Source: Thalassotalea nanhaiensis
GTDB taxonomy: Bacteria > Pseudomonadota > Gammaproteobacteria > Enterobacterales > Alteromonadaceae
Direction of reading: 5' to 3'
Length of the DNA stretch: 64,000 bases
Assembly: GCF_031583575.1 (NCBI RefSeq)
Contig: NZ_CP134146.1
Location: 124,001 to 188,000, forward strand
Shown: positions 1-64,000 of the stretch, piece by piece
How the letters are laid out: each line of letters begins with the position of its first letter
Numbering within the stretch: the stretch's first letter is position 1
Translations under genes and position numbers: made by a program
The notes under the pieces: model-generated
The model's input: the letters and a program-made list of their open reading frames with translations, nothing else
What the model was told of the DNA's origin: nothing
Database searches by the model: none

Positions 1-19
1 TGAAGGTAGCTTTAATAGT

Positions 20-1249
20 GTGCAAATGATGTTGTTTGCATTTATCACCTTATGGTTGTCGTTAACAGGGCTTATTTGGACTGTTGATTTAGGCTTAAGA
101 GGCCAATATAAAATTAAAGCATTAGCAAGCGAGAAAAATGTAAAGCTGTTCGACAAAGATAGAAACAGTATGGGTAATGTTACGTTATCTACGCATAGTA
201 ACTTGCTTGATGGCTTGATTGAGCATGATATTGCCTTACCGTCGAGTTGTGGCGGAGGTGGTACCTGTGGCCGTTGTCGCATATTGGTAAATCCTTCCGT
301 AGAGGTTACCAGTGCTGATCATCAACACTTTACTGATACACAGTTACAGCAAGGCTATCGTTTAGCCTGTCAACATTTTAGTAATGACGTGAACAGCATG
401 ACATTAGTTGATGTGAGTCGTGCCCAAAAGCTTGCTTTGAAACTTGTTAAAAGCAGCTTTATTAGTCCGATGATTAAAGAGCTACGATTTAAAGTTATTG
501 ATGGCAGTAAAGTTAAGTATAAAGCAGGGGCATTTGTGCGCTTTATGATACCTGCTACGAAAGGTTGCTCTATACCGTTAAATATTCCAGAGGAACACAA
601 ACCTCACTGGCAACATATAGAGCATTTAGAGTATGAACATTTAGCCTGCACACGTAACTACTCTCTGGCAGAATCAACTCTGACTACGGATGAATTGGTA
701 TTTACCATAAAAATACAAACAGCGCCAAATAAGCAAATCCTTCCCGGGGTTGCTTCAAGTTACTTGTGCAATTTAAATGTAGGAAAGTCAGTCGAAGCGA
801 TTGGCCCTTTTGAAGATTTTCATGCTAAGGAAAATAGTAGTAAAACTATGGTGTTTTTAGGGGCTGGCTCTGGCATGGCTCCGTTGAGATCTTTAATCAT
901 TGAGCAACTCGCCTTGGCAAAAGACGACCAGCAACCGCCTCGTGCTCTTCACTTTTTTTACGGCGCTAGAAAACAAACCGATTTACTTTATGCAGATGAT
1001 TTTAGTCAATGGGCAAAAGACAATGATGATTTCTTTTATTATCCAACACTCTCTCAGCCGGACGAAAGTTGGCATGGTGCTGTTGGGCATGCTCAAAACA
1101 CCCTTAAATCAAAACTAACGGCATTAGGTAATATCGATAATATTGAGTTTTATTTATGTGGTCCACCAGCCTTAATGAATGACGCGATTGAATTCTTAAT
1201 CTCTTCTGGAGTAGATGAAAGCAACATCGCATTTGATTCATTTGCTTAA
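20..1249 (+). CDS. NqrF-like NADH:quinone reductase subunit (2Fe-2S / FAD / NADH)
   Basis: The domain order matches NqrF, the NADH-oxidising subunit of the sodium-pumping NADH:quinone reductase: an N-terminal membrane segment (about residues 4-25), a plant-type 2Fe-2S domain with Cys77, Cys83, Cys86 and a fourth Cys in RLACQ near 117, an FAD-binding RNYS motif, an NADH-binding GAGSGMAPLRS loop and a C-terminal YLCGPP motif. Length (409 aa) fits NqrF (about 407 aa). Sequence between the motifs is clearly divergent from canonical NqrF, so it may be a second, paralogous Nqr-like complex or a stand-alone reductase. The GTG start at 20 lies 12 bases after an AAGG; ATG at 26 or 29 is possible. A TGA at 1-3 could end an upstream operon gene. 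A hairpin terminator follows. Confidence 0.75.
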   Translation: MQMMLFAFITLWLSLTGLIWTVDLGLRGQYKIKALASEKNVKLFDKDRNSMGNVTLSTHSNLLDGLIEHDIALPSSCGGGGTCGRCRILVNPSVEVTSADHQHFTDTQLQQGYRLACQHFSNDVNSMTLVDVSRAQKLALKLVKSSFISPMIKELRFKVIDGSKVKYKAGAFVRFMIPATKGCSIPLNIPEEHKPHWQHIEHLEYEHLACTRNYSLAESTLTTDELVFTIKIQTAPNKQILPGVASSYLCNLNVGKSVEAIGPFEDFHAKENSSKTMVFLGAGSGMAPLRSLIIEQLALAKDDQQPPRALHFFYGARKQTDLLYADDFSQWAKDNDDFFYYPTLSQPDESWHGAVGHAQNTLKSKLTALGNIDNIEFYLCGPPALMNDAIEFLISSGVDESNIAFDSFA

Positions 1250-1283
1250 AACCAGCACCTAATCTATTCAAGTTTATCTTTTC

Positions 1284-1320
1284 CCCTGAACTCATTACCG
1301 ATGAGTTCAGGGTACTTTTC
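1284..1320 (+). terminator. Rho-independent terminator after the NqrF-like gene
   Basis: A perfect 12-bp inverted repeat (1284-1295 with 1301-1312) around a 5-base loop is followed by a T-rich stretch, 35 bases after the upstream stop codon. The stem carries a CCC/GGG base. Confidence 0.75.
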
Positions 1321-1358
1321 ATGCAATCACTCCCTAACTGCGTTGCTTTATTGCATTT

Positions 1359-1400
1359 TGCATACGTATGCATGGCATTTCAGCTATGCATACGTATGTA
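1359..1400. promoter_or_regulatory. Tandem LacI-family operators upstream of glgP
   Basis: Two 14-bp palindromes, TGCATACGTATGCA at 1359-1372 (perfect) and TGCATACGTATGTA at 1387-1400 (one mismatch), sit 28 bp apart centre to centre. The central CG in an AT-rich palindrome is typical of LacI-family operators. The same motif occurs at 24918 and 25051 in the glucan locus next to a LacI-type gene (31634), so common control is inferred. The rest of the 316-base gap (1250-1565) holds the terminator at 1284 and about 165 bases before glgP in which I see no clear sigma70 promoter. Confidence 0.7.
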
Positions 1401-1565
1401 GTCATTTCACTAAATCTGCAATTTATCGTAACTTTATAGTCAGTAAATAAATTGCCCAATTTTCAAGCAAGCGCTAGAGCAATAAACTTAATTAAAGCAA
1501 CAATAAGCGTTTGCATTTTTCCCGTAAAGGGTTGATCAGAGTTATCAAAAGAGAACCGACTTATT

Positions 1566-4031
1566 ATGGCCACAGCAATTAAAAAGCCGTTAACTGCAGC
1601 GCAGTTCAAGAAGAAAGTAGTACAGCATTTAAACTTTACTTCCTCTCAAACAGATTATCAGCAAGACCCAACTGCGGTTTTGCGTGCCGTTTGCTTAACA
1701 GTAAACGAAGTAGTTTATGAAAAACTAACAGAAACAAATCAATACCATAAAGAACATAAAAGCCGCTCAATTAATTACCTGTCATTAGAGTATTTAATGG
1801 GCCGTATGTTATCGAACAACTTACATAACTTAGACTTGTTCGACGTTGCGCAAAAAGCCGTTGCCAGTCTTGGTTTTGAAATAGAAGACATCTTTGAAGA
1901 AGGTCACGATTTAGCGTTAGGTAACGGTGGTTTAGGCCGTTTAGCTGCGTGTTTCCTGGATTCACTTGCCACCATGGACTTTAATGCTGTTGGTTATGGC
2001 ATTCATTACGAACACGGCTTATTCAAGCAGCAATTTCATCAAGGTCGTCAAATTGAAACACCAGATGAATGGCGTGAATATGGTAACCCTTGGGAAGTAT
2101 GTCGCCCAGAAGCAGTACAAAATATTCCGTTGTTTGGCCATGTAGAAACCATTGCCAATACTGATGGCAGTGTGCAAAAAGTATGGCATAGCGGTCAAAC
2201 GATTAAAGGTGTGCCATGGGATGTGCCAATTGTCGGTTATAACTCTAAAACGGTAAACGTTTTACGTTTATGGGAATCACGGGCATCGAGTCATTTTGAT
2301 TGGGACCAGTTTAATTCTGGTGCATACCAAGATGCTCATTCGGCACAAAACCATGCGGAAACTATTTCGAAAGTACTTTACCCAAATGATGAAACTGATG
2401 CCGGTAAAGAACTACGTTTTATTCAGCAATACTTTTTCTGTGCCTGTTCAATAAAAGACATTATTAAACGCTATCAAGAGCAATATGCTGATGATTGGTC
2501 ACAGTTTAGTAAGCAAGTGGTGATTCAATTAAATGATACTCACCCAACTATCGCGATTTTAGAACTAATGCGCACCCTAATAGATGAGCAAGGATTTACT
2601 TGGTCTGATGCATTTGCCATGTGTCGTGAAATATTCGCTTATACCAACCACACCTTATTGCCAGAAGCACTGGAAAAATGGTCGGTAGATATGTTTGAAC
2701 GTGTGTTGCCACGTCATTTAGAAATTTTATACACCATCAATGAGTTTTTCCTCGATCAGGAAGTAGCAGCATTGTGGCCAAACGATCACCAGATGCGTCG
2801 CCGTTTATCTATCATTGAAGAAGGCCCGCAAAAAATGGTGCGTATGGCGCATTTATGTGTGGTTACCTCATTCAAAGTCAATGGCGTTGCACAAATTCAC
2901 TCGGACTTAGTGAAAAGTGATTTATTCCCTGAATTTAATCAACTGTATCCAAGTAAATTAACCAACGTAACTAATGGTGTAACACCGCGTCGTTGGTTAA
3001 AAGCCTGTAACCCTGAGCTTTCTAAGTTATTAGACAGCAAGGTAAAAAGTGATTGGGCGAAAGACTTATCATCGTTGAGTGCCGTTGCTAAATTTGCAGA
3101 TGATGAAAAATTTCAGCAAAAGTTTATGGCAATAAAGCACAACAACAAGGTTAAGCTTGCTGAAGAAATTCTGACAAGTACCGGTGTTGTAGTCAGTCCA
3201 GATGCAATTTTTGATGTGCAAATTAAACGCTTACATGAGTACAAGCGCCAACACTTAAGCTTCTTACATATTCTTGCGCTGTATCGACGTTTATTGGCAG
3301 ACCCAGATTACGACATGCACCCAAGAGTGTATATTTTTGGCGCGAAAGCGGCACCGGGTTATTACCTGGCAAAAGAAATCATTTACGCGATCAATAAAGT
3401 TGCAGACAAAATCAATAATGATGACCGTATAAACGGTAAGTTAAAGGTTGTGTTCATGCCGAATTACCGCGTAACCCTTGCCGAAAAAATTATTCCAGCG
3501 GCCGATGTGTCTGAGCAAATATCTACTGCAGGTAAAGAAGCCTCTGGTACCGGTAACATGAAATTAGCGCTTAACGGTGCGATTACTATTGGTACCTTGG
3601 ATGGCGCGAATGTTGAAATTGCTGAAGAAGTAGGCGATGACAATATCTTTATTTTTGGTAATACCGTTGATGATATTAAAGCGTTAGAAGCAAACGGTTA
3701 TAACCCTTATGACTACTACAACAATGATGAAGAAATTAAAGCTTGTTTAGATTGGTTGTTAACCGACTACTTTACACCAGGTAACCCGGGTGAATTGTCT
3801 GCTGTTGCGCACAGTTTACTTGATGGCGGCGATCCGTATCGATTATTAGCCGATTTTGCTGATTATGCAAAAGCTAATATTGCGCTCGATAACGCTTATA
3901 AAGACAAAGCACGTTGGGCACGCATGGCGATCATTAATACTGCAAAAATGGGTAAATTTACGTCCGATCGTTCTATTCAAGATTACGTAGACAATATTTG
4001 GAAATTAACGCCAATGAGTTCACAGGATTAA
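1566..4031 (+). CDS. glgP: Glycogen/maltodextrin phosphorylase
   Basis: GT35 alpha-glucan phosphorylase, 821 aa (E. coli GlgP 815, MalP 797). It releases glucose-1-phosphate from the non-reducing ends of cytoplasmic alpha-glucans using pyridoxal phosphate. Seen directly: the N-terminal SLEYLMGR and [13 protein letters not shown] signatures and the PLP site [15 protein letters not shown] with the Schiff-base lysine at about residue 666. First gene of a tight five-gene operon (glgB 40 bp downstream). The ATG at 1566 is preceded only by a weak purine stretch. Two LacI-type operators lie 166-207 bp upstream, so induction by imported maltodextrin is likely. GlgP and MalP cannot be separated by reading alone; the operon context suits a maltodextrin/glycogen-degrading role. 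Confidence 0.95.
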
Positions 4032-4071
4032 ATCAGATGTTTAACAACGGCATCGTTAGGAAAAATAGCTA

Positions 4072-6288
4072 ATGCAAAATGATATTCAAGCCAAAATGTT
4101 GAGTGAAGTACAGGCGATAGCCAGTGCGAGTCACTCAAACCCATATGGCTTTTTAGGCTTGCACGCCGATCATAAAGGCTACTTGCAGATAAACACGTTT
4201 TTGCCTGACGCAATCCAAGTATCGTTGTTAGATGAGAAGGGCAAAGTTGTTGCCAAGCTTGATAAGATTGATGAACGAGGTTTTTTCAGTAAAGTTACTC
4301 GTCGTAAAAAGCATTTTTCATATCAGTTAAAAGTGCAAACAGCGCACGGTGAAAAAACTATAGCTGACCCTTTTGCTTGCTCGCCAGTGCTAAACGATTT
4401 AGATATTTACCTGTTTAATGAAGGCAAACACAAAAAGCCATATCAAATACTGGGCGCTCATTGTGTTGAACATGATGGCGTAACCGGTGTGTCTTTTGTT
4501 GTTTGGGCGCCTAATGCCAGCCATGTTGCGGTAGTAGGTGACTTCAATAATTGGGATGGTCGTATACACCCAATGCGTAAGCGCTTGGAATGCGGCATGT
4601 GGGAAATATTTATTGCTGAAAACGCAGCTCATACACCGGTTGTCGAAGGTTGTCATTACAAATTTGAAGTAAAAGACAATAGCGGTAATTTACTGCCATT
4701 GAAAGCTGACCCATACGGCGCGCAAGCGCAAATGCGTCCAGAAACATCGTCAGTTATTAGTGCAGAAGTAGAATTTGATTGGAATGATCAACAGTGGATG
4801 AATTCGCGTCAGTTACGCAATGACAGAAGCAGCCCTATTTCAATTTACGAGTTGCACTTAGGCTCTTGGCAACGAGACCAAGATAATGAGTTTTTAAACT
4901 ACCGAGATATCGCTAAACGTTTAATACCGTATACGCTAGAAATGGGGTTTACCCATATTCAACTAATGCCGGTAAGTGAATTTCCATACGATGGCTCATG
5001 GGGTTATCAGCCCGTTGGCTTGTTTGCTCCTACTGCTCGTTTTGGCAATGCGCAAGATTTTAAATATTTTGTTCAGGCTTGTCATAACGCGGGGATTGGT
5101 TTGTTGATTGACTGGGTACCTGGTCATTTCCCCATCGATGAACATGGCCTGGCAAAATTTGATGGCACCTGTTTATTTGAACATGAAGATTTACGCAAAG
5201 GCTTTCATCCTGACTGGAACACTTTAATTTATAATTATGGTCGTACAGAGGTGGCAAACTTTTTACGAGCAAGTGCTATGCATTGGCTTGATACCTATCA
5301 TGTTGATGGCATTCGAGTAGATGCGGTCGCATCGATGTTGTATTTGGATTATAGCCGAGCCGATGGCGAGTGGATCCCAAATGAGCATGGCGGTAATGAA
5401 AATCTGGAAGCGGTTGCATTTCTAAAAGAATTTAACGAAGAACTTTATGCCGATTATCCAGGTGCATTTTCGGTAGCCGAAGAGTCTACTTCTTGGCCGG
5501 GAGTATCTCGCCCAACAAGTGATGGCGGATTAGGCTTTGGTTATAAGTGGAACATGGGGTGGATGAACGATTCGCTTGAATACATGAAACGCGATCCTAT
5601 CTATCGTCAACACCACCATAATGAATTAAGTTTTGGCTTAGTGTATGCGTTTGATGAAAACTTTGTGTTGCCGTTAAGCCATGATGAAGTGGTGCATGGC
5701 AAAGGCTCTATTTTAACGCGTATGCCTGGTGATGAATGGCAACAATTTGCCAACTTACGCGCTTATTACAGTTTTATGTGGGCTCATCCCGGTAAAAAAT
5801 TATTATTTATGGGCTGCGAATTTGGTCAACGAGCGGAGTGGAACTTCGATCAAGGCTTAGATTGGCATTTGCTGGAAAACGACAACCATAATGGCGTGCA
5901 AAAATTAGTTAAAGACTTAAACCATCTTTATAAAACCATGCCGGCCTTGCATCAATTGGATTGTGAAAAAGACGGCTTTGATTGGATTGATCATGATAAC
6001 GCTGAGCAATCTATTTATAGCTTCGTGCGTTATGGCCAAAATGGTACGAATCCAGTGTTAGTGGTGTGTAACTTTACTCCAACAGTACAACATGCATTCC
6101 GTGTTGGTACGCCAAAAGCCGGCTATCACAGAGAAATATTCAACTCAGATGCAGCCATTTATGGTGGCAGTAATGTTGGTAACCCGCTAGGCACACAATC
6201 AATAAACAGACCTTGGCAAGGGCGCACAGATTCAATTGAAATCACCGTGCCGCCGCTTGCTACTGTGATGTTTGAGTTACAAGGTTAA
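4072..6288 (+). CDS. glgB: 1,4-alpha-glucan branching enzyme
   Basis: GH13/CBM48 branching enzyme, 738 aa (E. coli 728). It makes alpha-1,6 branches in glycogen. Visible: an N-terminal CBM48-type domain with FVVWAPNASHVAVVGDFNNWDG, then the TIM barrel with nucleophile Asp417 (GIRVDAVASM), acid/base Glu470 (SVAEEST) and Asp538 (LSHDEVVHG). The spacing from nucleophile to Glu (53 residues) equals that of E. coli GlgB (D405/E458). It lies between phosphorylase and debranching enzyme. The usual partners glgC and glgA are absent here, so glycogen synthesis must be encoded elsewhere, or GlgB here remodels imported glucan. Confidence 0.95.
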   Translation: MQNDIQAKMLSEVQAIASASHSNPYGFLGLHADHKGYLQINTFLPDAIQVSLLDEKGKVVAKLDKIDERGFFSKVTRRKKHFSYQLKVQTAHGEKTIADPFACSPVLNDLDIYLFNEGKHKKPYQILGAHCVEHDGVTGVSFVVWAPNASHVAVVGDFNNWDGRIHPMRKRLECGMWEIFIAENAAHTPVVEGCHYKFEVKDNSGNLLPLKADPYGAQAQMRPETSSVISAEVEFDWNDQQWMNSRQLRNDRSSPISIYELHLGSWQRDQDNEFLNYRDIAKRLIPYTLEMGFTHIQLMPVSEFPYDGSWGYQPVGLFAPTARFGNAQDFKYFVQACHNAGIGLLIDWVPGHFPIDEHGLAKFDGTCLFEHEDLRKGFHPDWNTLIYNYGRTEVANFLRASAMHWLDTYHVDGIRVDAVASMLYLDYSRADGEWIPNEHGGNENLEAVAFLKEFNEELYADYPGAFSVAEESTSWPGVSRPTSDGGLGFGYKWNMGWMNDSLEYMKRDPIYRQHHHNELSFGLVYAFDENFVLPLSHDEVVHGKGSILTRMPGDEWQQFANLRAYYSFMWAHPGKKLLFMGCEFGQRAEWNFDQGLDWHLLENDNHNGVQKLVKDLNHLYKTMPALHQLDCEKDGFDWIDHDNAEQSIYSFVRYGQNGTNPVLVVCNFTPTVQHAFRVGTPKAGYHREIFNSDAAIYGGSNVGNPLGTQSINRPWQGRTDSIEITVPPLATVMFELQG

Positions 6289-6294
6289 TTATTG

Positions 6295-8433
6295 ATGACC
6301 TTAGCTAAGTTGGTAAATCCAGGTAAACATTATCCTTTAGGCGCAACCTTTGATGGTAGCGGTACTAATTTTGCCTTGTTTTCTGCCAATGCCACTAAGG
6401 TTGAACTTTGTTTGTTCGACAAGGTTACTGAAACCGAATTAAGTCGGGTAGAGTTAACCGAATATACCGATGAAGTTTGGCATGGCTATTTACCACAAGT
6501 ACAGCCGGGAACCTTATATGGTTATCGAGTGCATGGGCCTTATGAACCACATAATGGCCATCGATTTAACCCTGCTAAACTATTGTTGGACCCGTACGCG
6601 AAGCAATTAAATAAAAGTTTTACTTGGTCAGAACGCCATTATGGTTTTGACATCAATTCGTGTGCGCAAGATCTAATGATCGATCATACTGACAACGCCG
6701 TCTGCATGCCAAAATGTGTTGTAGTTGAGCCGTTAGTTGGTTTAAACAATGCCGTAACAGTTAACGACAATGAAACCATAATCTACGAAGCGCATGTAAA
6801 AGGCTTTACCCAATTGAATCCAGATGTACCGGTTGAAATGCGTGGTACTTTCAAAGGGTTATCTCATCCATCAGTAATTGAATATCTTAAAGATCTGGGT
6901 GTTACCAGTGTAGAACTTCTGCCTGTTCATGGCTTTTTTGATGAATCATTTGCCTTAGAAAAAGAGTTAAAAAACTATTGGGGCTACAACTCTATCGCCT
7001 TCTTTGCGCCAGAGCCCAGGTATTGCCAGCAGCAAGATTTAATTGAGTTTCAACAAATGGTTGATGCGTTTCACCAAGCCGGATTGCAAGTCATATTAGA
7101 CGTGGTTTATAACCACACTGCTGAAGGCAATCACATGGGGCCGACGTACAGTTTTAAAGGTATCGATAACGCCAGTTATTATCGTTTAGAACCACAAGAT
7201 AAACGTTTTTATATCAACCATTCAGGCTGTGGCAATACCCTAAACTTAGCCCACCCGCGTGTTTTACAAATGGTTATGGATAGCTTGCGGTATTGGGTTG
7301 AAGTGATGGGCATTGACGGCTTCCGTTTTGATTTAGCTCCCATATTAGGTCGTCAGGATTTACAGGGTAATGATAATTTTTATGGTCATTCAAGTTTCTT
7401 TGCTGCACTTCGTCAAGATCCTGTGTTAGCTCATGTAAAGCTGATCGCAGAACCATGGGATATTGGCCATGGTGGTTATCAGCTTGGTCAATTCCCGGGG
7501 AATTGGTATGAGTGGAATGATAGATATCGTGATGCCGTTCGACGCTTTTGGCGTGGTGAAGGCAACATGATCGCCGAATTTGCCCGACGATTACATGGTA
7601 GTGGTGATATTTTTGAACATCACGGCAGACGTCCATATGCCAGCGTTAATGTAGTAACTACTCATGACGGTTATACCCTTCATGACTTGGTAACGTTTGA
7701 ACAACGTCATAATCAAGCCAATGGCGAGCAAAACAGAGATGGCCATAAGAGTAACTTTAGCCGCAATTACGGCGTTGAAGGTGAAACGTCAGATGCCAAC
7801 ATTAATAAGATACGCAAGCAACAAAAACGTAATATTTTAGCAACGCTATTTTTATCGCAAGGTACGCCAATGCTGCTTGCTGGCGATGAACGTAATAACA
7901 GTCAATATGGCAATAATAATGCCTATTGCCAAGACAATGAAATTACCTGGATTAATTGGGACAAACAAGACGAACAACAAGTTCACTTTGTTAAACAACT
8001 CATTAAGCTGCGTAAGCAACACCCATTACTTAACCGGTTAAATTATCAACACGGGCAACAAGTTTCAGCCAAAACAGGTTTGCCCGATATCAGTTGGTTT
8101 AATTGTCATGGCGAAGCTATGGATGAAAGTAATTGGCACAACAAGGCACTTAAAAGTTTTGCCATGATGTTGGCCGATACCAACAATTTCGATGAGAACA
8201 AAAAAGCAAACGTTTCTAATGATGACGCTTTATTAATAATTTTTAATGCTGCCGACGTGGCTAGCAATTTTCAGTTACCAAACTTGCCCGGTAATTGGAT
8301 TCAAATAATAAATACCGCTGATAGCACCGCCGAAATCACTAACACATTAATAGATAATACCTTATTGTCTGTTGCTCCGTTTAGTTGTTCGGTACTGACT
8401 TACAGTCAACACGATACACAGGGAATACAATAA
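6295..8433 (+). CDS. glgX: Glycogen debranching enzyme (isoamylase type)
   Basis: GH13_11 debranching enzyme that hydrolyses alpha-1,6 links, mainly on phosphorylase limit dextrins. It has an N-terminal CBM48 region (PLGATFDGSGTNFALFSANA), catalytic Asp346 (GFRFDLAPILG), Glu386 (LIAEPWD) and Asp458 (VTTHDGYTLHDLV). About 712 aa, somewhat longer than E. coli GlgX (657), with an extended C-terminal domain. ATG 6295 is preferred (AAGG 10 bases upstream); TTG at 6292 in the same frame is an alternative. It follows glgB with only six bases between, and its stop overlaps the malQ start, so it is translationally coupled with its neighbours. Confidence 0.94.
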   Translation: MTLAKLVNPGKHYPLGATFDGSGTNFALFSANATKVELCLFDKVTETELSRVELTEYTDEVWHGYLPQVQPGTLYGYRVHGPYEPHNGHRFNPAKLLLDPYAKQLNKSFTWSERHYGFDINSCAQDLMIDHTDNAVCMPKCVVVEPLVGLNNAVTVNDNETIIYEAHVKGFTQLNPDVPVEMRGTFKGLSHPSVIEYLKDLGVTSVELLPVHGFFDESFALEKELKNYWGYNSIAFFAPEPRYCQQQDLIEFQQMVDAFHQAGLQVILDVVYNHTAEGNHMGPTYSFKGIDNASYYRLEPQDKRFYINHSGCGNTLNLAHPRVLQMVMDSLRYWVEVMGIDGFRFDLAPILGRQDLQGNDNFYGHSSFFAALRQDPVLAHVKLIAEPWDIGHGGYQLGQFPGNWYEWNDRYRDAVRRFWRGEGNMIAEFARRLHGSGDIFEHHGRRPYASVNVVTTHDGYTLHDLVTFEQRHNQANGEQNRDGHKSNFSRNYGVEGETSDANINKIRKQQKRNILATLFLSQGTPMLLAGDERNNSQYGNNNAYCQDNEITWINWDKQDEQQVHFVKQLIKLRKQHPLLNRLNYQHGQQVSAKTGLPDISWFNCHGEAMDESNWHNKALKSFAMMLADTNNFDENKKANVSNDDALLIIFNAADVASNFQLPNLPGNWIQIINTADSTAEITNTLIDNTLLSVAPFSCSVLTYSQHDTQGIQ

Positions 8434-10613
8434 TGACAGCTATTCAACAACTTGCCGAACAGGTAGGTTTTCACTCCAGTTATATTGATAGTTATGGTAA
8501 CTCGGTTGCTGCCAATCAAGATGCGTTAAAAGCATTACTTACGGCAATGAACTACAACGTTGACTGCGATGAGGCAATATTAGCGAGTGTGAAGCAGTTA
8601 CGTGAAGCTTCATGGATCTCGCTTTTACCGGCAATGCAAATGGTTAAATCAGAGCAGGCTGTTCATAGCGCTTGGATCAGCGTTGCCAGTGCTGATTTAA
8701 ACAGCAACCTACAATGGCTTGTATCAAAAGAAGATGGCAGCATATTAACCGGTGTTGTAGATGTTGCTGAGCTAAGCGTTATTGCCGAGCAAGATGTTAA
8801 TGGTACGGTATATAAAAAGCTTGCAGTAGTGTTACCTAACCTACCAGAAGGGTATCATTCATTATCGGTTAGCTTAGGGGAAAACACCGCAACCGGTCAT
8901 CTAATTGTTGCACCGCAAAAATGTTATAGCCCAAATGATGCTGCAGATTATCGTATGTGGGGATTAGCTGCTCAATTGTATTCGGTTAAATCAGACAACA
9001 GTTGGGGCATGGGCGATTTTGGCGATCTTAAAAATCTAGTTAAGCAATCAGCACAGCGTGGTGTAACGGCGATAGGGTTGAATCCTTTACACCCCTTGTA
9101 TCCAAATAACCCGGGCCATATCAGCCCTTATTCACCGACAAGTCGTTGTTTTTTAAATACGCTTTATATCGATGTTACCAGTGTTATTAACTTTAACAGC
9201 TGCACGGCAGTTCAAACGTTAGTAAATTCAACTACGTTTAAAGAGCAAGTTAGCCAAGCTAACAGCCAGGAATTTATTGACTACCCACATGCGGCACATC
9301 TTAAATTTCAAGCTTTAGAATTATTATACAAAGATTTTGTTGCTAACCATTTACCGAAAAATACAAAATTTGCTAAGCAGTATTTAACCTTCGTTACTGA
9401 AATGGGCGATGACTTATCTGAATTAGCAACGTTTGATGCGCTTTATGAGCACTTTCGCGCCATTGATGAGCATGCCTATGGCTGGAAAGCTTGGCCAACA
9501 GAGTTTCAAGATCCACACAGTGTTGAGGTTGAGCAATTTAAAAAAGACAATATTGAGCGTATTGGCTATTTCCAATTTTTACAGTTTATTGCCGACAGCC
9601 AGTTAGGCGATGCAGCTGCGCAAGCAAAAGTAGATGATATGCCAGTAGGGTTATATCTAGATTTAGCGGTTGGTTGTGATGGCAGTGGCGCCGAGGTTTG
9701 GGCAGATAAGCACAGTTATGTATCTGGCGCAGCCGTTGGCGCACCACCTGATGCGATGAATACTTTAGGGCAAGACTGGGGATTAACTCCTATTAACCCC
9801 GTAGCATTGCAAGAAAAGGGCTATATGCCGTTGGTTAAAGCGTTACGCAGCAATATGCGTCATGCCGGGGCTCTTCGTATTGATCATGTGTTGGGGCTAA
9901 TGCGTCAATATTGGGTTGCGCCTGGTATGGCAGCTGACCAAGGCATTTATATTACTTTCCCGCTGGAAGACATCTTCCGCATCATAGCGCTCGAATCGCG
10001 TCGTAATAATTGTGTGGTCATTGGTGAAGATTTAGGTAACGTACCTGATGGCTTTGGTGACATTATGGCAGCGGCAGGCTTACTGTCTTATAAAGTATTG
10101 TTTTTTGAACGTTGGGATAATGGCTTATTTTTCCGTCCTGAACTTTACTCAGAACAATCAATGGTAACGGTTTCTACTCATGACTTATCAACCATCGCCG
10201 GTTGGTGGACTGGCAATGATTTGAAATGGCGTCAAGAGCTGAACTTATACCCAAATGAGCAAATGGGCATTAATGAACGTAACTCTCGAGTGACTGACCG
10301 AGAACAATTACTTGGCGCACTTGAATATGAAGGCGTGCTTAGCAAAGAGAATTTCCCGCAAACACAACCTGCGGTGATGAATTCAGAATTATCTCGCGCG
10401 GTACAAGCATTTTTGGCCAAAGCGCCAAGCCGTATTTTATTGGTACCACTTGAAGATGCTTTAGGCTTAACAGAGCAGGTAAATATACCTGGTACCATAG
10501 ATGAGCATCCAAACTGGCGTCGCCGTTTGCCATTTACCATTGAAGAGTTTTGGCAACAACAAGATATGAACAATTTAGTTGATGTAATGAATCAGGAGCG
10601 ACCAAAAGGGTAA
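8433..10613 (+). CDS. malQ: 4-alpha-glucanotransferase (amylomaltase)
   Basis: GH77 disproportionating enzyme, 726 aa (E. coli MalQ 694), which transfers maltosyl/dextrinyl groups between malto-oligosaccharides and frees glucose, making short oligomers usable by the phosphorylase. Catalytic residues visible: Asp484 (LRIDHVLGLMRQYW), Glu532 (VVIGEDLGNVPDG) and Asp584 (STHDLSTIAGWW). The open frame extends upstream to 8385, but ATG 8433 overlaps the glgX stop (TAATGA) and gives the natural N-terminus. The pairing of MalQ with phosphorylase suggests the operon serves breakdown of imported maltodextrin as well as storage glycogen. Confidence 0.94.
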   Translation: MTAIQQLAEQVGFHSSYIDSYGNSVAANQDALKALLTAMNYNVDCDEAILASVKQLREASWISLLPAMQMVKSEQAVHSAWISVASADLNSNLQWLVSKEDGSILTGVVDVAELSVIAEQDVNGTVYKKLAVVLPNLPEGYHSLSVSLGENTATGHLIVAPQKCYSPNDAADYRMWGLAAQLYSVKSDNSWGMGDFGDLKNLVKQSAQRGVTAIGLNPLHPLYPNNPGHISPYSPTSRCFLNTLYIDVTSVINFNSCTAVQTLVNSTTFKEQVSQANSQEFIDYPHAAHLKFQALELLYKDFVANHLPKNTKFAKQYLTFVTEMGDDLSELATFDALYEHFRAIDEHAYGWKAWPTEFQDPHSVEVEQFKKDNIERIGYFQFLQFIADSQLGDAAAQAKVDDMPVGLYLDLAVGCDGSGAEVWADKHSYVSGAAVGAPPDAMNTLGQDWGLTPINPVALQEKGYMPLVKALRSNMRHAGALRIDHVLGLMRQYWVAPGMAADQGIYITFPLEDIFRIIALESRRNNCVVIGEDLGNVPDGFGDIMAAAGLLSYKVLFFERWDNGLFFRPELYSEQSMVTVSTHDLSTIAGWWTGNDLKWRQELNLYPNEQMGINERNSRVTDREQLLGALEYEGVLSKENFPQTQPAVMNSELSRAVQAFLAKAPSRILLVPLEDALGLTEQVNIPGTIDEHPNWRRRLPFTIEEFWQQQDMNNLVDVMNQERPKG

Positions 10614-10634
10614 CCTTAAGGTATAGGAAAGATT

Positions 10635-12404
10635 ATGAATTTTATAAAAACCACATTTTTAGGGTTTTGCGCCTTAACGTTAAGTGCTTGTGATTCTGCA
10701 AATAAGCAAACGACGCACGTTGAAACTCAGATAAAAACAGCAAAAATTAGTGCTGAGCTACCACACTACTTGGAACGCGACATTCGTGATGAAGTTTTTT
10801 ATTTTGTCATGCCAGACCGATTTCATAATGGTGATAGCAGTAATGACAATGGCTCAGCCACAATTTTAGAATCACAAGGTGGTTTTGATCCAACAAGCAA
10901 CGGCCATTATCACGGTGGTGATATTATCGGCTTAAAAGAAAAGCTGCCGTATTTGCAAGACATGGGTATTACTGCAATTTGGATGACGCCAATAATGCGT
11001 AACCAAGCAGTGCAGGGCGACAGCTCTGGCTATCATGGCTACTGGGTTCTGGATTTTACTGAAATTGACCCGCACTTAGGCTCTAACCAAGACTTAAAAG
11101 ACTTAATCGATGCAGCCCACGCGCTGAATATGAAGGTGTTTTTTGACATTATTGCCAACCACAGTGCCGATGTTATTAAATTCAAAGAGTGTCATGGTGA
11201 AGACGGTAAACAATGGCTTGGTGCCAATCCTGGTTTATGTGACTACAAAACATTGGAGCAAGTAGCTAGCGGTGATGAATACTCGGTATTTATCCCCGAG
11301 GGCAGTGAAAATATTAAAACGCCGCAGTGGTTAAATGACCCTAAGTATTACAACAACCAAGGCGACAGTACCTGGGAAGGCGAAAGTGCAATTTACGGTG
11401 ATTTTGCCGGCCTTGATGATATTGACACCGCTAATCCTGAAGTAGTCGCGGGCTTAATTGAGGTGTTCAAAGGCGTGGTGTCAGAATTTAAACCAGACGG
11501 CTTTAGAATTGATACGGTCAAACATGTGAATATGGAATTTTGGACAGAGTTTTCTCCTGCCATAGTTGAGCATGCCAAATCATTAGGTATTCCACAATTC
11601 TTCATGTTTGGTGAAGTTTACGATTTTACCCCGGAATTTCTAAGCACGTTTACCACTACTGGCAAGATGCAATCAATTTTAGATTTTGCTTTGCAAGGTG
11701 CGATAGCAAAAGCGTTGGTAGAACATAAAGGCACAGATGAACTCGAAACCCTTTTCAATGGCGATCACCATTATCAAGATGAAGACAGTGATGCCAGCAT
11801 GCTGGTCACCTTTACCGGTAATCATGATATGGGACGATTTGCTCACATTCTTGATAAAGAAAACCCTGATATGAGCGAGGCTGAAAAGCTGGCACGAGTG
11901 AAATTATCTAATGCGTTAATGTATTTTTCTCGCGGCATTCCAGTGGTTTATTATGGCGACGAACAGGGTTTTGTTGGTGACGGTAACGATAAAAATTCCC
12001 GTCAAGATATGATGCCTTCAAAAGTCGATATTTATAATGATGATGATTTGCTTGGTACCGATGCAACTACAGCAGATGCGAACTTTGATCAAAGCCATGT
12101 GCTTTATCAAAATTTGGTAAATTTGGCTAATTTATACCAAGAGCATGATGCCCTGCGTCATGGTAAGCAAGAGCAAGTTTACTCGCAAAAAACACCAGGA
12201 TTATATGCCTTTACTCGCACTGATGAAAATGCCCAGTATTTAATCGTTGCCAATACAGCAACAACAGATCAAAGCCAAACCATGACAATGTCATATAAAG
12301 GGTTTGAGCCGGTAGTGTTGGCTAAAGATAAAAGTGAAGACAATGGTGTAGTGACCATCAATTTAGCGCCGTTAAGCTATGCGATTTATAAAGCTGTGAA
12401 ATAG
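10635..12404 (+). CDS. Alpha-amylase family (GH13) lipoprotein
   Basis: 589 aa. The N-terminus has a lipoprotein signal ending in LSAC (Cys about residue 19), so the enzyme is exported and lipid-anchored, probably to the outer membrane. GH13 catalytic residues are complete: Asp293 (GFRIDTVKHVN), Glu327 (MFGEVYDF) and Asp398 (FTGNHDMGRF), with the early barrel motif DIIANHSAD. It is likely an alpha-amylase or maltodextrin-cutting enzyme; exact specificity cannot be read. Last gene of the glg operon (21 bp after malQ) and the only exported member, which ties extracellular/periplasmic glucan cutting to the cytoplasmic enzymes. A hairpin terminator follows. Confidence 0.9.
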   Translation: MNFIKTTFLGFCALTLSACDSANKQTTHVETQIKTAKISAELPHYLERDIRDEVFYFVMPDRFHNGDSSNDNGSATILESQGGFDPTSNGHYHGGDIIGLKEKLPYLQDMGITAIWMTPIMRNQAVQGDSSGYHGYWVLDFTEIDPHLGSNQDLKDLIDAAHALNMKVFFDIIANHSADVIKFKECHGEDGKQWLGANPGLCDYKTLEQVASGDEYSVFIPEGSENIKTPQWLNDPKYYNNQGDSTWEGESAIYGDFAGLDDIDTANPEVVAGLIEVFKGVVSEFKPDGFRIDTVKHVNMEFWTEFSPAIVEHAKSLGIPQFFMFGEVYDFTPEFLSTFTTTGKMQSILDFALQGAIAKALVEHKGTDELETLFNGDHHYQDEDSDASMLVTFTGNHDMGRFAHILDKENPDMSEAEKLARVKLSNALMYFSRGIPVVYYGDEQGFVGDGNDKNSRQDMMPSKVDIYNDDDLLGTDATTADANFDQSHVLYQNLVNLANLYQEHDALRHGKQEQVYSQKTPGLYAFTRTDENAQYLIVANTATTDQSQTMTMSYKGFEPVVLAKDKSEDNGVVTINLAPLSYAIYKAVK

Positions 12405-12434
12405 CCTAACAAACACACTTGTTAAATTTACTAT

Positions 12435-12459
12435 AAGCCGAACTTAGTTTCGGCTTTTT
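12435..12459 (+). terminator. Rho-independent terminator of the glg operon
   Basis: AAGCCGAA (12435-12442) pairs with TTCGGCTT (12449-12456) around a 6-base loop and is followed by a T run. It sits 30 bases after the amylase stop. Confidence 0.85.
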
Positions 12460-12535
12460 ACATTTTGGCAATTGATTTGTAATCTGAAGGCGCTTATGAG
12501 CGATAAGCGACGACCTTATTTAAGAAAAAACACAC

Positions 12536-12675
12536 CGTCATCCTGTGCGAGCCAAAGCGAGACACGGGACCTCCTGAAGTATGCTGAGGCTCTAAAATTA
12601 AGAATTTCAAACTTTTATAAGCACACTGTTACTCGAGGAGATACCGGATGTCGCTAGTGCTCCTCCGGTATGACG
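12536..12675. repeat. Palindromic intergenic repeat (REP/MITE-like), 140 bp
   Basis: The stretch begins CGTCAT and ends ATGACG (6-bp terminal inverted repeat) and contains an internal hairpin TACCGGA...TCCGGTA near the right end. Wording such as GTGCGAG...CGAGACACGGGA is typical of dispersed palindromic repeats in marine gammaproteobacteria. It fills most of the 317-base gap 12405-12721; a 61-codon open frame across it is not a convincing gene. Confidence 0.55.
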
Positions 12676-12721
12676 TATAATTATTAAATCACTTCCTAAA
12701 ACTGATGAATAAAAAGTTCTG

Positions 12722-13558
12722 CTATAAGTTAGTGCTTTTATATACATCCATATCTTCGGCATGCCATCTTTGGCTACGATTTAATATGGCTAATTGGATA
12801 AAAACACTAAATGGAACAATAAGCCAAATACTTTGGTTGCTGGTTTTTGCACCCATCATACCTAACAGGGAAAATATAAGGATAGCCGCTGCGATACCAA
12901 GTAAACTTCGTTGAACATCTTGGTTTCTTTTATTCGTTCTATCCTCATCTTTAATAAGCTTGTCATGATTTTTGCCGTATATGGCGACATATATACGATG
13001 AGCAAGCAACAAGTTGGTAACAACAAAAAGTGCTGATAACCCAAACTGCTTTGTTGTGCCAAGCTGCGTATTTGAAAAGATGATATTCAATGTGACTAGA
13101 GCAGATAAACATAATAGCGTTAGATGAATAAGCGAGATATGATCAAAGATACTACGAGCAACCAGGCTAAATTTTTTGGTGTTAACGGTGACCTTTTTTT
13201 TACGTTTTATTGCTGACAATTCCAATGTTATCAATGAATAAAGAGATGGCACCAGTTGAATAGCTGTACAAAATACCCACGTGGTAAATACATTGGTTTG
13301 CTTGCTTAGAATATTTGCAGAGAATAATAGATAACCAATAACAAATAGCGCGATGAGATCTAGTAATACCCTAACGGATAAGAGTGTACATTCCGTTTTT
13401 ATTGAATAGACATAAAATTTTGGATACTGGCTCGGCGGATATTTTTGAAAAAGCCTCATTTGTTGTTGTCCCCACCGAAACGGAGAGACAACAGAAATAA
13501 CCAGAGCTTGTACTAAAATTGCCAATAATATAATGGTTTCTGGTGTGATAACGGTCAT
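12722..13558 (-). CDS. Multi-pass membrane protein of unknown function
   Basis: 278 aa with about seven hydrophobic segments (near residues 8-28, 60-82, 92-116, 138-160, 172-196, 218-240 and 246-264) and no catalytic motif I recognise. A charged loop lies around residues 200-215. Its start codon is one base beyond the stop of the GntR-family regulator gene on the same strand, so the two are co-transcribed. YtrA-type GntR regulators usually sit in front of membrane export or ABC-transporter genes; here the partner is this unknown protein, plausibly a membrane sensor or stress protein. No function is claimed. Confidence 0.75.
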   Translation of the reverse strand: MTVITPETIILLAILVQALVISVVSPFRWGQQQMRLFQKYPPSQYPKFYVYSIKTECTLLSVRVLLDLIALFVIGYLLFSANILSKQTNVFTTWVFCTAIQLVPSLYSLITLELSAIKRKKKVTVNTKKFSLVARSIFDHISLIHLTLLCLSALVTLNIIFSNTQLGTTKQFGLSALFVVTNLLLAHRIYVAIYGKNHDKLIKDEDRTNKRNQDVQRSLLGIAAAILIFSLLGMMGAKTSNQSIWLIVPFSVFIQLAILNRSQRWHAEDMDVYKSTNL

Positions 13559-13559
13559 A

Positions 13560-13931
13560 TTAATTTTTCATAATAGCATTAAAACTATTTCTTATTTCAG
13601 AATCAATAGCACCAAATTTGCGTAGTTTTTGAATCGCTTCAGCTAATTCTTGTTCAACCTTAGATTGCATATTTTCATCTAGATGTTCGCTTGCCGTTGA
13701 ATTTATAAAAGTACCTCTAAAACCTTTTGAGACAATTACTTGATCACGTTCGAGTATTTTAAATGCTTTAGCTACCGTATTTGGGTTTACTTCTACTTCA
13801 TTGGCAATTTGTCTAATTGAGGGAAGCTGTGTGCCTACAGCTAATTCACCAGAGGCTACAGCTGCTTTAACCTGTTCAACAATCTGTTTATATATGGGGG
13901 TTGTCGAGTTTTCATCAATCGCAATATTCAT
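13560..13931 (-). CDS. GntR-family transcriptional regulator, YtrA type
   Basis: About 123 aa: an N-terminal winged helix (TPIYKQIVEQVKAAVASG, then LPSIRQIANEVEVNPNTVAKAF, a textbook GntR helix-turn-helix) plus a short C-terminal helical tail, the size of the YtrA subfamily. ATG 13931 is chosen over the longer open frame (to 13985) because AGGG lies six bases before it. First gene of a two-gene operon with the membrane protein downstream. A perfect 10-bp inverted repeat lies 70 bp upstream, in the region shared with the divergent gene at 14102, and is probably its own operator. Confidence 0.88.
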   Translation of the reverse strand: MNIAIDENSTTPIYKQIVEQVKAAVASGELAVGTQLPSIRQIANEVEVNPNTVAKAFKILERDQVIVSKGFRGTFINSTASEHLDENMQSKVEQELAEAIQKLRKFGAIDSEIRNSFNAIMKN

Positions 13932-14000
13932 TGTAAACCCTAGGATTCTTTCGCTTAATTTTTCTCTATTGCTTAAGCTTAGCACTTTTTTTTTGGTTGT

Positions 14001-14056
14001 ACTACTTGTAATCGTAATACAAGTAGTCTATTGTATTACTAGTACATGTAGTACAT
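14001..14056. promoter_or_regulatory. Probable YtrA-type operator between divergent genes
   Basis: ACTACTTGTA (14001-14010) and TACAAGTAGT (14018-14027) form a perfect 10-bp inverted repeat with a 7-base spacer. A second, weaker set of related half-sites (TATTACTAGTACATGTAGTACA) continues to about 14056. The position between a GntR-family gene (minus strand) and the small membrane protein gene (plus strand) suggests autoregulation and control of both directions. Confidence 0.6.
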
Positions 14057-14101
14057 CTCTTTAATAAGAGGCATATAACAGACAAATTTGAGGAGTCTAT
14101 G

Positions 14102-14299
14102 ATGTTTAACATGACAAAAAAGCAATGCAAATTACTAGGTGATGTAGGGGGTGGTGTTGGCATTTTAGTGTTGGCGTGGTTGCTGAAAGATGCAGATCCT
14201 GAAGGAAAACAAATTGGCATGATGACAGTTTTTTTTGCCATTTTAATACGTTTTAGCGGACCAAATTTTTTACGTTCAACAAATAGAAAGTGTAAGTAA
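14102..14299 (+). CDS. Small membrane protein
   Basis: 65 aa with two hydrophobic segments (around residues 14-26 and 40-52) separated by a charged DADPEGKQ turn, and a basic C-terminus. AGGAG at 14091-14095 is six bases before ATG 14102, which favours this start over the adjacent ATG at 14099. It is the first gene of a plus-strand group with the hydrolase downstream (11 bp gap) and lies divergent to the GntR-type regulator with the inverted-repeat operator between. Function unknown. Confidence 0.6.
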   Translation: MFNMTKKQCKLLGDVGGGVGILVLAWLLKDADPEGKQIGMMTVFFAILIRFSGPNFLRSTNRKCK

Positions 14300-14310
14300 G
14301 GGGAAAGATA

Positions 14311-14694
14311 ATGAATTTAATTAAATCAACTATGGTGATTGCCATTTTGACAAGTGTATTACTTAGTTTTGCTTCGTCAGCAGCAAATTTAGCAGGCCAA
14401 TGGAAAGGTAATCTCGAGATCGGACAACAATCGGTTCCGATAATTTTCAATGTTACTCAAGAATCCGATAAATTAAGTGCCACTATGGATAGTCCATTAC
14501 AAGGCGCAAAAGATATACCAGTTAAATCTGTTGAGGTGAATGGTAACAAAGTTGCTTTTAATATTGCCGTCGCTGGCGCGAGATACGAGGCAAGCTTTGA
14601 AGGTGGCAAGTTAATCGGAAATTGGAATCAAAGTGGTCAGTCTTTTCCTCTTCAAATGGAACAAGGTGCTACTGCTGCTGTAAAAAAAAACTAA
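14311..14694 (+). CDS. N-terminal part of an alpha/beta hydrolase, ended by a frameshift at A9
   Basis: 127 aa: a signal peptide (residues 1 to about 25, ending SSAA) followed by a small beta-rich domain beginning LAGQWKGNLEIG. This domain precedes the hydrolase domain in many secreted alpha/beta hydrolases. The frame ends at TAA 14692 just after a run of nine A (14682-14690). If read one base back at the run, translation continues directly into the catalytic domain in the next frame, giving one protein of about 473 aa. See the companion entry. Confidence 0.75.
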   Translation: MNLIKSTMVIAILTSVLLSFASSAANLAGQWKGNLEIGQQSVPIIFNVTQESDKLSATMDSPLQGAKDIPVKSVEVNGNKVAFNIAVAGARYEASFEGGKLIGNWNQSGQSFPLQMEQGATAAVKKN

Positions 14695-15731
14695 AACGCC
14701 CTCAAGAGCCTAAAGGAAAATTACCTTATCAAGAAAAAGAGGTAAGGTTTACCAATAAAAAGAGTGGTATTGAGTTAGCTGGTACCTTGAGTTTGCCAGC
14801 TAACCCTATTGCAGGCGTTATTCTTATCACAGGGTCTGGGCCGCAAGATCGAAATCAATTATTTATGGGACACCAAACGTTTCTTGTATTAGCTGATTAT
14901 TTAACAAGAAAAAATATTGCGGTACTACGATATGACGATCGCGGTGTTGGTCAGTCTCAAGGACAATTTGATGGTGCAACAAGTTATGACTTTGCTGATG
15001 ATGCAAGCAGTGCCATTGATTTTTTAAATGCTCAACCTGAATTACATAACCGCTTAGTTGGAATAATTGGCCACAGCGAAGGTGGATTGATTGCGCCAAT
15101 TGTTGCAACACAAAACTCTAAAGTCGACTTTATCACACTGTTAGCCGGGCCTAGTCGAAGTGGTCGATTTGTTTCAGAGAATCAAATAAAAAAGATATTG
15201 TTATCTAACGGAATGTCAAAAGATACCTCGACAAAGGGTAGCCAAATCACCAAAAGCCTCAATAAAAGCGTTATTCAATATGCTGACTTATCCAAGGATG
15301 ATTTAAAGCAAAAGCTAAAAACGGTGTATCAAACCAAGTGGCAACAACTTGATGATACATCACAAACACAATTACAGCGATTAGGTGGCGGGTCATTGCC
15401 TGAACCTCGGCTAAAGATGTTAGTAGGCGATTGGTATAAAGCATTTTTAACGCACCAGCCTGTCGACTATTTAACTAAGCTCAATATTCCAACATTGGCA
15501 TTATACGGAGATAAAGATGTGCAAGTTAGTGCAGAAGATCACGCGAAAGTGATGGAACACGCGTTAACGGAAAATGGCGTAAATCTCTCTAAAGTAGTTA
15601 TATTACCGAATCATAATCATATGTTTCAACGCTCTAAGACTGGTGCGATGACCGAATATCAGCATATTGAAGAAACGCTGTCGCTATTAACGTTAAGTAG
15701 CATTGCTGATTGGATTAGTGACTTGAAGTAA
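14622..15731 (+). CDS. Catalytic part of the split alpha/beta hydrolase
   Basis: The open stretch contains a complete alpha/beta hydrolase: oxyanion region LITGSGPQDRNQ, YDDRGVGQS, nucleophile elbow GHSEGG, an acid in LYGDKDVQVSAEDH and a histidine in PNHNHMFQ. No good start codon or ribosome site precedes it; real coding sense begins near 14688, where a -1 shift on the A9 run would join it to the signal-peptide part (VKKKLKRP across the junction). So it is either reached by slippage at the A run, or the gene is a fresh pseudogene, or one A is missing from the assembly. The substrate is unknown. Confidence 0.7.
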   Translation: MESKWSVFSSSNGTRCYCCCKKKLKRPQEPKGKLPYQEKEVRFTNKKSGIELAGTLSLPANPIAGVILITGSGPQDRNQLFMGHQTFLVLADYLTRKNIAVLRYDDRGVGQSQGQFDGATSYDFADDASSAIDFLNAQPELHNRLVGIIGHSEGGLIAPIVATQNSKVDFITLLAGPSRSGRFVSENQIKKILLSNGMSKDTSTKGSQITKSLNKSVIQYADLSKDDLKQKLKTVYQTKWQQLDDTSQTQLQRLGGGSLPEPRLKMLVGDWYKAFLTHQPVDYLTKLNIPTLALYGDKDVQVSAEDHAKVMEHALTENGVNLSKVVILPNHNHMFQRSKTGAMTEYQHIEETLSLLTLSSIADWISDLK

Positions 15732-15835
15732 TACCGCGGTGGCTTATCTAGGGAACTAAGGTTCTTTAGATTTTAGCAGCAGTGCTAAGCTTTAACTGAT
15801 TGACTCAAAATGGCACAAAGCTGCCGTAAACATGG

Positions 15836-15903
15836 ATTCCCGCCTCGGCTCGGGCATCCTGCTTCGCTCTACCTTCTCCATCCGTGGAGTCGTTCGCGGG
15901 AAT
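15836..15903. repeat. Palindromic intergenic repeat
   Basis: ATTCCCGC (15836-15843) is inverted at GCGGGAAT (15896-15903), continuing into TGACGGTG. The interior has GC-rich hairpin-forming sequence (TCCATCCGTGGAGTC). It occupies the gap 15732-16057 together with the promoter at 15969-16036. Confidence 0.55.
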
Positions 15904-15968
15904 GACGGTGTATTCCTACTTCTACGCAACTTCTAACCTTATCAATTTAGTTATGTTCACTTGTCCTT

Positions 15969-16036
15969 ATGTAAAGTATGCTTGACTTTGTTTTGTTTAA
16001 CGTCTATCTTAATTGAAAGTAAAATATACTTTACAT
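15969..16036 (+). promoter_or_regulatory. Promoter of the membrane protein/Xre pair flanked by an inverted repeat
   Basis: A good sigma70 promoter is seen: TTGACT (15982-15987), 17-base spacer, TATCTT (16005-16010). It is bracketed by ATGTAAAGTAT (15969-15979) and its exact inverse ATACTTTACAT (16026-16036). The arrangement suggests repression by the Xre-type product of the second gene. Confidence 0.65.
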
Positions 16037-16057
16037 TATGACAAGCGAGGTAGACTT

Positions 16058-16480
16058 ATGGATAAGCAGGAATCAGGACAAAATAATTGGGAAGCACGAA
16101 CCAAGAAAAACACAGTAAAGTTAGGCATTTGGACATTTGGTTGGGTGCTAACTACGGCCGTTACCGCATTCGCACCAAAGTTCTTATGGGACTTTAATAC
16201 CGTATTAACTGTTATTGCCGTGATTATTAATGTGTTGGTTGGTTTTGGCATGATCTTGGCTAACAGAGAGCATTTACGTGGCTTAGATGAAATGCAGCAA
16301 AAAATACAAACTGAAGCGATGGCGCTGTCATTAGGTGTGGGCTTAGTGCTTGGTTGCAGTTATGAACTTTTAGAAGATATTAAATTAATAACTTTTGAAC
16401 CAGAAATATCTCATTTGGTGATACTTATGTGTATTACTTACATGATTGGCATAATTAAGAGCGGAGCAAAATATCGATGA
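16058..16480 (+). CDS. Four-helix membrane protein paired with an Xre regulator
   Basis: 140 aa from ATG 16058 (GAGG eight bases upstream; the longer open frame from 16013 runs through the operator and is rejected). Four hydrophobic segments (about residues 22-40, 47-67, 88-104 and 115-132) with a polar LDEMQQKIQTEA stretch between the second and third. Its stop overlaps the start of the Xre-type gene by four bases (ATGA), so the two proteins are made together. Such membrane-protein/Cro-like pairs are common in bacteria, but their role is mostly unknown. Confidence 0.75.
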   Translation: MDKQESGQNNWEARTKKNTVKLGIWTFGWVLTTAVTAFAPKFLWDFNTVLTVIAVIINVLVGFGMILANREHLRGLDEMQQKIQTEAMALSLGVGLVLGCSYELLEDIKLITFEPEISHLVILMCITYMIGIIKSGAKYR

Positions 16481-16677
16481 AAAATCGCTTAAAAGTATTG
16501 CGCGCTGAACGAGACTGGACCCAGGCAGATCTTGCTAATGCACTAGAAGTATCAAGGCAAACCGTTAATGCCATCGAAAAAGGTAAGTTTGATCCAAGCT
16601 TACCATTAGCATTTAAAGCCGCTCGACTGTTTGAATTATCTATTGAGCAGATATTTCAGGATGAAGAGCAAAGATAA
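16477..16677 (+). CDS. Xre-family DNA-binding protein
   Basis: 66 aa, essentially one Cro/C1-type helix-turn-helix: LRAERDWTQADLANALEVSRQTVNAIEKGKFDPSLPLAFKAA split across helices 1-5, with the recognition helix SRQTVNAIE. This short form (YozG/HTH_3-like) typically autoregulates an operon with a small membrane protein, as here. The 4-bp overlap with the upstream gene indicates coupling. Its 3' end overlaps the convergent esterase gene by 38 bp. Confidence 0.88.
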   Translation: MKNRLKVLRAERDWTQADLANALEVSRQTVNAIEKGKFDPSLPLAFKAARLFELSIEQIFQDEEQR

Positions 16678-17578
16678 ATTCAAGCGGAATATGCAGGCGC
16701 TTACTCCAAGCCTGTTCGCTGTGATTTTCCCCTTTAAAAAATAAGCTTTGCCATTGCTGTTTTGGATACTCTTGCGTAAATAAAGTATCAACTTGCTGTT
16801 GAAGCACAGGGTACATGGCATCTAACGTAGCATCGCCATGGTCAAAGTAAATTTTGTGATCTGTAAGTGTCGGTAGTTTCACTTTGATGTAATTAAGAAA
16901 TTGTTGAAATAGGATTTTATCTTTGGCAAACGCGCCTGGCCAATGAGTTGACATGCAAATAGCACCGGCAAACTCATTTGGATATTGCATTAAGCCATAC
17001 CAAGAGATTAATCCCCCCATACTTGAACCCGCTAAATAGCGATGTTTACCACCTTTTTTTACAGAATAATTAGCGTCAATAAAAGGCACGACTTCAGTGA
17101 CGATAAATTCTAAATACTTATCTGAATACACTTTAGTGTTAAACAATGGCAGATCTGCACTTCTTTCAAGTTGGTACATTTGTGCTTGTTGCTGTTTGCT
17201 TAATTTCTCGAATGGTTGTTGCGGGAAAAATTCACTGTGACGGTTTTTCACCCCATTAGGGATCGCCACAACAATAAAAGGTCGAACTTTTTGTTGTTCA
17301 ATCAAGCTGCCAGCTACTTCATCAACCATCCATTCTTGCTTATTCCAAGTGATGTTAGCATCAAAAAGCATGCGGCCGTCATGCATGTAAAGTACATCAT
17401 ATTTTGAATTTTCTGAGTAACCAGGTGGTAACCAAACATCGATGTATCTTGAGCCAATTAACTTGGATTTAAATGGTTCAATACGCTCAATTGTTCCTTT
17501 GTGCACCACCGGGATCGGATCTGATGCAAGGCAATTGAACGTAATCGCGACGAGTAATAATGACAACCATCTATTCAT
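16640..17578 (-). CDS. Secreted alpha/beta-fold esterase (putative esterase/Fes-like family)
   Basis: 312 aa with a signal peptide (MNRWLSLLLVAITFNCLAS, about 19 residues). The fold signature is that of the esterase D/enterochelin-esterase-like group: DVWLPPGY, VLYMHDGRMLFD, nucleophile elbow GSSMGG (Ser about residue 190), an acid in YFDHGDATLDAMY and a histidine in KGENHSEQAW. It is likely periplasmic. Last gene of the minus-strand set halogenase, reductase, MFS carrier, esterase (26 bp after the MFS gene), so probably part of the glucan locus. Substrate not readable. Confidence 0.82.
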   Translation of the reverse strand: MNRWLSLLLVAITFNCLASDPIPVVHKGTIERIEPFKSKLIGSRYIDVWLPPGYSENSKYDVLYMHDGRMLFDANITWNKQEWMVDEVAGSLIEQQKVRPFIVVAIPNGVKNRHSEFFPQQPFEKLSKQQQAQMYQLERSADLPLFNTKVYSDKYLEFIVTEVVPFIDANYSVKKGGKHRYLAGSSMGGLISWYGLMQYPNEFAGAICMSTHWPGAFAKDKILFQQFLNYIKVKLPTLTDHKIYFDHGDATLDAMYPVLQQQVDTLFTQEYPKQQWQSLFFKGENHSEQAWSKRLHIPLEFIFALHPEISAQ

Positions 17579-17604
17579 AGTTTTTAATCTTAAATTTACC
17601 GATA

Positions 17605-19026
17605 TTATTTTTTATGCTCTTTAACTTGGCTCCAGCACAATGCTGAAACAGTTAAGGCAATTCCACATAAGATGAAAATGGCGCTTTTGTCATTTGTTTG
17701 AGAAATAAACAAACCGACACCCAAGCTAACCAACAACTGCGGAATAACTACCGATAAGTTAAATAAGCCCATGTACATGCCCATTTTATTTTGGTCAATT
17801 TTCTCCGACATGATGGCAAACACTAAACTGATCACTGCTGACCAACCTATCCCTAAAATTGCCATCAAAAAGTACAGGGTATATTCTGAATGCCCCAAAA
17901 AGGCTACTAAAAAATAGCCTATAGCCATAGACGCAATACAATAGGTGTGCACCTTTACCCGGCCAAATTTTGTTGCCAAAGGCTCGAGCAGTAATGTTGG
18001 TAATAATGCCGACACAGCACTCAAGACTAGAAAGCTTATTGAAATTATTTTTCCCAGTTCATCATCAGCAATACCGCCCATTTTGTCTTGTAAAAATGCA
18101 AAAATGAACACAAACATAGTTTGAATACCAATCCAGCTAAACGAGTGCGCGGCTAAAATTTTTCGAAAACCAACCAGGCCTGCTTCCTGCTCTGATTTAT
18201 CATCTTCTTTCGCTTTGATGGTTTGTATTACCCAAACCAAAGTGAGTAATACACAGATAAATTCAGCATAATAATTTTCAACTGTTATGCCCGATAATTG
18301 GCGCCCCATGGCATAGATGTCATATATGATAAAACCCCAGAGCGGCTTTATGTTGATCATAATATCTTTAAATGACAGTGACTCACTCGCAACGGTGCGT
18401 TCACTAACGGCCAATTCTTTTGGCTCGGTGATGAAAAAAGGCGGGAAAATAGACAACACCAGCACTAATGCAGCGCCAAAATAAATTAAAACAAAATTAC
18501 CCCAAATTGCACCGATCGCGTAGGCTAAAACCCCGAACGTACCTGAAATGGTTTGCATCCAGGTATAACCAAGCGTTCTTTTTTCACCTTCAGGTGTCAC
18601 ATCGGCAATAATAGAGCGAGTAGGGTTAAAGCCAATATTGATTGATAAATCCAGAGTTAAGGCAATGGCAATAGCCACGGCCAGAATAGCTTCAATGCCA
18701 AGGCTTTTTGATACAATATCAATGTTTGGCAACGCCAACAGCATTAACCCGGCCAAAACACCGCCAATTAAAATAAACGGTCTGCGACGACCATTCCAAA
18801 ACCAAACATTGTCAGAAATAATACCGATAATTACTTGCCCTAAGATGCCCGCAATTGGTCCGGCAGCCCAAACCAAACCTACTTCGTGAATATCCAACCC
18901 ATATTGAGTGGTTAATATCCAACTTAACGCTGAAATTTGCACTGATAAGGCAAATCCCATTGCGGTAGAAGGCAAGCTAAGCAGCGCATAAAAACGCTTA
19001 CTTAGATTTTGTTGTATTGCTAGCAT
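17605..19026 (-). CDS. MFS sugar transporter (SLC45/GPH-like)
   Basis: About 473 aa with twelve hydrophobic segments. The loop GIISDNVWFWNGRRRPFILIGG after helix 2 matches the GRRRPF signature of SLC45/GPH-like carriers for sucrose and maltose, and the second MFS protein at 29997 has the same motif. It probably moves a malto-oligosaccharide or glucose across the inner membrane. ATG 19026 is preferred because GGGGA lies directly before it; the ATG at 19038 overlaps that ribosome site. It sits between aldo/keto reductase and esterase genes on the same strand. Confidence 0.85.
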   Translation of the reverse strand: MLAIQQNLSKRFYALLSLPSTAMGFALSVQISALSWILTTQYGLDIHEVGLVWAAGPIAGILGQVIIGIISDNVWFWNGRRRPFILIGGVLAGLMLLALPNIDIVSKSLGIEAILAVAIAIALTLDLSINIGFNPTRSIIADVTPEGEKRTLGYTWMQTISGTFGVLAYAIGAIWGNFVLIYFGAALVLVLSIFPPFFITEPKELAVSERTVASESLSFKDIMINIKPLWGFIIYDIYAMGRQLSGITVENYYAEFICVLLTLVWVIQTIKAKEDDKSEQEAGLVGFRKILAAHSFSWIGIQTMFVFIFAFLQDKMGGIADDELGKIISISFLVLSAVSALLPTLLLEPLATKFGRVKVHTYCIASMAIGYFLVAFLGHSEYTLYFLMAILGIGWSAVISLVFAIMSEKIDQNKMGMYMGLFNLSVVIPQLLVSLGVGLFISQTNDKSAIFILCGIALTVSALCWSQVKEHKK

Positions 19027-19118
19027 TGTTTTCCCCAATCATGATTATGAGTTGTTCTTATGGCGCAGTTAATTTTATTATTGCTTTAGGTATTAACAGT
19101 CGAAATTGTTGTTTGTTT

Positions 19119-20036
19119 TTACGGAACAGGTTGTCCGTTGCGTGCTTGTAATAAGCGGTACCAATCTTCGCGTGAGTAATTAAGTTCAAGGGCTTGCTTA
19201 GCTTCAACAATGCGTTGTGGATTTGTTGAGCCAACAATTGGACAAATTTTAGCTGGATGCTTTAATAACCAAGCAAAAGCTACAACCCATTTTTCACAGT
19301 CATACTGCTGCGCTTGGCGTTCAAACTCTTGATGAATTCGGGCTACATCTTCATGGCTGAAGGTGTTGCCCCAAGCTTCATAAACTACAGTTGCTATTGG
19401 GCACCATGCCATAGGTGTAATGTTGTGTTGCATGCATTGATCAAGCGTACCATCGGTAAACGAACTAATGTTATGAATATTAATTTCAACTTGGTTTACC
19501 ATCAGTTTTTCTGTTGTCGCCGCTTGTAACAAACTCACTTGTGAAGGGCTAAAATTACTCACGCCAAAGTGTTTCACTTTGCCTTGGCGTTTAAGCTGCT
19601 CAAACGTCTCTGCGACTTCTTGTGGGTCAAATAGGTAATCTGGACGATGTAATAAGAATAAGTCCAGCGCTTCAACGTTAAGGCGCTCTAATGAGCCTTC
19701 TACTTGCTTAATTAAATAGTCTTTTGAAAAGTCATAACGGCCCACATCACCTTCGTTAGGTGTATTGGCAAACCGAATTCCGGCTTTTGAGGTGATAATC
19801 AATTGCTCGCGTAATTCTGGACTTTCCTTTAATACTTGACCAAAAATACTTTCACATTCACCACCGCCATAAATGTCAGCATGATCAAAGTGGTTATAAC
19901 CTGCATCAATTGCACTTCTAATTGCAAGTTTACCCTGGGACATAGCGTCTGCAGAATTATCGCCGTTTATACGCATGCAGCCATAAATGAGCCTTGATGA
20001 TGCCTTGCTTAAATTGCCAATTTGTAGTGTTTTCAT
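19119..20036 (-). CDS. Aldo/keto reductase
   Basis: 305 aa NADP(H)-dependent oxidoreductase of the AKR superfamily (YdhF-like length and motifs). Visible: the catalytic tetrad region FDHADIYGGG (Asp, Tyr), ITSKAGI (Lys) and LLHRPD (His), and the cofactor-binding C-terminal segment CPIVGSTNPQRI. It could act on an aldehyde or sugar carbonyl; the substrate is not evident. It begins 15 bp after the halogenase gene stop, so the two are very likely one transcript. Confidence 0.9.
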   Translation of the reverse strand: MKTLQIGNLSKASSRLIYGCMRINGDNSADAMSQGKLAIRSAIDAGYNHFDHADIYGGGECESIFGQVLKESPELREQLIITSKAGIRFANTPNEGDVGRYDFSKDYLIKQVEGSLERLNVEALDLFLLHRPDYLFDPQEVAETFEQLKRQGKVKHFGVSNFSPSQVSLLQAATTEKLMVNQVEINIHNISSFTDGTLDQCMQHNITPMAWCPIATVVYEAWGNTFSHEDVARIHQEFERQAQQYDCEKWVVAFAWLLKHPAKICPIVGSTNPQRIVEAKQALELNYSREDWYRLLQARNGQPVP

Positions 20037-20051
20037 AGTGTTCTTTATATC

Positions 20052-21551
20052 TTAAGTGGCTGAAACAGTGTTGATAAAACCTTCATGGCTTGCCATGCCT
20101 TTAACACTGCGATCGATCAAAATTTTCAGGTTTTGCATTAAATCAAGTATTTGCTGTTCGGTTAAGGCATCGGCCAATGCATTATGGTCTTCAGGTATTA
20201 TACCTTGACCCATTAAGACTTGCTGCCAGGCAATTTCAGTAAATAAATCATCCTGTTCACGGAATAATTTTCCTGTAGTTTTAAATAACTCAATTTTACG
20301 TTGCAAGCTTTCAGGAATATCCATGCGTTGGCATTCGCGCCAAAATTTGCTGTCATCACGCTCGTTCACTTTGTAATGCAAGATGATGAAATCTCTAATT
20401 TGCTCAATTTCAATTTTTGTCTGACGATTAAATTCATCAACCTCAGTGTCTTTAATACCCTGATGAGGGAATAGTTTGATTAAGCGGATTGCAGCCGTTT
20501 GAATCAAATGAATGCTGGTGGACTCTAACGGCTCAAGAAAGCCGCTGGATAAACCAATGCTCACAACGTTTTTGTGCCATTGTTTTCTGCGCCGCCCGGT
20601 TCTAAACGGAATTATTTTTGGCTCTGCTAAAGGCTTACCATCCAAGTTCTTCAGTAGTAGTTCTTTGGCTTGGTCGTCAGTCATATGCTTGCTTGAATAA
20701 ACTAAGCCATTACCTATGCGATGTTGCAGAGGAATACGCCACTGCCAGCCAGAATCATGGGCAATAGATTTAGTATACGGTGTAATTGGCGCAACAGATT
20801 CACAAGGAATGGCCATGGCGCGGTCACAAGGTAGCCAATGTGACCAATCTACGTAGCCAGTGTTTAGCGCTTTCTCAATAAGTAGACCAGCAAGGCCAGT
20901 ACAGTCGATAAATAAATCACCATCAATGCAACTGCCATCTTTAAGCGTTATGCTTTCAACAAAACCATTATCATCGTTAAGATTGACATTACAGACCATG
21001 CCTTCGATGCGTTTCACACCTTTAGCTTCGCTGTACTTTCGCAAAAATTGTGCGTACATACCGGCATCAAAATGATAGGCGTAGGTAAGCCCTGGCATAT
21101 TTGTGCCTTCAATCTTTGGCGACTTAGAAAACTTGTTATGTTTTGCTGCTTGGTAATTTAGCGAGAAATCCCAAAAATCTGATGTGTCACCAAGATTCTT
21201 GGCTTTTAGCCAGTAATGATAAAAATCACAAAATGGGAAATTTTTTCCTATACCACCAAAGGCGTGCATGTAGCTGTCGCCTTGTTGCTTCCAATTTTCA
21301 AACTCAATACCAAGTTTTATTGTCGCTTTGGTTTCATTAATAAATTCTTTTTCAGTAATGCCCAAGGCATTATTAATGGTAATTATTGGTGGTATGGTTG
21401 CTTCACCAACACCAACCGTGCCTATTTGCTCAGATTCCACTAAAGTAATATTTAAGGTTTTCCCTAATACGCGAGATAATAGTGCGGCGCTAACCCAGCC
21501 GGCGGTACCACCACCAACAATCACTACATTCTGAACTTTATCTTTATTCAC
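20052..21551 (-). CDS. Flavin-dependent tryptophan-halogenase-family protein
   Basis: 499 aa. The FAD-binding [10 protein letters not shown] motif starts at about residue 13; the halogenase WxWxIP motif appears as WQWRIP; the Lys79 that positions hypochlorous acid in PrnA is present at the same number (TIKLG), and the glutamate in [11 protein letters not shown] is kept. The active-site equipment for halogenation is therefore intact. Members of this family often neighbour TonB-dependent receptors in marine and freshwater proteobacteria, where their substrate is unknown and need not be free tryptophan. First gene of the halogenase-reductase-MFS-esterase set, downstream of the receptor. Confidence 0.9.
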
Positions 21552-21647
21552 ATTAATACCTTAAATACCGAATTATTTTATTCATTCAATAAGCTACTTT
21601 AGCTTAACCAGGTTAGTTTAAATAGTTTATTGAATAGATACTTTTTT

Positions 21648-21922
21648 TGCATTCCATCATCCATGAACTTACAAATCTATTACCAAGATTCACCGGATGT
21701 GATGAATGCCGAGGTCACATGGATGTGAATGAACGGTCCATGGTGATTTGCACTCCATCATCCATGAAGTAAACCCTCTCTAAAGGCATCCTGCCTGCCG
21801 AGGATAAGTACATCCTTGATGTTACAAATCAATTGCCATCCATGGCGATTTGCATTCCATCATCCATGAAGTTACAAATCTATTACCATCCATGGCGATT
21901 TGCATTCCATCATCCCTGAAGT
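21648..21922. repeat. Degenerate 50-bp tandem repeat
   Basis: TGCATTCCATCATCCATGAA-type units start at 21648, 21749 (one change), 21851 and 21901. Spacings of 101, 102 and 50 imply a 50-bp unit with degenerate units between. Each full unit also holds ACAAATCTATTACC and CATCCATGGCGATT. The array fills most of the 428-base gap 21552-21979 between the halogenase and receptor genes. No Cas genes or spacer structure, so not a CRISPR. Confidence 0.7.
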
Positions 21923-21958
21923 AAAAAAAGCCCCTGCAATTTATTATCACAAGGGCTT
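21923..21958 (-). terminator. Rho-independent terminator of the TonB-dependent receptor gene
   Basis: On the minus strand AAGCCCTTG (21958-21950) pairs with CAGGGGCTT (21936-21928), nine pairs with one wobble, followed by a run of T (21929-21923). It is 22 bases after the receptor stop codon. Confidence 0.75.
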
Positions 21959-21979
21959 AAACATAACTACATCAATTAC

Positions 21980-24784
21980 TTACAGCTTGTAGCTGAAACC
22001 TAATAAGTAGCTGCGACCGTAGTCTTGGTGATCGCGTACTTGTAGGCTGTTGTCACCAGAAAGTGATGTAAATGGTTCTTCAGTAAGGTTGTAACCTTGA
22101 ATGAATACCGATAAACCTTTCAGGCTTTCAAAACCACCTTCGCCAAAGTCATAACCAATTTGCGCATCAACAATAGTTTCGCCTTCAATATCAACCTGTA
22201 CTGAGTCAAAACCGATACCGTATACGTCGCCCTTAAAGTCTTCACGATGACGCATGCTGGCACGAACTTGGAAACCATGGTTTTCGTAGTATGCGGTTAC
22301 ACTTGAAATACTGTCTGACAAACCTGGTAATTCAAACTCATTACCGTTTTGGTCTTCAATGTCTGATTCAACACCAGTGTAGCTGGCAATTACACCAAAG
22401 CCGTCTAAGCTCTCGCTAAATACATTAAATGGTAATGCTACAGAAAGTTCGTAACCCCAAAGAGTTCCTTCACCGCCGTTTACTTTACCATTACCAGTAC
22501 CAGTTGAGTTAGGTGGAATCTCACCCGTTGCAGGGTCTGCAACACCGCTCATATCTACTTCATAGTTACCGTCAAAAATCCATTCACTTAGATCTTTGTG
22601 GAATAGTGCTACCGAGAAGTAACCTTCTGCAGAGAAGTAGTTATCGTAGGTTAAATCGATACCAATCGCTTCTTTTGGCTCAAGCTCTGGGTTACCACCA
22701 CTAACACTCCAGTAGTTACCATTTGAATCAGGTTGCTGGTTATAAGTAGCACTTACCGATGCATTCATTTCATCTAAACGTGCACGAGAGATAGTTTTTG
22801 CGGCACCAAAACGAATTGTTTGAGTATCATCTAGCGCTAAAGATAAGTTTAAGCTAGGTAATACGTGAGAGTAGTCATGGCTAATGTCTGTTGGGCTAGT
22901 AATAACTAAACCATTTTCAGTTCCAAAAGCGTTACCTTGAGATGATTGGTCAGTTTGTACATAACGTACACCAACATTACCGGTTAGTGGCAAGCCACCA
23001 ACTTCCATATCAAGATCGGCTTTTACGAAGAACGCAGTGATTTCTTCTTTAACAGTAAATGATTTGGTTTCATGGCTTGTGTTAGTTAGTTTTTCTGAAA
23101 GTAAGTCGTAATAGCCGTCATTCATTAAACCGCGTACATTGTAGGCAATCATATCGCCCATGCCTATAAAGCCTAAATTGGCAGAGCCTAAACGATACTG
23201 CTCAGGTACAGACATCATGCCAGGGTTTTCTAATGAAAATGACGATACCGTCATAAAGAAACCATCTGAATCTTTAGTTTTTTCACGATCTTTGTAAGAC
23301 ACACCGTAAGTGATTGCGCTTACGTAATCATTATCAAGCGCTTGCGTTGCCGCAAACTTCAATGAAGTAAGCTCATCGTCAACCGTTGGTGTATTTAAGA
23401 AACCGTCTTGTGCTTGGTTTTCATACTCAGTACCGGTGATGCCATATTTATCATTAAGTGCTGAACTCCAGCCCCAAGATAAAGGCCCACCCAGTTGCAT
23501 TAGGTCATAATCAGAATAATCTAATCCATGTGAGAATGTTGCGCCAGTGTTACCGCCGTCAAATTCATAACCAATCGTATCAGCAGCACCGCGGCTATCA
23601 CCACGACCAGTACCAGAGTAACTTTCTAGTGACCAAATCTCACGCTCAACTTTTGAGTAAGAAGCGTCAAATTCTAAATCCCAGTTATCATTTAAATTGT
23701 ATTCAGCATTAAAACCGTACGAGTTAAGCTCTGCTTCACGCTCTTCGTAATCGTTACGAACAACAACGCGTTGGCCTTCAGTGATGGCACTGGTTACAAA
23801 ACCAGTTTCAGGATCAACTACGGCAGTATCGGCAGAGATAGAACCTTGACCCCAAGCAAATGGTACTTCAATACCACGTAAGATTTTTTCATCGGTAAAA
23901 TCTACATATAAGGCATCAAAAGTAAGATGTAAATCATCAGTAGGTGCAAATTCTAAAACACCCATCACTGAGTCACGCTCTAACGTTGATGAACGTACGA
24001 ATGGTTTAGCACCACCTAAAATAGAACCAACAACATTGCCATTCTCATCTGTTAATTCTGGGTAACCCCAAGCATTCCAACGTTTTTCTTGGTTAGGAGA
24101 GCTCATGGTAGAAATTGCAATGGCAACACCAACAGTATCGTCAGCAAATTGATCCATGTAGGCGAATGAACCTCTAAAACCATTGTTATCGGCATCAGGG
24201 TTTAATTCTTCAAAACTGGTTTCTTCGTAAGTACCATTAATGGCAATAACACGCTCGCCTTTGCTTAATGGACGAACAGTTTGTAAATCTACAACACCAG
24301 CAATACCTTCGCCTTCAATTGTTGCATCAGGAGTTTTGTAAACTGTAACTCCGCTCATGATCTCTGAAGGATATAAATCGAATTGAACACCACGGTTATC
24401 ATCGATTGAAACTTGTTCACGACCGTTGAATGTTGTGGCACTTTCGTTTTCACCAAAACCACGAATACTTACTTTACTTGCACGACCATCAAGGCGTTGC
24501 GCGGTAAGACCTGGTAGGCGAGCGATTGATTCAGCGATTGAAGAATCTGGTAATTTACCAATATCTTCAGCAGTAATAGCTTCTACTACGCTAGATGAAT
24601 AACGTTTAGTGTTCATTGACTCAACAAGGCTGCGACGAAAGCCAGTTACTTCAATAACTTCAACTTCTTCTTCTGCTTGTTGTTCTGCAGTTGCTTCTTC
24701 AGCTGCAAGAGCGATTGAGCTCATTGACAATAGACCACCAGATAGTAGTGCCATAGTCAGCTTGCTCGGTTTAAAGTTTAACAT
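21980..24784 (-). CDS. TonB-dependent receptor for alpha-glucan/maltodextrin (MalA-like)
   Basis: 934 aa outer-membrane active transporter. Signal peptide ends near ALAAEE; a TonB-box-like EEEVEVIEVTGFRRSL follows, then the plug domain (SSSVVEAITAEDIGKLPDSSIAE, ARLPGLTAQRLDGRAS, VSIRGFGENESATTFNGRE) and a large beta-barrel ending in the outer-membrane signature SYLLGFSYKL with terminal hydrophobic Leu. The plug resembles the Caulobacter-type receptor group (TIGR01782) that includes maltodextrin receptors. A LacI-type operator lies 134 bp upstream at 24918, and a lipoprotein pullulanase is divergent. Substrate assignment comes from this context. Confidence 0.92.
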   Translation of the reverse strand: MLNFKPSKLTMALLSGGLLSMSSIALAAEEATAEQQAEEEVEVIEVTGFRRSLVESMNTKRYSSSVVEAITAEDIGKLPDSSIAESIARLPGLTAQRLDGRASKVSIRGFGENESATTFNGREQVSIDDNRGVQFDLYPSEIMSGVTVYKTPDATIEGEGIAGVVDLQTVRPLSKGERVIAINGTYEETSFEELNPDADNNGFRGSFAYMDQFADDTVGVAIAISTMSSPNQEKRWNAWGYPELTDENGNVVGSILGGAKPFVRSSTLERDSVMGVLEFAPTDDLHLTFDALYVDFTDEKILRGIEVPFAWGQGSISADTAVVDPETGFVTSAITEGQRVVVRNDYEEREAELNSYGFNAEYNLNDNWDLEFDASYSKVEREIWSLESYSGTGRGDSRGAADTIGYEFDGGNTGATFSHGLDYSDYDLMQLGGPLSWGWSSALNDKYGITGTEYENQAQDGFLNTPTVDDELTSLKFAATQALDNDYVSAITYGVSYKDREKTKDSDGFFMTVSSFSLENPGMMSVPEQYRLGSANLGFIGMGDMIAYNVRGLMNDGYYDLLSEKLTNTSHETKSFTVKEEITAFFVKADLDMEVGGLPLTGNVGVRYVQTDQSSQGNAFGTENGLVITSPTDISHDYSHVLPSLNLSLALDDTQTIRFGAAKTISRARLDEMNASVSATYNQQPDSNGNYWSVSGGNPELEPKEAIGIDLTYDNYFSAEGYFSVALFHKDLSEWIFDGNYEVDMSGVADPATGEIPPNSTGTGNGKVNGGEGTLWGYELSVALPFNVFSESLDGFGVIASYTGVESDIEDQNGNEFELPGLSDSISSVTAYYENHGFQVRASMRHREDFKGDVYGIGFDSVQVDIEGETIVDAQIGYDFGEGGFESLKGLSVFIQGYNLTEEPFTSLSGDNSLQVRDHQDYGRSYLLGFSYKL

Positions 24785-24917
24785 TTGTCTCTCCCGATTG
24801 AGTCCATTCTTTTTATTTTACTCAGACTTCTTGTCCGAGTTATATGTTGTTTAAAAAGCACACAACTTTTTAAAGTTTCCCTTATGTTAATTACATTCGG
24901 TTACAAATAGAATGATC

Positions 24918-24931
24918 TGCATACGTATTCA
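24918..24931. promoter_or_regulatory. LacI-family operator upstream of the TonB-dependent receptor
   Basis: TGCATACGTATTCA, a 14-bp palindrome with one mismatched pair, matches the operators at 1359, 1387 and 25051. The 364-base gap 24785-25148 between the divergent receptor and pullulanase genes holds this site and the one at 25051; I see no other gene in it. Confidence 0.7.
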
Positions 24932-25050
24932 TAAATATGCAGTGAATTTATATTGAACCGTTACTTTTCATTAACATTTCTTTGTTATGTCCAGTAAAAA
25001 CAAAGGCTTGAAGTGTGTTTGGTCGATTATTGACCTGGTTGCAAAAGTAC

Positions 25051-25064
25051 TGAATACGTATGCA
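25051..25064. promoter_or_regulatory. LacI-family operator upstream of the pullulanase operon
   Basis: TGAATACGTATGCA, essentially the mirror image of the 24918 site, 85 bp before the pullulanase ATG. It is 133 bp centre to centre from the receptor-side site, a spacing that would allow looping or independent control of each direction. Confidence 0.7.
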
Positions 25065-25148
25065 ATTGATTATTCAATTTAGTTATATCATGCTTGCCAA
25101 CAGTAAGATTTAATTCAAATTTTAGTTTTGATTACAGGTTGGTTACAA

Positions 25149-27917
25149 ATGCGATTGTCACTTTTTCCAGTTTTTCTTTTGTTATTATTAGTTGCTTGTT
25201 CGCCAGCCATTGATCAACAAGTTGATTTTAATGGTATCGAAATCAGTGGTTTAGATAATGATGTTAGCGGCCATTGGCTTGCTAAAAATGAATTATTGCT
25301 ATATTCCAAAGTCGATGCATCTATCGCCCATTATTTGATTACAACAGGTAAAAATTCAGCACAATGGCTGTTAAAAAATCAGCCATTGAGTTTGACCAGT
25401 CAGCAAAAATTTCCGCATTTAGTTGAGAGTGGACAGGGGCTTTCATTTGTTGAAAACATCACTTCAAAACAAATAAAGCAACTGTTAAAACAGCAACTAT
25501 TTATCGTAGGCGTTAATAGCGACAATAAGGTAATCAGCACTACTCGAGTGCAAACTGGTAATGTAATTGACGACATTTATACTTCTGCAGCTAATGATGC
25601 CGATGAAATAACCGATTTTGGCGCGACATTATCTGCGCAAGGTACTCAATTTAAACTATGGGCACCAACAGCTAAACGGGTTAGTGTTTTATTGTTTAAC
25701 CAAGATAAATCGGCGCATGAAATACAGCAAATTGAATTAAGCCAAAACTTAACAACAGGCGCATGGCAAGGCCTAGTTAAACAGTCATTATTTGATGTTT
25801 ATTATCAATATAAAATTGAACTGTTTCATCCCGAAAGCCAGCAAAAAGAAACCCTAATAACGACTGACCCATATTCTTTAAGTTTGTCTGCAAACAGTGA
25901 GTATTCACAGGTTACAGATTTAAATAATCCAACCACTAAACCCTTGGGCTGGGATGAGCAAGCCAACCCAACAGTTGAAAACATTGAAGATAATATTTTT
26001 TATGAGCTGCATATCGGCGATTTTAGTGGCACTGACAACAGCCTCGCAGACCAGCAAGCGAAAGGTAAATATAAAGCGTTCGCTGAAAAAAACAGCGATG
26101 GTATTAAGCATTTAAAATTACTGAAACAGGCAGGGTTAAATAACATTCATTTATTGCCAACGTTTGATATTGGTACGATTAACGAAACTGAAGAACAACG
26201 TATTAGCTTAACCGACACAGTGGCAAAGCTATGCTCTATTTATGCCAAGCACACCCTTTGCCAAACTGAGGGTGTTAATCATCAGCATACCTTATTAGAC
26301 ATTTTAAATAGTTATGACCCAGCAAGTTCTAATGCAGAACAACTGGTTAGTGAATTACGTGAACTTGATGATTACAACTGGGGTTACGACCCATTTCATT
26401 ACACTGTACCTGAAGGCAGTTATGCATTAAATCCAGAAGGTAATGCGCGTATCGTTGAGTTTCGTGAGATGGTACAGCACATTCATAACTTGGGTTTTCG
26501 GGTGATCATGGATGTAGTGTATAACCACACACATCAAGCCGGTTTAGAAGGCACATCAGTACTTGATAAAATTGTGCCCGGTTATTATCAGCGTTTAAAC
26601 CCTGTAACTGGCTTAATTGAACAATCTACCTGTTGTGACAATACCGCAACTGAACGAAAAATGATGGCTAAATTGATGACCGACTCGTTAGTGGTTTGGG
26701 CCAGAGATTACAAAATTGACGGCTTTCGTTTTGATTTAATGGCGCATCAACCAAAATCGGTAATGTTACAGACACGAGAAGCTGTACAAGCGGTTGACCC
26801 GGATAATTATTTTTATGGCGAAGGATGGAATTTTGGTGAAGTAGCCAATAATCAGCGCTTTGTTCAGGCGAGCCAATTAGAGCTTGCAGGTACAGAAATA
26901 GGCACATTTACTGACAGGCTTCGTGATGCGGTCCGTGGTGGCGGTATGACAGAATCCGGTGATGAAATACGAAAGCTGCAAGGCATAGGCAATGGTTTAT
27001 ATACCTTGCCGAATGAACTTCGTAGCCAGGAAGACAGTAAAGAACATTACCTATTACTTGCTGATCAACTTAGGGTTGGCTTAGCCGGTAACTTGGCAAA
27101 CTTCCCATTAACCAATGCAAAAAACGAACAGGTTACTGGTAAAGATATACCTTATGGCGACCAGCCTAGTGGTTATGCGTTGGATCCTGCCGATACCATT
27201 AATTATGTGTCAAAACACGATAACCAAACTCTTTGGGATAATAACCAATACCGTAATGATTTCAGTTTAAGTATTGATGATCGGGTGCGTTTGCAAACGT
27301 TAAGCTTGTCATATCCGTTACTCGCCCAAGGCATTCCATTCTTACATATGGGTTCTGAGCTATTGCGTTCTAAATCATATTTGCGAGACAGTTACGACTA
27401 TGGGCATTGGTTTAACAAGGTCGACTTTTCAATGCAAACCAACAACTATAATGTTGGTTTACCACCGCACGAAAAAGATCAGCAAAACTGGCAAGTGATC
27501 GGCAAAGTCATAAGTAAAAATGCTGGCCGTGATCTGGTTAAAGTACAGCATATTGAATTTAGTCGAGCGCGTTTTATTGAATTTTTGAAAATCAGAAGCT
27601 CAATAAATTTATTCCGATTAACCACGGCAGAAGCGGTTAATTCGCAAGTAAAATTTCATAATACAGGTAGTGATCAGGAGCTTGGTTTAATTGTTATGAG
27701 TCTGACTGATCTAGATGATATTGATAAAAATTATCAGCAAATTGTGGTTGTGTTTAACAGCTCGGCAAAACAACGAACCTTTGCGTTTGATGATTCCGAG
27801 TCTTTCAAACTGCATCCAGTACAAGCGACAAGTACAGATCAATTAATATCAGCAAGTTTGGCTGATGAACATGGTTTCACCGTGAATAAATTTAGCACCG
27901 CAGTATTTGTGAAATAA
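25149..27917 (+). CDS. Lipoprotein pullulanase (GH13, alpha-1,6-glucosidase)
   Basis: 922 aa from ATG 25149. A lipoprotein signal ends in LLVAC (Cys17), so the enzyme is membrane-anchored on the periplasmic or outer face. An N-terminal beta domain precedes a CBM48 module (GTQFKLWAPTAKRVSVLLFN) and the pullulanase-type barrel: YNWGYDPFHYTVPEGSYA, MDVVYNHTHQ, nucleophile Asp529 (GFRFDLMAHQP), Glu558 (GEGWNFGEV) and Asp691 (VSKHDNQTLWDN). It removes alpha-1,6 branches from pullulan, starch or glycogen fragments. An in-frame TTG at 25128 would put seven residues before the signal and is less likely. First gene of a three-gene set with GH97 and MFS genes. Confidence 0.92.
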   Translation: MRLSLFPVFLLLLLVACSPAIDQQVDFNGIEISGLDNDVSGHWLAKNELLLYSKVDASIAHYLITTGKNSAQWLLKNQPLSLTSQQKFPHLVESGQGLSFVENITSKQIKQLLKQQLFIVGVNSDNKVISTTRVQTGNVIDDIYTSAANDADEITDFGATLSAQGTQFKLWAPTAKRVSVLLFNQDKSAHEIQQIELSQNLTTGAWQGLVKQSLFDVYYQYKIELFHPESQQKETLITTDPYSLSLSANSEYSQVTDLNNPTTKPLGWDEQANPTVENIEDNIFYELHIGDFSGTDNSLADQQAKGKYKAFAEKNSDGIKHLKLLKQAGLNNIHLLPTFDIGTINETEEQRISLTDTVAKLCSIYAKHTLCQTEGVNHQHTLLDILNSYDPASSNAEQLVSELRELDDYNWGYDPFHYTVPEGSYALNPEGNARIVEFREMVQHIHNLGFRVIMDVVYNHTHQAGLEGTSVLDKIVPGYYQRLNPVTGLIEQSTCCDNTATERKMMAKLMTDSLVVWARDYKIDGFRFDLMAHQPKSVMLQTREAVQAVDPDNYFYGEGWNFGEVANNQRFVQASQLELAGTEIGTFTDRLRDAVRGGGMTESGDEIRKLQGIGNGLYTLPNELRSQEDSKEHYLLLADQLRVGLAGNLANFPLTNAKNEQVTGKDIPYGDQPSGYALDPADTINYVSKHDNQTLWDNNQYRNDFSLSIDDRVRLQTLSLSYPLLAQGIPFLHMGSELLRSKSYLRDSYDYGHWFNKVDFSMQTNNYNVGLPPHEKDQQNWQVIGKVISKNAGRDLVKVQHIEFSRARFIEFLKIRSSINLFRLTTAEAVNSQVKFHNTGSDQELGLIVMSLTDLDDIDKNYQQIVVVFNSSAKQRTFAFDDSESFKLHPVQATSTDQLISASLADEHGFTVNKFSTAVFVK

Positions 27918-27940
27918 GCATTAAACTAATAGGATTTCCA

Positions 27941-29983
27941 ATGAAAACGTTATTTAAAATCGTTACCATAATCGCACTATTTACCAGCCCATCATTGCTG
28001 GCAAAAGAGGCGAGTGTTAAATCGCCTGATGGCAATCTGGTGTTTACGCTTTCAGATGCAAATGATGTTATTAAATATAAGGTGACATTTAATGGCGAAG
28101 AGGTTGTAGAACCGTCAAAACTTGGCTTAGTGTTTAAAGATGGCCCGTATTTAGATGGTGGTTTTGTCATTGATACGACTAAATCTACATCGGTAAACTC
28201 TACTTGGCAACAACCTTGGGGAGAGCAAAAAAACATTACTGATCATCATAATGAATTAGCGGTAACCTTAGTTGCCGAGCGAGCAACCGTTAATACGTTT
28301 ACGGTAAAGGTTAGGGTATTTAATGATGGTTTAGGTTTTCGCTATGAAGTGCCAAAACAGAATGGCTTAGACAAGGTTGAAATAACCAACGAACTCACCG
28401 AATTTGCTGTTAAAGACTTTAAAAGCTCTACCGCGTATTGGATCCCATCGCGCGAATTTAATCGTTATGAGTATGTCTATAACACTACAGAGTTTGAAGA
28501 CGTTAGCATCGCCCATACGCCGTTCACTTTCACCTTAGGCTCTGGTGTGCACATGAGCATTCATGAAGCCGCGCTTATTGATTATGCGGGTATGTCGGTG
28601 AATCAACGCCGACCTGGTGTTTTAAAAGCAGATTTAGCGCCGTGGTCAGACGGGATTTTAGTGAAAACAACAGCGGGTTTTACAACCCCATGGCGTACCA
28701 TTCAAGTCAGCAAAGATGCGGTTGGCCTATTAAATTCAAACTTAATTCTAAATTTAAACGAACCAAATAAACTTGGCGATGTAAGCTGGGTAGAGCCGGG
28801 TAAGTATGTAGGTATTTGGTGGGGCATGCATGTAAAAGAAACAACTTGGGGAAGTGGTGAAAATCACGGCGCAACCACCTCTGAAGTTAAACGTTATATG
28901 GACTTTGCCGCTAAATATAATTTTAAAGGAGTGCTCGTTGAAGGATGGAATGTTGGCTGGGATGGCGACTGGTTCTTTAATGGTGATGTCTTTAATTTCA
29001 CCAAAACTTATGATGATTTTGACATTAATGCGATAAGCGCACATGGTAAAAATGTTGGCGTAGAATTAATTGGTCATCATGAGACCTCAGGTAATGTAAC
29101 TAACTATCGTAAGCAAATGGGCGCGGCTTTTGACTTATATGAAAAGCATGGCGTAACGCAGGTGAAAACCGGCTACGTTGCTGATGGTGGAAACATCAAA
29201 CGTATCGATGAAAATGGCATTGCCCGTCATGAATGGCATGATGGTCAATTTATGGTAAATGAATATTTATATAATATTACCGAAGCGGCGAAACGTAATA
29301 TCAGCATTAACACTCACGAGCCTATAAAAGACACTGGTTTGCGCCGCACTTATCCTAACTGGATTTCACGTGAAGGCGCTCGTGGACAAGAGTTTAACGC
29401 TTGGGGAACTCCGCCTAATCCACCAGAACACGCGGCAATGTTGCCTTATACTCGAATGCTGGCTGGTCCAATGGATTTCACCCCGGGCATATTTAACATG
29501 GGCTTTAATGGTTTAGGTGCGGATACCAATCGACCACAAACTACACTGGCTAAGCAATTAGCCTTATATGTTGTCCTGTATAGCCCTATCCAAATGGCGG
29601 CAGATTTACCGCGTAATTACGAAGCTAACTTACCTGCATTTCAATTCATATTAGATGTACCAACTGATTGGGTTGAGTCAATTGCGGTTGCAGGTGAGGT
29701 TGGTGATTATGTTGCTTTTGCTCGTCAAGATAAGCATAGTGATGATTGGTATTTAGGTGCGTTGACTGATGAAGATAGCCGCACGATAGAGGTTAAATTA
29801 AACTTTTTGTCAGAAAATAAGCAATATATCGCCGAGATTTATCGTGACGGAAAAAATGCTGATTGGATTGATAATCCGTACGAAATGATTATTGAACAAA
29901 AAAATGTAAAACAAACAGATACGCTAACGTTACCGTTGGCAACCAGTGGCGGTGTTGCCATTCGCTTCAAAGCAGTTAAATAA
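27941..29983 (+). CDS. GH97 alpha-glucosidase (SusB-like)
   Basis: 680 aa with a signal peptide (MKTLFKIVTIIALFTSPSLLA). Typical GH97 order: an N-terminal beta-super-sandwich starting with SPDGNLVFTLS, the barrel with VLVEGWNVGWDGDW, HHETSGNVTNYRKQ, TGYVADGG, NTHEPIKDTGLRRTYPN and REGARGQEFNAW, then a small C-terminal beta domain. The glutamates in HHET, THEP and REGxRGQE agree with the inverting alpha-glucosidase (SusB) branch rather than the retaining galactosidase branch; this assignment rests on recalled family motifs. Periplasmic release of glucose from imported oligosaccharides is inferred. 23 bp after the pullulanase. Confidence 0.9.
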   Translation: MKTLFKIVTIIALFTSPSLLAKEASVKSPDGNLVFTLSDANDVIKYKVTFNGEEVVEPSKLGLVFKDGPYLDGGFVIDTTKSTSVNSTWQQPWGEQKNITDHHNELAVTLVAERATVNTFTVKVRVFNDGLGFRYEVPKQNGLDKVEITNELTEFAVKDFKSSTAYWIPSREFNRYEYVYNTTEFEDVSIAHTPFTFTLGSGVHMSIHEAALIDYAGMSVNQRRPGVLKADLAPWSDGILVKTTAGFTTPWRTIQVSKDAVGLLNSNLILNLNEPNKLGDVSWVEPGKYVGIWWGMHVKETTWGSGENHGATTSEVKRYMDFAAKYNFKGVLVEGWNVGWDGDWFFNGDVFNFTKTYDDFDINAISAHGKNVGVELIGHHETSGNVTNYRKQMGAAFDLYEKHGVTQVKTGYVADGGNIKRIDENGIARHEWHDGQFMVNEYLYNITEAAKRNISINTHEPIKDTGLRRTYPNWISREGARGQEFNAWGTPPNPPEHAAMLPYTRMLAGPMDFTPGIFNMGFNGLGADTNRPQTTLAKQLALYVVLYSPIQMAADLPRNYEANLPAFQFILDVPTDWVESIAVAGEVGDYVAFARQDKHSDDWYLGALTDEDSRTIEVKLNFLSENKQYIAEIYRDGKNADWIDNPYEMIIEQKNVKQTDTLTLPLATSGGVAIRFKAVK

Positions 29984-29996
29984 ATAAGAAACTATT

Positions 29997-31493
29997 ATGA
30001 GCAATCAAAAACCACAATTATCGTTCTGGCAAATATGGAATATGTGTTTTGGCTTTTTAGGCATCCAGTTTGGTTTTGCCCTGCAAAATGCCAATGTCAG
30101 TCGAATCTTTCAAACCCTTGGCGCTGAAATTGACGATATTCCTATTCTTTGGATTGCCGGCCCAATAACTGGCTTGATTGTACAACCGATAGTCGGTTAT
30201 TTCAGTGATAATACTTGGAATAAATTTGGTCGTCGTCGCCCATTCTTTTTTGCTGGCGCAATCTTAACGACTCTTGCACTTTTTGTTATGCCGAACTCTC
30301 CGGCGTTATGGATTGCGGCTGGGACATTGTGGATATTAGATGCGTCGATAAACATCACAATGGAACCATTTAGAGCTTTTGTAGGCGATAATTTACCCCA
30401 TGAGCAACGCACTACAGGCTTTGCCATGCAAAGCTTTTTCATTGGTATTGGCGCGATTGTAGCTTCTGCCATGCCGTACATGTTGGCGAACTGGTTTGGC
30501 GTTAACAACGTGGCACCTGCTGGTGAAATTGCTGAATCAGTAAAATATTCATTTTATTTCGGTGGCTTGGTATTACTGGCTTCGGTGCTATGGACTGTAT
30601 ATTCATCAAAAGAATATAGCCCAAAACAACTTGCTGATTTTGAAGCTGCCGAGCTGGGGGCTGCTAATGATAAGAGTACAGAAGATAGTGTTAGAGCTAA
30701 TTTAAACTATCAACAAAAAGGTTGGGTTTATTTAACTGTTGGTCTAATTTCTACTTTTGCGATTGTACAGTTTGCCTTAGATAAACAATTATATATTTTA
30801 TCAATCGGCTTCATTGTGTTTGCCTTGGTACAGTTTATTGTTGCTAAAATGCAATCATCAGGAAAAACCAGCAACGGTTTTTATGAAGTAATTGATGATC
30901 TATATCACATGCCAGAAACGATGAAAAAGTTGGCGGTAACCCAGTTTTTCTCATGGTTTGGTTTATTTGCCATGTGGATTTACACTACGTCTGCAGTAAC
31001 AAGCGTGCATTTTGGCTCTAACGACCCAACATCTACAGCCTATAATACTGGCGCTGATTGGGTTGGTGTTTTATTTGCGGCCTACAATGGTTTTGCCGCA
31101 CTAGCGGCTTTTGTTATTCCCGTTTTAGCCGCAAAGTATTCTCGTCAATGGGCACATTTTATCTGTTTATTCTGCGGTGCTGCGGGCCTAATTTCGATGG
31201 CATTTATTGAAAATCCTGATTTACTGTTAGTTTCAATGATAGGTGTTGGTATTGCCTGGGCGTCTATTTTATCTGTGCCATATTCATTGCTATCAAGTTC
31301 ATTACCAGCGAACAAAATGGGTGTATATATGGGGATTTTTAATTTCTTTATAGTTATCCCGCAAATTCTAGCAGCCAGTGTGTTAGGTTTATTTGTACGA
31401 GAATTATTTGCTGGTCAAAGTATTTATGCATTGGTACTTGGCGGTGCATTTATGATCATTTCTGCAATATCAGTGTTGCGCGTTAAAGATTAA
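29997..31493 (+). CDS. MFS maltose/oligosaccharide transporter (SLC45-like)
   Basis: 498 aa, about twelve membrane segments with a long cytoplasmic loop (around residues 210-240). Motifs WIAGPITGLIVQPIVGYFSD and FGRRRPFFFAG identify the SLC45/GPH-like sugar carriers used by Alteromonadales for maltose (often named MalT). It lies 13 bp after the GH97 gene, so the operon cuts glucan outside the inner membrane and imports the product. A small hairpin (31495-31510) follows the stop. Confidence 0.88.
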   Translation: MSNQKPQLSFWQIWNMCFGFLGIQFGFALQNANVSRIFQTLGAEIDDIPILWIAGPITGLIVQPIVGYFSDNTWNKFGRRRPFFFAGAILTTLALFVMPNSPALWIAAGTLWILDASINITMEPFRAFVGDNLPHEQRTTGFAMQSFFIGIGAIVASAMPYMLANWFGVNNVAPAGEIAESVKYSFYFGGLVLLASVLWTVYSSKEYSPKQLADFEAAELGAANDKSTEDSVRANLNYQQKGWVYLTVGLISTFAIVQFALDKQLYILSIGFIVFALVQFIVAKMQSSGKTSNGFYEVIDDLYHMPETMKKLAVTQFFSWFGLFAMWIYTTSAVTSVHFGSNDPTSTAYNTGADWVGVLFAAYNGFAALAAFVIPVLAAKYSRQWAHFICLFCGAAGLISMAFIENPDLLLVSMIGVGIAWASILSVPYSLLSSSLPANKMGVYMGIFNFFIVIPQILAASVLGLFVRELFAGQSIYALVLGGAFMIISAISVLRVKD

Positions 31494-31633
31494 TCGTAAA
31501 TCTGTTTACGTTTGTATACGCAATTAAAGGAATGCCGGTTAACTAGGATGTTAATCGGTATATAACTTTCCTATACATTAGATAATTGTTACGTTACTAT
31601 TTTTTATATTAATTACCAAAATAGAACTTTGTA

Positions 31634-32650
31634 GTGAAAGCAACTTCATTTGACATCGCCTATCGTGCCGGAGTTTCCCAGTCTACTGTTTCTCGTGCTT
31701 TGAGAAATAGCCCGCTGGTTAATGAAGAAACTCGCCTAAAAGTTCAGGCTATTGCGAAAGAATTAAATTATAAAGTAGATAAAAATGCCCGTAATTTACG
31801 TTCTCAACAAAGTAATACAATCGCGCTTTTACTGTTCGAAGATTCTACCTCTGATGATTCCCAAATAAATCCGTTCTTCCTATCTATGCTTGGCAGTATA
31901 ACCCGTGCGTGTGCCAATAAAGGTTATGATTTACTCGTGTCTTTTCAGCAAATGGACAATGACTGGCACGCCGAATTCGAAGACACCAACAAAGCTGATG
32001 GTATTATTTTATTAGGTTATGGTGACTACGTTGAGTATAAGAAAAAATTGGTACAACTGCATGAACAAGGCACACATTTTGTTCGCTGGGGCGCTGAAGT
32101 AAAAGACATGCAAGTTGCTACATTAGGCTGTGATAATATTCATGGTGGCATGCAATTAACGCAACACCTTATACATAAAGGTCGTCAGCAATGTGCTTTT
32201 ATTGGTACGGCGTCACGACATGCACCAGAATTTAATGATCGCTATAAAGGCCATGTGAAAGCATTAAAAAAAGCAGGCATAAATGTTGATAAAACCTTAC
32301 AGGTCGATGCGATGTATACTGAAGAAGCTGGATATCTGGCAACAAAAGCCTTGTTAACCCAAGGCAAAAAATTCGATTCTTTATTTGGTGCTTGCGATCT
32401 TATTGCTGTAGGTGCTATTCGCGCACTTAAAGAACATGGTTTGAAAATTCCTGATGATGTAGCCGTTGTTGGCTTTGACGACATTCCTATGGCTAACTTT
32501 ATCAATCCCCCTTTAACCACTGCCAAACAAGACACCATGCTTGCCGGGCAACTTTTGGTTGATAACTTATTAAACCTTATAGGTGGTGAAGAGCCAAACA
32601 CCATGTTGATACCGAGCCAATTAATAGAACGCGGCTCTACAAACATTTAA
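31634..32650 (+). CDS. LacI-family transcriptional regulator of the glucan locus
   Basis: 338 aa from GTG 31634 (no ATG fits; little ribosome-site signal). N-terminal LacI helix-turn-helix: SFDIAYRAGVSQSTVSRALR, hinge helix NARNLRSQQSNTIAL, then a periplasmic-binding-protein-like ligand domain ending with VVGFDDIPMANFINPPLTT, the usual LacI/PurR C-terminal signature. Position after the pullulanase-GH97-MFS genes and the shared TACGTA palindromes make it the likely regulator of this locus and of the glg operon. The effector is probably a malto-oligosaccharide (inference). A half-matching site (31503-31525) may give autoregulation. Confidence 0.9.
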   Translation: MKATSFDIAYRAGVSQSTVSRALRNSPLVNEETRLKVQAIAKELNYKVDKNARNLRSQQSNTIALLLFEDSTSDDSQINPFFLSMLGSITRACANKGYDLLVSFQQMDNDWHAEFEDTNKADGIILLGYGDYVEYKKKLVQLHEQGTHFVRWGAEVKDMQVATLGCDNIHGGMQLTQHLIHKGRQQCAFIGTASRHAPEFNDRYKGHVKALKKAGINVDKTLQVDAMYTEEAGYLATKALLTQGKKFDSLFGACDLIAVGAIRALKEHGLKIPDDVAVVGFDDIPMANFINPPLTTAKQDTMLAGQLLVDNLLNLIGGEEPNTMLIPSQLIERGSTNI

Positions 32651-32741
32651 TTCCTCTATTGCTGTGTTGGGTTAATTTAATGTTGCTTGCCTTAGATCGT
32701 ACTGTTAAATTAGACCTATAACTTGTTTAATTTGCAGTACT

Positions 32742-33374
32742 ATGAACAAATCTTTTCATAATTATTTTATTTACTTACTGGCGTTTAGCAGTGGCTTTTC
32801 CATTATGGGCATTGAGTTACTTGGTGGACGCATCTTAGCGCCATATTTTGGTTCAAGCGTACACGTATGGGGCAGCATCATTACTGTCTTTATGTTGTCA
32901 TTATCATTTGGCTACTTGCTCGGTGGGCGGTTATCGTTAACCAACCCTTCCTTAAAACGATATGGCAGCATATTCCTATTTGCCGGCATTACATTATTGC
33001 CCATAGCGTATTTTGCTACGCCAATGTTAGAGCTTGTTTTTGATAATATTGAAGACAGTCGATATGGCTCTTTAGTGGCATCTATGATGTTGTTTTTCAT
33101 TCCTACAATTATTTTAGGAATGATTTCCCCTTACTCAGTAAGACTGTTAGTAACAAGCCAAGATGAAAGTGGTCATGTTGCTGGCGTATTGTATTTTGTA
33201 TCAACCCTTGGCTCTGCACTTGGAACTTTAGCAACATCGTTTTATTTAGTGCTTTGGTTCGAAGTTAATACCATCATTTTAAGCTACTGTTTTCTGTTGA
33301 TGGTACTTGGAATATTGGCGATTTGTTTTTATAAAATGGAATTAAAAGATGCGCAAGTTCAAATTCAAGCATAA
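32742..33374 (+). CDS. Membrane half of a split spermidine-synthase-like protein
   Basis: 210 aa with about six membrane helices. The opening FSSGFSIMGIELLGGRILAPYFGSS is the hallmark of the integral-membrane domain that is elsewhere fused to a spermidine-synthase-like domain in one long protein. Here the second half is a separate gene that starts 26 bp inside this one in another frame, so the two are coupled. Role unknown; fused homologues are annotated only as polyamine-synthase-like. Confidence 0.8.
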   Translation: MNKSFHNYFIYLLAFSSGFSIMGIELLGGRILAPYFGSSVHVWGSIITVFMLSLSFGYLLGGRLSLTNPSLKRYGSIFLFAGITLLPIAYFATPMLELVFDNIEDSRYGSLVASMMLFFIPTIILGMISPYSVRLLVTSQDESGHVAGVLYFVSTLGSALGTLATSFYLVLWFEVNTIILSYCFLLMVLGILAICFYKMELKDAQVQIQA

Positions 33375-34242
33375 GACTTTATGCCTATTGGCGATTGGTT
33401 TTATATTACCGTTTAGCACTCAGGCGCAAGTGATAAAAGAAGAGCGTTCTTTATATAGAAACATAATTGTTGAAGATAAAGGTGACATCCGCTGTTTAAA
33501 GTTTTCAGTTAAACGGTTGAAATCAAGCCAATCATGCGTAGATAAAACTAACCCTCAGGCATTGGTGTTTGATTACACCAAGTATGTAATGTCTTCATTG
33601 CTTTTTAATCCATCACCGAAAAGGGTGCTGATTATAGGCCTAGGTGGCGGCACGCTTTCCAATAGCTTATTAGAACTGTTTCCAGATGTAGAAATAGATA
33701 ATGTTGAAATTGATCCTGCAGTCGTAAGGGTTGCTCGACAATATTTTGACTTTAAAACCACCGATAATGTTAAAAGCCATACTCAAGATGGTCGTATTTT
33801 TATTAAACGGGCAAAGCGCAAAAGCCAAGAATATGACTTGATCATTCTTGATGCGTTTAATGGAGAATATATTCCGGAACATTTGTTAACGAAAGAGTTT
33901 TTAGAAGAAACGGAAAGTTTGCTTGCTGATAATGGGGTATTGGTCGCTAATACCTTTTCTAGCAGTAAGCTTTATCATCATGAAACTGCCACATACCATG
34001 CGGTATTTGGTGACTTTTACTCGTTGCAAAAAGGCTATAATCAAGGCAACCGAGTAATTATGGTCCCGAAAATCAAGCCGACCAATGACGAGTTATCAGC
34101 AAGGTTAATTGAGCTAGAGCCCAGATTGGCAGCCTATAATATTAAACTGATGAATATGTTGGCATTTTTGGAAATTGAGAAACTACCAGAAGAAGAATAT
34201 AAAGTATTAACCGATCAATATTCGCCTGCTAACTTATTATAA
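33349..34242 (+). CDS. Spermidine-synthase-like protein with an N-terminal signal sequence
   Basis: 297 aa. The Rossmann domain has the SpeE-type motifs VLIIGLGGGTLSNSL, VEIDPAVVRVA, HTQDGRIF and YDLIILDAFNGEYIPEHLLT. Before it comes a basic start and hydrophobic stretch (residues 8-26, ending STQAQ) that looks like a signal peptide or membrane anchor, unusual for a SAM-using enzyme. The overlapping upstream gene supplies six membrane helices, so the segment may instead be the last helix of what was once one protein. Whether it makes polyamines is uncertain. Confidence 0.8.
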   Translation: MRKFKFKHKTLCLLAIGFILPFSTQAQVIKEERSLYRNIIVEDKGDIRCLKFSVKRLKSSQSCVDKTNPQALVFDYTKYVMSSLLFNPSPKRVLIIGLGGGTLSNSLLELFPDVEIDNVEIDPAVVRVARQYFDFKTTDNVKSHTQDGRIFIKRAKRKSQEYDLIILDAFNGEYIPEHLLTKEFLEETESLLADNGVLVANTFSSSKLYHHETATYHAVFGDFYSLQKGYNQGNRVIMVPKIKPTNDELSARLIELEPRLAAYNIKLMNMLAFLEIEKLPEEEYKVLTDQYSPANLL

Positions 34243-34263
34243 TAAGGGTACTAGTTGTAGTTT

Positions 34264-35064
34264 TTAAAACTTAAAATCACCACCAATGGTGAAGACCTCA
34301 TGCTCTTCACCATTTATTTCAAACACTTGCATTTCAGACTTTAAAATAAAGCTCTCATAATCATATTTAAAGCCAATACCGTAAAACATATCGGTACCAC
34401 CATCTAAGTCAGAGTTCATGCCAGGTTGACCATAAACAGGACGCTGGTTGGCACTTAGTTCATTTGCCTGGCTTTCTTCAATTTCCCAGTTGTTCACGCC
34501 AACTTTGGCAAATAATGATGATTTTTCGGTGAGTGGCACAAAGCCTATAATATTAATCATCATGGCAGATGAGTCTGCACTGTCTCTAAAGCGAACTTCG
34601 CTAGCTTCATCCATAACGGCATCTTGACCCTTATGGGCGCCTTTTAGGTTGGCGTAATCAGCCTCCAGTCCCCAGTAAGGATTGAACTGTAATGCATCAA
34701 TTGCTTTTTCTTCCTCGCTTCGATTATTCAAAGCAAAAATATTTCTTTGGTTTTTAAAATATCGATTATGGCGAAGATAACTAATTTTCTGAACTGACAA
34801 TACTTTATCAATATCAGTCTTTATTGTTGGCGGTTGTTCGCTTGATGTTTCACCATCTACAACATCCTCACTCGCGTCATCTACGCTGCTGTATTGTTGT
34901 TCCTCAGTAACCTTGGCAAGGTCATTAGTTTTTGCCGCTTGAGGTTTAGTTGTTTGCTTTACAGTTATTTCTTTTGTTTCATTGTTAGGAAAATCAGGCA
35001 TAAAAAATAGCACTATAACAGCGACAAAAGCCAATGATGCTATGAGTATTAACGTTTTTCTCAT
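34264..35064 (-). CDS. Hypothetical protein, N-terminal anchor and beta-barrel-like C-terminus
   Basis: 266 aa, not recognised. An N-terminal hydrophobic segment (residues 5-23) is followed by a long acidic, Thr/Ser/Glu-rich low-complexity stretch (about 26-90). The C-terminal half alternates polar and hydrophobic residues (SLFAKVGVNNW, DMFYGIGFKYDYE, FILKSEMQVFEI) and ends in GGDFKF with terminal Phe, like outer-membrane beta-barrel proteins of the OmpA-like type, but it is short for a full barrel. It converges with the spermidine-synthase-like gene. Confidence 0.65.
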   Translation of the reverse strand: MRKTLILIASLAFVAVIVLFFMPDFPNNETKEITVKQTTKPQAAKTNDLAKVTEEQQYSSVDDASEDVVDGETSSEQPPTIKTDIDKVLSVQKISYLRHNRYFKNQRNIFALNNRSEEEKAIDALQFNPYWGLEADYANLKGAHKGQDAVMDEASEVRFRDSADSSAMMINIIGFVPLTEKSSLFAKVGVNNWEIEESQANELSANQRPVYGQPGMNSDLDGGTDMFYGIGFKYDYESFILKSEMQVFEINGEEHEVFTIGGDFKF

Positions 35065-35243
35065 TAGTGTTCCCAGAATTAATAAACTTATTCAATATTA
35101 TTTTTTTACTGTTGTTAGTTTAAGTATAGTTAGCATTTTCGGATGATAGTAGAGTAACTATGTTTTAGTTTGTTAATTCCATCTGTTGTTGTTTATCTTT
35201 TGCTAAACTAATTGATAATAAATTAGTTTCACTAGGATTTCCT

Positions 35244-35660
35244 TTGACGAAAATTCAACAAACCTTGAATATTAGTGCGCTTAAAACGGCGGCGAAAACA
35301 GCTTATAGCAATGCCTATGCACCCTATAGTAAGTTTTACGTGGGAGCTGCAGCCTTAACAAAGTCTGGCAACATAGTAAGCGGTTGTAATGTTGAGAATG
35401 CCTCTTATGGTTTAACTGTTTGCGCGGAACGAAATTGTATTGCTCAAGCTGTTATCAATGGTGAGCATGAGTTTCAAACCTTAGTCATTTATACCGAACA
35501 AGAAAAACTAACCCCACCTTGTGGCGCATGTCGGCAAGTGATAGCTGAATTTTTAGAGCAATCGGCAATAGTCACCGCCGTAAATCACCTCGATCACCAA
35601 ATAAGCTGGACCGTTAAACAGTTACTTCCCGATGCGTTCACTCCAAAAGATTTAGAATAG
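35244..35660 (+). CDS. cdd: Cytidine deaminase
   Basis: 138 aa, the short tetrameric class. Deaminates cytidine and deoxycytidine to uridine and deoxyuridine. Zinc site and catalytic Glu in VCAERNCI and PPCGACRQV, with substrate motif GCNVENASYG. Start is TTG 35244 with AGGA six bases upstream. It is eight bases upstream of deoA, forming a pyrimidine deoxynucleoside salvage pair. Confidence 0.95.
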   Translation: MTKIQQTLNISALKTAAKTAYSNAYAPYSKFYVGAAALTKSGNIVSGCNVENASYGLTVCAERNCIAQAVINGEHEFQTLVIYTEQEKLTPPCGACRQVIAEFLEQSAIVTAVNHLDHQISWTVKQLLPDAFTPKDLE

Positions 35661-35668
35661 GAACAAAT

Positions 35669-36997
35669 ATGATCCTTCCGCAGGAAATTATTCGTAATAA
35701 ACGTGATGGCAGAGTCTTATCTAATACTGATATTCAAGGGTTTGTCACTGGTCTAGTCGATGGTAGTTTTAATGACGCGCAAGTAGGCGCAATGGCCATG
35801 GCTATCGTACAACAAGGCATGAATGTTGATGAAACGGTCGCCTTAACATTGCAAATGATGGATTCTGGCGATGTGCTTGCTTGGCCTGAGTTGGATGGAC
35901 CTATCGTTGATAAACACTCTACGGGCGGCGTTGGTGACAAGGTTAGTTTTATGCTTGCAGCTATTGTTGCTGCAAATGGTGCTTATGTACCAATGATTTC
36001 TGGGCGAGGGTTAGGGCATACAGGTGGCACAGTAGATAAGTTGGAAAGCATTAGTGGCTTTAACGTACAGCCAACTACCGCGCAATTTAAGCAAATAGTA
36101 AAAGATGTTGGTATGGCCATTATAGGGCAAACAAGTAATATTGCTCCTGCTGACAAACGGTTATATTCCATTCGAGATATTACTGCAACGGTTGAATCAG
36201 TACCGCTAATTACCGCGTCAATTTTATCTAAGAAACTGTCTGCTGGTCTTAATGCTCTGGTAATGGACGTTAAAGTAGGAAATGGCGCGATGATGCAAGA
36301 CATGCAGGCCTCAAAAGAGTTGGCACAAAGTATCGTAAATGTCGCCAATGGTGCTGGTGTGAAAACCCAGGCGATTATTACCGACATGAATCAAGTGCTA
36401 GGAAATACCGCAGGTAATGCTCTGGAAATCAAAGAAACGCTGGATTACTTAAGTGGCGAATATTTAGACCCTAGACTGCATGAAGTGGTTAATGCATTAG
36501 CATGTGCAATGTTAATTGATGCAAATATTGCAACAGATACTGCACGTGCCACACAACTGGTGAAAGAGGTCTTAAATAATGGCAAGGCTGCAGAGGTATT
36601 TGCCAAAATGATCGCACAGATGGGCGGACCAAGTGACTTGTTTGATGCACCAGATAAATACATGCCGACAGCAAATATGATTACAGATATAAAAGCGCCA
36701 AAAACAGGTGTTATCAGTGCGATGCAAACCCGTGATATAGGCATGGCTGTTGTGACTATGGGCGGTGGGCGTTTATCAAATGAGCAAGAAATAGATCATA
36801 GTGTTGGTTTTGATCAAATTACACCTGTTGGCGGTAAAGTGACTGTCGGTGATGTTATTGCCCGAGTTCATGCTAATTCAGCTGAAAGCTTAGCTGTAGC
36901 TAAAGGTAGCTATCTAAATTCAGTACACATTAGCGATGAGATGAATGAATTTAATCCAGTGGTATATGAAACTATTGCGGAAAATAATAAGGCTTAG
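35669..36997 (+). CDS. deoA: Thymidine phosphorylase
   Basis: 442 aa (E. coli DeoA 440). Cleaves thymidine and deoxyuridine with phosphate to base plus deoxyribose-1-phosphate. Family signatures: IIRNKRDGRVLS at the N-terminus, DKHSTGGVGDKVS phosphate loop, GRGLGHTGGTVDKLES and LSKKLSAGLNALVMDVKVG. AGGA stands five to six bases before the ATG. With cdd it feeds deoxyribose-1-phosphate into central metabolism; deoC and deoD are not in the window. Confidence 0.96.
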   Translation: MILPQEIIRNKRDGRVLSNTDIQGFVTGLVDGSFNDAQVGAMAMAIVQQGMNVDETVALTLQMMDSGDVLAWPELDGPIVDKHSTGGVGDKVSFMLAAIVAANGAYVPMISGRGLGHTGGTVDKLESISGFNVQPTTAQFKQIVKDVGMAIIGQTSNIAPADKRLYSIRDITATVESVPLITASILSKKLSAGLNALVMDVKVGNGAMMQDMQASKELAQSIVNVANGAGVKTQAIITDMNQVLGNTAGNALEIKETLDYLSGEYLDPRLHEVVNALACAMLIDANIATDTARATQLVKEVLNNGKAAEVFAKMIAQMGGPSDLFDAPDKYMPTANMITDIKAPKTGVISAMQTRDIGMAVVTMGGGRLSNEQEIDHSVGFDQITPVGGKVTVGDVIARVHANSAESLAVAKGSYLNSVHISDEMNEFNPVVYETIAENNKA

Positions 36998-37016
36998 TAA
37001 ATCAGCCTTATCTTAT

Positions 37017-37643
37017 TTATTTAGCCAATCTTGCAGCATGTAATAATAATTCTGGTGCCAAGCGAGTTTTATAATTTGGATTAACGTATTGAAATTGCAC
37101 TAATCCGTTCGCGTCTATAACGTAAACTGCAGGTGCCGGCAGTACTAAACGCTCTTCTCCAGCAGCATTCTTTTGCAATGGATTCTGTAAATTCATTTTC
37201 GCTAAATAGCGGTCAGTTACCTTTTGTGAGGCAAAAAACGCTAAACCAAACGTTTGGCTTACGGTGCTATTGTAATCAGATAACAGTTGATAGCTTAGCT
37301 TTTTATCTTTAATACTTTTTTGTAAATCAGTTGGTGAATCAGTGGATATACCTACCAGCTGAAAGCCTAGCTCTTTTAGGTCGTTTTCAATAGCCTGTAA
37401 TTGTCCCATTTGTACGTTACAAAATGGGCACCAACCGCCACGATAAAAAAATAGAACGGTAGGTTTGCCTTTGACTAAATCAGCTAAGTCTACTTGTTCA
37501 TTATCAAGGGTGGTTGTAACCGCGCTGGGAACTGATTGTCCAGGCAGCAAAGGTGATACTAGATCTTGCGTCTCTGCAATGGGTTTTGCAGCCACGTTCA
37601 GACTTAACATTAAAAACGCTAAAACGGTTATTATTTTTTGCAC
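37017..37643 (-). CDS. Exported AhpC/TSA-family peroxiredoxin-like protein
   Basis: 208 aa with a signal peptide (MQKIITVLAFLMLSLNVAA). Thioredoxin-fold core with FFYRGGWCPFCNVQMGQL, i.e. a CxxC pair where the peroxidatic cysteine of AhpC-type enzymes lies, suggesting a redox partner or disulfide role rather than a classical peroxiredoxin. Start is GTG 37643 (no ATG fits). Convergent with deoA and divergent to the Kef-type antiporter gene. Confidence 0.85.
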   Translation of the reverse strand: MQKIITVLAFLMLSLNVAAKPIAETQDLVSPLLPGQSVPSAVTTTLDNEQVDLADLVKGKPTVLFFYRGGWCPFCNVQMGQLQAIENDLKELGFQLVGISTDSPTDLQKSIKDKKLSYQLLSDYNSTVSQTFGLAFFASQKVTDRYLAKMNLQNPLQKNAAGEERLVLPAPAVYVIDANGLVQFQYVNPNYKTRLAPELLLHAARLAK

Positions 37644-37756
37644 AGTAGATTATCTCATTATTTAATTATGTTATTCTGATAGACCAAGGATATTGGAAAA
37701 ATATTTCCTAAAAATAGATATTATATACTTGTTACCATTCATAAATAGGATTATTG

Positions 37757-39511
37757 ATGAGCGCTCTCACCTCAGGTGTTATTTTTCTTAGCGCTGCTGT
37801 TATTGCAGTCCCCATTTTCACCCGTTTTAAACTCGGTGCTATTTTAGGTTATTTAGCAGCAGGTTTAATTATTGGCCCTTCAGTATTGGGCCTTATTCAT
37901 GACCCTGAACAGATACTGCATTTTGCCGAATTAGGCGTAGTATTTTTGTTATTTATTATTGGCCTTGAGCTGGAGCCAGAAAAACTGCTGCGAATGCGCA
38001 ATCAAATATTATTTATTGGTGGCGGTCAGTTGTTGTTTTGTGCTTTTGCAATCACCGCATTATTATTGCTGCTGTCTTTCGACTGGAAAATTGCCCTTGT
38101 TTTAGGCTTGGCTTTTGGCTTGTCGTCTACCGCTTTTGCCATCCAATTGATGGAAGAAAAGCGTTTATTAACCACGCCATTAGGGCAAAAAGGCTTTTCA
38201 ATTTTACTGATGCAAGATTTAGCGGTTATCCCTATCTTGTTATTAGTGACAGCGCTTGCTGGCTCAAGTAACGCTGACGCACCTGCTTGGTATATTAGTG
38301 TTTCTGTTATTATTGCCGTGTTATTTTCAGGGCGTTATTTAGTTAACCCATTCTTGAGAGTCATGTCTCGTTATGGAAGTTCTGAAGTAATGACCGCTGC
38401 GGCTTTGTTAATTGTGATTGCCACCGCATTAGTTATGCAGCTCGTTGGTTTGTCGATGGGGTTAGGTGCCTTTATTGCCGGTATATTGCTTGCAAACTCA
38501 AGTTTTAGACATCAGCTTGAAGTTGAAATAGCGCCTTTTAAAGGATTATTGCTTGGCCTGTTTTTTATCGCCATCGGGATGAATTTAGAACTTGATTTGT
38601 TGATTGCTCAGCCGGTAACAATTATTGGTGCAAGTTTGATTCTAATTGCCATTAAAACAGCTATTATTTATGGTTTGTTAAGGTTTAACAATCAACCCGG
38701 AACCCATCCACTAAGACTTGCGTTGATGTTATCCCAAGGTGGTGAATTCGCCTTTGTAATTTTTAATGTTGCCGTAAATGATGCGTTATTACCAGGTAGC
38801 ATAGCAGCACAAGCGACATTAATCGTTGGTATTTCGATGGCCTTAACATCACCTTTGGTGATCTTGTATGAAAAAATTCAACGACGAAAAGTGCAAGTAC
38901 CAGAATACGACACCGAATCAGGAGTGCTTGAACCTGAAGTAATTATTGCTGGCTTTGGCCGTTTTGGTCAAATTACCGGCCGTATCTTATCGGCCAATAA
39001 CATTCACTTTACGGCACTCGATAACAATGCCGAGCATATTGAATTTTTGAAACAATTTGGTAATAAGGTGTTTTATGGCGATGCAACAAAACTGCGATTG
39101 TTAAAAGCCGCAGGCATTGAACATGTGCGTATTATGTTTATAGCGGCAGATTCAGATAAGCATGGTTTTGATATTGCAAAAACCGTTAAGGAACACTTTC
39201 CACATATAAAAATTATCGCTCGTGCTAAAAGCCGTTTAAGTGTACTCAAATATAGAGATATTGGTGTTTATACCAATGTTAGAGAAATGTTTGATAGCAG
39301 TTTAACCGCGGCGCAAATAGTACTTGAAGAATACGGTTTTGATCATGCTAAAGCGCAACATTTGGTGAAAGTCTTTAAAGCACATGATGAACAATTACTG
39401 GAAGAGTCTTATCAAAGTAAAAATAAATTTGATATGAACGAACTCATTAAAGTGAGTAATAAAGGTCGGGCAGAACTAGAGACGTTATTTAAGAAAGATC
39501 ACGATGAATAA
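37757..39511 (+). CDS. Kef-type monovalent cation:proton antiporter (CPA2)
   Basis: 584 aa. The N-terminal two thirds hold about twelve membrane helices of the Na+/H+ exchanger domain (GLIIGPSVLGL, FLLFIIGLELEP, FGLSSTAFAIQLM, LMQDLAVIPILLL). Next is a TrkA-N domain beginning VIIAGFGRFGQITGRIL (Rossmann loop, about residue 394), the nucleotide/glutathione-sensing part in KefB/KefC. Likely a glutathione-gated potassium efflux system; whether it is KefB or KefC type cannot be decided. ATG 37757 follows AGGA. Its end overlaps the DUF523 gene by eight bases. Confidence 0.88.
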   Translation: MSALTSGVIFLSAAVIAVPIFTRFKLGAILGYLAAGLIIGPSVLGLIHDPEQILHFAELGVVFLLFIIGLELEPEKLLRMRNQILFIGGGQLLFCAFAITALLLLLSFDWKIALVLGLAFGLSSTAFAIQLMEEKRLLTTPLGQKGFSILLMQDLAVIPILLLVTALAGSSNADAPAWYISVSVIIAVLFSGRYLVNPFLRVMSRYGSSEVMTAAALLIVIATALVMQLVGLSMGLGAFIAGILLANSSFRHQLEVEIAPFKGLLLGLFFIAIGMNLELDLLIAQPVTIIGASLILIAIKTAIIYGLLRFNNQPGTHPLRLALMLSQGGEFAFVIFNVAVNDALLPGSIAAQATLIVGISMALTSPLVILYEKIQRRKVQVPEYDTESGVLEPEVIIAGFGRFGQITGRILSANNIHFTALDNNAEHIEFLKQFGNKVFYGDATKLRLLKAAGIEHVRIMFIAADSDKHGFDIAKTVKEHFPHIKIIARAKSRLSVLKYRDIGVYTNVREMFDSSLTAAQIVLEEYGFDHAKAQHLVKVFKAHDEQLLEESYQSKNKFDMNELIKVSNKGRAELETLFKKDHDE

Positions 39512-39959
39512 AATCTTAATTAGCAGCTGTTTTTTAGGTAACAAAGTTAGATACGACGGCCAGACTAAATCAATTGTCGACCCACAAATCGCAACATGGC
39601 AACAGCAAGGCTGCTTAACCGTTATTTGCCCAGAAGTATCTGGCGGCTTGTCGGTGCCAAGAGCAAGAGCAGAACAAATTGGTAAGCAAGTTTTTGACGA
39701 GTTCGGTGTAGATGTTACGGCCCAGTTTCAATTAGGTGCGATACATGCTCTCGAGTTGTGTCAGCAACAGCAAATAAAATTTGCTTTGCTAAAAGAATTT
39801 AGCCCATCATGCGGCAGCAAGCAGATATATAACGGTGACTTCAACGGCACTAAAATAAAGGGGCAGGGCGTTACCGCTAAATTACTGACTGAGCATGGCA
39901 TAGCGGTTTACAGTGAATTAACGCTCGCGCAATTAATTATTGACTACAATAGGGCGTAA
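39504..39959 (+). CDS. DUF523 family protein
   Basis: 151 aa, nearly the whole DUF523 domain. Conserved cysteine motifs are visible: ISSCFLGNKVRYDG at the N-terminus, VICPEVSGGLSVPRARAE and FSPSCGSKQIYNG. The cysteines suggest metal or Fe-S binding, but the biochemical role is unknown. It overlaps the antiporter gene by eight bases and precedes the DUF885 lipoprotein gene, so all three may be one transcript. Confidence 0.88.
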   Translation: MNKILISSCFLGNKVRYDGQTKSIVDPQIATWQQQGCLTVICPEVSGGLSVPRARAEQIGKQVFDEFGVDVTAQFQLGAIHALELCQQQQIKFALLKEFSPSCGSKQIYNGDFNGTKIKGQGVTAKLLTEHGIAVYSELTLAQLIIDYNRA

Positions 39960-39996
39960 GCGTTTAATACGACCAGACTCAACAAGAGAATTCCTT

Positions 39997-41763
39997 ATGA
40001 ACAAACTAATTTTTATCTTTTTTTCCATTTTTATACTTTCTGCATGTGCTCAAACAGCTGATGATAATCAGGTTCAAGCCAGTGACGCTCAGTTATTACA
40101 AATTATTGATGAGCAAAAAGCGTATCAGGACTCGTTAAACCCATTTAAAAAAGAAAACAATATTCTTTATTATGACGTATCACCAGAAGCGCTGGCGAAA
40201 GATCATGAAATAACTGCTGGAATTTATCAACGCTTGCAAGCTATCGATAAATCAACACTAAGCTTTGATAATCAGATCAACCATACAATTTTGAGTTATA
40301 AGTTAAAAAATGAACTCGATTCGTATACAAACTTCGATCATTATCTGCCGATAACTGCAGAGGGTGGTTTCCATGCTTACATGACGTTCATGGTTAATCG
40401 TTCAACCTTTAAATCAACTGAAGATTACCAAACTTATTTAAAGCGTTTAGTTGCTCTAGACACCTATTTTGAGCAACAAACTTACTGGATGAAGAAAGGC
40501 TTGGAAACTGGAATTAGCCAACCACAGGTTGTATTGGAAGGCTTCGAACATAGTATTAGTTCATTAATTGTTGACGATGTGACGAAAAGTGAGTTTTACC
40601 GTCCTTTTATCACTATGCCTGACTATATTTCAGCTGAACAGCAACAAGCTTTAAAACAACAAGCGCAAACGATAATTAGCGAAAATATCAACCCGATGTA
40701 TCAACGCTTTTATGACTTTATGGTTGACGTTTACATCCCGAATGCGCGCCAAACTATTGCGGCAAAAGACTTCCCTAATGGTAGCGAATTTTATCAAAAT
40801 AGAATTGAGCACTACACTACATTGACGATGAATGCTGATGAAATTCACAACATTGGTTTAAAAGAAGTGGCTAGAATTCGTGCCGAAATGGAAGAAGTTA
40901 TTGTTGAAGTTGGATTTGAAGGCAGCTTTGCAGAGTTTGTCGAGTTTTTAAGAACTGACCCGCAATTTTATGCAACCACACCTGAACAGTTACTAAAAGA
41001 AGCCTCTTATATTGCTAAAAAGATGGATGCGAAATTACCGTCTTTATTTAAAACCCTACCGCGTACTCCTTATGGGGTAATTCCTGTGCCGGCAAGCCTA
41101 GCGCCTAAATATACAACCGGACGTTATTCTGGTCCAAGTCGTGATGATCAACCAGGTAATTATTGGGTAAACACCTATGCGTTAGACCGTCGCCCTTTGT
41201 ATGTATTAGAAGCACTTACCTTACATGAAGCTGTTCCTGGACATCATTTACAAGGCTCAATCGCTCGAGAAATGGAGAATGTACCAGAGTTTCGTAATCA
41301 AACTTATATTTCTGCTTTTGGTGAAGGTTGGGGGTTATATTCTGAATACCTTGGCATAGAAGCTGGTTTTTACCAAGACCCATACTCAAGGTTTGGCCGT
41401 TTAACGTATGAAATGTGGCGCGCCGTGCGTTTAGTGGTTGATACCGGCATGCATATGAAAGGTTGGTCAAGACAGAAGGCCATGGATTACTTAGCCAATA
41501 ATTCTGCTTTATCATTACATAATGTTAAAACTGAAATAGACCGTTATATTTCTTGGCCAGCACAGGCGTTATCGTACAAGCTTGGTGAAATAACGATCAA
41601 GAGTTTACGAGTTGAAGCCGAGCAAGCTTTAGGAGAGAACTTTGATTTACGTGAGTTTCATGATCAAGTGCTGAAAAATGGATCTATACCTTTATCTTTA
41701 TTAGAAACGATTATTAGAGATTATATTGCTCAAAAGCAAAGTGAGATTAACGCGACACACTAG
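39997..41763 (+). CDS. DUF885 family lipoprotein (putative metallopeptidase)
   Basis: 588 aa from ATG 39997 (the open frame extends to 39940 but the lipoprotein signal fixes the start). The signal ends in LSAC with Cys at residue 17. The DUF885 domain fills the rest and carries the zinc-type motif LHEAVPGHHLQ near residue 410 and a downstream glutamate in SAFGEGWGLYSEYLG, as in gluzincin peptidases. Peptide-degrading activity is likely but not proven for the family. Hairpins follow the stop (41761-41783 and 41793-41813). Confidence 0.88.
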   Translation: MNKLIFIFFSIFILSACAQTADDNQVQASDAQLLQIIDEQKAYQDSLNPFKKENNILYYDVSPEALAKDHEITAGIYQRLQAIDKSTLSFDNQINHTILSYKLKNELDSYTNFDHYLPITAEGGFHAYMTFMVNRSTFKSTEDYQTYLKRLVALDTYFEQQTYWMKKGLETGISQPQVVLEGFEHSISSLIVDDVTKSEFYRPFITMPDYISAEQQQALKQQAQTIISENINPMYQRFYDFMVDVYIPNARQTIAAKDFPNGSEFYQNRIEHYTTLTMNADEIHNIGLKEVARIRAEMEEVIVEVGFEGSFAEFVEFLRTDPQFYATTPEQLLKEASYIAKKMDAKLPSLFKTLPRTPYGVIPVPASLAPKYTTGRYSGPSRDDQPGNYWVNTYALDRRPLYVLEALTLHEAVPGHHLQGSIAREMENVPEFRNQTYISAFGEGWGLYSEYLGIEAGFYQDPYSRFGRLTYEMWRAVRLVVDTGMHMKGWSRQKAMDYLANNSALSLHNVKTEIDRYISWPAQALSYKLGEITIKSLRVEAEQALGENFDLREFHDQVLKNGSIPLSLLETIIRDYIAQKQSEINATH

Positions 41764-41813
41764 TGTCGTTTTGAACTCGACACTCTACTTTCGTCCTGAA
41801 TTTATTTCAGGAT
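41761..41813 (+). terminator. Two consecutive hairpins after the DUF885 gene
   Basis: AGTGTCG...CGACACT (41761-41783) and TCCTGAA...TTCAGGA lie directly after the stop codon. T runs are short, so this is a probable rather than certain terminator. Confidence 0.5.
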
Positions 41814-41846
41814 CTTGATGTGAGCAAGGATGCTGACATTATCTTA

Positions 41847-41944
41847 AGAAACGAGAAACGAGAAACGAGAAACGAGAAACGAGAAACGAGAAACGAGAAA
41901 CGAGAAACGAGAAACGAGAAACGAGAAACGAGAAACGAGAAACG
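41847..41944. repeat. 7-bp tandem repeat, 14 copies
   Basis: The unit AGAAACG is repeated 14 times without a change over 98 bases. It lies in the 513-base gap 41764-42276, between the DUF885 terminator hairpins and the minus-strand riboswitch. A perfect short-unit array of this kind is expected to vary in copy number between strains. The open frame across it on the minus strand is repeat-derived and not a gene. Confidence 0.95.
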
Positions 41945-42041
41945 AAGTTAGAAAGTCATTGGAAGATTGAAGAAATAAGACAAGGCCCGCAAAGAAACGA
42001 TCGTAACAAGGAATGCTAATAAAGATAAGCCCCCGCAATAT

Positions 42042-42149
42042 CTTAGTCGGCAGTTCCGCTGTCATAAATATTTTCAAACTGCAAAAATATCATTAGACCG
42101 GTAACTTTGCGTCCCCAGCTTTCGCTAGGTTTGCCTTGGACGAGCTAAG
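42042..42149 (-). ncRNA. Cyclic di-GMP-I (GEMM) riboswitch, orphan
   Basis: Read on the minus strand, the element has all hallmarks of the c-di-GMP-I aptamer. P1 is closed by CTTAG/CTAAG (42149-42145 with 42046-42042). Next come GGCAAACC, a hairpin CCTAGC-GAAA-GCTGGG with the GAAA tetraloop, GGGACGCAAAG, ACCGGTCTAA, a long AT-rich stem (ATATTTT/AAAATAT) and ATGACAGCGG...CTGCCGA. The base matching G20 of the V. cholerae Vc2 aptamer is G, which predicts c-di-GMP rather than cGAMP binding. A promoter lies directly upstream. No open frame of note follows before the 7-bp repeat array and the convergent DUF885 gene. Confidence 0.88.
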
Positions 42150-42163
42150 TAGCCCTAAAAGTG

Positions 42164-42191
42164 ATTATAGTCAAAAAAACCTTGCTGTAAA
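42164..42191 (-). promoter_or_regulatory. Promoter of the orphan c-di-GMP riboswitch
   Basis: On the minus strand TTTACA (42191-42186), a 16-base spacer and a perfect TATAAT (42169-42164) precede the aptamer, whose 5' end lies 15 bases beyond the -10 box. It faces away from tesB. Confidence 0.65.
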
Positions 42192-42276
42192 CCTTTTCAC
42201 AAAAAAATCACCCTAATGTGGCTGTTTTCTTTGGATATAGGCATACTGTGGTTAAGAAACGTATTAGGAAGTAGTA

Positions 42277-43134
42277 ATGAGTAAAGTGTTAAACGAGCTG
42301 TTAGGTCTGTTAGAGTTAGAAAAATTAGATGACAATTTATTTATTGGCCAAAGTCAGGATTTAGGCTTTAAGGCGTTATTTGGCGGGCAAGTTATCGGTC
42401 AAGCGTTGTCGGCAGCGAAACAAACCTTAGCGCAAGAGCGCCAATTACACTCGTTCCACTCCTATTTTCTGCGTCCTGGCGATGCAAAAAAGCCGGTTAC
42501 TTATATTGTCGAAATTACTCGTGACGGCAGGAGTTTTAGTACTCGACGCGTACAAGCGATGCAAAACGGCAAAGCGATATTTAATTTAACCGCATCATTT
42601 CAAATCGAAGAGCTTGGGTTTGAGCATCAAGATGATATGCCTGCAGCTGTAGGCCCAGAAGGGCTTGCGACTATTCAGGAATTACAAATGCAGCATAAAG
42701 ATAAAATTCCACAGGCTATGCACAGCACCATTTTTGCTGAACGACCAATTGAGTTCCGTCCGGTGAAAGAGTATGACTGGCTAAACCCAAAAAAATCATC
42801 GTCAAAAAATCAAGTTTGGATGAGAGCTAAAGGTGACATGCCTAATGATTTACGTATTCATAAATACGTGCTTGGTTATGCGTCTGACTATAACTTTTTA
42901 CCAACCGCTGTACATCCTCATGGGCGTAGCGTTTGGTCTAAAGACTTTCAAATTGCAACCATAGATCATTCAATGTGGTTCCATCGTGATTTTAAATTTG
43001 ATGATTGGTTGTTGTACGATATCGACAGTCCTTCAGCAAGTGGTGGCCGAGGCTTAGTTCGCGGTAAAATTTATAATCAGCAAGGCCAGCTTGTTGCTTC
43101 TACCGCACAAGAAGGCGTAATTAGACAGTACTAG
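42277..43134 (+). CDS. tesB: Acyl-CoA thioesterase II
   Basis: 285 aa (E. coli TesB 286), a double hot-dog thioesterase that hydrolyses medium and long acyl-CoA. Signatures: LFGGQVIGQALSAA, FHSYFLRPGD, SFSTRRVQAMQ and, in the second hot-dog, ATIDHSMWFHRDF with the catalytic Asp; the C-terminal AQEGVIR supplies the Gln of the Asp-Thr-Gln triad. AGGA precedes the ATG. Monocistronic, convergent with the channel gene downstream. Confidence 0.94.
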   Translation: MSKVLNELLGLLELEKLDDNLFIGQSQDLGFKALFGGQVIGQALSAAKQTLAQERQLHSFHSYFLRPGDAKKPVTYIVEITRDGRSFSTRRVQAMQNGKAIFNLTASFQIEELGFEHQDDMPAAVGPEGLATIQELQMQHKDKIPQAMHSTIFAERPIEFRPVKEYDWLNPKKSSSKNQVWMRAKGDMPNDLRIHKYVLGYASDYNFLPTAVHPHGRSVWSKDFQIATIDHSMWFHRDFKFDDWLLYDIDSPSASGGRGLVRGKIYNQQGQLVASTAQEGVIRQY

Positions 43135-43161
43135 AATTAATACTGTCTAAACTTAATGGAC

Positions 43162-44403
43162 TCAAGCTCTTGCTTGCCAATCATGGCCAGTAGGAGTTTG
43201 GAATATTCGTAATTCAAATAATGGTGCAATGGCAAATAGATGGTCGAAGATATCAGCCTGAATACCTTCATAATTTGCCCAGTTAATATCATTACTGAAA
43301 AAGTACAATTCTAAGGCAACACCAACTTCGGTAGGCTTTAGCTGTCTAACCATGCAGGTCATATCATTATGAACTTTTGGGTGCTGCTGTAAATATGCGG
43401 CTATATAGGCTCTAAATGTACCTATATTCGTTAAACGTCGGCTATTAGGGTTGGTTATGTCATCTATACCTTTTTGCTGATTAAACTCGCTAATATCATT
43501 TTGTTTGTTATTAAGGTAATCATTCAAAAATTCAAATTGTTGCAATTTAGCCAATAATTCATCAGAGCAAAAGTGAATGCTGGAAATGTCGATACTGATA
43601 CTGCGTTTAATTCGTCTGCCGCCAGAGCTGGTCATTCCGCGCCAGTTTTTAAATGACTCACTAATTAATGCATAGGTAGGGATGGTTGTTACGGTGTTGT
43701 CCCAGTTTTGCACTTTTACTGTATTTAACGCTATTTCTAGCACATCACCATCTGCGCCGTATTGCGGCATTTCAATCCAGTCGCCGGGTGCTACCATTTT
43801 ATTGGCAGATATTTGAATACTGGCCACTAAACCTTTAATGGTGTCTTGAAACACTAACAATAAAACAGCGGTTAATGCACCTAAACCACTCAACAGGTAA
43901 ATTGGTGACCGATCAATAAGTACTGAAATGGCCAATATGGTGGCGACTAAGTAAATTGCCAGCTTAAGCAATTGAATGGTGGCATTTAGAGGTAGATATT
44001 TTTCTTTGCTTGATTCCTGAAACAGGCTGTTAGCCACGTTTAACAATGCGCTTAAGCTTCGAGCCACTTGTAATGCTATGGCAATTTTGGCAATTATGGT
44101 TAAGGCATCTACTAATTGTGGATTTTCACTGATAAAAAATGGCATTAACGCCAATAACAGTATGGCTGGAATTAACCAAGAAATGCGGTCGAATACTTTT
44201 TGAGAAATTAATAAGTCGTCCCATTCATTGCTCGTTTTGGTTACGATTTTATGGACAAACTTCAATACAAAATGTTTAGCGATGTAGTAACTAATCCAAC
44301 AAATTGTTAGTAAAAGCACAAAACCAATAGCTGCCGATACCGGTAGCACTAAACGCTCGCTTAGGCCGCCCATCGTTAGCCATTGTTGAATGAGTTCAGA
44401 CAT
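43162..44403 (-). CDS. ybdG: Mechanosensitive channel, YbdG/MscM type
   Basis: 413 aa (E. coli YbdG 415). MscS-family channel of miniconductance. About five membrane helices come first, the pore helix being GLGALTAVLLLVFQDTIKGLVASIQI, then the cytoplasmic beta domain starting GDWIEMPQYGADGDVLEI. The strings NTVKVQNWDNTVTTIPT, SGGRRIKRSISIDI and LTNIGTFRAYI are nearly as in E. coli YbdG, which supports this subfamily over MscS or MscK. It protects against hypo-osmotic shock. Divergent to proB, whose product makes the osmolyte precursor. Confidence 0.92.
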   Translation of the reverse strand: MSELIQQWLTMGGLSERLVLPVSAAIGFVLLLTICWISYYIAKHFVLKFVHKIVTKTSNEWDDLLISQKVFDRISWLIPAILLLALMPFFISENPQLVDALTIIAKIAIALQVARSLSALLNVANSLFQESSKEKYLPLNATIQLLKLAIYLVATILAISVLIDRSPIYLLSGLGALTAVLLLVFQDTIKGLVASIQISANKMVAPGDWIEMPQYGADGDVLEIALNTVKVQNWDNTVTTIPTYALISESFKNWRGMTSSGGRRIKRSISIDISSIHFCSDELLAKLQQFEFLNDYLNNKQNDISEFNQQKGIDDITNPNSRRLTNIGTFRAYIAAYLQQHPKVHNDMTCMVRQLKPTEVGVALELYFFSNDINWANYEGIQADIFDHLFAIAPLFELRIFQTPTGHDWQARA

Positions 44404-44606
44404 GTTTTCTCAGAATATTTTGAATTTAAATTTTATTCAGATTAGCGTTGATTTTAATGCTAAGCAATAAAAATCAAAATCTTGCCCTGTTTTAGTAATT
44501 TTATTGCTTATATTGTTATTTTATCTATGTATTTTCAAAAAGTTATTTGATCTTCTAAGCGCAATCTGTTTTCTTAGGGGGAGCTAATAAAAACACGGGT
44601 TGAGGA

Positions 44607-45716
44607 ATGAATTTTAAACGAGTTGTGATTAAGGTAGGCAGCGCATTAGTTGCTCCTGATGGTGAAGGTTGTAGTGGTAAATATTTGCTGGCAATTGCCC
44701 GCTTTATTACCGAATGCCACCAACGAGGCAAAGAAGTTATTTTGGTATCTTCTGGCAGCGTGGCGGCTGGACGTCAATTAATACATCATGGCTCACCCAA
44801 CCCCTCTATCGCAGCCAAGCAAGCCATGGCATCGGTAGGGCAAATGCAAATGATGGCCAATTGGCAGCGCTTCTTTGATACTGCCTGTTCGCAGTTACTT
44901 ATCACCCACGGTGATTTAAAAGACAGGCAGCGTTACATTAATATTAAAAATACCCTACGAATATTATTAGAGAATAATATTTTGCCGGTCGTTAATGAAA
45001 ATGACACGGTTGCAACGCAAGAGTTAAAAGTAGGCGATAACGATAATTTAGCCGCATTGGTAGCAATGGTAAGCGATGCTGACTGTTTGTTTATTCTAAG
45101 TGATGTTGATGGTGTGTTTAATTGCGATCCACGCTCTAACCCTGACGCTAAACTATTTAGTGAAATTGATACCATAGATGATGCGCTTTATGACATGGCT
45201 GGCGGTACATCTAATCATATAGCCACTGGCGGTATGAAAACTAAAATTCAAGCCGCTGAAAAAGCGATTGAACATGGTATTGAAACCTATATTTTGAACG
45301 GTAGTAAATCGGAAATTTTTGACAAACTGTTGCAAGGGGAAAACCCAGGCACGCGCTTTATTGCAAAAAATACTGCAGTAAAGGCAAAAAAACATTGGTT
45401 GAAACATACCTTGAAAAGCCATGGCTCAATTGTAATTGACGAAGGTGCGATTAATGCTTTGATAAATAAAGGCGCATCGCTACTTGCCACCGGCATTACT
45501 GAAATTTGGGGCGATTTTATCAAAGGCGAATCAGTAAATATTACCGCTCAATGTGGTACGCGGGTATTGGCAAAAGGTATTTGTCAGTACAGCAGTCAGG
45601 ATTTGGCTAAACTTAAAGGTAAGAATTCATCCGATTTTGAGAGTATTTTAGGTTATTGCCCGAGTAAAGAGATTATCCATCGAGATGATTTGGTTTTGAT
45701 GGAAACAAATGTTTAA
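44607..45716 (+). CDS. proB: Glutamate 5-kinase
   Basis: 369 aa (E. coli 367). First step of proline synthesis: phosphorylates glutamate to gamma-glutamyl phosphate. N-terminal amino-acid-kinase domain (VVIKVGSALV, VSSGSVAAGRQ, VNENDTVATQELKVGDNDNLAA, GGMKTKIQAAEKA) and a C-terminal PUA domain (from about residue 275, GSIVIDEGA...GITEIWGDF). GAGGA lies directly before the ATG. It is 10 bases upstream of proA, so the two form an operon. Confidence 0.97.
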   Translation: MNFKRVVIKVGSALVAPDGEGCSGKYLLAIARFITECHQRGKEVILVSSGSVAAGRQLIHHGSPNPSIAAKQAMASVGQMQMMANWQRFFDTACSQLLITHGDLKDRQRYINIKNTLRILLENNILPVVNENDTVATQELKVGDNDNLAALVAMVSDADCLFILSDVDGVFNCDPRSNPDAKLFSEIDTIDDALYDMAGGTSNHIATGGMKTKIQAAEKAIEHGIETYILNGSKSEIFDKLLQGENPGTRFIAKNTAVKAKKHWLKHTLKSHGSIVIDEGAINALINKGASLLATGITEIWGDFIKGESVNITAQCGTRVLAKGICQYSSQDLAKLKGKNSSDFESILGYCPSKEIIHRDDLVLMETNV

Positions 45717-45726
45717 GTAGAAAATT

Positions 45727-46989
45727 ATGAGTAGTGATACAAGATTCGATATTGCCAAACTTGCCAAAAAAGCAAGGCAAGCATCTTTGCAAGCAGCGCA
45801 ATTGAATAGCGAAATAAAAAATAAATTATTGACGGCGATGGCAAGCAATATTATTGCTAACCAAAGTGCAATTATTGCTGAAAATAGCAAAGACATTAGC
45901 GCTGGTGAAGCGAAAGGTTTATCCACAGCCATGCTTGACCGTTTGTTATTAACACCAGAGCGTATTAAAGGTATTAGCGATGCAATTATTGATATCGTAA
46001 ACTTGCCTGATCCAGTAGGTAGTCGCTCGGCAATGACCAACCGACCAACGGGCATTGAGGTTGGTAAAATGCGTATCCCATTAGGGGTGATTGCAATGAT
46101 TTATGAAGCTCGTCCTAATGTTACCGCGGAAGCTGCAGCACTTTGTTTGAAATCAGGAAATGCAGTGATATTAAGAGGTGGCAGCGAGGCTTTACACAGT
46201 AATCTAGCCATTGCTGCGATTCTGCATGACACATTAAAAGAGTTTTCACTACAGCCAGATATGGTTTGTGTGGTGCCTGATCCTGATCGTAGTGTCATCG
46301 AAAAACTTCTAACCTTGAATCAAGACATTGATTTGGTCATTCCGCGTGGTGGCGAAGGGCTGATTCGCTATGTAAGTGACAATTCTCGTATACCAGTTAT
46401 CCAACATTTTAAAGGGGTTTGTCACCTTTTTGTGGATAAGTATGCAGATATCAACAAAGCGGTTAACATTTTGGTCAATGGTAAAACTCAAAGACCGAGC
46501 GCCTGTAACTCGTTGGAAACGCTGTTAGTACATCAAGATATTGCCGACGAATTCTTACCAATTGCCGCAACAGCACTGGCCGAGTTCAATGTGAAAGTTC
46601 ATGCTTGTGAAAAAAGTCTTGGTAAATTTACCGGTGGTAGTTTAGCCACGGATGAAGATTACGATGCCGAATATTTAGCGCAAGAAATCGCAATAAAACA
46701 AGTCAGCGATTACGATCAAGCGATTGCTCATATTCAACAATTCAGCTCTGATCATACCGAAGTTATTGTTACTCAGGATTATTCTCGTGCCAATGAATTT
46801 GTGCGCCGAATAAATTCTTCAGTAGTGATGGTAAATGCATCGTCGAGGTTTTCTGACGGTGGTGAGCTTGGTTTAGGGTCTGAGATTGGTATTTCTACCA
46901 GTAAGTTACATGCTTACGGGCCTATGGGCTTAGAAGCCTTAACCACCGAAAAGTTTGTTGTATTTGGTGAAGGTGCGGTTAGAAAATAG
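45727..46989 (+). CDS. proA: Gamma-glutamyl phosphate reductase
   Basis: 420 aa (E. coli 417). NADPH-dependent second step of proline synthesis, giving glutamate-5-semialdehyde. An aldehyde-dehydrogenase fold with MIYEARPNVTAEAAALCLKSGNAVILRGGSEA, VIPRGGEGLIRYV, catalytic Cys in RPSACNSLETLLVH and C-terminal GLGSEIGISTSKLHAYGPMG. Co-transcribed with proB. A hairpin at 47024-47051 (GGTTGGC/GCCAACC) between it and the convergent asparaginase gene may help termination. Confidence 0.97.
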   Translation: MSSDTRFDIAKLAKKARQASLQAAQLNSEIKNKLLTAMASNIIANQSAIIAENSKDISAGEAKGLSTAMLDRLLLTPERIKGISDAIIDIVNLPDPVGSRSAMTNRPTGIEVGKMRIPLGVIAMIYEARPNVTAEAAALCLKSGNAVILRGGSEALHSNLAIAAILHDTLKEFSLQPDMVCVVPDPDRSVIEKLLTLNQDIDLVIPRGGEGLIRYVSDNSRIPVIQHFKGVCHLFVDKYADINKAVNILVNGKTQRPSACNSLETLLVHQDIADEFLPIAATALAEFNVKVHACEKSLGKFTGGSLATDEDYDAEYLAQEIAIKQVSDYDQAIAHIQQFSSDHTEVIVTQDYSRANEFVRRINSSVVMVNASSRFSDGGELGLGSEIGISTSKLHAYGPMGLEALTTEKFVVFGEGAVRK

Positions 46990-47059
46990 AGTTAAGCTCT
47001 TTCCAACCATCAGTTTAGAATGCGGTTGGCCCGAATTTCTTCGCGCCAACCTAATTAAA

Positions 47060-48139
47060 CTATTTACTCGCCGTCATTTCTTTACAAACAGCAGAGCCCA
47101 ACAGTTTTACTAATTGCAGTTTACGCTCTTCACTGCCTAATGCCCACATTAGCTTGGTGCTTGCTGCTTCAGGGGTCATGTCACGACCATCAATAATTGA
47201 TTTAGAACGCAGGTTTTTACCGGCCTCATAACGATGAATATCTAAACTGCCATTGTAAACATCGGTCACAATAACTGCACATTTAAAGCGATTATTGGTT
47301 TGTTGCTGAGCTTGTTTAACTACGTCGGCCAAATTGAAATCATCTGGCGCGGTACCGCTACCAAATACACGCAATACTAAGCCTTCAATGTCACTACCCA
47401 TAATAATTTTTAACAGTAGTTCACCAGTAAAGCCGGGGTTTAAGTTCATGCTCAATACTTTATCGCTAAAGCCAAGAGAGCTTGTGTTTAATGGTGGATA
47501 GCTGTTTGGTAATGGACGTAATTGCTCGGTAAATATAGTTGGTACCGGAAATAACTCTCCTAATATTTGAGCATTTGGCGTTGAAAATCCAACTGCTGAG
47601 CGGGTCGAAGATTTTCTTGAACGATTACCGCGCAATAATTGCCCAGCAAAACAAATCATTACTTCTGATAGCTGTGGCAATGATTTCCCTGCTTGATCAG
47701 CAACATACAGTGCTAAACGTAAGTTCTGCAGACCATCGCTGCCTGGTTTACTTAACGGCACTTGCGCACCCGTTACAACAACCGGTTTGGTATTTTGTGC
47801 TAAACAAAAAGATAGAGCCGATGCGGTATAAGACATCGTGTCGGTACCATGCAAAATAACAAAGCCATCATAATCATCGTTAAGGTTAATGATCATACTA
47901 GCCATTGCATCCCAATGTTTTGGGCCAATGTCACTGGAGTCGCTCGTACCAAGTACATCACCATTAGATAAGGTTAATGGTTTCACTTCAATGGTTGAAC
48001 ATAAGTCACTGGTTAAATCTTTAATAAGATCGACAAGGACTTCACCTTTACCTGCTTGCAATTCGCCTGTGGCTTTAGCAGCCATGGTAATAGTGCCACC
48101 GGTATTGATAACCAGAATTTTATTAATAGGATTGTTCAT
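47060..48139 (-). CDS. Asparaginase
   Basis: 359 aa. Hydrolyses asparagine to aspartate and ammonia. Both catalytic threonine motifs are visible: NTGGTITM near residue 12 and LHGTDTMSYTASAL near 98, with the Ser-Asp of GTSDSSDIGP. No signal peptide, so cytoplasmic (type I-like location), although its C-terminal domain looks distinct from E. coli AnsA. Single gene, convergent with proA and on the same strand as ilvC, 225 bp downstream of it. Confidence 0.9.
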   Translation of the reverse strand: MNNPINKILVINTGGTITMAAKATGELQAGKGEVLVDLIKDLTSDLCSTIEVKPLTLSNGDVLGTSDSSDIGPKHWDAMASMIINLNDDYDGFVILHGTDTMSYTASALSFCLAQNTKPVVVTGAQVPLSKPGSDGLQNLRLALYVADQAGKSLPQLSEVMICFAGQLLRGNRSRKSSTRSAVGFSTPNAQILGELFPVPTIFTEQLRPLPNSYPPLNTSSLGFSDKVLSMNLNPGFTGELLLKIIMGSDIEGLVLRVFGSGTAPDDFNLADVVKQAQQQTNNRFKCAVIVTDVYNGSLDIHRYEAGKNLRSKSIIDGRDMTPEAASTKLMWALGSEERKLQLVKLLGSAVCKEMTASK

Positions 48140-48295
48140 TTATCTATCTTTTACTGAAATTGATATTAATTAGTGCTTGGCGCACATTCTAGGTGAATTC
48201 TCTAGCAAAGCAATTATTTATTGAGCTTTTGGTATGAGTTCAAGCTAAAGATAAGAGTAGATATTTTATTGGGAAATTGCAGATGTGTAGGAAAG

Positions 48296-48332
48296 AAAAA
48301 CCGCCTGCGACGACTACACAACTGTCGCAGGC
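48296..48332 (-). terminator. Rho-independent terminator of ilvC
   Basis: On the minus strand GCCTGCGAC (48332-48324) pairs perfectly with GTCGCAGGC (48311-48303) and is followed by GG and five T. It lies 32 bases after the ilvC stop. Confidence 0.85.
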
Positions 48333-48363
48333 AAAGGAGTAAACCTTAATGTTTCAAAAAATA

Positions 48364-49848
48364 TTACTGATTTGCTTCAACAATACGTTTCATGTCGGTC
48401 ATGTAGCCACGTAGCTTTTGGCCAACAATTTCAACAGGGTGATTGCGAATCGCATCATTTACTTCAATTAAACGTACGTTATCAACACCATTTGAGGTAG
48501 AAGCAATGCCTTCACCTAACTCTTCTAACGTTAAGTTTTTAGCAAAATCGCTAAGTAATGGTACTGCAGCGTGAGTAAATAAGTAGTTACCGTACTCAGC
48601 AGTATCAGAAATTACTACGTTCATTTCGTATAACTTGTTACGAGCAATACAGTTAGCAATAAGTGGCGTTTCATGAAGTGATTCGTAGTATGCAGACTCT
48701 TCAATAATGCCCGCAGCAACCATAGCTTCAAATGCTAATTCAACACCGGCTTTGATCATCGCTACAACAAAGATACCTTTGTCGTAATATTCTTGTTCTG
48801 TAATTTCAGTCTCACAATCAGCAGCTTGCTCAAATGTTGATTCAGCTGTTTCTGCGCGCCATTTTAATAAGTTAGCGTCATCATTATTCCAATCTTCCAT
48901 CATGGTTGATGAGAATTTACCTTCGATGATGTCGTCCATGTGCTTGTTGAATAATGGACGTAAAATTACTTTTAACTCTTCAGACATATCAAACGCTTTA
49001 ATTTTTGCAGGGTTTGATAAACGGTCCATCATGTTGGTGATGCCGCCGTGTTTTAAGCCTTCAGTAGTTGTTTCTAAACCGTATTGTAATAATTTACGAG
49101 CGTAAGCCGCGTCCATGCCTTGAGCAATAAGTTGCTGATGACCTAACACTGCAGCGGTTTGCAACATACCACAAAGGATAGTTTGCTCACCCATTAAGTC
49201 AGACTTAACTTCAGCGATAAATGAAGACTCAAGCACACCAGCACGATCGCCACCTGTTGCAGAAGCGTAAGCTTTAGCAATGGCAAAACCATTACCTTGT
49301 GGATCATTTTCAGGGTGAACTGCAATTAACGTTGGTACACCAAAACCACGCTTGTATTCTTCGCGTACTTCAGTACCAGGACACTTAGGTGCAACCATTA
49401 CAACAGTAATGTCTTTACGAATTTGCATGCCTTCTTCAACAATGTTGAAACCATGAGAATACGCTAAAGTTGAGCCTTGCTTCATTAATGGCATTACCGC
49501 AGATACTGCTGAGGTATGTTGTTTATCAGGAGTAAGGTTTAATACTAAATCAGCTTGTGGAATTAATTCTTCGTAGTTACCAACAGTAAAGCCATTTTCA
49601 GTGGCCCATTGCCAAGATTGGCGTTTCTCAGCAATCGCTGCATCACGTAATGCGTAAGAAATATTTAAACCAGAATCGCGCATGTTTAAACCTTGGTTTA
49701 AACCCTGTGCACCACAACCGACGATTACGATATTCCAACCCTTGATGAAATTACAGCCATCGCTGAATTCATCACGTTGCATGAAACGACATTTGCCTAA
49801 TTGCGATAATTGCTCGCGTAAACTTAAAGTATTGAAATAATTGGCCAT
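48364..49848 (-). CDS. ilvC: Ketol-acid reductoisomerase (class II)
   Basis: 494 aa (E. coli 491), the long, knotted class II enzyme. Converts acetolactate and acetohydroxybutyrate to dihydroxy acids for valine/isoleucine synthesis with NADPH and Mg2+. N-terminal Rossmann loop [37 protein letters not shown], and metal-binding acids in [11 protein letters not shown] and related segments of the duplicated C-terminal domain. Divergently transcribed from the LysR-type ilvY, which activates it in enteric bacteria when acetolactate is present. Confidence 0.97.
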
Positions 49849-49933
49849 GAGGCGCTCCTAAATATTGGGGCTACGTGCTTATCGTAGCGATAATTTAATA
49901 TACGACAATGTAGTAATTGCTTAAAGTGATATA

Positions 49934-49954
49934 TATGCATTACTATGTTGCATA
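49934..49954. promoter_or_regulatory. Probable IlvY operator between ilvC and ilvY
   Basis: TATGCA (49934-49939) and TGCATA (49949-49954) form an inverted repeat separated by nine bases, with a T-N11-A-like LysR-box layout. It lies in the 148-base divergent intergenic region, where IlvY binds in E. coli. Confidence 0.5.
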
Positions 49955-49996
49955 ATGTGAAATAATGTAACCTCAGCGCAATTAGGATCTAGCTTC

Positions 49997-50881
49997 ATGG
50001 ATATAAAATCTTTACAAGTGTTTACTCACTTGGCCAATACCTTACATTTTGGCCAAACTGCGCATGCTCATCATGTCAGTCCATCAACACTGTCTAGAAT
50101 GATCCAGCGCATTGAAGAAGAGGTGGGCTGTAAGTTATTGCAGCGCGACAATCGAACTGCCGTACTTACTAAAGCCGGGGTGAAATTTGAAGCTTACGCC
50201 AATCAGCAGTTGCAACAATGGCAAGAGTTTCAAGGCGATATTCTCGCTGAGCAACCACAGCTTACTGGTAAACTAAGCATTTATTGTTCAGTAACTGCTG
50301 CTTACTCACATTTGCCGCAATTATTAGATGGTTTTCGTCGTTTATATCCACAAATTGAAATTATGCTCGAAACCGGTAATGCCGAAGATGCCGTTGGTAA
50401 GGTGATTGACCGACAGGTAGATTTCGCCATTGCAGCACATCCAGAGTCGTTAGCAAAAAGTTGTTATTTTCATGCTATTGCGCAAATACCGGTATCTATT
50501 ATTGCGCCATTAGTTGATTGCCAGGTCAAGCAGCAGTTAGAGCAAAGACAAGTTAACTGGCAAGACATTCCGATAATATTGCCAGAGCATGGTCCTGCAC
50601 GTAATCGCTTTGAAAAATGGTATCGTCAAAAAGGCGAGGGCAAACCGAACATTTATGCCACAGTAGCAGGTCATGAAGCGTTGGTGTCTATGGTTGCTTT
50701 AGGGTGTGGTGTTGGCGTTGCACCGGAAGTTGTATTAGAAAACAGCCCGGTGAAAGACAGGGTACAAAGACTCACCGTACCCTCGGCAATAAAACCCTTT
50801 GAACTGGGTATTTGTTGCTTGAAAAAACGAATGAACGAGCCGGTGATCAATGCATTTATGGCAACAGTGTTAGAAAGCTAA
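49997..50881 (+). CDS. ilvY: LysR-type activator of ilvC
   Basis: 294 aa (E. coli IlvY 297). N-terminal LysR helix-turn-helix (LQVFTHLANTLHFGQTAHAHHVSPSTLSRMIQRIEEEVG) with the HFGQTA variant typical of IlvY, then the substrate-binding domain (ATVAGHEALVSMVALGCGVGVAPE). Divergent from ilvC, as in E. coli; expected to activate ilvC on binding acetolactate and to repress itself. Its 3' end overlaps the convergent comM gene by four bases. Confidence 0.92.
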   Translation: MDIKSLQVFTHLANTLHFGQTAHAHHVSPSTLSRMIQRIEEEVGCKLLQRDNRTAVLTKAGVKFEAYANQQLQQWQEFQGDILAEQPQLTGKLSIYCSVTAAYSHLPQLLDGFRRLYPQIEIMLETGNAEDAVGKVIDRQVDFAIAAHPESLAKSCYFHAIAQIPVSIIAPLVDCQVKQQLEQRQVNWQDIPIILPEHGPARNRFEKWYRQKGEGKPNIYATVAGHEALVSMVALGCGVGVAPEVVLENSPVKDRVQRLTVPSAIKPFELGICCLKKRMNEPVINAFMATVLES

Positions 50882-52410
50882 CCGGAGATGCTCGACGTTA
50901 AGTGCTGAATTAACCTGTCCATAGCTCGATACGATAACGCTTCAACTAAGTGTTCGCGTTTGATTTGCTTCTCTGTTTTTAAATCTGCAATGGTGCGGGC
51001 TATTTTTAATAACTTGTGATGCGCTCTTGTTGAAAGGCCAAGCTTTTCAACAGCTAGTTCTAGAAACTCACAATCAGCATCATTTAAATAGCAATGCTGC
51101 TTTAACTCCGGACTACTTAAATGGGCATTTGCTTTACCTTGTCTGGCTAATTGGATTTGACGACAGTTATGCACTCGCGCTCGTATCACTTCGCTAGTTT
51201 CGTTATTATGTTCGTTATTATTCCACAGCCCTTTCGGCAGTCGGCTCACTTCTAATTGAATGTCGATGCGGTCAAGAAAGGGGCCAGACAGTTTATTTAA
51301 ATAACGCAGTATTTGTTCAGGTGTACTACGTTTATCCAAATAAAATCCTGTGGGGCTAGGGTTCATTGCGGCCACAAGTTGAAACTTTGCCGGATACGTT
51401 GTTTTGTGCATTGCACGGGAGATTGTTACTTCCCCAGATTCCATCGGCTCACGCAGTACATCCAGTACTTTTCTATCGTATTCTGGAAGTTCATCTAAAA
51501 ATAGTACGCCATTGTGAGCAAGTGATATTTCACCAGGTACTGGCTGACTGCCGCCGCCCACTAATGCTGCCGATGAGGCGGTATGATGCGGCGCGCGAAA
51601 AGGTCGCTTTAGCCAATGCTGATTATTAATCGCTGTGGTGCAAATAGAATGAATGGCCGCAGTTTCTAGAGACTCTGAGGTTGTCATCTGTGGCAAAATA
51701 CCCGGTAGTCTGCTGGCAAGCATGGTTTTTCCGGTTCCAGGAGGGCCAATAAACAGTAAATTATGGCTGCCGGCCGCCGCCAGTTCCAATGCTCTTTTGG
51801 CTAATGGTTGACCCATAACGTCGGCAATGTCTTTGATCGGGTCATGCGGTATGTCTGTGCTTAAGTCTGGTTCTTCATAGTTGATTAATGGCAGAGGTTG
51901 CTGGCGGGCAAAATGAGGAAACAGTTGACTCAAGTGTTGCAGGGCAATTATCTGAGCGTGCTCAACTCTGCTGGCGAGTTGGGCATTACCAAGTGGCAGT
52001 ATTAACGTACGCTGGCTATCTCTGCTTGCTATGGCAATTGGAATTTCACCTACAATGTTTCTAAGCTCTCCTGATAACGCTAACTCTCCGGCAAATTCAT
52101 AATTGTTTAATTCAGTATTAGGGATTTGATTGGAGGCGGCGAGAATGCCAACGGCAATAGGCAAGTCAAAGTGACCACCTTCTTTGGGTAAGTCAGCCGG
52201 AGCAAGGTTTACTACAATTTTTTGACAAGGAAATTCAAAGCCACAATTAATCAGCGCGCTGCGAACTCTATTCTTTGATTCTTTAACAGAGGTTTCTGCT
52301 AGTCCGACAATTTGAAAGCCCGGTAAACCGGCACTTAAGTGAATTTCAATTGATACAAGGGGAGATTCCAGCCCTATTCGGGCACGAGTATAGATAGATG
52401 CGAGAGCCAT
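50878..52410 (-). CDS. comM: ComM/YifB family AAA ATPase
   Basis: 510 aa (E. coli YifB 506). N-terminal Lon-protease-like fold (ARIGLESPLVSIEIHLSAGLPGFQIVGLAE, LAPADLPKEGGHFDLPIA), an AAA+ domain with Walker A FIGPPGTGKTMLASRLPG (near residue 218) and Walker B LFLDELPEY, and a C-terminal Mg-chelatase-like domain (SYRAMDRL). ComM is a hexameric helicase that drives branch migration in natural transformation. Its location beside the ilv leader matches E. coli yifB-ilvL. The gene is intact, which matters because comM is a known target of some Tn7-like elements. Confidence 0.95.
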   Translation of the reverse strand: MALASIYTRARIGLESPLVSIEIHLSAGLPGFQIVGLAETSVKESKNRVRSALINCGFEFPCQKIVVNLAPADLPKEGGHFDLPIAVGILAASNQIPNTELNNYEFAGELALSGELRNIVGEIPIAIASRDSQRTLILPLGNAQLASRVEHAQIIALQHLSQLFPHFARQQPLPLINYEEPDLSTDIPHDPIKDIADVMGQPLAKRALELAAAGSHNLLFIGPPGTGKTMLASRLPGILPQMTTSESLETAAIHSICTTAINNQHWLKRPFRAPHHTASSAALVGGGSQPVPGEISLAHNGVLFLDELPEYDRKVLDVLREPMESGEVTISRAMHKTTYPAKFQLVAAMNPSPTGFYLDKRSTPEQILRYLNKLSGPFLDRIDIQLEVSRLPKGLWNNNEHNNETSEVIRARVHNCRQIQLARQGKANAHLSSPELKQHCYLNDADCEFLELAVEKLGLSTRAHHKLLKIARTIADLKTEKQIKREHLVEALSYRAMDRLIQHLTSSISG

Positions 52411-52640
52411 ATTAATTCCATTTAGTTTGGTTATACCAACTACTAATCCATTAGTAAGTTAAGTTTAGTCCTCATTTTTATTTATGGGGAAAATAATTTG
52501 CTAATACGCATTTGAAATAATATTCAATAAAATAGAATAAGTATTTAATCGAGTTTTGTGTATAAAAAGCTTGTGACCACGTAAATGCTGTGTTAAAACT
52601 TAGGGACTTGCAAAATAGCGTATTGAAAAAGCAAACAAAA

Positions 52641-52715
52641 ATGAAAAAATTTAACCTAATTCTGATTAACCATATTGTCGTAGTGATTTATAAATCATTG
52701 CGGGTGTGGCGTTGA
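52641..52715 (+). CDS. ilvL: ilv operon leader peptide
   Basis: A 24-codon frame, ATG 52641 to TGA 52713-52715, too short for usual gene finding. Residues 6-16 read LILINHIVVVI, and eleven of the 24 residues are Leu, Ile or Val. A strong terminator begins 24 bases after the stop. This is the classical layout of transcription attenuation: ribosome stalling at Ile/Val/Leu codons when charged tRNA is scarce lets transcription pass to ilvEDA. The upstream stretch 52411-52640 shows nothing else I can assign with confidence. Confidence 0.85.
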   Translation: MKKFNLILINHIVVVIYKSLRVWR

Positions 52716-52738
52716 GTTAGTTTAAATAACCAGATATC

Positions 52739-52775
52739 AACCCCCCGCTTTGAGAAAACCGGGGGGTTTTTTATT
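52739..52775 (+). terminator. Attenuator terminator of the ilv operon
   Basis: AACCCCCCG (52739-52747) pairs with CGGGGGGTT (52760-52768), nine perfect GC-rich pairs with a 12-base loop, then a run of T. It lies between the leader peptide and ilvE. Confidence 0.92.
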
Positions 52776-53059
52776 ATAGGGTTCGAATAAGTTCGGACTA
52801 ACCGTGCAGCTGGTTTATGCTGCAAAAAATGCTCGCGCATAAATGCCGTTATCTTTGAGTACAGAAAGGTAACAACTTAAGGTTTAATGTACCGCCTGTG
52901 GCTATGCTAAACTCAATGCATTCATTGAAGTGTATTGTCATTATTTAAGCAAGTGTCATTACTTTGTGACAAATTCATCGGTTTTCGATGTTGTTAATTT
53001 AGCCAAAGTATCGACATTGCTTAGATAAACGTTGAAGATCAGGCTCAACACACATTTAT

Positions 53060-53083
53060 GATTTTATTGTTTTCAATAAAATC
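53060..53083 (+). promoter_or_regulatory. AT-rich hairpin just upstream of ilvE
   Basis: GATTTTATTG (53060-53069), loop TTTT, CAATAAAATC (53074-53083): a perfect 10-bp stem ending about 17 bases before the ilvE ribosome site (AGGAAAGAG). It closes a gene-free stretch of about 330 bases (52776-53109) between attenuator and ilvE in which I see no gene; E. coli has ilvGM there. Confidence 0.5.
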
Positions 53084-53109
53084 AATTATTTAAGTATTAG
53101 GAAAGAGAA

Positions 53110-54036
53110 ATGGCTAAAGTTAACGCTGAACAAATTTGGTTTAATGGTGAATTAATGCCGTGGCAAAATGCTACGGTACACGTAATGAGTCATGCATTGC
53201 ATTATGGTTCATCTGTATTCGAAGGTATCCGTGCTTATAACACTCACAAGGGTACGTGTATCTTCCGTTTAGAAGAGCACATTGACCGCCTTTTTGACTC
53301 GGCAAAAATTTACCGTATGAATATCCCATTTACGCGTGAAGAAGTTATGCAAGCATGTCGTGATTCTGTTGCTGAAAATGGTTTAAATTCAGCTTACTTA
53401 CGCCCTCTAGCATTTTTAGGTGATATTGGTATGGGCTTACGTCCTGCTGATGATGCAAAAGCTGACCTAATGGTTGCGGCCTTTAGTTGGGAAGCCTACC
53501 TTGGTGCTGATGCAATGGAAAACGGTGTAAATGTTGGTGTTTCTTCATGGAACCGTATCGCACCTAATACTATCCCTACGGCTGCTAAAGCTGGTGGTAA
53601 CTATTTATCTTCACAATTAATTTCTCGCGAAGCTGCTCGTCACGGTTATACCGAAGGTATTGCTTTAGATGTTAATAACTACGTGAGTGAAGGTGCAGGC
53701 CAAAACTTATTCTTAATTCGCAAAGGCATCATTTACACACCACCAGGTTCGTGTTCAATTTTACCTGGTTTAACGCGTGACACAGTAATTACCTTAGCAA
53801 AACAAATGGGCTATGAAGTTCGCGAAGAGCTTATTGCTCGTGAAGCGCTTTACCTAGCTGATGAATTCTTTATGTGTGGTACTGCAACTGAGATTGTACC
53901 GGTAAGTACTGTAGATGGTATGCAAGTTGGCTGTGGTAAACGCGGTGAAATCACTAAGAAAATTCAAGATGCATTCTTTGGTATGTTCGATGGAACAACA
54001 GAGATTGCTGATAACTGGTTAGACCCAGTTAAATAA
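53110..54036 (+). CDS. ilvE: Branched-chain amino acid aminotransferase
   Basis: 308 aa (E. coli 309), fold-type IV PLP enzyme making the last step to leucine, isoleucine and valine from glutamate. N-terminal [36 protein letters not shown] lysine in [24 protein letters not shown] and C-terminal [13 protein letters not shown]. First full gene behind the ilvL attenuator, 31 bp before ilvD. Class I subtype assigned by these motifs. Confidence 0.97.
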
Positions 54037-54067
54037 TTATTTAAAATCGAAAGTTAAAGGAAATACA

Positions 54068-55927
54068 ATGCCCAAATTGAAATCAGCAACGTCTACTCAA
54101 GGTCGTAATATGGCGGGGGCTCGTGCGTTATGGCGTGCAACCGGTATGACAGATGGTGACTTTGGTAAACCAATTATTGCTGTTGTGAATTCATTCACAC
54201 AATTTGTACCTGGCCATGTGCATTTAAAAGACATGGGCCAGTTAGTGGCAGGAGCTATTGAAGAAGCAGGCGGTGTTGCTAAAGAGTTTAATACCATCGC
54301 CGTTGATGATGGCATTGCAATGGGTCACAGCGGTATGCTTTACAGCTTACCGTCACGCGATCTTATCGCTGACTCTGTAGAATATATGGTAAATGCCCAT
54401 TGTGCTGATGCCATGGTATGTATTTCCAATTGTGACAAAATCACCCCAGGCATGTTGATGGCCGCGATGCGCCTTAACATACCTGTTATTTTTGTTTCTG
54501 GCGGCCCAATGGAAGCCGGTAAAACTAAACTTTCTGACCAAATCATCAAGCTTGATTTAGTCGACGCGATGATCCAAGGTGCCGATCCTAAAGTATCTGA
54601 TGAACAGTCTGATCAAGTAGAACGTTCAGCATGCCCAACGTGTGGCTCATGCTCTGGTATGTTCACTGCAAACTCAATGAACTGTTTAGCTGAAGCATTA
54701 GGTTTAGCGCTTCCAGGTAATGGTTCAATGTTGGCTACTCATGCTGATCGCGAAAAACTGTTCTTAAAGGCAGGTAAGCAGATTGTTGAATTAACTAAGC
54801 GTTATTACCAAGATAACGATGAATCAGCATTGCCACGTAATATTGCCAGTAAAGAAGCTTTTGCAAATGCCATGTGTTTAGATATTGCCATGGGTGGTTC
54901 AACCAACACCATCTTGCATTTACTTGCCACGGCGCAAGAAGCTGAAATAGATTACACCATGGAAGACATGGATAAATTATCACGCGTTGTGCCGCAACTA
55001 TGTAAAGTTGCGCCATCAACGCCTGAATATCATATGGAAGATGTGCATCGCGCCGGTGGTGTAATCGCTATCTTAGGTGAATTGGCACGCGCTAATTTAT
55101 TAACTACCGATGTGCCAAATGTATTAGGTACTACATTGGCTGATGTCATTGCTAAATATGATATTAAGGTTACAGACGATGAAGACGTTAAAAAATTCTA
55201 TCGCGCTGGACCTGCAGGTATTCGTACCACTAAAGCATTCAGCCAAGATTGTCGTTGGGATACCCTCGACGATGACAGAGAAAATGGTTGTATTCGAAAC
55301 CTTGAAAATGCTTTTTCAACAGAAGGTGGTTTAGCGGTACTTTCAGGTAACATCGCTGTCGACGGTTGTGTTGTTAAAACGGCGGGCGTATCAGATGATA
55401 ATCTAACCTTTACTGGCCCTGCACATATTTTTGAAAGCCAAGATGCAGCTGTTGCTGGCATTTTGGATGGGAAAGTAGTAGCTGGCGAAGTCGTTGTTAT
55501 TCGTTATGAAGGTCCTAAAGGCGGTCCAGGTATGCAAGAAATGCTTTACCCAACTACCTATTTAAAATCAATGGGCTTAGGCAAAGCATGTGCATTGTTA
55601 ACGGATGGTCGTTTCTCTGGTGGTACATCAGGCTTATCAATTGGCCATGTTTCTCCAGAAGCTGCTTCTGGTGGTACTATCGGTTTAGTTGAGCAAGGCG
55701 ATATCATACATATCGACATTCCTAGCCGTACGATTAAATTAGAAATTTCTGAAGAAGATTTGCAAGCACGTCGTGAAGCAATGGAAGCAAAAGGCAAAGA
55801 TGCTTGGAAGCCAGTCAATCGAGATCGTCCTATTAGTTACGCATTAAAGAATTATGCAATGCTAGCTACCAGTGCTGACAAAGGTGCGGTTAGAAATCGT
55901 GAATTACTAGATCAGCAAGATTATTAA
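54068..55927 (+). CDS. ilvD: Dihydroxy-acid dehydratase
   Basis: 619 aa (E. coli 616). Dehydrates dihydroxy acids to 2-keto acids for Val and Ile synthesis, using an Fe-S cluster; cluster cysteines lie in [16 protein letters not shown] and in [18 protein letters not shown]. Further signatures are [22 protein letters not shown] and [23 protein letters not shown] near the C-terminus. AAAGGA precedes the ATG. Middle gene of ilvEDA. Confidence 0.97.
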
Positions 55928-55945
55928 GGTGTTATAGGTAAAAGC

Positions 55946-57517
55946 ATGGCAACTAGCACAGTAACAGAAGCGCTTTTAACCAAAGGAGAACAGGCGATGA
56001 GAGATATTGGTTTAGAATATTTACGTCGAATTTTGGTGGCTCCTGTCTATGATGTTGCCGTTGAAACTTCCCTGACCGCTTGTACAAAATTATCTGCCAA
56101 GCTTGGTAATGACATTTATTTAAAGCGTGAAGATCAACAACCGGTTCATTCATTCAAATTGCGCGGTGCCTATAACAAGCTTGCGCAATTACCGAAAGAG
56201 CAAAGCCAGTTTGGTGTTATTGCTGCGTCTGCTGGTAATCATGCGCAAGGACTGGCTCTGGCTGCTAAAAAACTTGGTATAAAAGCCACTATTGTTATGC
56301 CCATTACCACCCCTGATATCAAAGTTGATAATGTTCGCCGTTTTGGCGCCGAAGTTCGCTTAGTAGGTAAAAGCTTTAATGAGGCGCAACAAGCATCAAT
56401 AGAGTTTGCTGAACAAGAAAATAAAACCATTATTCATCCCTTTGATGATCCTGATGTAATTGCTGGGCAAGGGACTGTTGCCAAAGAATTAATGCAACAA
56501 CTGCCTAATGCTGACGTTGTCTTTATCCCAGTTGGTGGCGGCGGTTTACTTGCCGGTATGGCGGTTTACTTAAAACAGCTTTCTCCTACGACTAAAGTCA
56601 TTGGTGTTGAAGCCGAAGATTCAGCTTGTTTAGCGGCTGCAATGAAAGCTGGGAAACCAGTCGACTTAGACCATGTTGGCTTGTTTGCAGATGGCGTGGC
56701 GGTTAAGCGAATCGGAACAAATACCTTTTCATTGATTAAGCATTTTTGTGACGACGTGATCACGGTATCCAGTGATGAAATTTGTGCTTCAATAAAAGAT
56801 ATTTTTGAACAAACTCGTGTGATTGCCGAACCTGCTGGCGCGTTGTCGTTAGCTGGTTTACTTAAATATTGTCAAACAAGTGCAGGTAATGAAAAACTAG
56901 CGGCGGTGTTGTCTGGCGCTAACATGAATTTCCATTCACTGCGTTATGTTTCAGAACGTTGTGAACTTGGTGAACAAAAAGAAGCGGTACTTTCTGTCGT
57001 CATTCCTGAAGAAAAGGGCAGTTTCCGCCGTTTTTGCCAAGCACTAAACGGTAAAGCAATAACTGAATTTAATTATCGTTATGCTGACCAAACACAAGCC
57101 CATATTTTTGTTGGTGTACGTTTAACTGAAGGTAAAGCTGAGCTTGAACAACTCATCGCCGATTTATCAGCGCAAAATTATCAAGTCAGTGACTTTACCG
57201 ACAATGAGTTAGCCAAATTACACGTACGCTACATGATTGGTGGTCAAGCAACTGCACCACAAAATGAACGATTATTTAGTTTTGAATTTCCAGAATACCC
57301 AGGCGCTTTAGAAAAGTTTTTAGATGCCTTGGGTGAACTTTGGAATATATCGTTATTTCATTATCGAAATCACGGTGCAGCTTTTGGCCAAGTGTTGGCA
57401 GGCATTGAAGTTAACAGCGACAACCAGTTGGCGTTTTTCCGCCACCTGAAAGATTTAGGTTTTAACTATAAAGAAGAAACCGATAACCCTGCTTACCAAG
57501 CATTTTTGAGTAAATAG
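55946..57517 (+). CDS. ilvA: Threonine ammonia-lyase (biosynthetic)
   Basis: 523 aa (E. coli 514). Converts threonine to 2-oxobutyrate, the committed step to isoleucine. PLP lysine at about residue 71 (HSFKLRGAYNK), the PLP phosphate loop VGGGGLLAG, SAGNHAQG, and two C-terminal ACT-like regulatory domains (EKGSFRRFCQAL; FEFPEYPGALEKFL) for isoleucine feedback. The start is open: ATG 55946 has AGG seven to eight bases upstream, but an in-frame ATG at 55997 has a stronger GGAG seven to eight bases before it and would give 506 aa. Last gene of ilvEDA; a hairpin terminator follows. Confidence 0.96.
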   Translation: MATSTVTEALLTKGEQAMRDIGLEYLRRILVAPVYDVAVETSLTACTKLSAKLGNDIYLKREDQQPVHSFKLRGAYNKLAQLPKEQSQFGVIAASAGNHAQGLALAAKKLGIKATIVMPITTPDIKVDNVRRFGAEVRLVGKSFNEAQQASIEFAEQENKTIIHPFDDPDVIAGQGTVAKELMQQLPNADVVFIPVGGGGLLAGMAVYLKQLSPTTKVIGVEAEDSACLAAAMKAGKPVDLDHVGLFADGVAVKRIGTNTFSLIKHFCDDVITVSSDEICASIKDIFEQTRVIAEPAGALSLAGLLKYCQTSAGNEKLAAVLSGANMNFHSLRYVSERCELGEQKEAVLSVVIPEEKGSFRRFCQALNGKAITEFNYRYADQTQAHIFVGVRLTEGKAELEQLIADLSAQNYQVSDFTDNELAKLHVRYMIGGQATAPQNERLFSFEFPEYPGALEKFLDALGELWNISLFHYRNHGAAFGQVLAGIEVNSDNQLAFFRHLKDLGFNYKEETDNPAYQAFLSK

Positions 57518-57528
57518 TATTTAAATCT

Positions 57529-57564
57529 GCCTGAGTTAAGAGATTAACTTAGGCATTATTTTAC
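57529..57564. terminator. Bidirectional hairpin terminator after ilvA
   Basis: GCCTGAGTTAA (57529-57539), loop GAGA, TTAACTTAGGC (57544-57554): an 11-pair stem with one G-T wobble, followed by ATTATTTTA. It sits between the converging ilvA and NYN-domain genes. Confidence 0.78.
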
Positions 57565-57579
57565 CTATTACCATTTTGA

Positions 57580-58068
57580 CTAAAGTAACAAACCCGAATT
57601 GATTGGGGTGAATTTATCGCAGGCGATTAAAAGCGAATTGGCGGTCAGTTGCTCAACTCCAACGACTTCTACTTCACATTTATATTTACTGCGCAGCTTA
57701 TTTACCAAGAGATCAAAGTCGCCGTCACCCGATAACAGTATAACTTTGTCGGCTTTTGGTCCATATTCAATCGCATCTAAGGTAATGCCGACGTCCCAGT
57801 CACCTTTTGCACTGCCATCTTTGCGTTGAATGTAAGGCTTAAGTTTCACCTCAAAACCAATGGCTCTCAGTATATTTTGAAACTGACGCTGTTTTTCATT
57901 ACCTGAATCTATTGCGTAAGCGTTGGCTTTAATAATTTGATGTTCTGCGCCTGCGTATGCCCAAAACGTGTTGTAGTCAAAACTGCGGTTAAAACCTTGG
58001 CGGCAGGTATAGTAAATATTTTGTACATCAACAAAGATGGCAACGGTTTTTCCTGTGGATTCAGACAT
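57580..58068 (-). CDS. NYN-domain (LabA/DUF88-like) protein
   Basis: 162 aa PIN-like NYN domain. Conserved acidic residues appear in IFVDVQNIYYTC (first Asp) and LLSGDGDFDLLVNKLR (metal-binding Asp cluster), with KGDWDVGITLDAIEYG between. NYN proteins are predicted or proven metal-dependent RNases; the substrate here is unknown. Single gene, divergent to the peroxiredoxin gene. Confidence 0.88.
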   Translation of the reverse strand: MSESTGKTVAIFVDVQNIYYTCRQGFNRSFDYNTFWAYAGAEHQIIKANAYAIDSGNEKQRQFQNILRAIGFEVKLKPYIQRKDGSAKGDWDVGITLDAIEYGPKADKVILLSGDGDFDLLVNKLRSKYKCEVEVVGVEQLTANSLLIACDKFTPINSGLLL

Positions 58069-58204
58069 TAAAAGTTCAATTGTTTAAGTGGGCTTGTAGG
58101 TTAGTTTACTCGATTAATTACAATAATTCAGACAAATGACAATATTCGTCTTATAATCTTGGTGATAAAATATTTAAACTATTCCCCAAATAGATAAGGT
58201 ACTC

Positions 58205-58678
58205 ATGATCAAAGTTAACGACACTATTCCAACAGGAACATTACAACAATTAACCGCAAGTGGTATGGAAAACCATAACACTGACGAACTATTCGCCAAT
58301 AAAAAAACAGTGTTGTTTGCCGTGCCAGGTGCCTTTACACCAACGTGTTCAGTATCACACTTACCAGGTTACGTGATAAAATTTGATGAGTTCAAAGCCA
58401 AAGGTGTTGACCAAATTATTTGTTTATCAGTAAATGATGCCTTTGTGATGGAAGCATGGGGAAATGCCCAAAATGCTGAAAATATAATGATGTTAGCGGA
58501 TGGTGATGGTAGTTTTACTAAGCTATTAGGCTTAGACATGGATACGGCCAGTTTTGGTGGTATTCGTTCGCAACGATACGCCATGGTTGTCGAAAATGGC
58601 GTAGTTACACATTTAGGCGTTGAAGCGCCAAAAGAATTTGAAGTAAGTAAAGCTGAAAGCGTACTTGCCGTACTTTAG
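58205..58678 (+). CDS. Peroxiredoxin, Prx5 type
   Basis: 157 aa, full length for the Prx5/hybrid-Prx subfamily. Peroxidatic Cys in [17 protein letters not shown], the family motif [15 protein letters not shown], and [14 protein letters not shown] near the C-terminus. No fused glutaredoxin domain. Reduces hydrogen peroxide and alkyl hydroperoxides. It lies 17 bp before the ferritin gene, a sensible pairing of peroxide removal with iron storage. Confidence 0.93.
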
Positions 58679-58695
58679 AAAATAAAGAGATTGTT

Positions 58696-59223
58696 ATGTT
58701 AAAAAAAGAAATGGTTGACCAATTAAACAGCCAAATTAATTTAGAGTTTTATTCATCAAATTTATACCTGCAAATGAGTGCATGGTGTGAAGATAAAGGT
58801 TTTGAAGGTGCAGCGGCATTTATGCATAAGCACGCTATTGAAGAAATGCAGCATATGAACCGCCTTTTTGCTTACGTGAGTGAAACCGGTTCAATGCCGA
58901 TTTTAGGCTCTATTGATGCGCCACCACATGAATTTAAATCTCTTGTTGATGTGTTTCAGGAAACGTATAAACATGAGTGTTTAATTACTGAAAAAATTAA
59001 CTCTTTGGCTCATTTTGCTTTTTCTAACCAAGATTATTCAACGTTTAACTTTTTACAATGGTTTGTGTCTGAACAACACGAAGAAGAAACATTATTTAAA
59101 AGCATCATCGACAAAATCGAATTGGTTGGCAACGATGGTCACGCCTTATTCTTTGTTGATAAAGATCTTGCTGAAATGGCCAAACAAGGTTCTACTTCTG
59201 CTGTACCTGAACCAGGTATGTAA
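58696..59223 (+). CDS. ftnA: Bacterial non-haem ferritin
   Basis: 175 aa (E. coli FtnA 165). Four-helix ferritin with ferroxidase ligands in [16 protein letters not shown] (Glu17-type), [16 protein letters not shown] (Glu, His) and [15 protein letters not shown]. It stores iron as ferric mineral in the cytoplasm. Closely follows the peroxiredoxin gene and ends five bases before the flavoprotein gene, so co-transcription is likely. Confidence 0.95.
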
Positions 59224-59228
59224 TAAAA

Positions 59229-60419
59229 GTGTCACTTGAAAAAGTAGATGTAGTAGTTATTGGGGCCGGAGCAGCCGGCCTTATGTGCGCTATTAACGCA
59301 GGTTACCGTGGTCGTAGTGTTGCGGTAGTCGACATGGGTAAAAAAACGGGCAGAAAAATCATTATTAGTGGTGGCGGTCGTTGTAATTTTACCAATCAAC
59401 ACGCCGAGCCAAGTAACTATCTTTGTAGTAATCCTCACTTTGTTAAGTCAGCTCTTAGTCGCTATACCCAATACGATTTTATCGATATGGTTGAACGACA
59501 CGGAGTTGAATACCATCATAAAACGTTAGGGCAATTATTTTGTGATGATTCAGCCCATAATATTGTTGATATGTTACTTACTGAATGTGACTGGGCCGGA
59601 GTGGGTATTCACTTACAGTCTGAAGTTCATAAAGTAAGTAAGACTGATGATGGCTATATAGTTACAACCAACGGTAAGGACTTTCAGTGCCAATCGTTAG
59701 TGGTCGCATCTGGTGGTTTAACCATGCCAAAACTTGGTGCTACCCCGATAGGTTATAAAATTGCTGAACAATTTGGTTTAAATGTTTTACCTACTTGCGC
59801 CGCTTTGGTTCCTTTCACTTTGCATGATCAAGACAAACAACGTTTTGATGGATTATCGGGCATTAGTGTCGATAGTATTGTTACCAGTGAAGATGGCACC
59901 AGTTTTAGAGAAAATATTTTATTTACTCATCGCGGCTTATCTGGTCCGGCAATATTGCAAATATCCTCTTTTTGGCAAGCAGGGCAAGTCGTTAGTATTA
60001 ATTTAATACCTGATTATGACCTTGAACAGCGTTTGCAGGATATTCGTCAAGAAAGTCCACAACGCGCGTTAAAAACAGCCCTAAGCCATTTGCTTCCTAA
60101 GCGCTTAATTGAGCGTTTATATGATGCAAATGAATTGCCTGATAAACCAATGAACCAATTAACTCATCAAGAGTATAAAGACATTGCTAACTACTTCCAT
60201 AATTGGCAAATAAAACCAAATGGCACAGAGGGCTATCGTACTGCTGAAGTGACTCTGGGCGGCGTCGACACCGATGAGTTATCATCAAAAACCATGGAAA
60301 GTAAAAAAGCCCCAGGCTTATATTTTATTGGCGAAGTGGCTGATGTTACCGGTTGGCTAGGTGGTTACAATTTCCAATGGGCTTGGTCAAGTGGTTGGGC
60401 TGCAGGGCAGGTCGCATAG
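59229..60419 (+). CDS. yhiN: YhiN/HI0933-family NAD(P)/FAD-dependent oxidoreductase
   Basis: 396 aa flavoprotein of the HI0933 family (E. coli YhiN 400). N-terminal FAD loop VVIGAGAAGLMCAINAG, KKTGRKIIISGGGRCNFTN, and the C-terminal FAD motif GEVADVTGWLGGYNFQWAWSSGW. Starts with GTG 59229. Physiological reaction unknown. The C-terminal codons appear to serve as the attachment site of the Tn7-like element whose end begins three bases after the stop; the reading frame is left intact, as expected for TnsD/TniQ-type targeting of a conserved gene end. Confidence 0.92.
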   Translation: MSLEKVDVVVIGAGAAGLMCAINAGYRGRSVAVVDMGKKTGRKIIISGGGRCNFTNQHAEPSNYLCSNPHFVKSALSRYTQYDFIDMVERHGVEYHHKTLGQLFCDDSAHNIVDMLLTECDWAGVGIHLQSEVHKVSKTDDGYIVTTNGKDFQCQSLVVASGGLTMPKLGATPIGYKIAEQFGLNVLPTCAALVPFTLHDQDKQRFDGLSGISVDSIVTSEDGTSFRENILFTHRGLSGPAILQISSFWQAGQVVSINLIPDYDLEQRLQDIRQESPQRALKTALSHLLPKRLIERLYDANELPDKPMNQLTHQEYKDIANYFHNWQIKPNGTEGYRTAEVTLGGVDTDELSSKTMESKKAPGLYFIGEVADVTGWLGGYNFQWAWSSGWAAGQVA

Positions 60420-60422
60420 TCT

Positions 60423-60501
60423 TGTGTAATGACAAAAAAGATTGCCCGTAAGCAAAAAAGTTTGCCCGTTAGAGCTATAAATGACAAAAAAGTTTGCCCG
60501 T
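60423..60501 (+). repeat. Transposon end with three TnsB-type binding repeats
   Basis: Terminal TGTGTAATGA, then repeats GACAAAAAAGATTGCCCGT (60431-60449), GCAAAAAAGTTTGCCCGT (60452-60469) and GACAAAAAAGTTTGCCCGT (60483-60501). Aligned spacing is 20 and 32 bases. Multiple near-identical sites of about 20 bp inside the terminus are how TnsB recognises Tn7 ends. Confidence 0.88.
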
Positions 60502-60588
60502 AATGGTGTGGTTTTATAGTAATCATCATTAAATTAAGAACTTATAAATATACTATAATTAAAGTAGGCTAACTAGTAGGAAGTCAGT

Positions 60589-61416
60589 ATGCCTAAAGGT
60601 AGAAAATTAGAATCCATTGCGGATTATCAAAGAGCCCTAAAAAACAAATATGGTTTAGGGCAAGGTAGTAAATATAAGCCCTGGCTTAGGGTACAAGATG
60701 TAAAGTCTAGAGGCACTAGGTCCCAGATATTTGGTCGGAAGACAAATAGAGAACATCATCTAATGTCTTTGCTCGAATCCGAGCTTTTTTATTTAATTGA
60801 ATTCTCAGATCGGGTTACCGATATCAGAGAACAGTTTCCTATTTTACCGTTAAATTATTCTCAGAAAGTCGCAAAGACATTAGGTGTAGAACACCCTAAA
60901 CACCCTAAAACCAAAGAACCAATTGTTTTAACTACAGACTTACTTTTGACTGTCGACTCTGAATCAGGGCAATATTTTCATGCCATCTCCGTAAAGCCTG
61001 AGGAAGAAGCTGGTGTAGATAGAGTCCTTCAAAAAGTAGAAATTGAAAGAATATGCTGGGAATTAATGGGAGTAAAGTTTAGCTTTTACGTTGGAGATGA
61101 TTTAAGAAGAATCCAAAGTGAAAATATTGCTTGGGCTACATTTCCATTTAGAAAGGGGCCTTCATATTTTTCTTTTGAGCTTGTTACGTCGGCTTTATCT
61201 TTATTGAAGAAAAAACAATATTACAAAGAAGATTTATGTGAAAAATTTATTAAGAATAATATAGTTAATAGAGATGAGTCTCTCTTATTGTTAAAGTACC
61301 TAATTAGTGAAAAATTTATTGAGGTTGATTTGAATTATTCACTTGGTGAGTCTGATGTAATAGACATAAGAAACATAGCCTTCGAACAGCGGAGGTTTGC
61401 ATATGAAAATTTTTAG
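60589..61416 (+). CDS. tnsA: TnsA endonuclease of a Tn7-like transposon
   Basis: 275 aa (Tn7 TnsA 273). It cuts the 5' ends of the element during cut-and-paste transposition. The restriction-enzyme-like active site is intact: Glu63 (HHLMSLLESELF, aligning with Tn7 E63), Asp117 (VLTTDLLLTV; Tn7 D114) and Lys136 (AISVKPEE; Tn7 K132). DIREQFPILP is also shared with Tn7. A C-terminal helical domain follows. ATG 60589 has AGGA(AG) upstream. Its 3' end overlaps tnsB by 14 bases, indicating coupling. Confidence 0.95.
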   Translation: MPKGRKLESIADYQRALKNKYGLGQGSKYKPWLRVQDVKSRGTRSQIFGRKTNREHHLMSLLESELFYLIEFSDRVTDIREQFPILPLNYSQKVAKTLGVEHPKHPKTKEPIVLTTDLLLTVDSESGQYFHAISVKPEEEAGVDRVLQKVEIERICWELMGVKFSFYVGDDLRRIQSENIAWATFPFRKGPSYFSFELVTSALSLLKKKQYYKEDLCEKFIKNNIVNRDESLLLLKYLISEKFIEVDLNYSLGESDVIDIRNIAFEQRRFAYENF

Positions 61417-63541
61417 GAACAGTGTTTGGCTTTGTTTAAACTTTGAATTGCTCGATTGTTGCCGTTATAGAGTTTTAGATATTTTTCCTACCAATGATTG
61501 CATAATACTTTTTAAAGTTGATACTGATTCGGTCGCTGTTCGTCCGATAGCTATATCATTAGAAAGTTTTAAAAGTGGATTGAAAAACAAAGAAATAACA
61601 AGCTCTGAGTATGTTTTGCCTAATTTTATGTTACAGAGTGAAGATAATGCCTCTACTGACCACATTGCGAAGAGAGATAGTAATTACGAAATTATAAAAC
61701 CTCTAATTTCAGATTCTGAATTTCTATTTAACTACGCTACTAAGAAAAGATTCTCACAGTTGGCTCAATATTCTCAACAGATTCGCGTTGACAGGAAAAG
61801 CATTACAAGGCTTTTGACTAAATATTGGCTCTACGGACAAAGTATAATGTCGTTGCTACCCGCATATTCAAACAGTGGGGGATTTGGAAAGGATAAAACG
61901 GTCTCAAATAAAGATCTTGGTGCCCCAGTAAATCCTCGAACTCTCGCAGTAGAAAGATATAAAAAATTTATACTCACTGACGACATAAAGGCTAAATTTA
62001 AGCTATCTCTAAAAAAGTATTACCTAAAAGAGACAGGAATAAGTTTAGTTAAAACCTATGAACAATTTCTAAGGGATCATTTCGAGGATGAGCTCAGAGT
62101 ATCAAATCTAGAAGGTCGCCCTCCTTATATTCCAACAATAAAACAGTTCAGATATTGGACAAATAAGCTTTTTTCTAAAGATGAAATTACTTTGAAAAGA
62201 ACCTCTGAAAATGACTATTTAAGGAACAAAAGAGGAGTGTTAGGTAGCGTTATAGACAAAAGCTTTTTACCTGGTACCACCTTCGAAATAGACGCAACAG
62301 TAGCTGATGTTCATATTGTTTCTGAATTTGGAACTCAATATGTGCTGGGTAGGCCGACAATCTACATGATAGCTGATAGAGCAAGTAGGATGATCGTTGG
62401 TATGCATGTATCTCTTTTTCATGCATCTTGGAGAGCTGCCAGACAAGCGATTGCGAATTGTTTTATTGAAAAAACTCAATATTGTCGTGAATTTGGTGTG
62501 AACATTTCATCTCCTGACTGGCCATGTTTTCATGTTCCGAGAAATTTGATGTGTGATAACGGCGAAATGATTGGTTTAAAGCCGAAAGATGTAGTAACGC
62601 CAATGACTTCTTTGTTGTTTGGTCCGCCCTACCGACCTGAGACTAAAGGTGTTATTGAAAGAAGTTTTAAGATTATTAATGATGATAGCTTGCATGAACT
62701 TTTAGGGAATACTCGTTTGGGGACGGTAATCAGAGGTCGAAGAGATCCAAGAAAAGATGCTTGTCACACACTTAAGGAAGTCACAACCATTATCATTAAG
62801 TCAGTTCTAGAACATAATAGGAGCATTTTGAAAGAGCTTGGGTATTCGAGCTCGTTATTAGTTGAGAACGATTTAACTCCAACTCCCGCAAATTATTGGA
62901 AGATTCATCTAGCTAAACAAAAACAAGATCTTAAATTAGCCAATGAAGATGAAGTCATTGCAGAAATTCTTCCACCAGCCGAAGTTAGTATGACTAGAAA
63001 TGGCATTGAGTTTAATGGTCTGTATTACTCATGCTCTGAAGTACTTGAAAAAAGCTTGGCTTCAATAGCTCGGACTAGTGGAAGGTGGAGGCTCGAAGCC
63101 AGAATAGATGAAAATACCACGAACTATATTTATGTAAAGCTAGAACCGAAAGGTAAGTTTTTACGTTGTGAACTTTTATCTCGTAGCCGGATGTTTGCTA
63201 ATAAGACAATGATTGATGCTGACTTTATGCAAGACTGGGTTGAAATTAAGAAAGAGTTAAACCCCGTTAGCATAGAGTCAATAGATGATATGAAACAGCG
63301 CAAGCAATCGAAGAAGGAGGCAAAAAAACGACTTAAGGCTAGTCCTAAAATACCATTTTCACAAAAACGAAAAAATATTAGGCAAAAAAGAAAAGATGAA
63401 CTTCTTAGTACAACTAATGTGATTACCTCTGATAACAGGTGTGAAGCAAAAGTTATAACACAGCAATCTACTGTTGCTGAGGTAGTAGCGCTGCCAATAG
63501 GTAGGGCTAGGAAAAATAGGAGTAGTAATGAAAACGATTAA
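61403..63541 (+). CDS. tnsB: TnsB transposase (DDE) of a Tn7-like transposon
   Basis: 712 aa (Tn7 TnsB 702). DDE recombinase that joins 3' ends to target DNA and binds the end repeats. Catalytic residues: Asp297 (FEIDATVADV), Asp385 (MCDNGEMIG) and Glu419 (RPETKGVIERSF), with 34 positions between the second Asp and Glu. The C-terminus is very basic (residues about 630-675) as in TnsB, where it contacts TnsC. ATG 61403 has GGAGG seven bases upstream; an in-frame TTG at 61397 is less likely. Stop overlaps the tnsC start by 14 bases. Confidence 0.95.
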   Translation: MKIFRNSVWLCLNFELLDCCRYRVLDIFPTNDCIILFKVDTDSVAVRPIAISLESFKSGLKNKEITSSEYVLPNFMLQSEDNASTDHIAKRDSNYEIIKPLISDSEFLFNYATKKRFSQLAQYSQQIRVDRKSITRLLTKYWLYGQSIMSLLPAYSNSGGFGKDKTVSNKDLGAPVNPRTLAVERYKKFILTDDIKAKFKLSLKKYYLKETGISLVKTYEQFLRDHFEDELRVSNLEGRPPYIPTIKQFRYWTNKLFSKDEITLKRTSENDYLRNKRGVLGSVIDKSFLPGTTFEIDATVADVHIVSEFGTQYVLGRPTIYMIADRASRMIVGMHVSLFHASWRAARQAIANCFIEKTQYCREFGVNISSPDWPCFHVPRNLMCDNGEMIGLKPKDVVTPMTSLLFGPPYRPETKGVIERSFKIINDDSLHELLGNTRLGTVIRGRRDPRKDACHTLKEVTTIIIKSVLEHNRSILKELGYSSSLLVENDLTPTPANYWKIHLAKQKQDLKLANEDEVIAEILPPAEVSMTRNGIEFNGLYYSCSEVLEKSLASIARTSGRWRLEARIDENTTNYIYVKLEPKGKFLRCELLSRSRMFANKTMIDADFMQDWVEIKKELNPVSIESIDDMKQRKQSKKEAKKRLKASPKIPFSQKRKNIRQKRKDELLSTTNVITSDNRCEAKVITQQSTVAEVVALPIGRARKNRSSNEND

Positions 63542-64000
63542 GGCGATATATAATGAAGCCATTCTACCTGAACATAAAGGTAACCCTTTAATTGAGGCTC
63601 TTCCTCCTAAATTACCTTGGCTAAATGTTATGGAGCTGTTTAGTCATTACCCTGACTATGCCGAAGAAATATCTGACCATCCTGATCCATTGGTTCGAGA
63701 TGAGTATTTGGTAAGGATAGACCGTTTAAGGCAACCTTTAACCGATTATCAGACATGCTTTAGGGCAATAGAAAGAAGTCTCAAAAATGGCTATTCTACA
63801 AAAAATCCATTAACACCTACTACTGCGCAATATTTGCATTATTTTGTCGATGAACAGCCAGAAATTGAGCCAGATTCAGGACGATTTACACCTAAAGGAG
63901 AGGGCCTTACTCTAATTGGAGAGAGTGGAATTGGGAAAACAACAATGCTAGAGCAAGTGTTGAGTTATTTTCCGAATGTCATTGTTCACGACGGCTATAA
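63528..64000 (+). CDS. tnsC: TnsC AAA+ regulator, 5' part only
   Basis: ATG 63528 opens a frame that runs off the window end (157 complete codons). The N-terminal part contains ALPPKLPWLNVMELFS and ends just after the Walker A motif LIGESGIGKTTMLEQ (near residue 135), matching TnsC, the ATPase that links target selection (TnsD/TniQ or TnsE) to the TnsAB transposase. The gene overlaps tnsB by 14 bases. The missing part would hold Walker B and sensor motifs. Confidence 0.9.
   Translation, partial: MKTIKAIYNEAILPEHKGNPLIEALPPKLPWLNVMELFSHYPDYAEEISDHPDPLVRDEYLVRIDRLRQPLTDYQTCFRAIERSLKNGYSTKNPLTPTTAQYLHYFVDEQPEIEPDSGRFTPKGEGLTLIGESGIGKTTMLEQVLSYFPNVIVHDGY

What the first reader, a model, noticed from the sequence alone, without database searches (positions are those of the whole stretch)
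60423..64000. Tn7-like transposon inserted at the 3' end of yhiN; cargo and targeting module lie beyond the window
tnsA, tnsB and tnsC with intact catalytic residues and a recognisable terminus begin three bases after the yhiN stop. I recall yhiN being described as a target for one family of Tn7-like elements, distinct from glmS and comM; comM here (50878-52410) is intact. Such elements carry defence systems, metal resistance and sometimes CRISPR-Cas modules used for guided insertion. This is the likeliest place for an undescribed system, but only about 3.6 kb is visible.
Basis: partly seen in the sequence, partly recalled or inferred. Interest (0 to 1): 0.85.

Follow-up and report, generated by a model that had tools for sequence, protein, structure and literature searches.

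The report
Tn7-like transposon with two target-choosing proteins
A complete 17 kb jumping DNA element sits right behind the gene yhiN, and its relatives suggest that one of its targeting proteins finds that safe chromosomal spot while a second, fast-changing one steers it next to the sites plasmids use to stay stable, which would explain how such elements spread.

Summary
Confirmed and extended. The element is complete: 16,919 bp (window 60423 to 77341, past the window end), perfect 5-bp duplication AGTCT overlapping the yhiN stop, TnsB-type sites at both ends, tnsA-tnsB-tnsC, a TnsD-type TniQ ("TniQ1"), a second short TniQ ("TniQ2"), and cargo (subtilase-Rhs pair, PDC-S06 defence candidate). 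No CRISPR or TnsE was found. It belongs to the known yhiN-targeting (Tn6230-like) kind, whose targeting a 2024 review calls unknown in molecular detail.

Comparative results: in 27 of 27 close relatives with enough DNA, yhiN lies directly before tnsA, so TniQ1 is the likely yhiN selector. Plasmid-borne relatives carry TniQ2 too, mostly annotated "hypothetical protein". Of ten plasmid sites read, five are at maintenance sequences: three at or near tyrosine-recombinase core sites (34-35 bp away in two backbones), two in repeat arrays of partition loci. Two share a palindrome of unknown role; three are unclassified. The TniQ2 tree follows the plasmid target better than the TniQ1 tree (7/7 versus 4/7 nearest neighbours; small sample).

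Reading: TniQ1 homes to yhiN; TniQ2 is an exchangeable selector for plasmid maintenance sites. The first part is well supported; the second is inferred and untested at the bench.

The parts
59229..60419 (+). yhiN (HI0933-like), host gene at whose 3' end the element sits; intact to its TAG stop
   Evidence: Pfam PF03486 E 1.4e-97
60418..60422 (.). left copy of the 5-bp target duplication AGTCT, overlapping the yhiN stop codon; right copy at L002:18342-18346 (window scale 77342-77346)
60423..60501 (+). element end next to tnsA: terminus TGTGTAATGACA and three TnsB-type sites (60433-60449, 60453-60469, 60485-60501); the other end, with two inverted sites, closes the element at window scale 77341
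60589..61416 (+). tnsA, 275 aa, Tn7 TnsA-type endonuclease; E63, D117, K136 invariant in 7 of 7
   Evidence: PF08722 E 1.2e-13; PDB 1f1z E 3.4e-41
61403..63541 (+). tnsB, 712 aa, DDE transposase; D297, D385, E419 invariant in 7 of 7
   Evidence: PDB 7pik E 6.8e-90
63528..64000 (+). tnsC start (472 aa, AAA ATPase), runs to window scale 64946. Beyond the window, window scale = L002 position + 59000: TniQ1/TnsD L002:5903-7312, TniQ2 L002:7389-8510, subtilase with RHS repeat 9456-10766, Rhs protein 10769-14725, 101-aa ORF 14712-15017, PDC-S06 protein 15158-17728, 88-aa ORF 18004-18270 (not scanned against families)

Best explanation
This is a complete cut-and-paste Tn7-like transposon of the yhiN-homing (Tn6230-like) kind. 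Shown from sequence: TnsA and TnsB with conserved catalytic residues, TnsC, both ends, a 5-bp duplication, insertion just after the yhiN stop codon. Inferred: TniQ1 (469 aa, TniQ core plus TnsD-type C-terminal half) reads the last codons of yhiN and calls TnsC and TnsAB to insert 0-5 bp after the stop, a harmless home. Inferred, less sure: TniQ2 (373 aa, TniQ core with a second CxxC-type zinc motif but no long C-terminal extension) is the selector of the second pathway, the one that puts the element on conjugative plasmids. It directs insertion beside plasmid maintenance sites (core sites of plasmid tyrosine recombinases, partition repeat arrays), either by reading DNA or by docking on the plasmid's own recombinase or ParB. 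TniQ2 takes the place that TnsE has in Tn7, and swapping TniQ2 changes which plasmids can be boarded.
For: Homing: yhiN lies directly 5' of tnsA in 27 of 34 distinct close relatives (26, plus L115); the other 7 contigs stop before the spot. Terminus 0-5 bp after the stop in the 30 of 36 rows where the motif could be parsed, taking nine bases before the ACAA motif as the start; four rows repeat a genome. Second selector: TniQ2 found at E <= 1e-20 in 30 of 37 genomes or records, 14 of 21 if the 16 that gave rows to the profile are left out; TnsE in 2 of 33, both on other contigs than the yhiN element. Plasmid copies: 286 records with a TniQ1 relative, 242 typed conjugative. TniQ2 seen in 10 of 12 plasmid stretches searched, L164-L173. 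Sites: core CTACTTATTAAAATGTA..TTTGAAAA(A)GTAG 34-35 bp before the element in L166, L169, L189 (IncC) and L176, L190 (another backbone); the same core stands 64 and 87 bp before tyrosine-recombinase genes in two plasmid stretches without tns genes. L167 lies after sopB, 61 bp past the start of the third palindrome TGGGACCACGGTCCCA; L174 has the same TnsA, TnsB and TnsD accessions in an IncHI1B repeat array and L168 is a different element in that array. Duplications ATGCC, CGGGA, ATTAA, TCCCC. TniQ2 tree joins L165, L166, L169 (support 1.000) against the TniQ1 tree. Fold: TniQ2 model matches TniQ and TnsD over residues 1-274.
Against: Three of ten plasmid sites are unclassified (L178/L187, L164, L171), two (L172/L177 and L173/L180) lie at a palindrome of unknown role, and the Proteus/Providencia core is judged by eye. 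I picked the plasmids from capped lists for diversity; they are not a random sample. The duplication search succeeded in 3 of 10 plasmid stretches, L169 and L190 being added by eye from later stretches. The target-versus-tree test rests on 7 elements; L165 and L166 join in both trees, and L167 and L168 TniQ2 share only 23% identity (support 0.849). TniQ2 was not found at E <= 1e-20 in 7 of 37 records, nor in the cut stretches L176 and L178 (the L176 record holds one far away), and I did not check for all that it lies in the same element. No plasmid copy close to the window's own element with a resolved target was found: the Alteromonas plasmid L164 is unclassified and its TniQ2 carries a stop codon. 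The tyrosine-recombinase role of the IncC core is inferred from neighbours. The TniQ2 model is of middling quality (pLDDT 66.8) and its last 80 residues are not resolved. A broken second copy in Yersinia ruckeri (L122) has no yhiN within its stretch.
Confidence: 0.6

Rival explanations
1. TniQ2 is not the plasmid selector. TnsABC, with or without TniQ1, is drawn to any DNA that is bent or held by a protein, and plasmid partition or recombination complexes are simply such places.
For: Sites are of several unlike sequences; Faure 2023 (Figure 7 legend, passages) proposes DNA-bending proteins, tyrosine recombinases among them, acting in trans. TniQ1 of L114, L080 and L079 is 83-88% identical to that of L167 while TniQ2 of L080 and L114 is not close, so TniQ2 is not bound to one TniQ1.
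Against: Target class follows the TniQ2 tree (7/7; 2 of 210 labelings as good) better than the TniQ1 tree (4/7; 30 of 210), and TniQ2 is kept in 30 of 37 records at E <= 1e-20.
Confidence: 0.25
2. Survivor bias: the element lands anywhere on plasmids, and only insertions in non-coding gaps such as those beside maintenance genes persist.
For: No annotated gene is seen to be cut at the sites read closely (the plasmid gene tables are incomplete).
Against: Distances repeat to the base: 34 or 35 bp from the same core in two backbones; two elements with TniQ1 41% identical sit one base apart in IncC; two elements with different end sequences sit at one IncHI1A position; two hit one repeat array.
Confidence: 0.1
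3. TniQ2 is a relic or a regulator of TniQ1 with no targeting role of its own.
For: Mean pairwise identity of TniQ2 is 20.4% against 38.5% for TniQ1 over 19 elements; one TniQ2 has an internal stop (L164), one has two (G422).
Against: Zinc-ligand type cysteines and the start region are kept across 17 aligned rows; TniQ2 is found in 30 of 37 records.
Confidence: 0.1
4. A CRISPR-associated transposon that lost or hides its guide module.
For: A short TniQ beside a TnsD is the arrangement of dual-selector CASTs.
Against: No cas effector among Pfam and PADLOC matches of the element's larger proteins, no array-like repeat.
Confidence: 0.03

Closest known systems
Tn6230 and other yhiN-targeting Tn7-like elements (E. 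coli yhiN-yhiM hotspot; V. cidicii VC01; pco/sil element)
   Same: Insertion beside yhiN, tnsABCD plus a tniQ/tnsD selector in VC01 (PMC12671221 section 9), defence or metal cargo; a pco/sil element moved from a plasmid to the yhiN-yhiM gap in E. coli J53 (PMC8417528 passages), and a sil-bearing plasmid element with TnsD 29% identical falls in the family here (L173)
   Different: No Tn6230 sequence, and not the pMG101 element itself, was compared. The passages seen give no role to a second TniQ and no plasmid target rule
Tn7
   Same: TnsABC, TnsD-type selector, 5-bp duplication, two-pathway life
   Different: Home is yhiN not glmS, insertion 0-5 bp after the stop (Tn7: normally 23 bases from the end of glmS, as told in PMC8417528), no TnsE found, a second TniQ instead
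Tn5053 family, res site hunters
   Same: TniQ-linked targeting of plasmid resolution sites (PMC11406308 passages)
   Different: Tn5053 family mostly has one TniQ and lacks TnsA (same passages); here TnsA is present, there are two TniQ proteins, and sites are tyrosine-recombinase cores and partition arrays (that Tn5053 sites are serine-resolvase sites is recalled)
Dual tniQ-tnsD elements and Tn6022 with TnsF (Faure 2023)
   Same: Small TniQ plus larger TnsD; a tyrosine-recombinase-like protein used as selector partner
   Different: No TnsF-like gene was noticed (none was searched for); the proposed partner is the plasmid's own protein. That paper holds tnsD but is not among the papers with yhiN and has no Tn6230

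Membership tests
Tn7-like transposon | tnsB with tnsC and a TniQ/TnsD protein | tested here: met
Tn7-like transposon | paired ends with repeated TnsB-type sites and 5-bp target duplication | tested here: met
Tn6230-like, yhiN-targeting | tnsA end immediately 3' of yhiN | tested here: met
   27 of 27 testable close relatives alike, the window's own included
Tn6230-like, yhiN-targeting | sequence relationship to Tn6230 itself | not tested
   no Tn6230 record was identified
Tn7 proper | TnsE and glmS attachment site | tested here: not met
   no TnsE_C match in G000; site is yhiN
CRISPR-associated transposon | cas effector genes and array within the ends | tested here: not met
   small ORFs were not scanned
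Tn5053 family | no tnsA; single tniQ | tested here: not met
   tnsA and two tniQ present
TniQ protein family (for TniQ2) | TniQ core fold and zinc motif | tested here: met
   PADLOC TniQ E 5.3e-7; Pfam TniQ E 1.4e-4 but below its cut-off; model of a relative (L093) matches TniQ/TnsD over residues 1-274, Z 6.2 at best

The most novel reading that the evidence does not exclude
TniQ2 proteins form a swappable family of selectors that recognise plasmids by their maintenance machinery, docking on ParB/SopB-bound centromeres or on tyrosine-recombinase core complexes, so the transposon boards plasmids by the very feature that makes a plasmid persist.
Probability: 0.42. Interest if true: 0.8.

Novelty: new variant of a known kind. 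Interest (0 to 1): 0.6.

Why it matters
The 2024 review lists yhiN targeting as unknown in molecular detail. The comparison names a gene for each pathway and gives short, exact target sites, so both can be tested in E. coli K-12. If right, it adds a CRISPR-free, TnsE-free route onto conjugative plasmids, would help explain the presence of such elements on IncC, IncHI and IncF plasmids, and offers protein selectors with compact target sites.

Tried and rejected
Rejected: CRISPR guidance; TnsE as plasmid selector (2 of 33, other contigs). L115 looked like an exception (no tns genes or yhiN within 10 kb); fetching more DNA showed yhiN, then tnsABC, then a gap of cargo size, then TniQ1.

Led nowhere: the empty site in the window's own lineage could not be shown base by base, because the sequence right of the element has no match near yhiN in relatives beyond one weak translated hit; gene order shows that orthologues of genes further right lie about 7 kb from yhiN in G005. 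PDB profile search with TniQ2 gave only marginal hits (best relevant: TnsD 8glu, E 0.015). A class-wide TnsA search found 5 of 369 genomes at E <= 1e-30, too few to use. First core regex missed three loci through a wrong A count and was corrected. One search was an idle script.

Dropped or incomplete: L178/L187, L164 and L171 plasmid sites unclassified; L177, L179 and L181 repeat sites of other loci; L188 was not analysed further. Further TniQ2 hits (CP021463, CP049309 and others) were not placed in the trees. L087, L088, L090, L105, L107, L112 are the same genomes as L076, L077, L079, L081, L082, L067 and were counted once. Two fragments were left out of the homing count: L050 (G125, 127 aa of TniQ1, surroundings not examined) and L122 (Yersinia ruckeri, broken second copy without yhiN in its stretch). 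The genome scan kept the best 80 of 201 relatives. The cargo was only named; the 88-aa ORF was not scanned.

Literature: not in print is claimed only within these searches of the held library: Tn7-like + yhiN, Tn6230 (12), yhiN + tnsD, target selectors + Tn7 + TniQ, Tn7-like + plasmid partition + TniQ, Tn7-like + resolution sites + TniQ, Tn7-like + sopC, four of five of transposon, TniQ, conjugative plasmids, target selector, multimer resolution, Tn7-like + yhiM, Tn5053 + res site + TniQ. No preprints are held. The original Tn6230 and yhiN papers cited by the review were not read.
Full report
What is there. The window is bases 124001-188000 of a single 4.31 Mb contig, so the part beyond the window could be read (L002 position + 59000 = window scale). 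ORFs, Pfam and PADLOC give, in order after yhiN: tnsA, tnsB, tnsC, a 469-aa TnsD-type protein (Pfam TnsD E 4.4e-14, TniQ E 1.4e-10) called TniQ1 here, a 373-aa second TniQ called TniQ2 (Pfam TniQ below cut-off; PADLOC TniQ E 5.3e-7), then cargo: a subtilase with one RHS repeat (436 aa), an Rhs protein (1318 aa), an overlapping 101-aa ORF, and an 856-aa ATPase matching the defence candidate PDC-S06 (E 7.7e-283). The names TniQ1 and TniQ2 are mine.

Boundaries. The element starts TGTGTAATGACA and ends in its imperfect inverse (1 of 12 bases differs), with AGTCT on both sides; its length is 16,919 bp. The left AGTCT overlaps the yhiN TAG, so yhiN is unharmed. Three TnsB-type sites stand at the tnsA end and two at the far end, 5 matches against 0.08 expected. 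A DNA search with part of tnsB finds one copy in the genome. TnsB aligns with Tn7 TnsB over nearly its whole length and TnsA with Tn7 TnsA, and the residues that I recall as catalytic are invariant in 7 of 7 relatives.

Home site. A scan of named genomes with the TniQ1 alignment kept the best 80 of 201 relatives, 78 distinct loci. With the loci of the order-wide search (42 of 394 genomes with any match), I took 34 distinct close relatives, the window's own included, after removing genomes counted twice; two fragments (L050, L122) were left out. yhiN is directly 5' of tnsA in 26 and in L115 once more DNA was fetched; seven contigs end too early. The gap from yhiN stop to tnsA start is 81-170 bp in those 26, and the terminus lies 0-5 bp after the stop in the 30 of 36 rows that could be parsed (four rows are repeats and one is the distant L066; the six not parsed are L106 and five distant loci). 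Hosts include Pseudoalteromonas, Shewanella, Vibrio, Alteromonas, Marinobacter and Yersinia. The nearest held relatives of the window's genome have yhiN without tns genes. The end of yhiN encodes GYNFQWAWSSGWAAG, rich in residues with one or two codons, which would keep the DNA alike across hosts; this is my inference.

More distant Tn7-like elements also sit at yhiN: G015 (tnsB 35% identical), a Kordiimonas (32.5%), three Marinobacter records and a metagenome bin labelled Rhodopirellula (27-30%, tnsA 746-843 bp after yhiN). Whether they share the selector was not settled.

Second pathway. The same family is common on plasmids: 286 plasmid records have a TniQ1 relative, 242 typed conjugative. 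In the first four plasmid loci read, a TniQ2 relative is present in all four, right after TnsD (L164) or as the last large gene at the far end (L165-L167), each annotated 'hypothetical protein'. Of eight further plasmid stretches searched, six contain one (L168-L173; in L169 cut by the stretch, in L171 short) and two do not (L176 and L178, both cut soon after TniQ1); the L176 record has one elsewhere. A profile search finds TniQ2 at E <= 1e-20 in 30 of 37 genomes or records; 16 of those 37 had supplied rows of the profile, and among the other 21 it is found in 14. In L078 TniQ2 ends 76 bp before the element end. TnsE was found in 2 of 33 genomes or records, on other contigs than the yhiN element.

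Where the plasmid copies sit. Duplications show true insertions: ATGCC in pNDM-KN (L166), CGGGA in an IncFIB plasmid (L167), ATTAA in an IncHI1B plasmid (L168); the script found a convincing pair in these 3 of 10 stretches. TCCCC in a Klebsiella plasmid (L190) and TGCCC around L169 were read by eye. The plasmids were chosen by me for diversity. I count ten distinct sites. (1) IncC: L166, L169 and L189; L166 and L169 have TniQ1 41% identical; all lie 34-35 bp from CTACTTATTAAAATGTA..TTTGAAAAAGTAG; an IncC plasmid without element shows the uninterrupted site. (2) L176 and L190, an IncFIB/IncFII backbone: the same core at 34 bp in otherwise different DNA; their TnsB protein accession equals that of L166. 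Matches of 32-42 bases to this core recur in other plasmids, and in the two that I opened it stands 64 and 87 bp before a tyrosine-recombinase gene. I take it for a multimer-resolution site of the ResD/rfsF sort (name recalled). (3) L165 and L170, Proteus and Providencia: a sequence TTACTACATTAAACGTATATTTAACCGAGTAA of dif-like look near the start of a tyrosine-recombinase gene; the likeness is by eye. (4) L167 and L175: after sopB (SoPB_HTH, E 4.6e-35 in L167), beyond three palindromes TGGGACCACGGTCCCA, which I recognise as sopC-like. (5) L168 and L174: inside or at the edge of a direct-repeat array; in L168 it lies beside parAB (ParB E 1.5e-12), and L174 carries the L167 element in reverse orientation relative to the array, its far end not read. 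That the array is the centromere is inferred from its place. (6, 7) sil-type and related elements: L173 and L180 on IncHI2A, L172 and L177 on IncHI1A, near a palindrome TTAGTAAAGNCNTTACTA(A/T); plasmids without element show what looks like the same place by gene order, upstream of a 400-aa coiled-coil protein. Its role is unknown. (8-10) L178/L187, L164 and L171 are not classified. So five of ten sites are maintenance sequences, two share a palindrome, three are open.

TniQ2 follows the target. Over 19 elements, mean pairwise identity is 38.5% for TniQ1 and 20.4% for TniQ2, TniQ2 being lower in 171 of 171 pairs. TniQ1 of L114, L080 and L079 is 83-88% identical to that of L167, yet only L079 has a TniQ2 near that of L167 (71%; the next are 23% and less): the gene has been exchanged. 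In the TniQ2 tree the three core-site elements join (support 1.000) and L167 with L168 fall in one clade (0.849); in the TniQ1 tree L165 and L166 still join (0.945) but L169 goes with the L167 group (0.986). Among the seven plasmid elements with a classed target, the nearest TniQ2 has the same target class in 7 of 7 (2 of 210 labelings do as well), the nearest TniQ1 in 4 of 7 (30 of 210). This is a small and hand-classed sample.

How TniQ2 may work. The predicted fold of a relative (L093; pLDDT 66.8; the last 80 residues unresolved) matches TniQ and TnsD over residues 1-274, Z 6.2 at best, and these stand above the unrelated rows. Faure 2023 suggests that a small TniQ without long extension marks elements that use a further selector, and draws DNA-bending proteins including tyrosine recombinases acting in trans as an evolutionary stage (PMC10293859 abstract and passages). 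[quoted passage not shown] By analogy I propose that TniQ2 recognises plasmid maintenance complexes; direct DNA reading is the alternative. This step is not shown.

Known or new. The element is a new member of a known kind. What I did not find in the searches listed is a target rule for its plasmid pathway or a role for its second TniQ. A laboratory event in print fits: a pco/sil element left a plasmid for the yhiN-yhiM gap in E. coli J53 (PMC8417528 passages); those authors read the site as attTn7-like.

Noticed in passing
L071-L074 (G014, G026, G021, G042), just after the yhiN stop: A different repeat, (A)CGAAGACA, stands right behind yhiN in four genomes, with an inverted copy some 60 bp on in two (L072, L074); in L073 and L074 large genes on the opposite strand follow. 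Possibly a second kind of element at the same site.
   Followed up: partly
L075:13209-13381 (G013): A duplicated fragment of the yhiN 3' end (about 91% identical in protein) lies 12 kb downstream of the intact gene, as integrase-type islands leave behind.
   Followed up: no
L002:9456-15017: Cargo: a secreted-looking subtilase with an RHS repeat followed by an Rhs protein and an overlapping 101-aa ORF with hydrophobic stretches, perhaps a toxin with its protease and immunity protein.
   Followed up: no
L067, L115/L198, L168: Other genes (for example TIR and CBASS-type genes in L168) lie between tnsC and TniQ1, while TniQ2 follows TniQ1, so the two selectors can be parted from tnsABC together.
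   Followed up: partly
L190:7243-11172: TniQ1 is split by an IS66 insertion in this Klebsiella plasmid copy, while the TniQ2 gene is annotated whole.
   Followed up: no
L002:8511-9455: About 950 bp without a long ORF between TniQ2 and the cargo; nature unknown.
   Followed up: no
L123 and L132-L135: Distant Tn7-like elements (Kordiimonas, Marinobacter and a bin labelled Rhodopirellula) are also beside yhiN, the latter two with a longer gap and AGACAA repeats: perhaps independent use of yhiN.
   Followed up: partly
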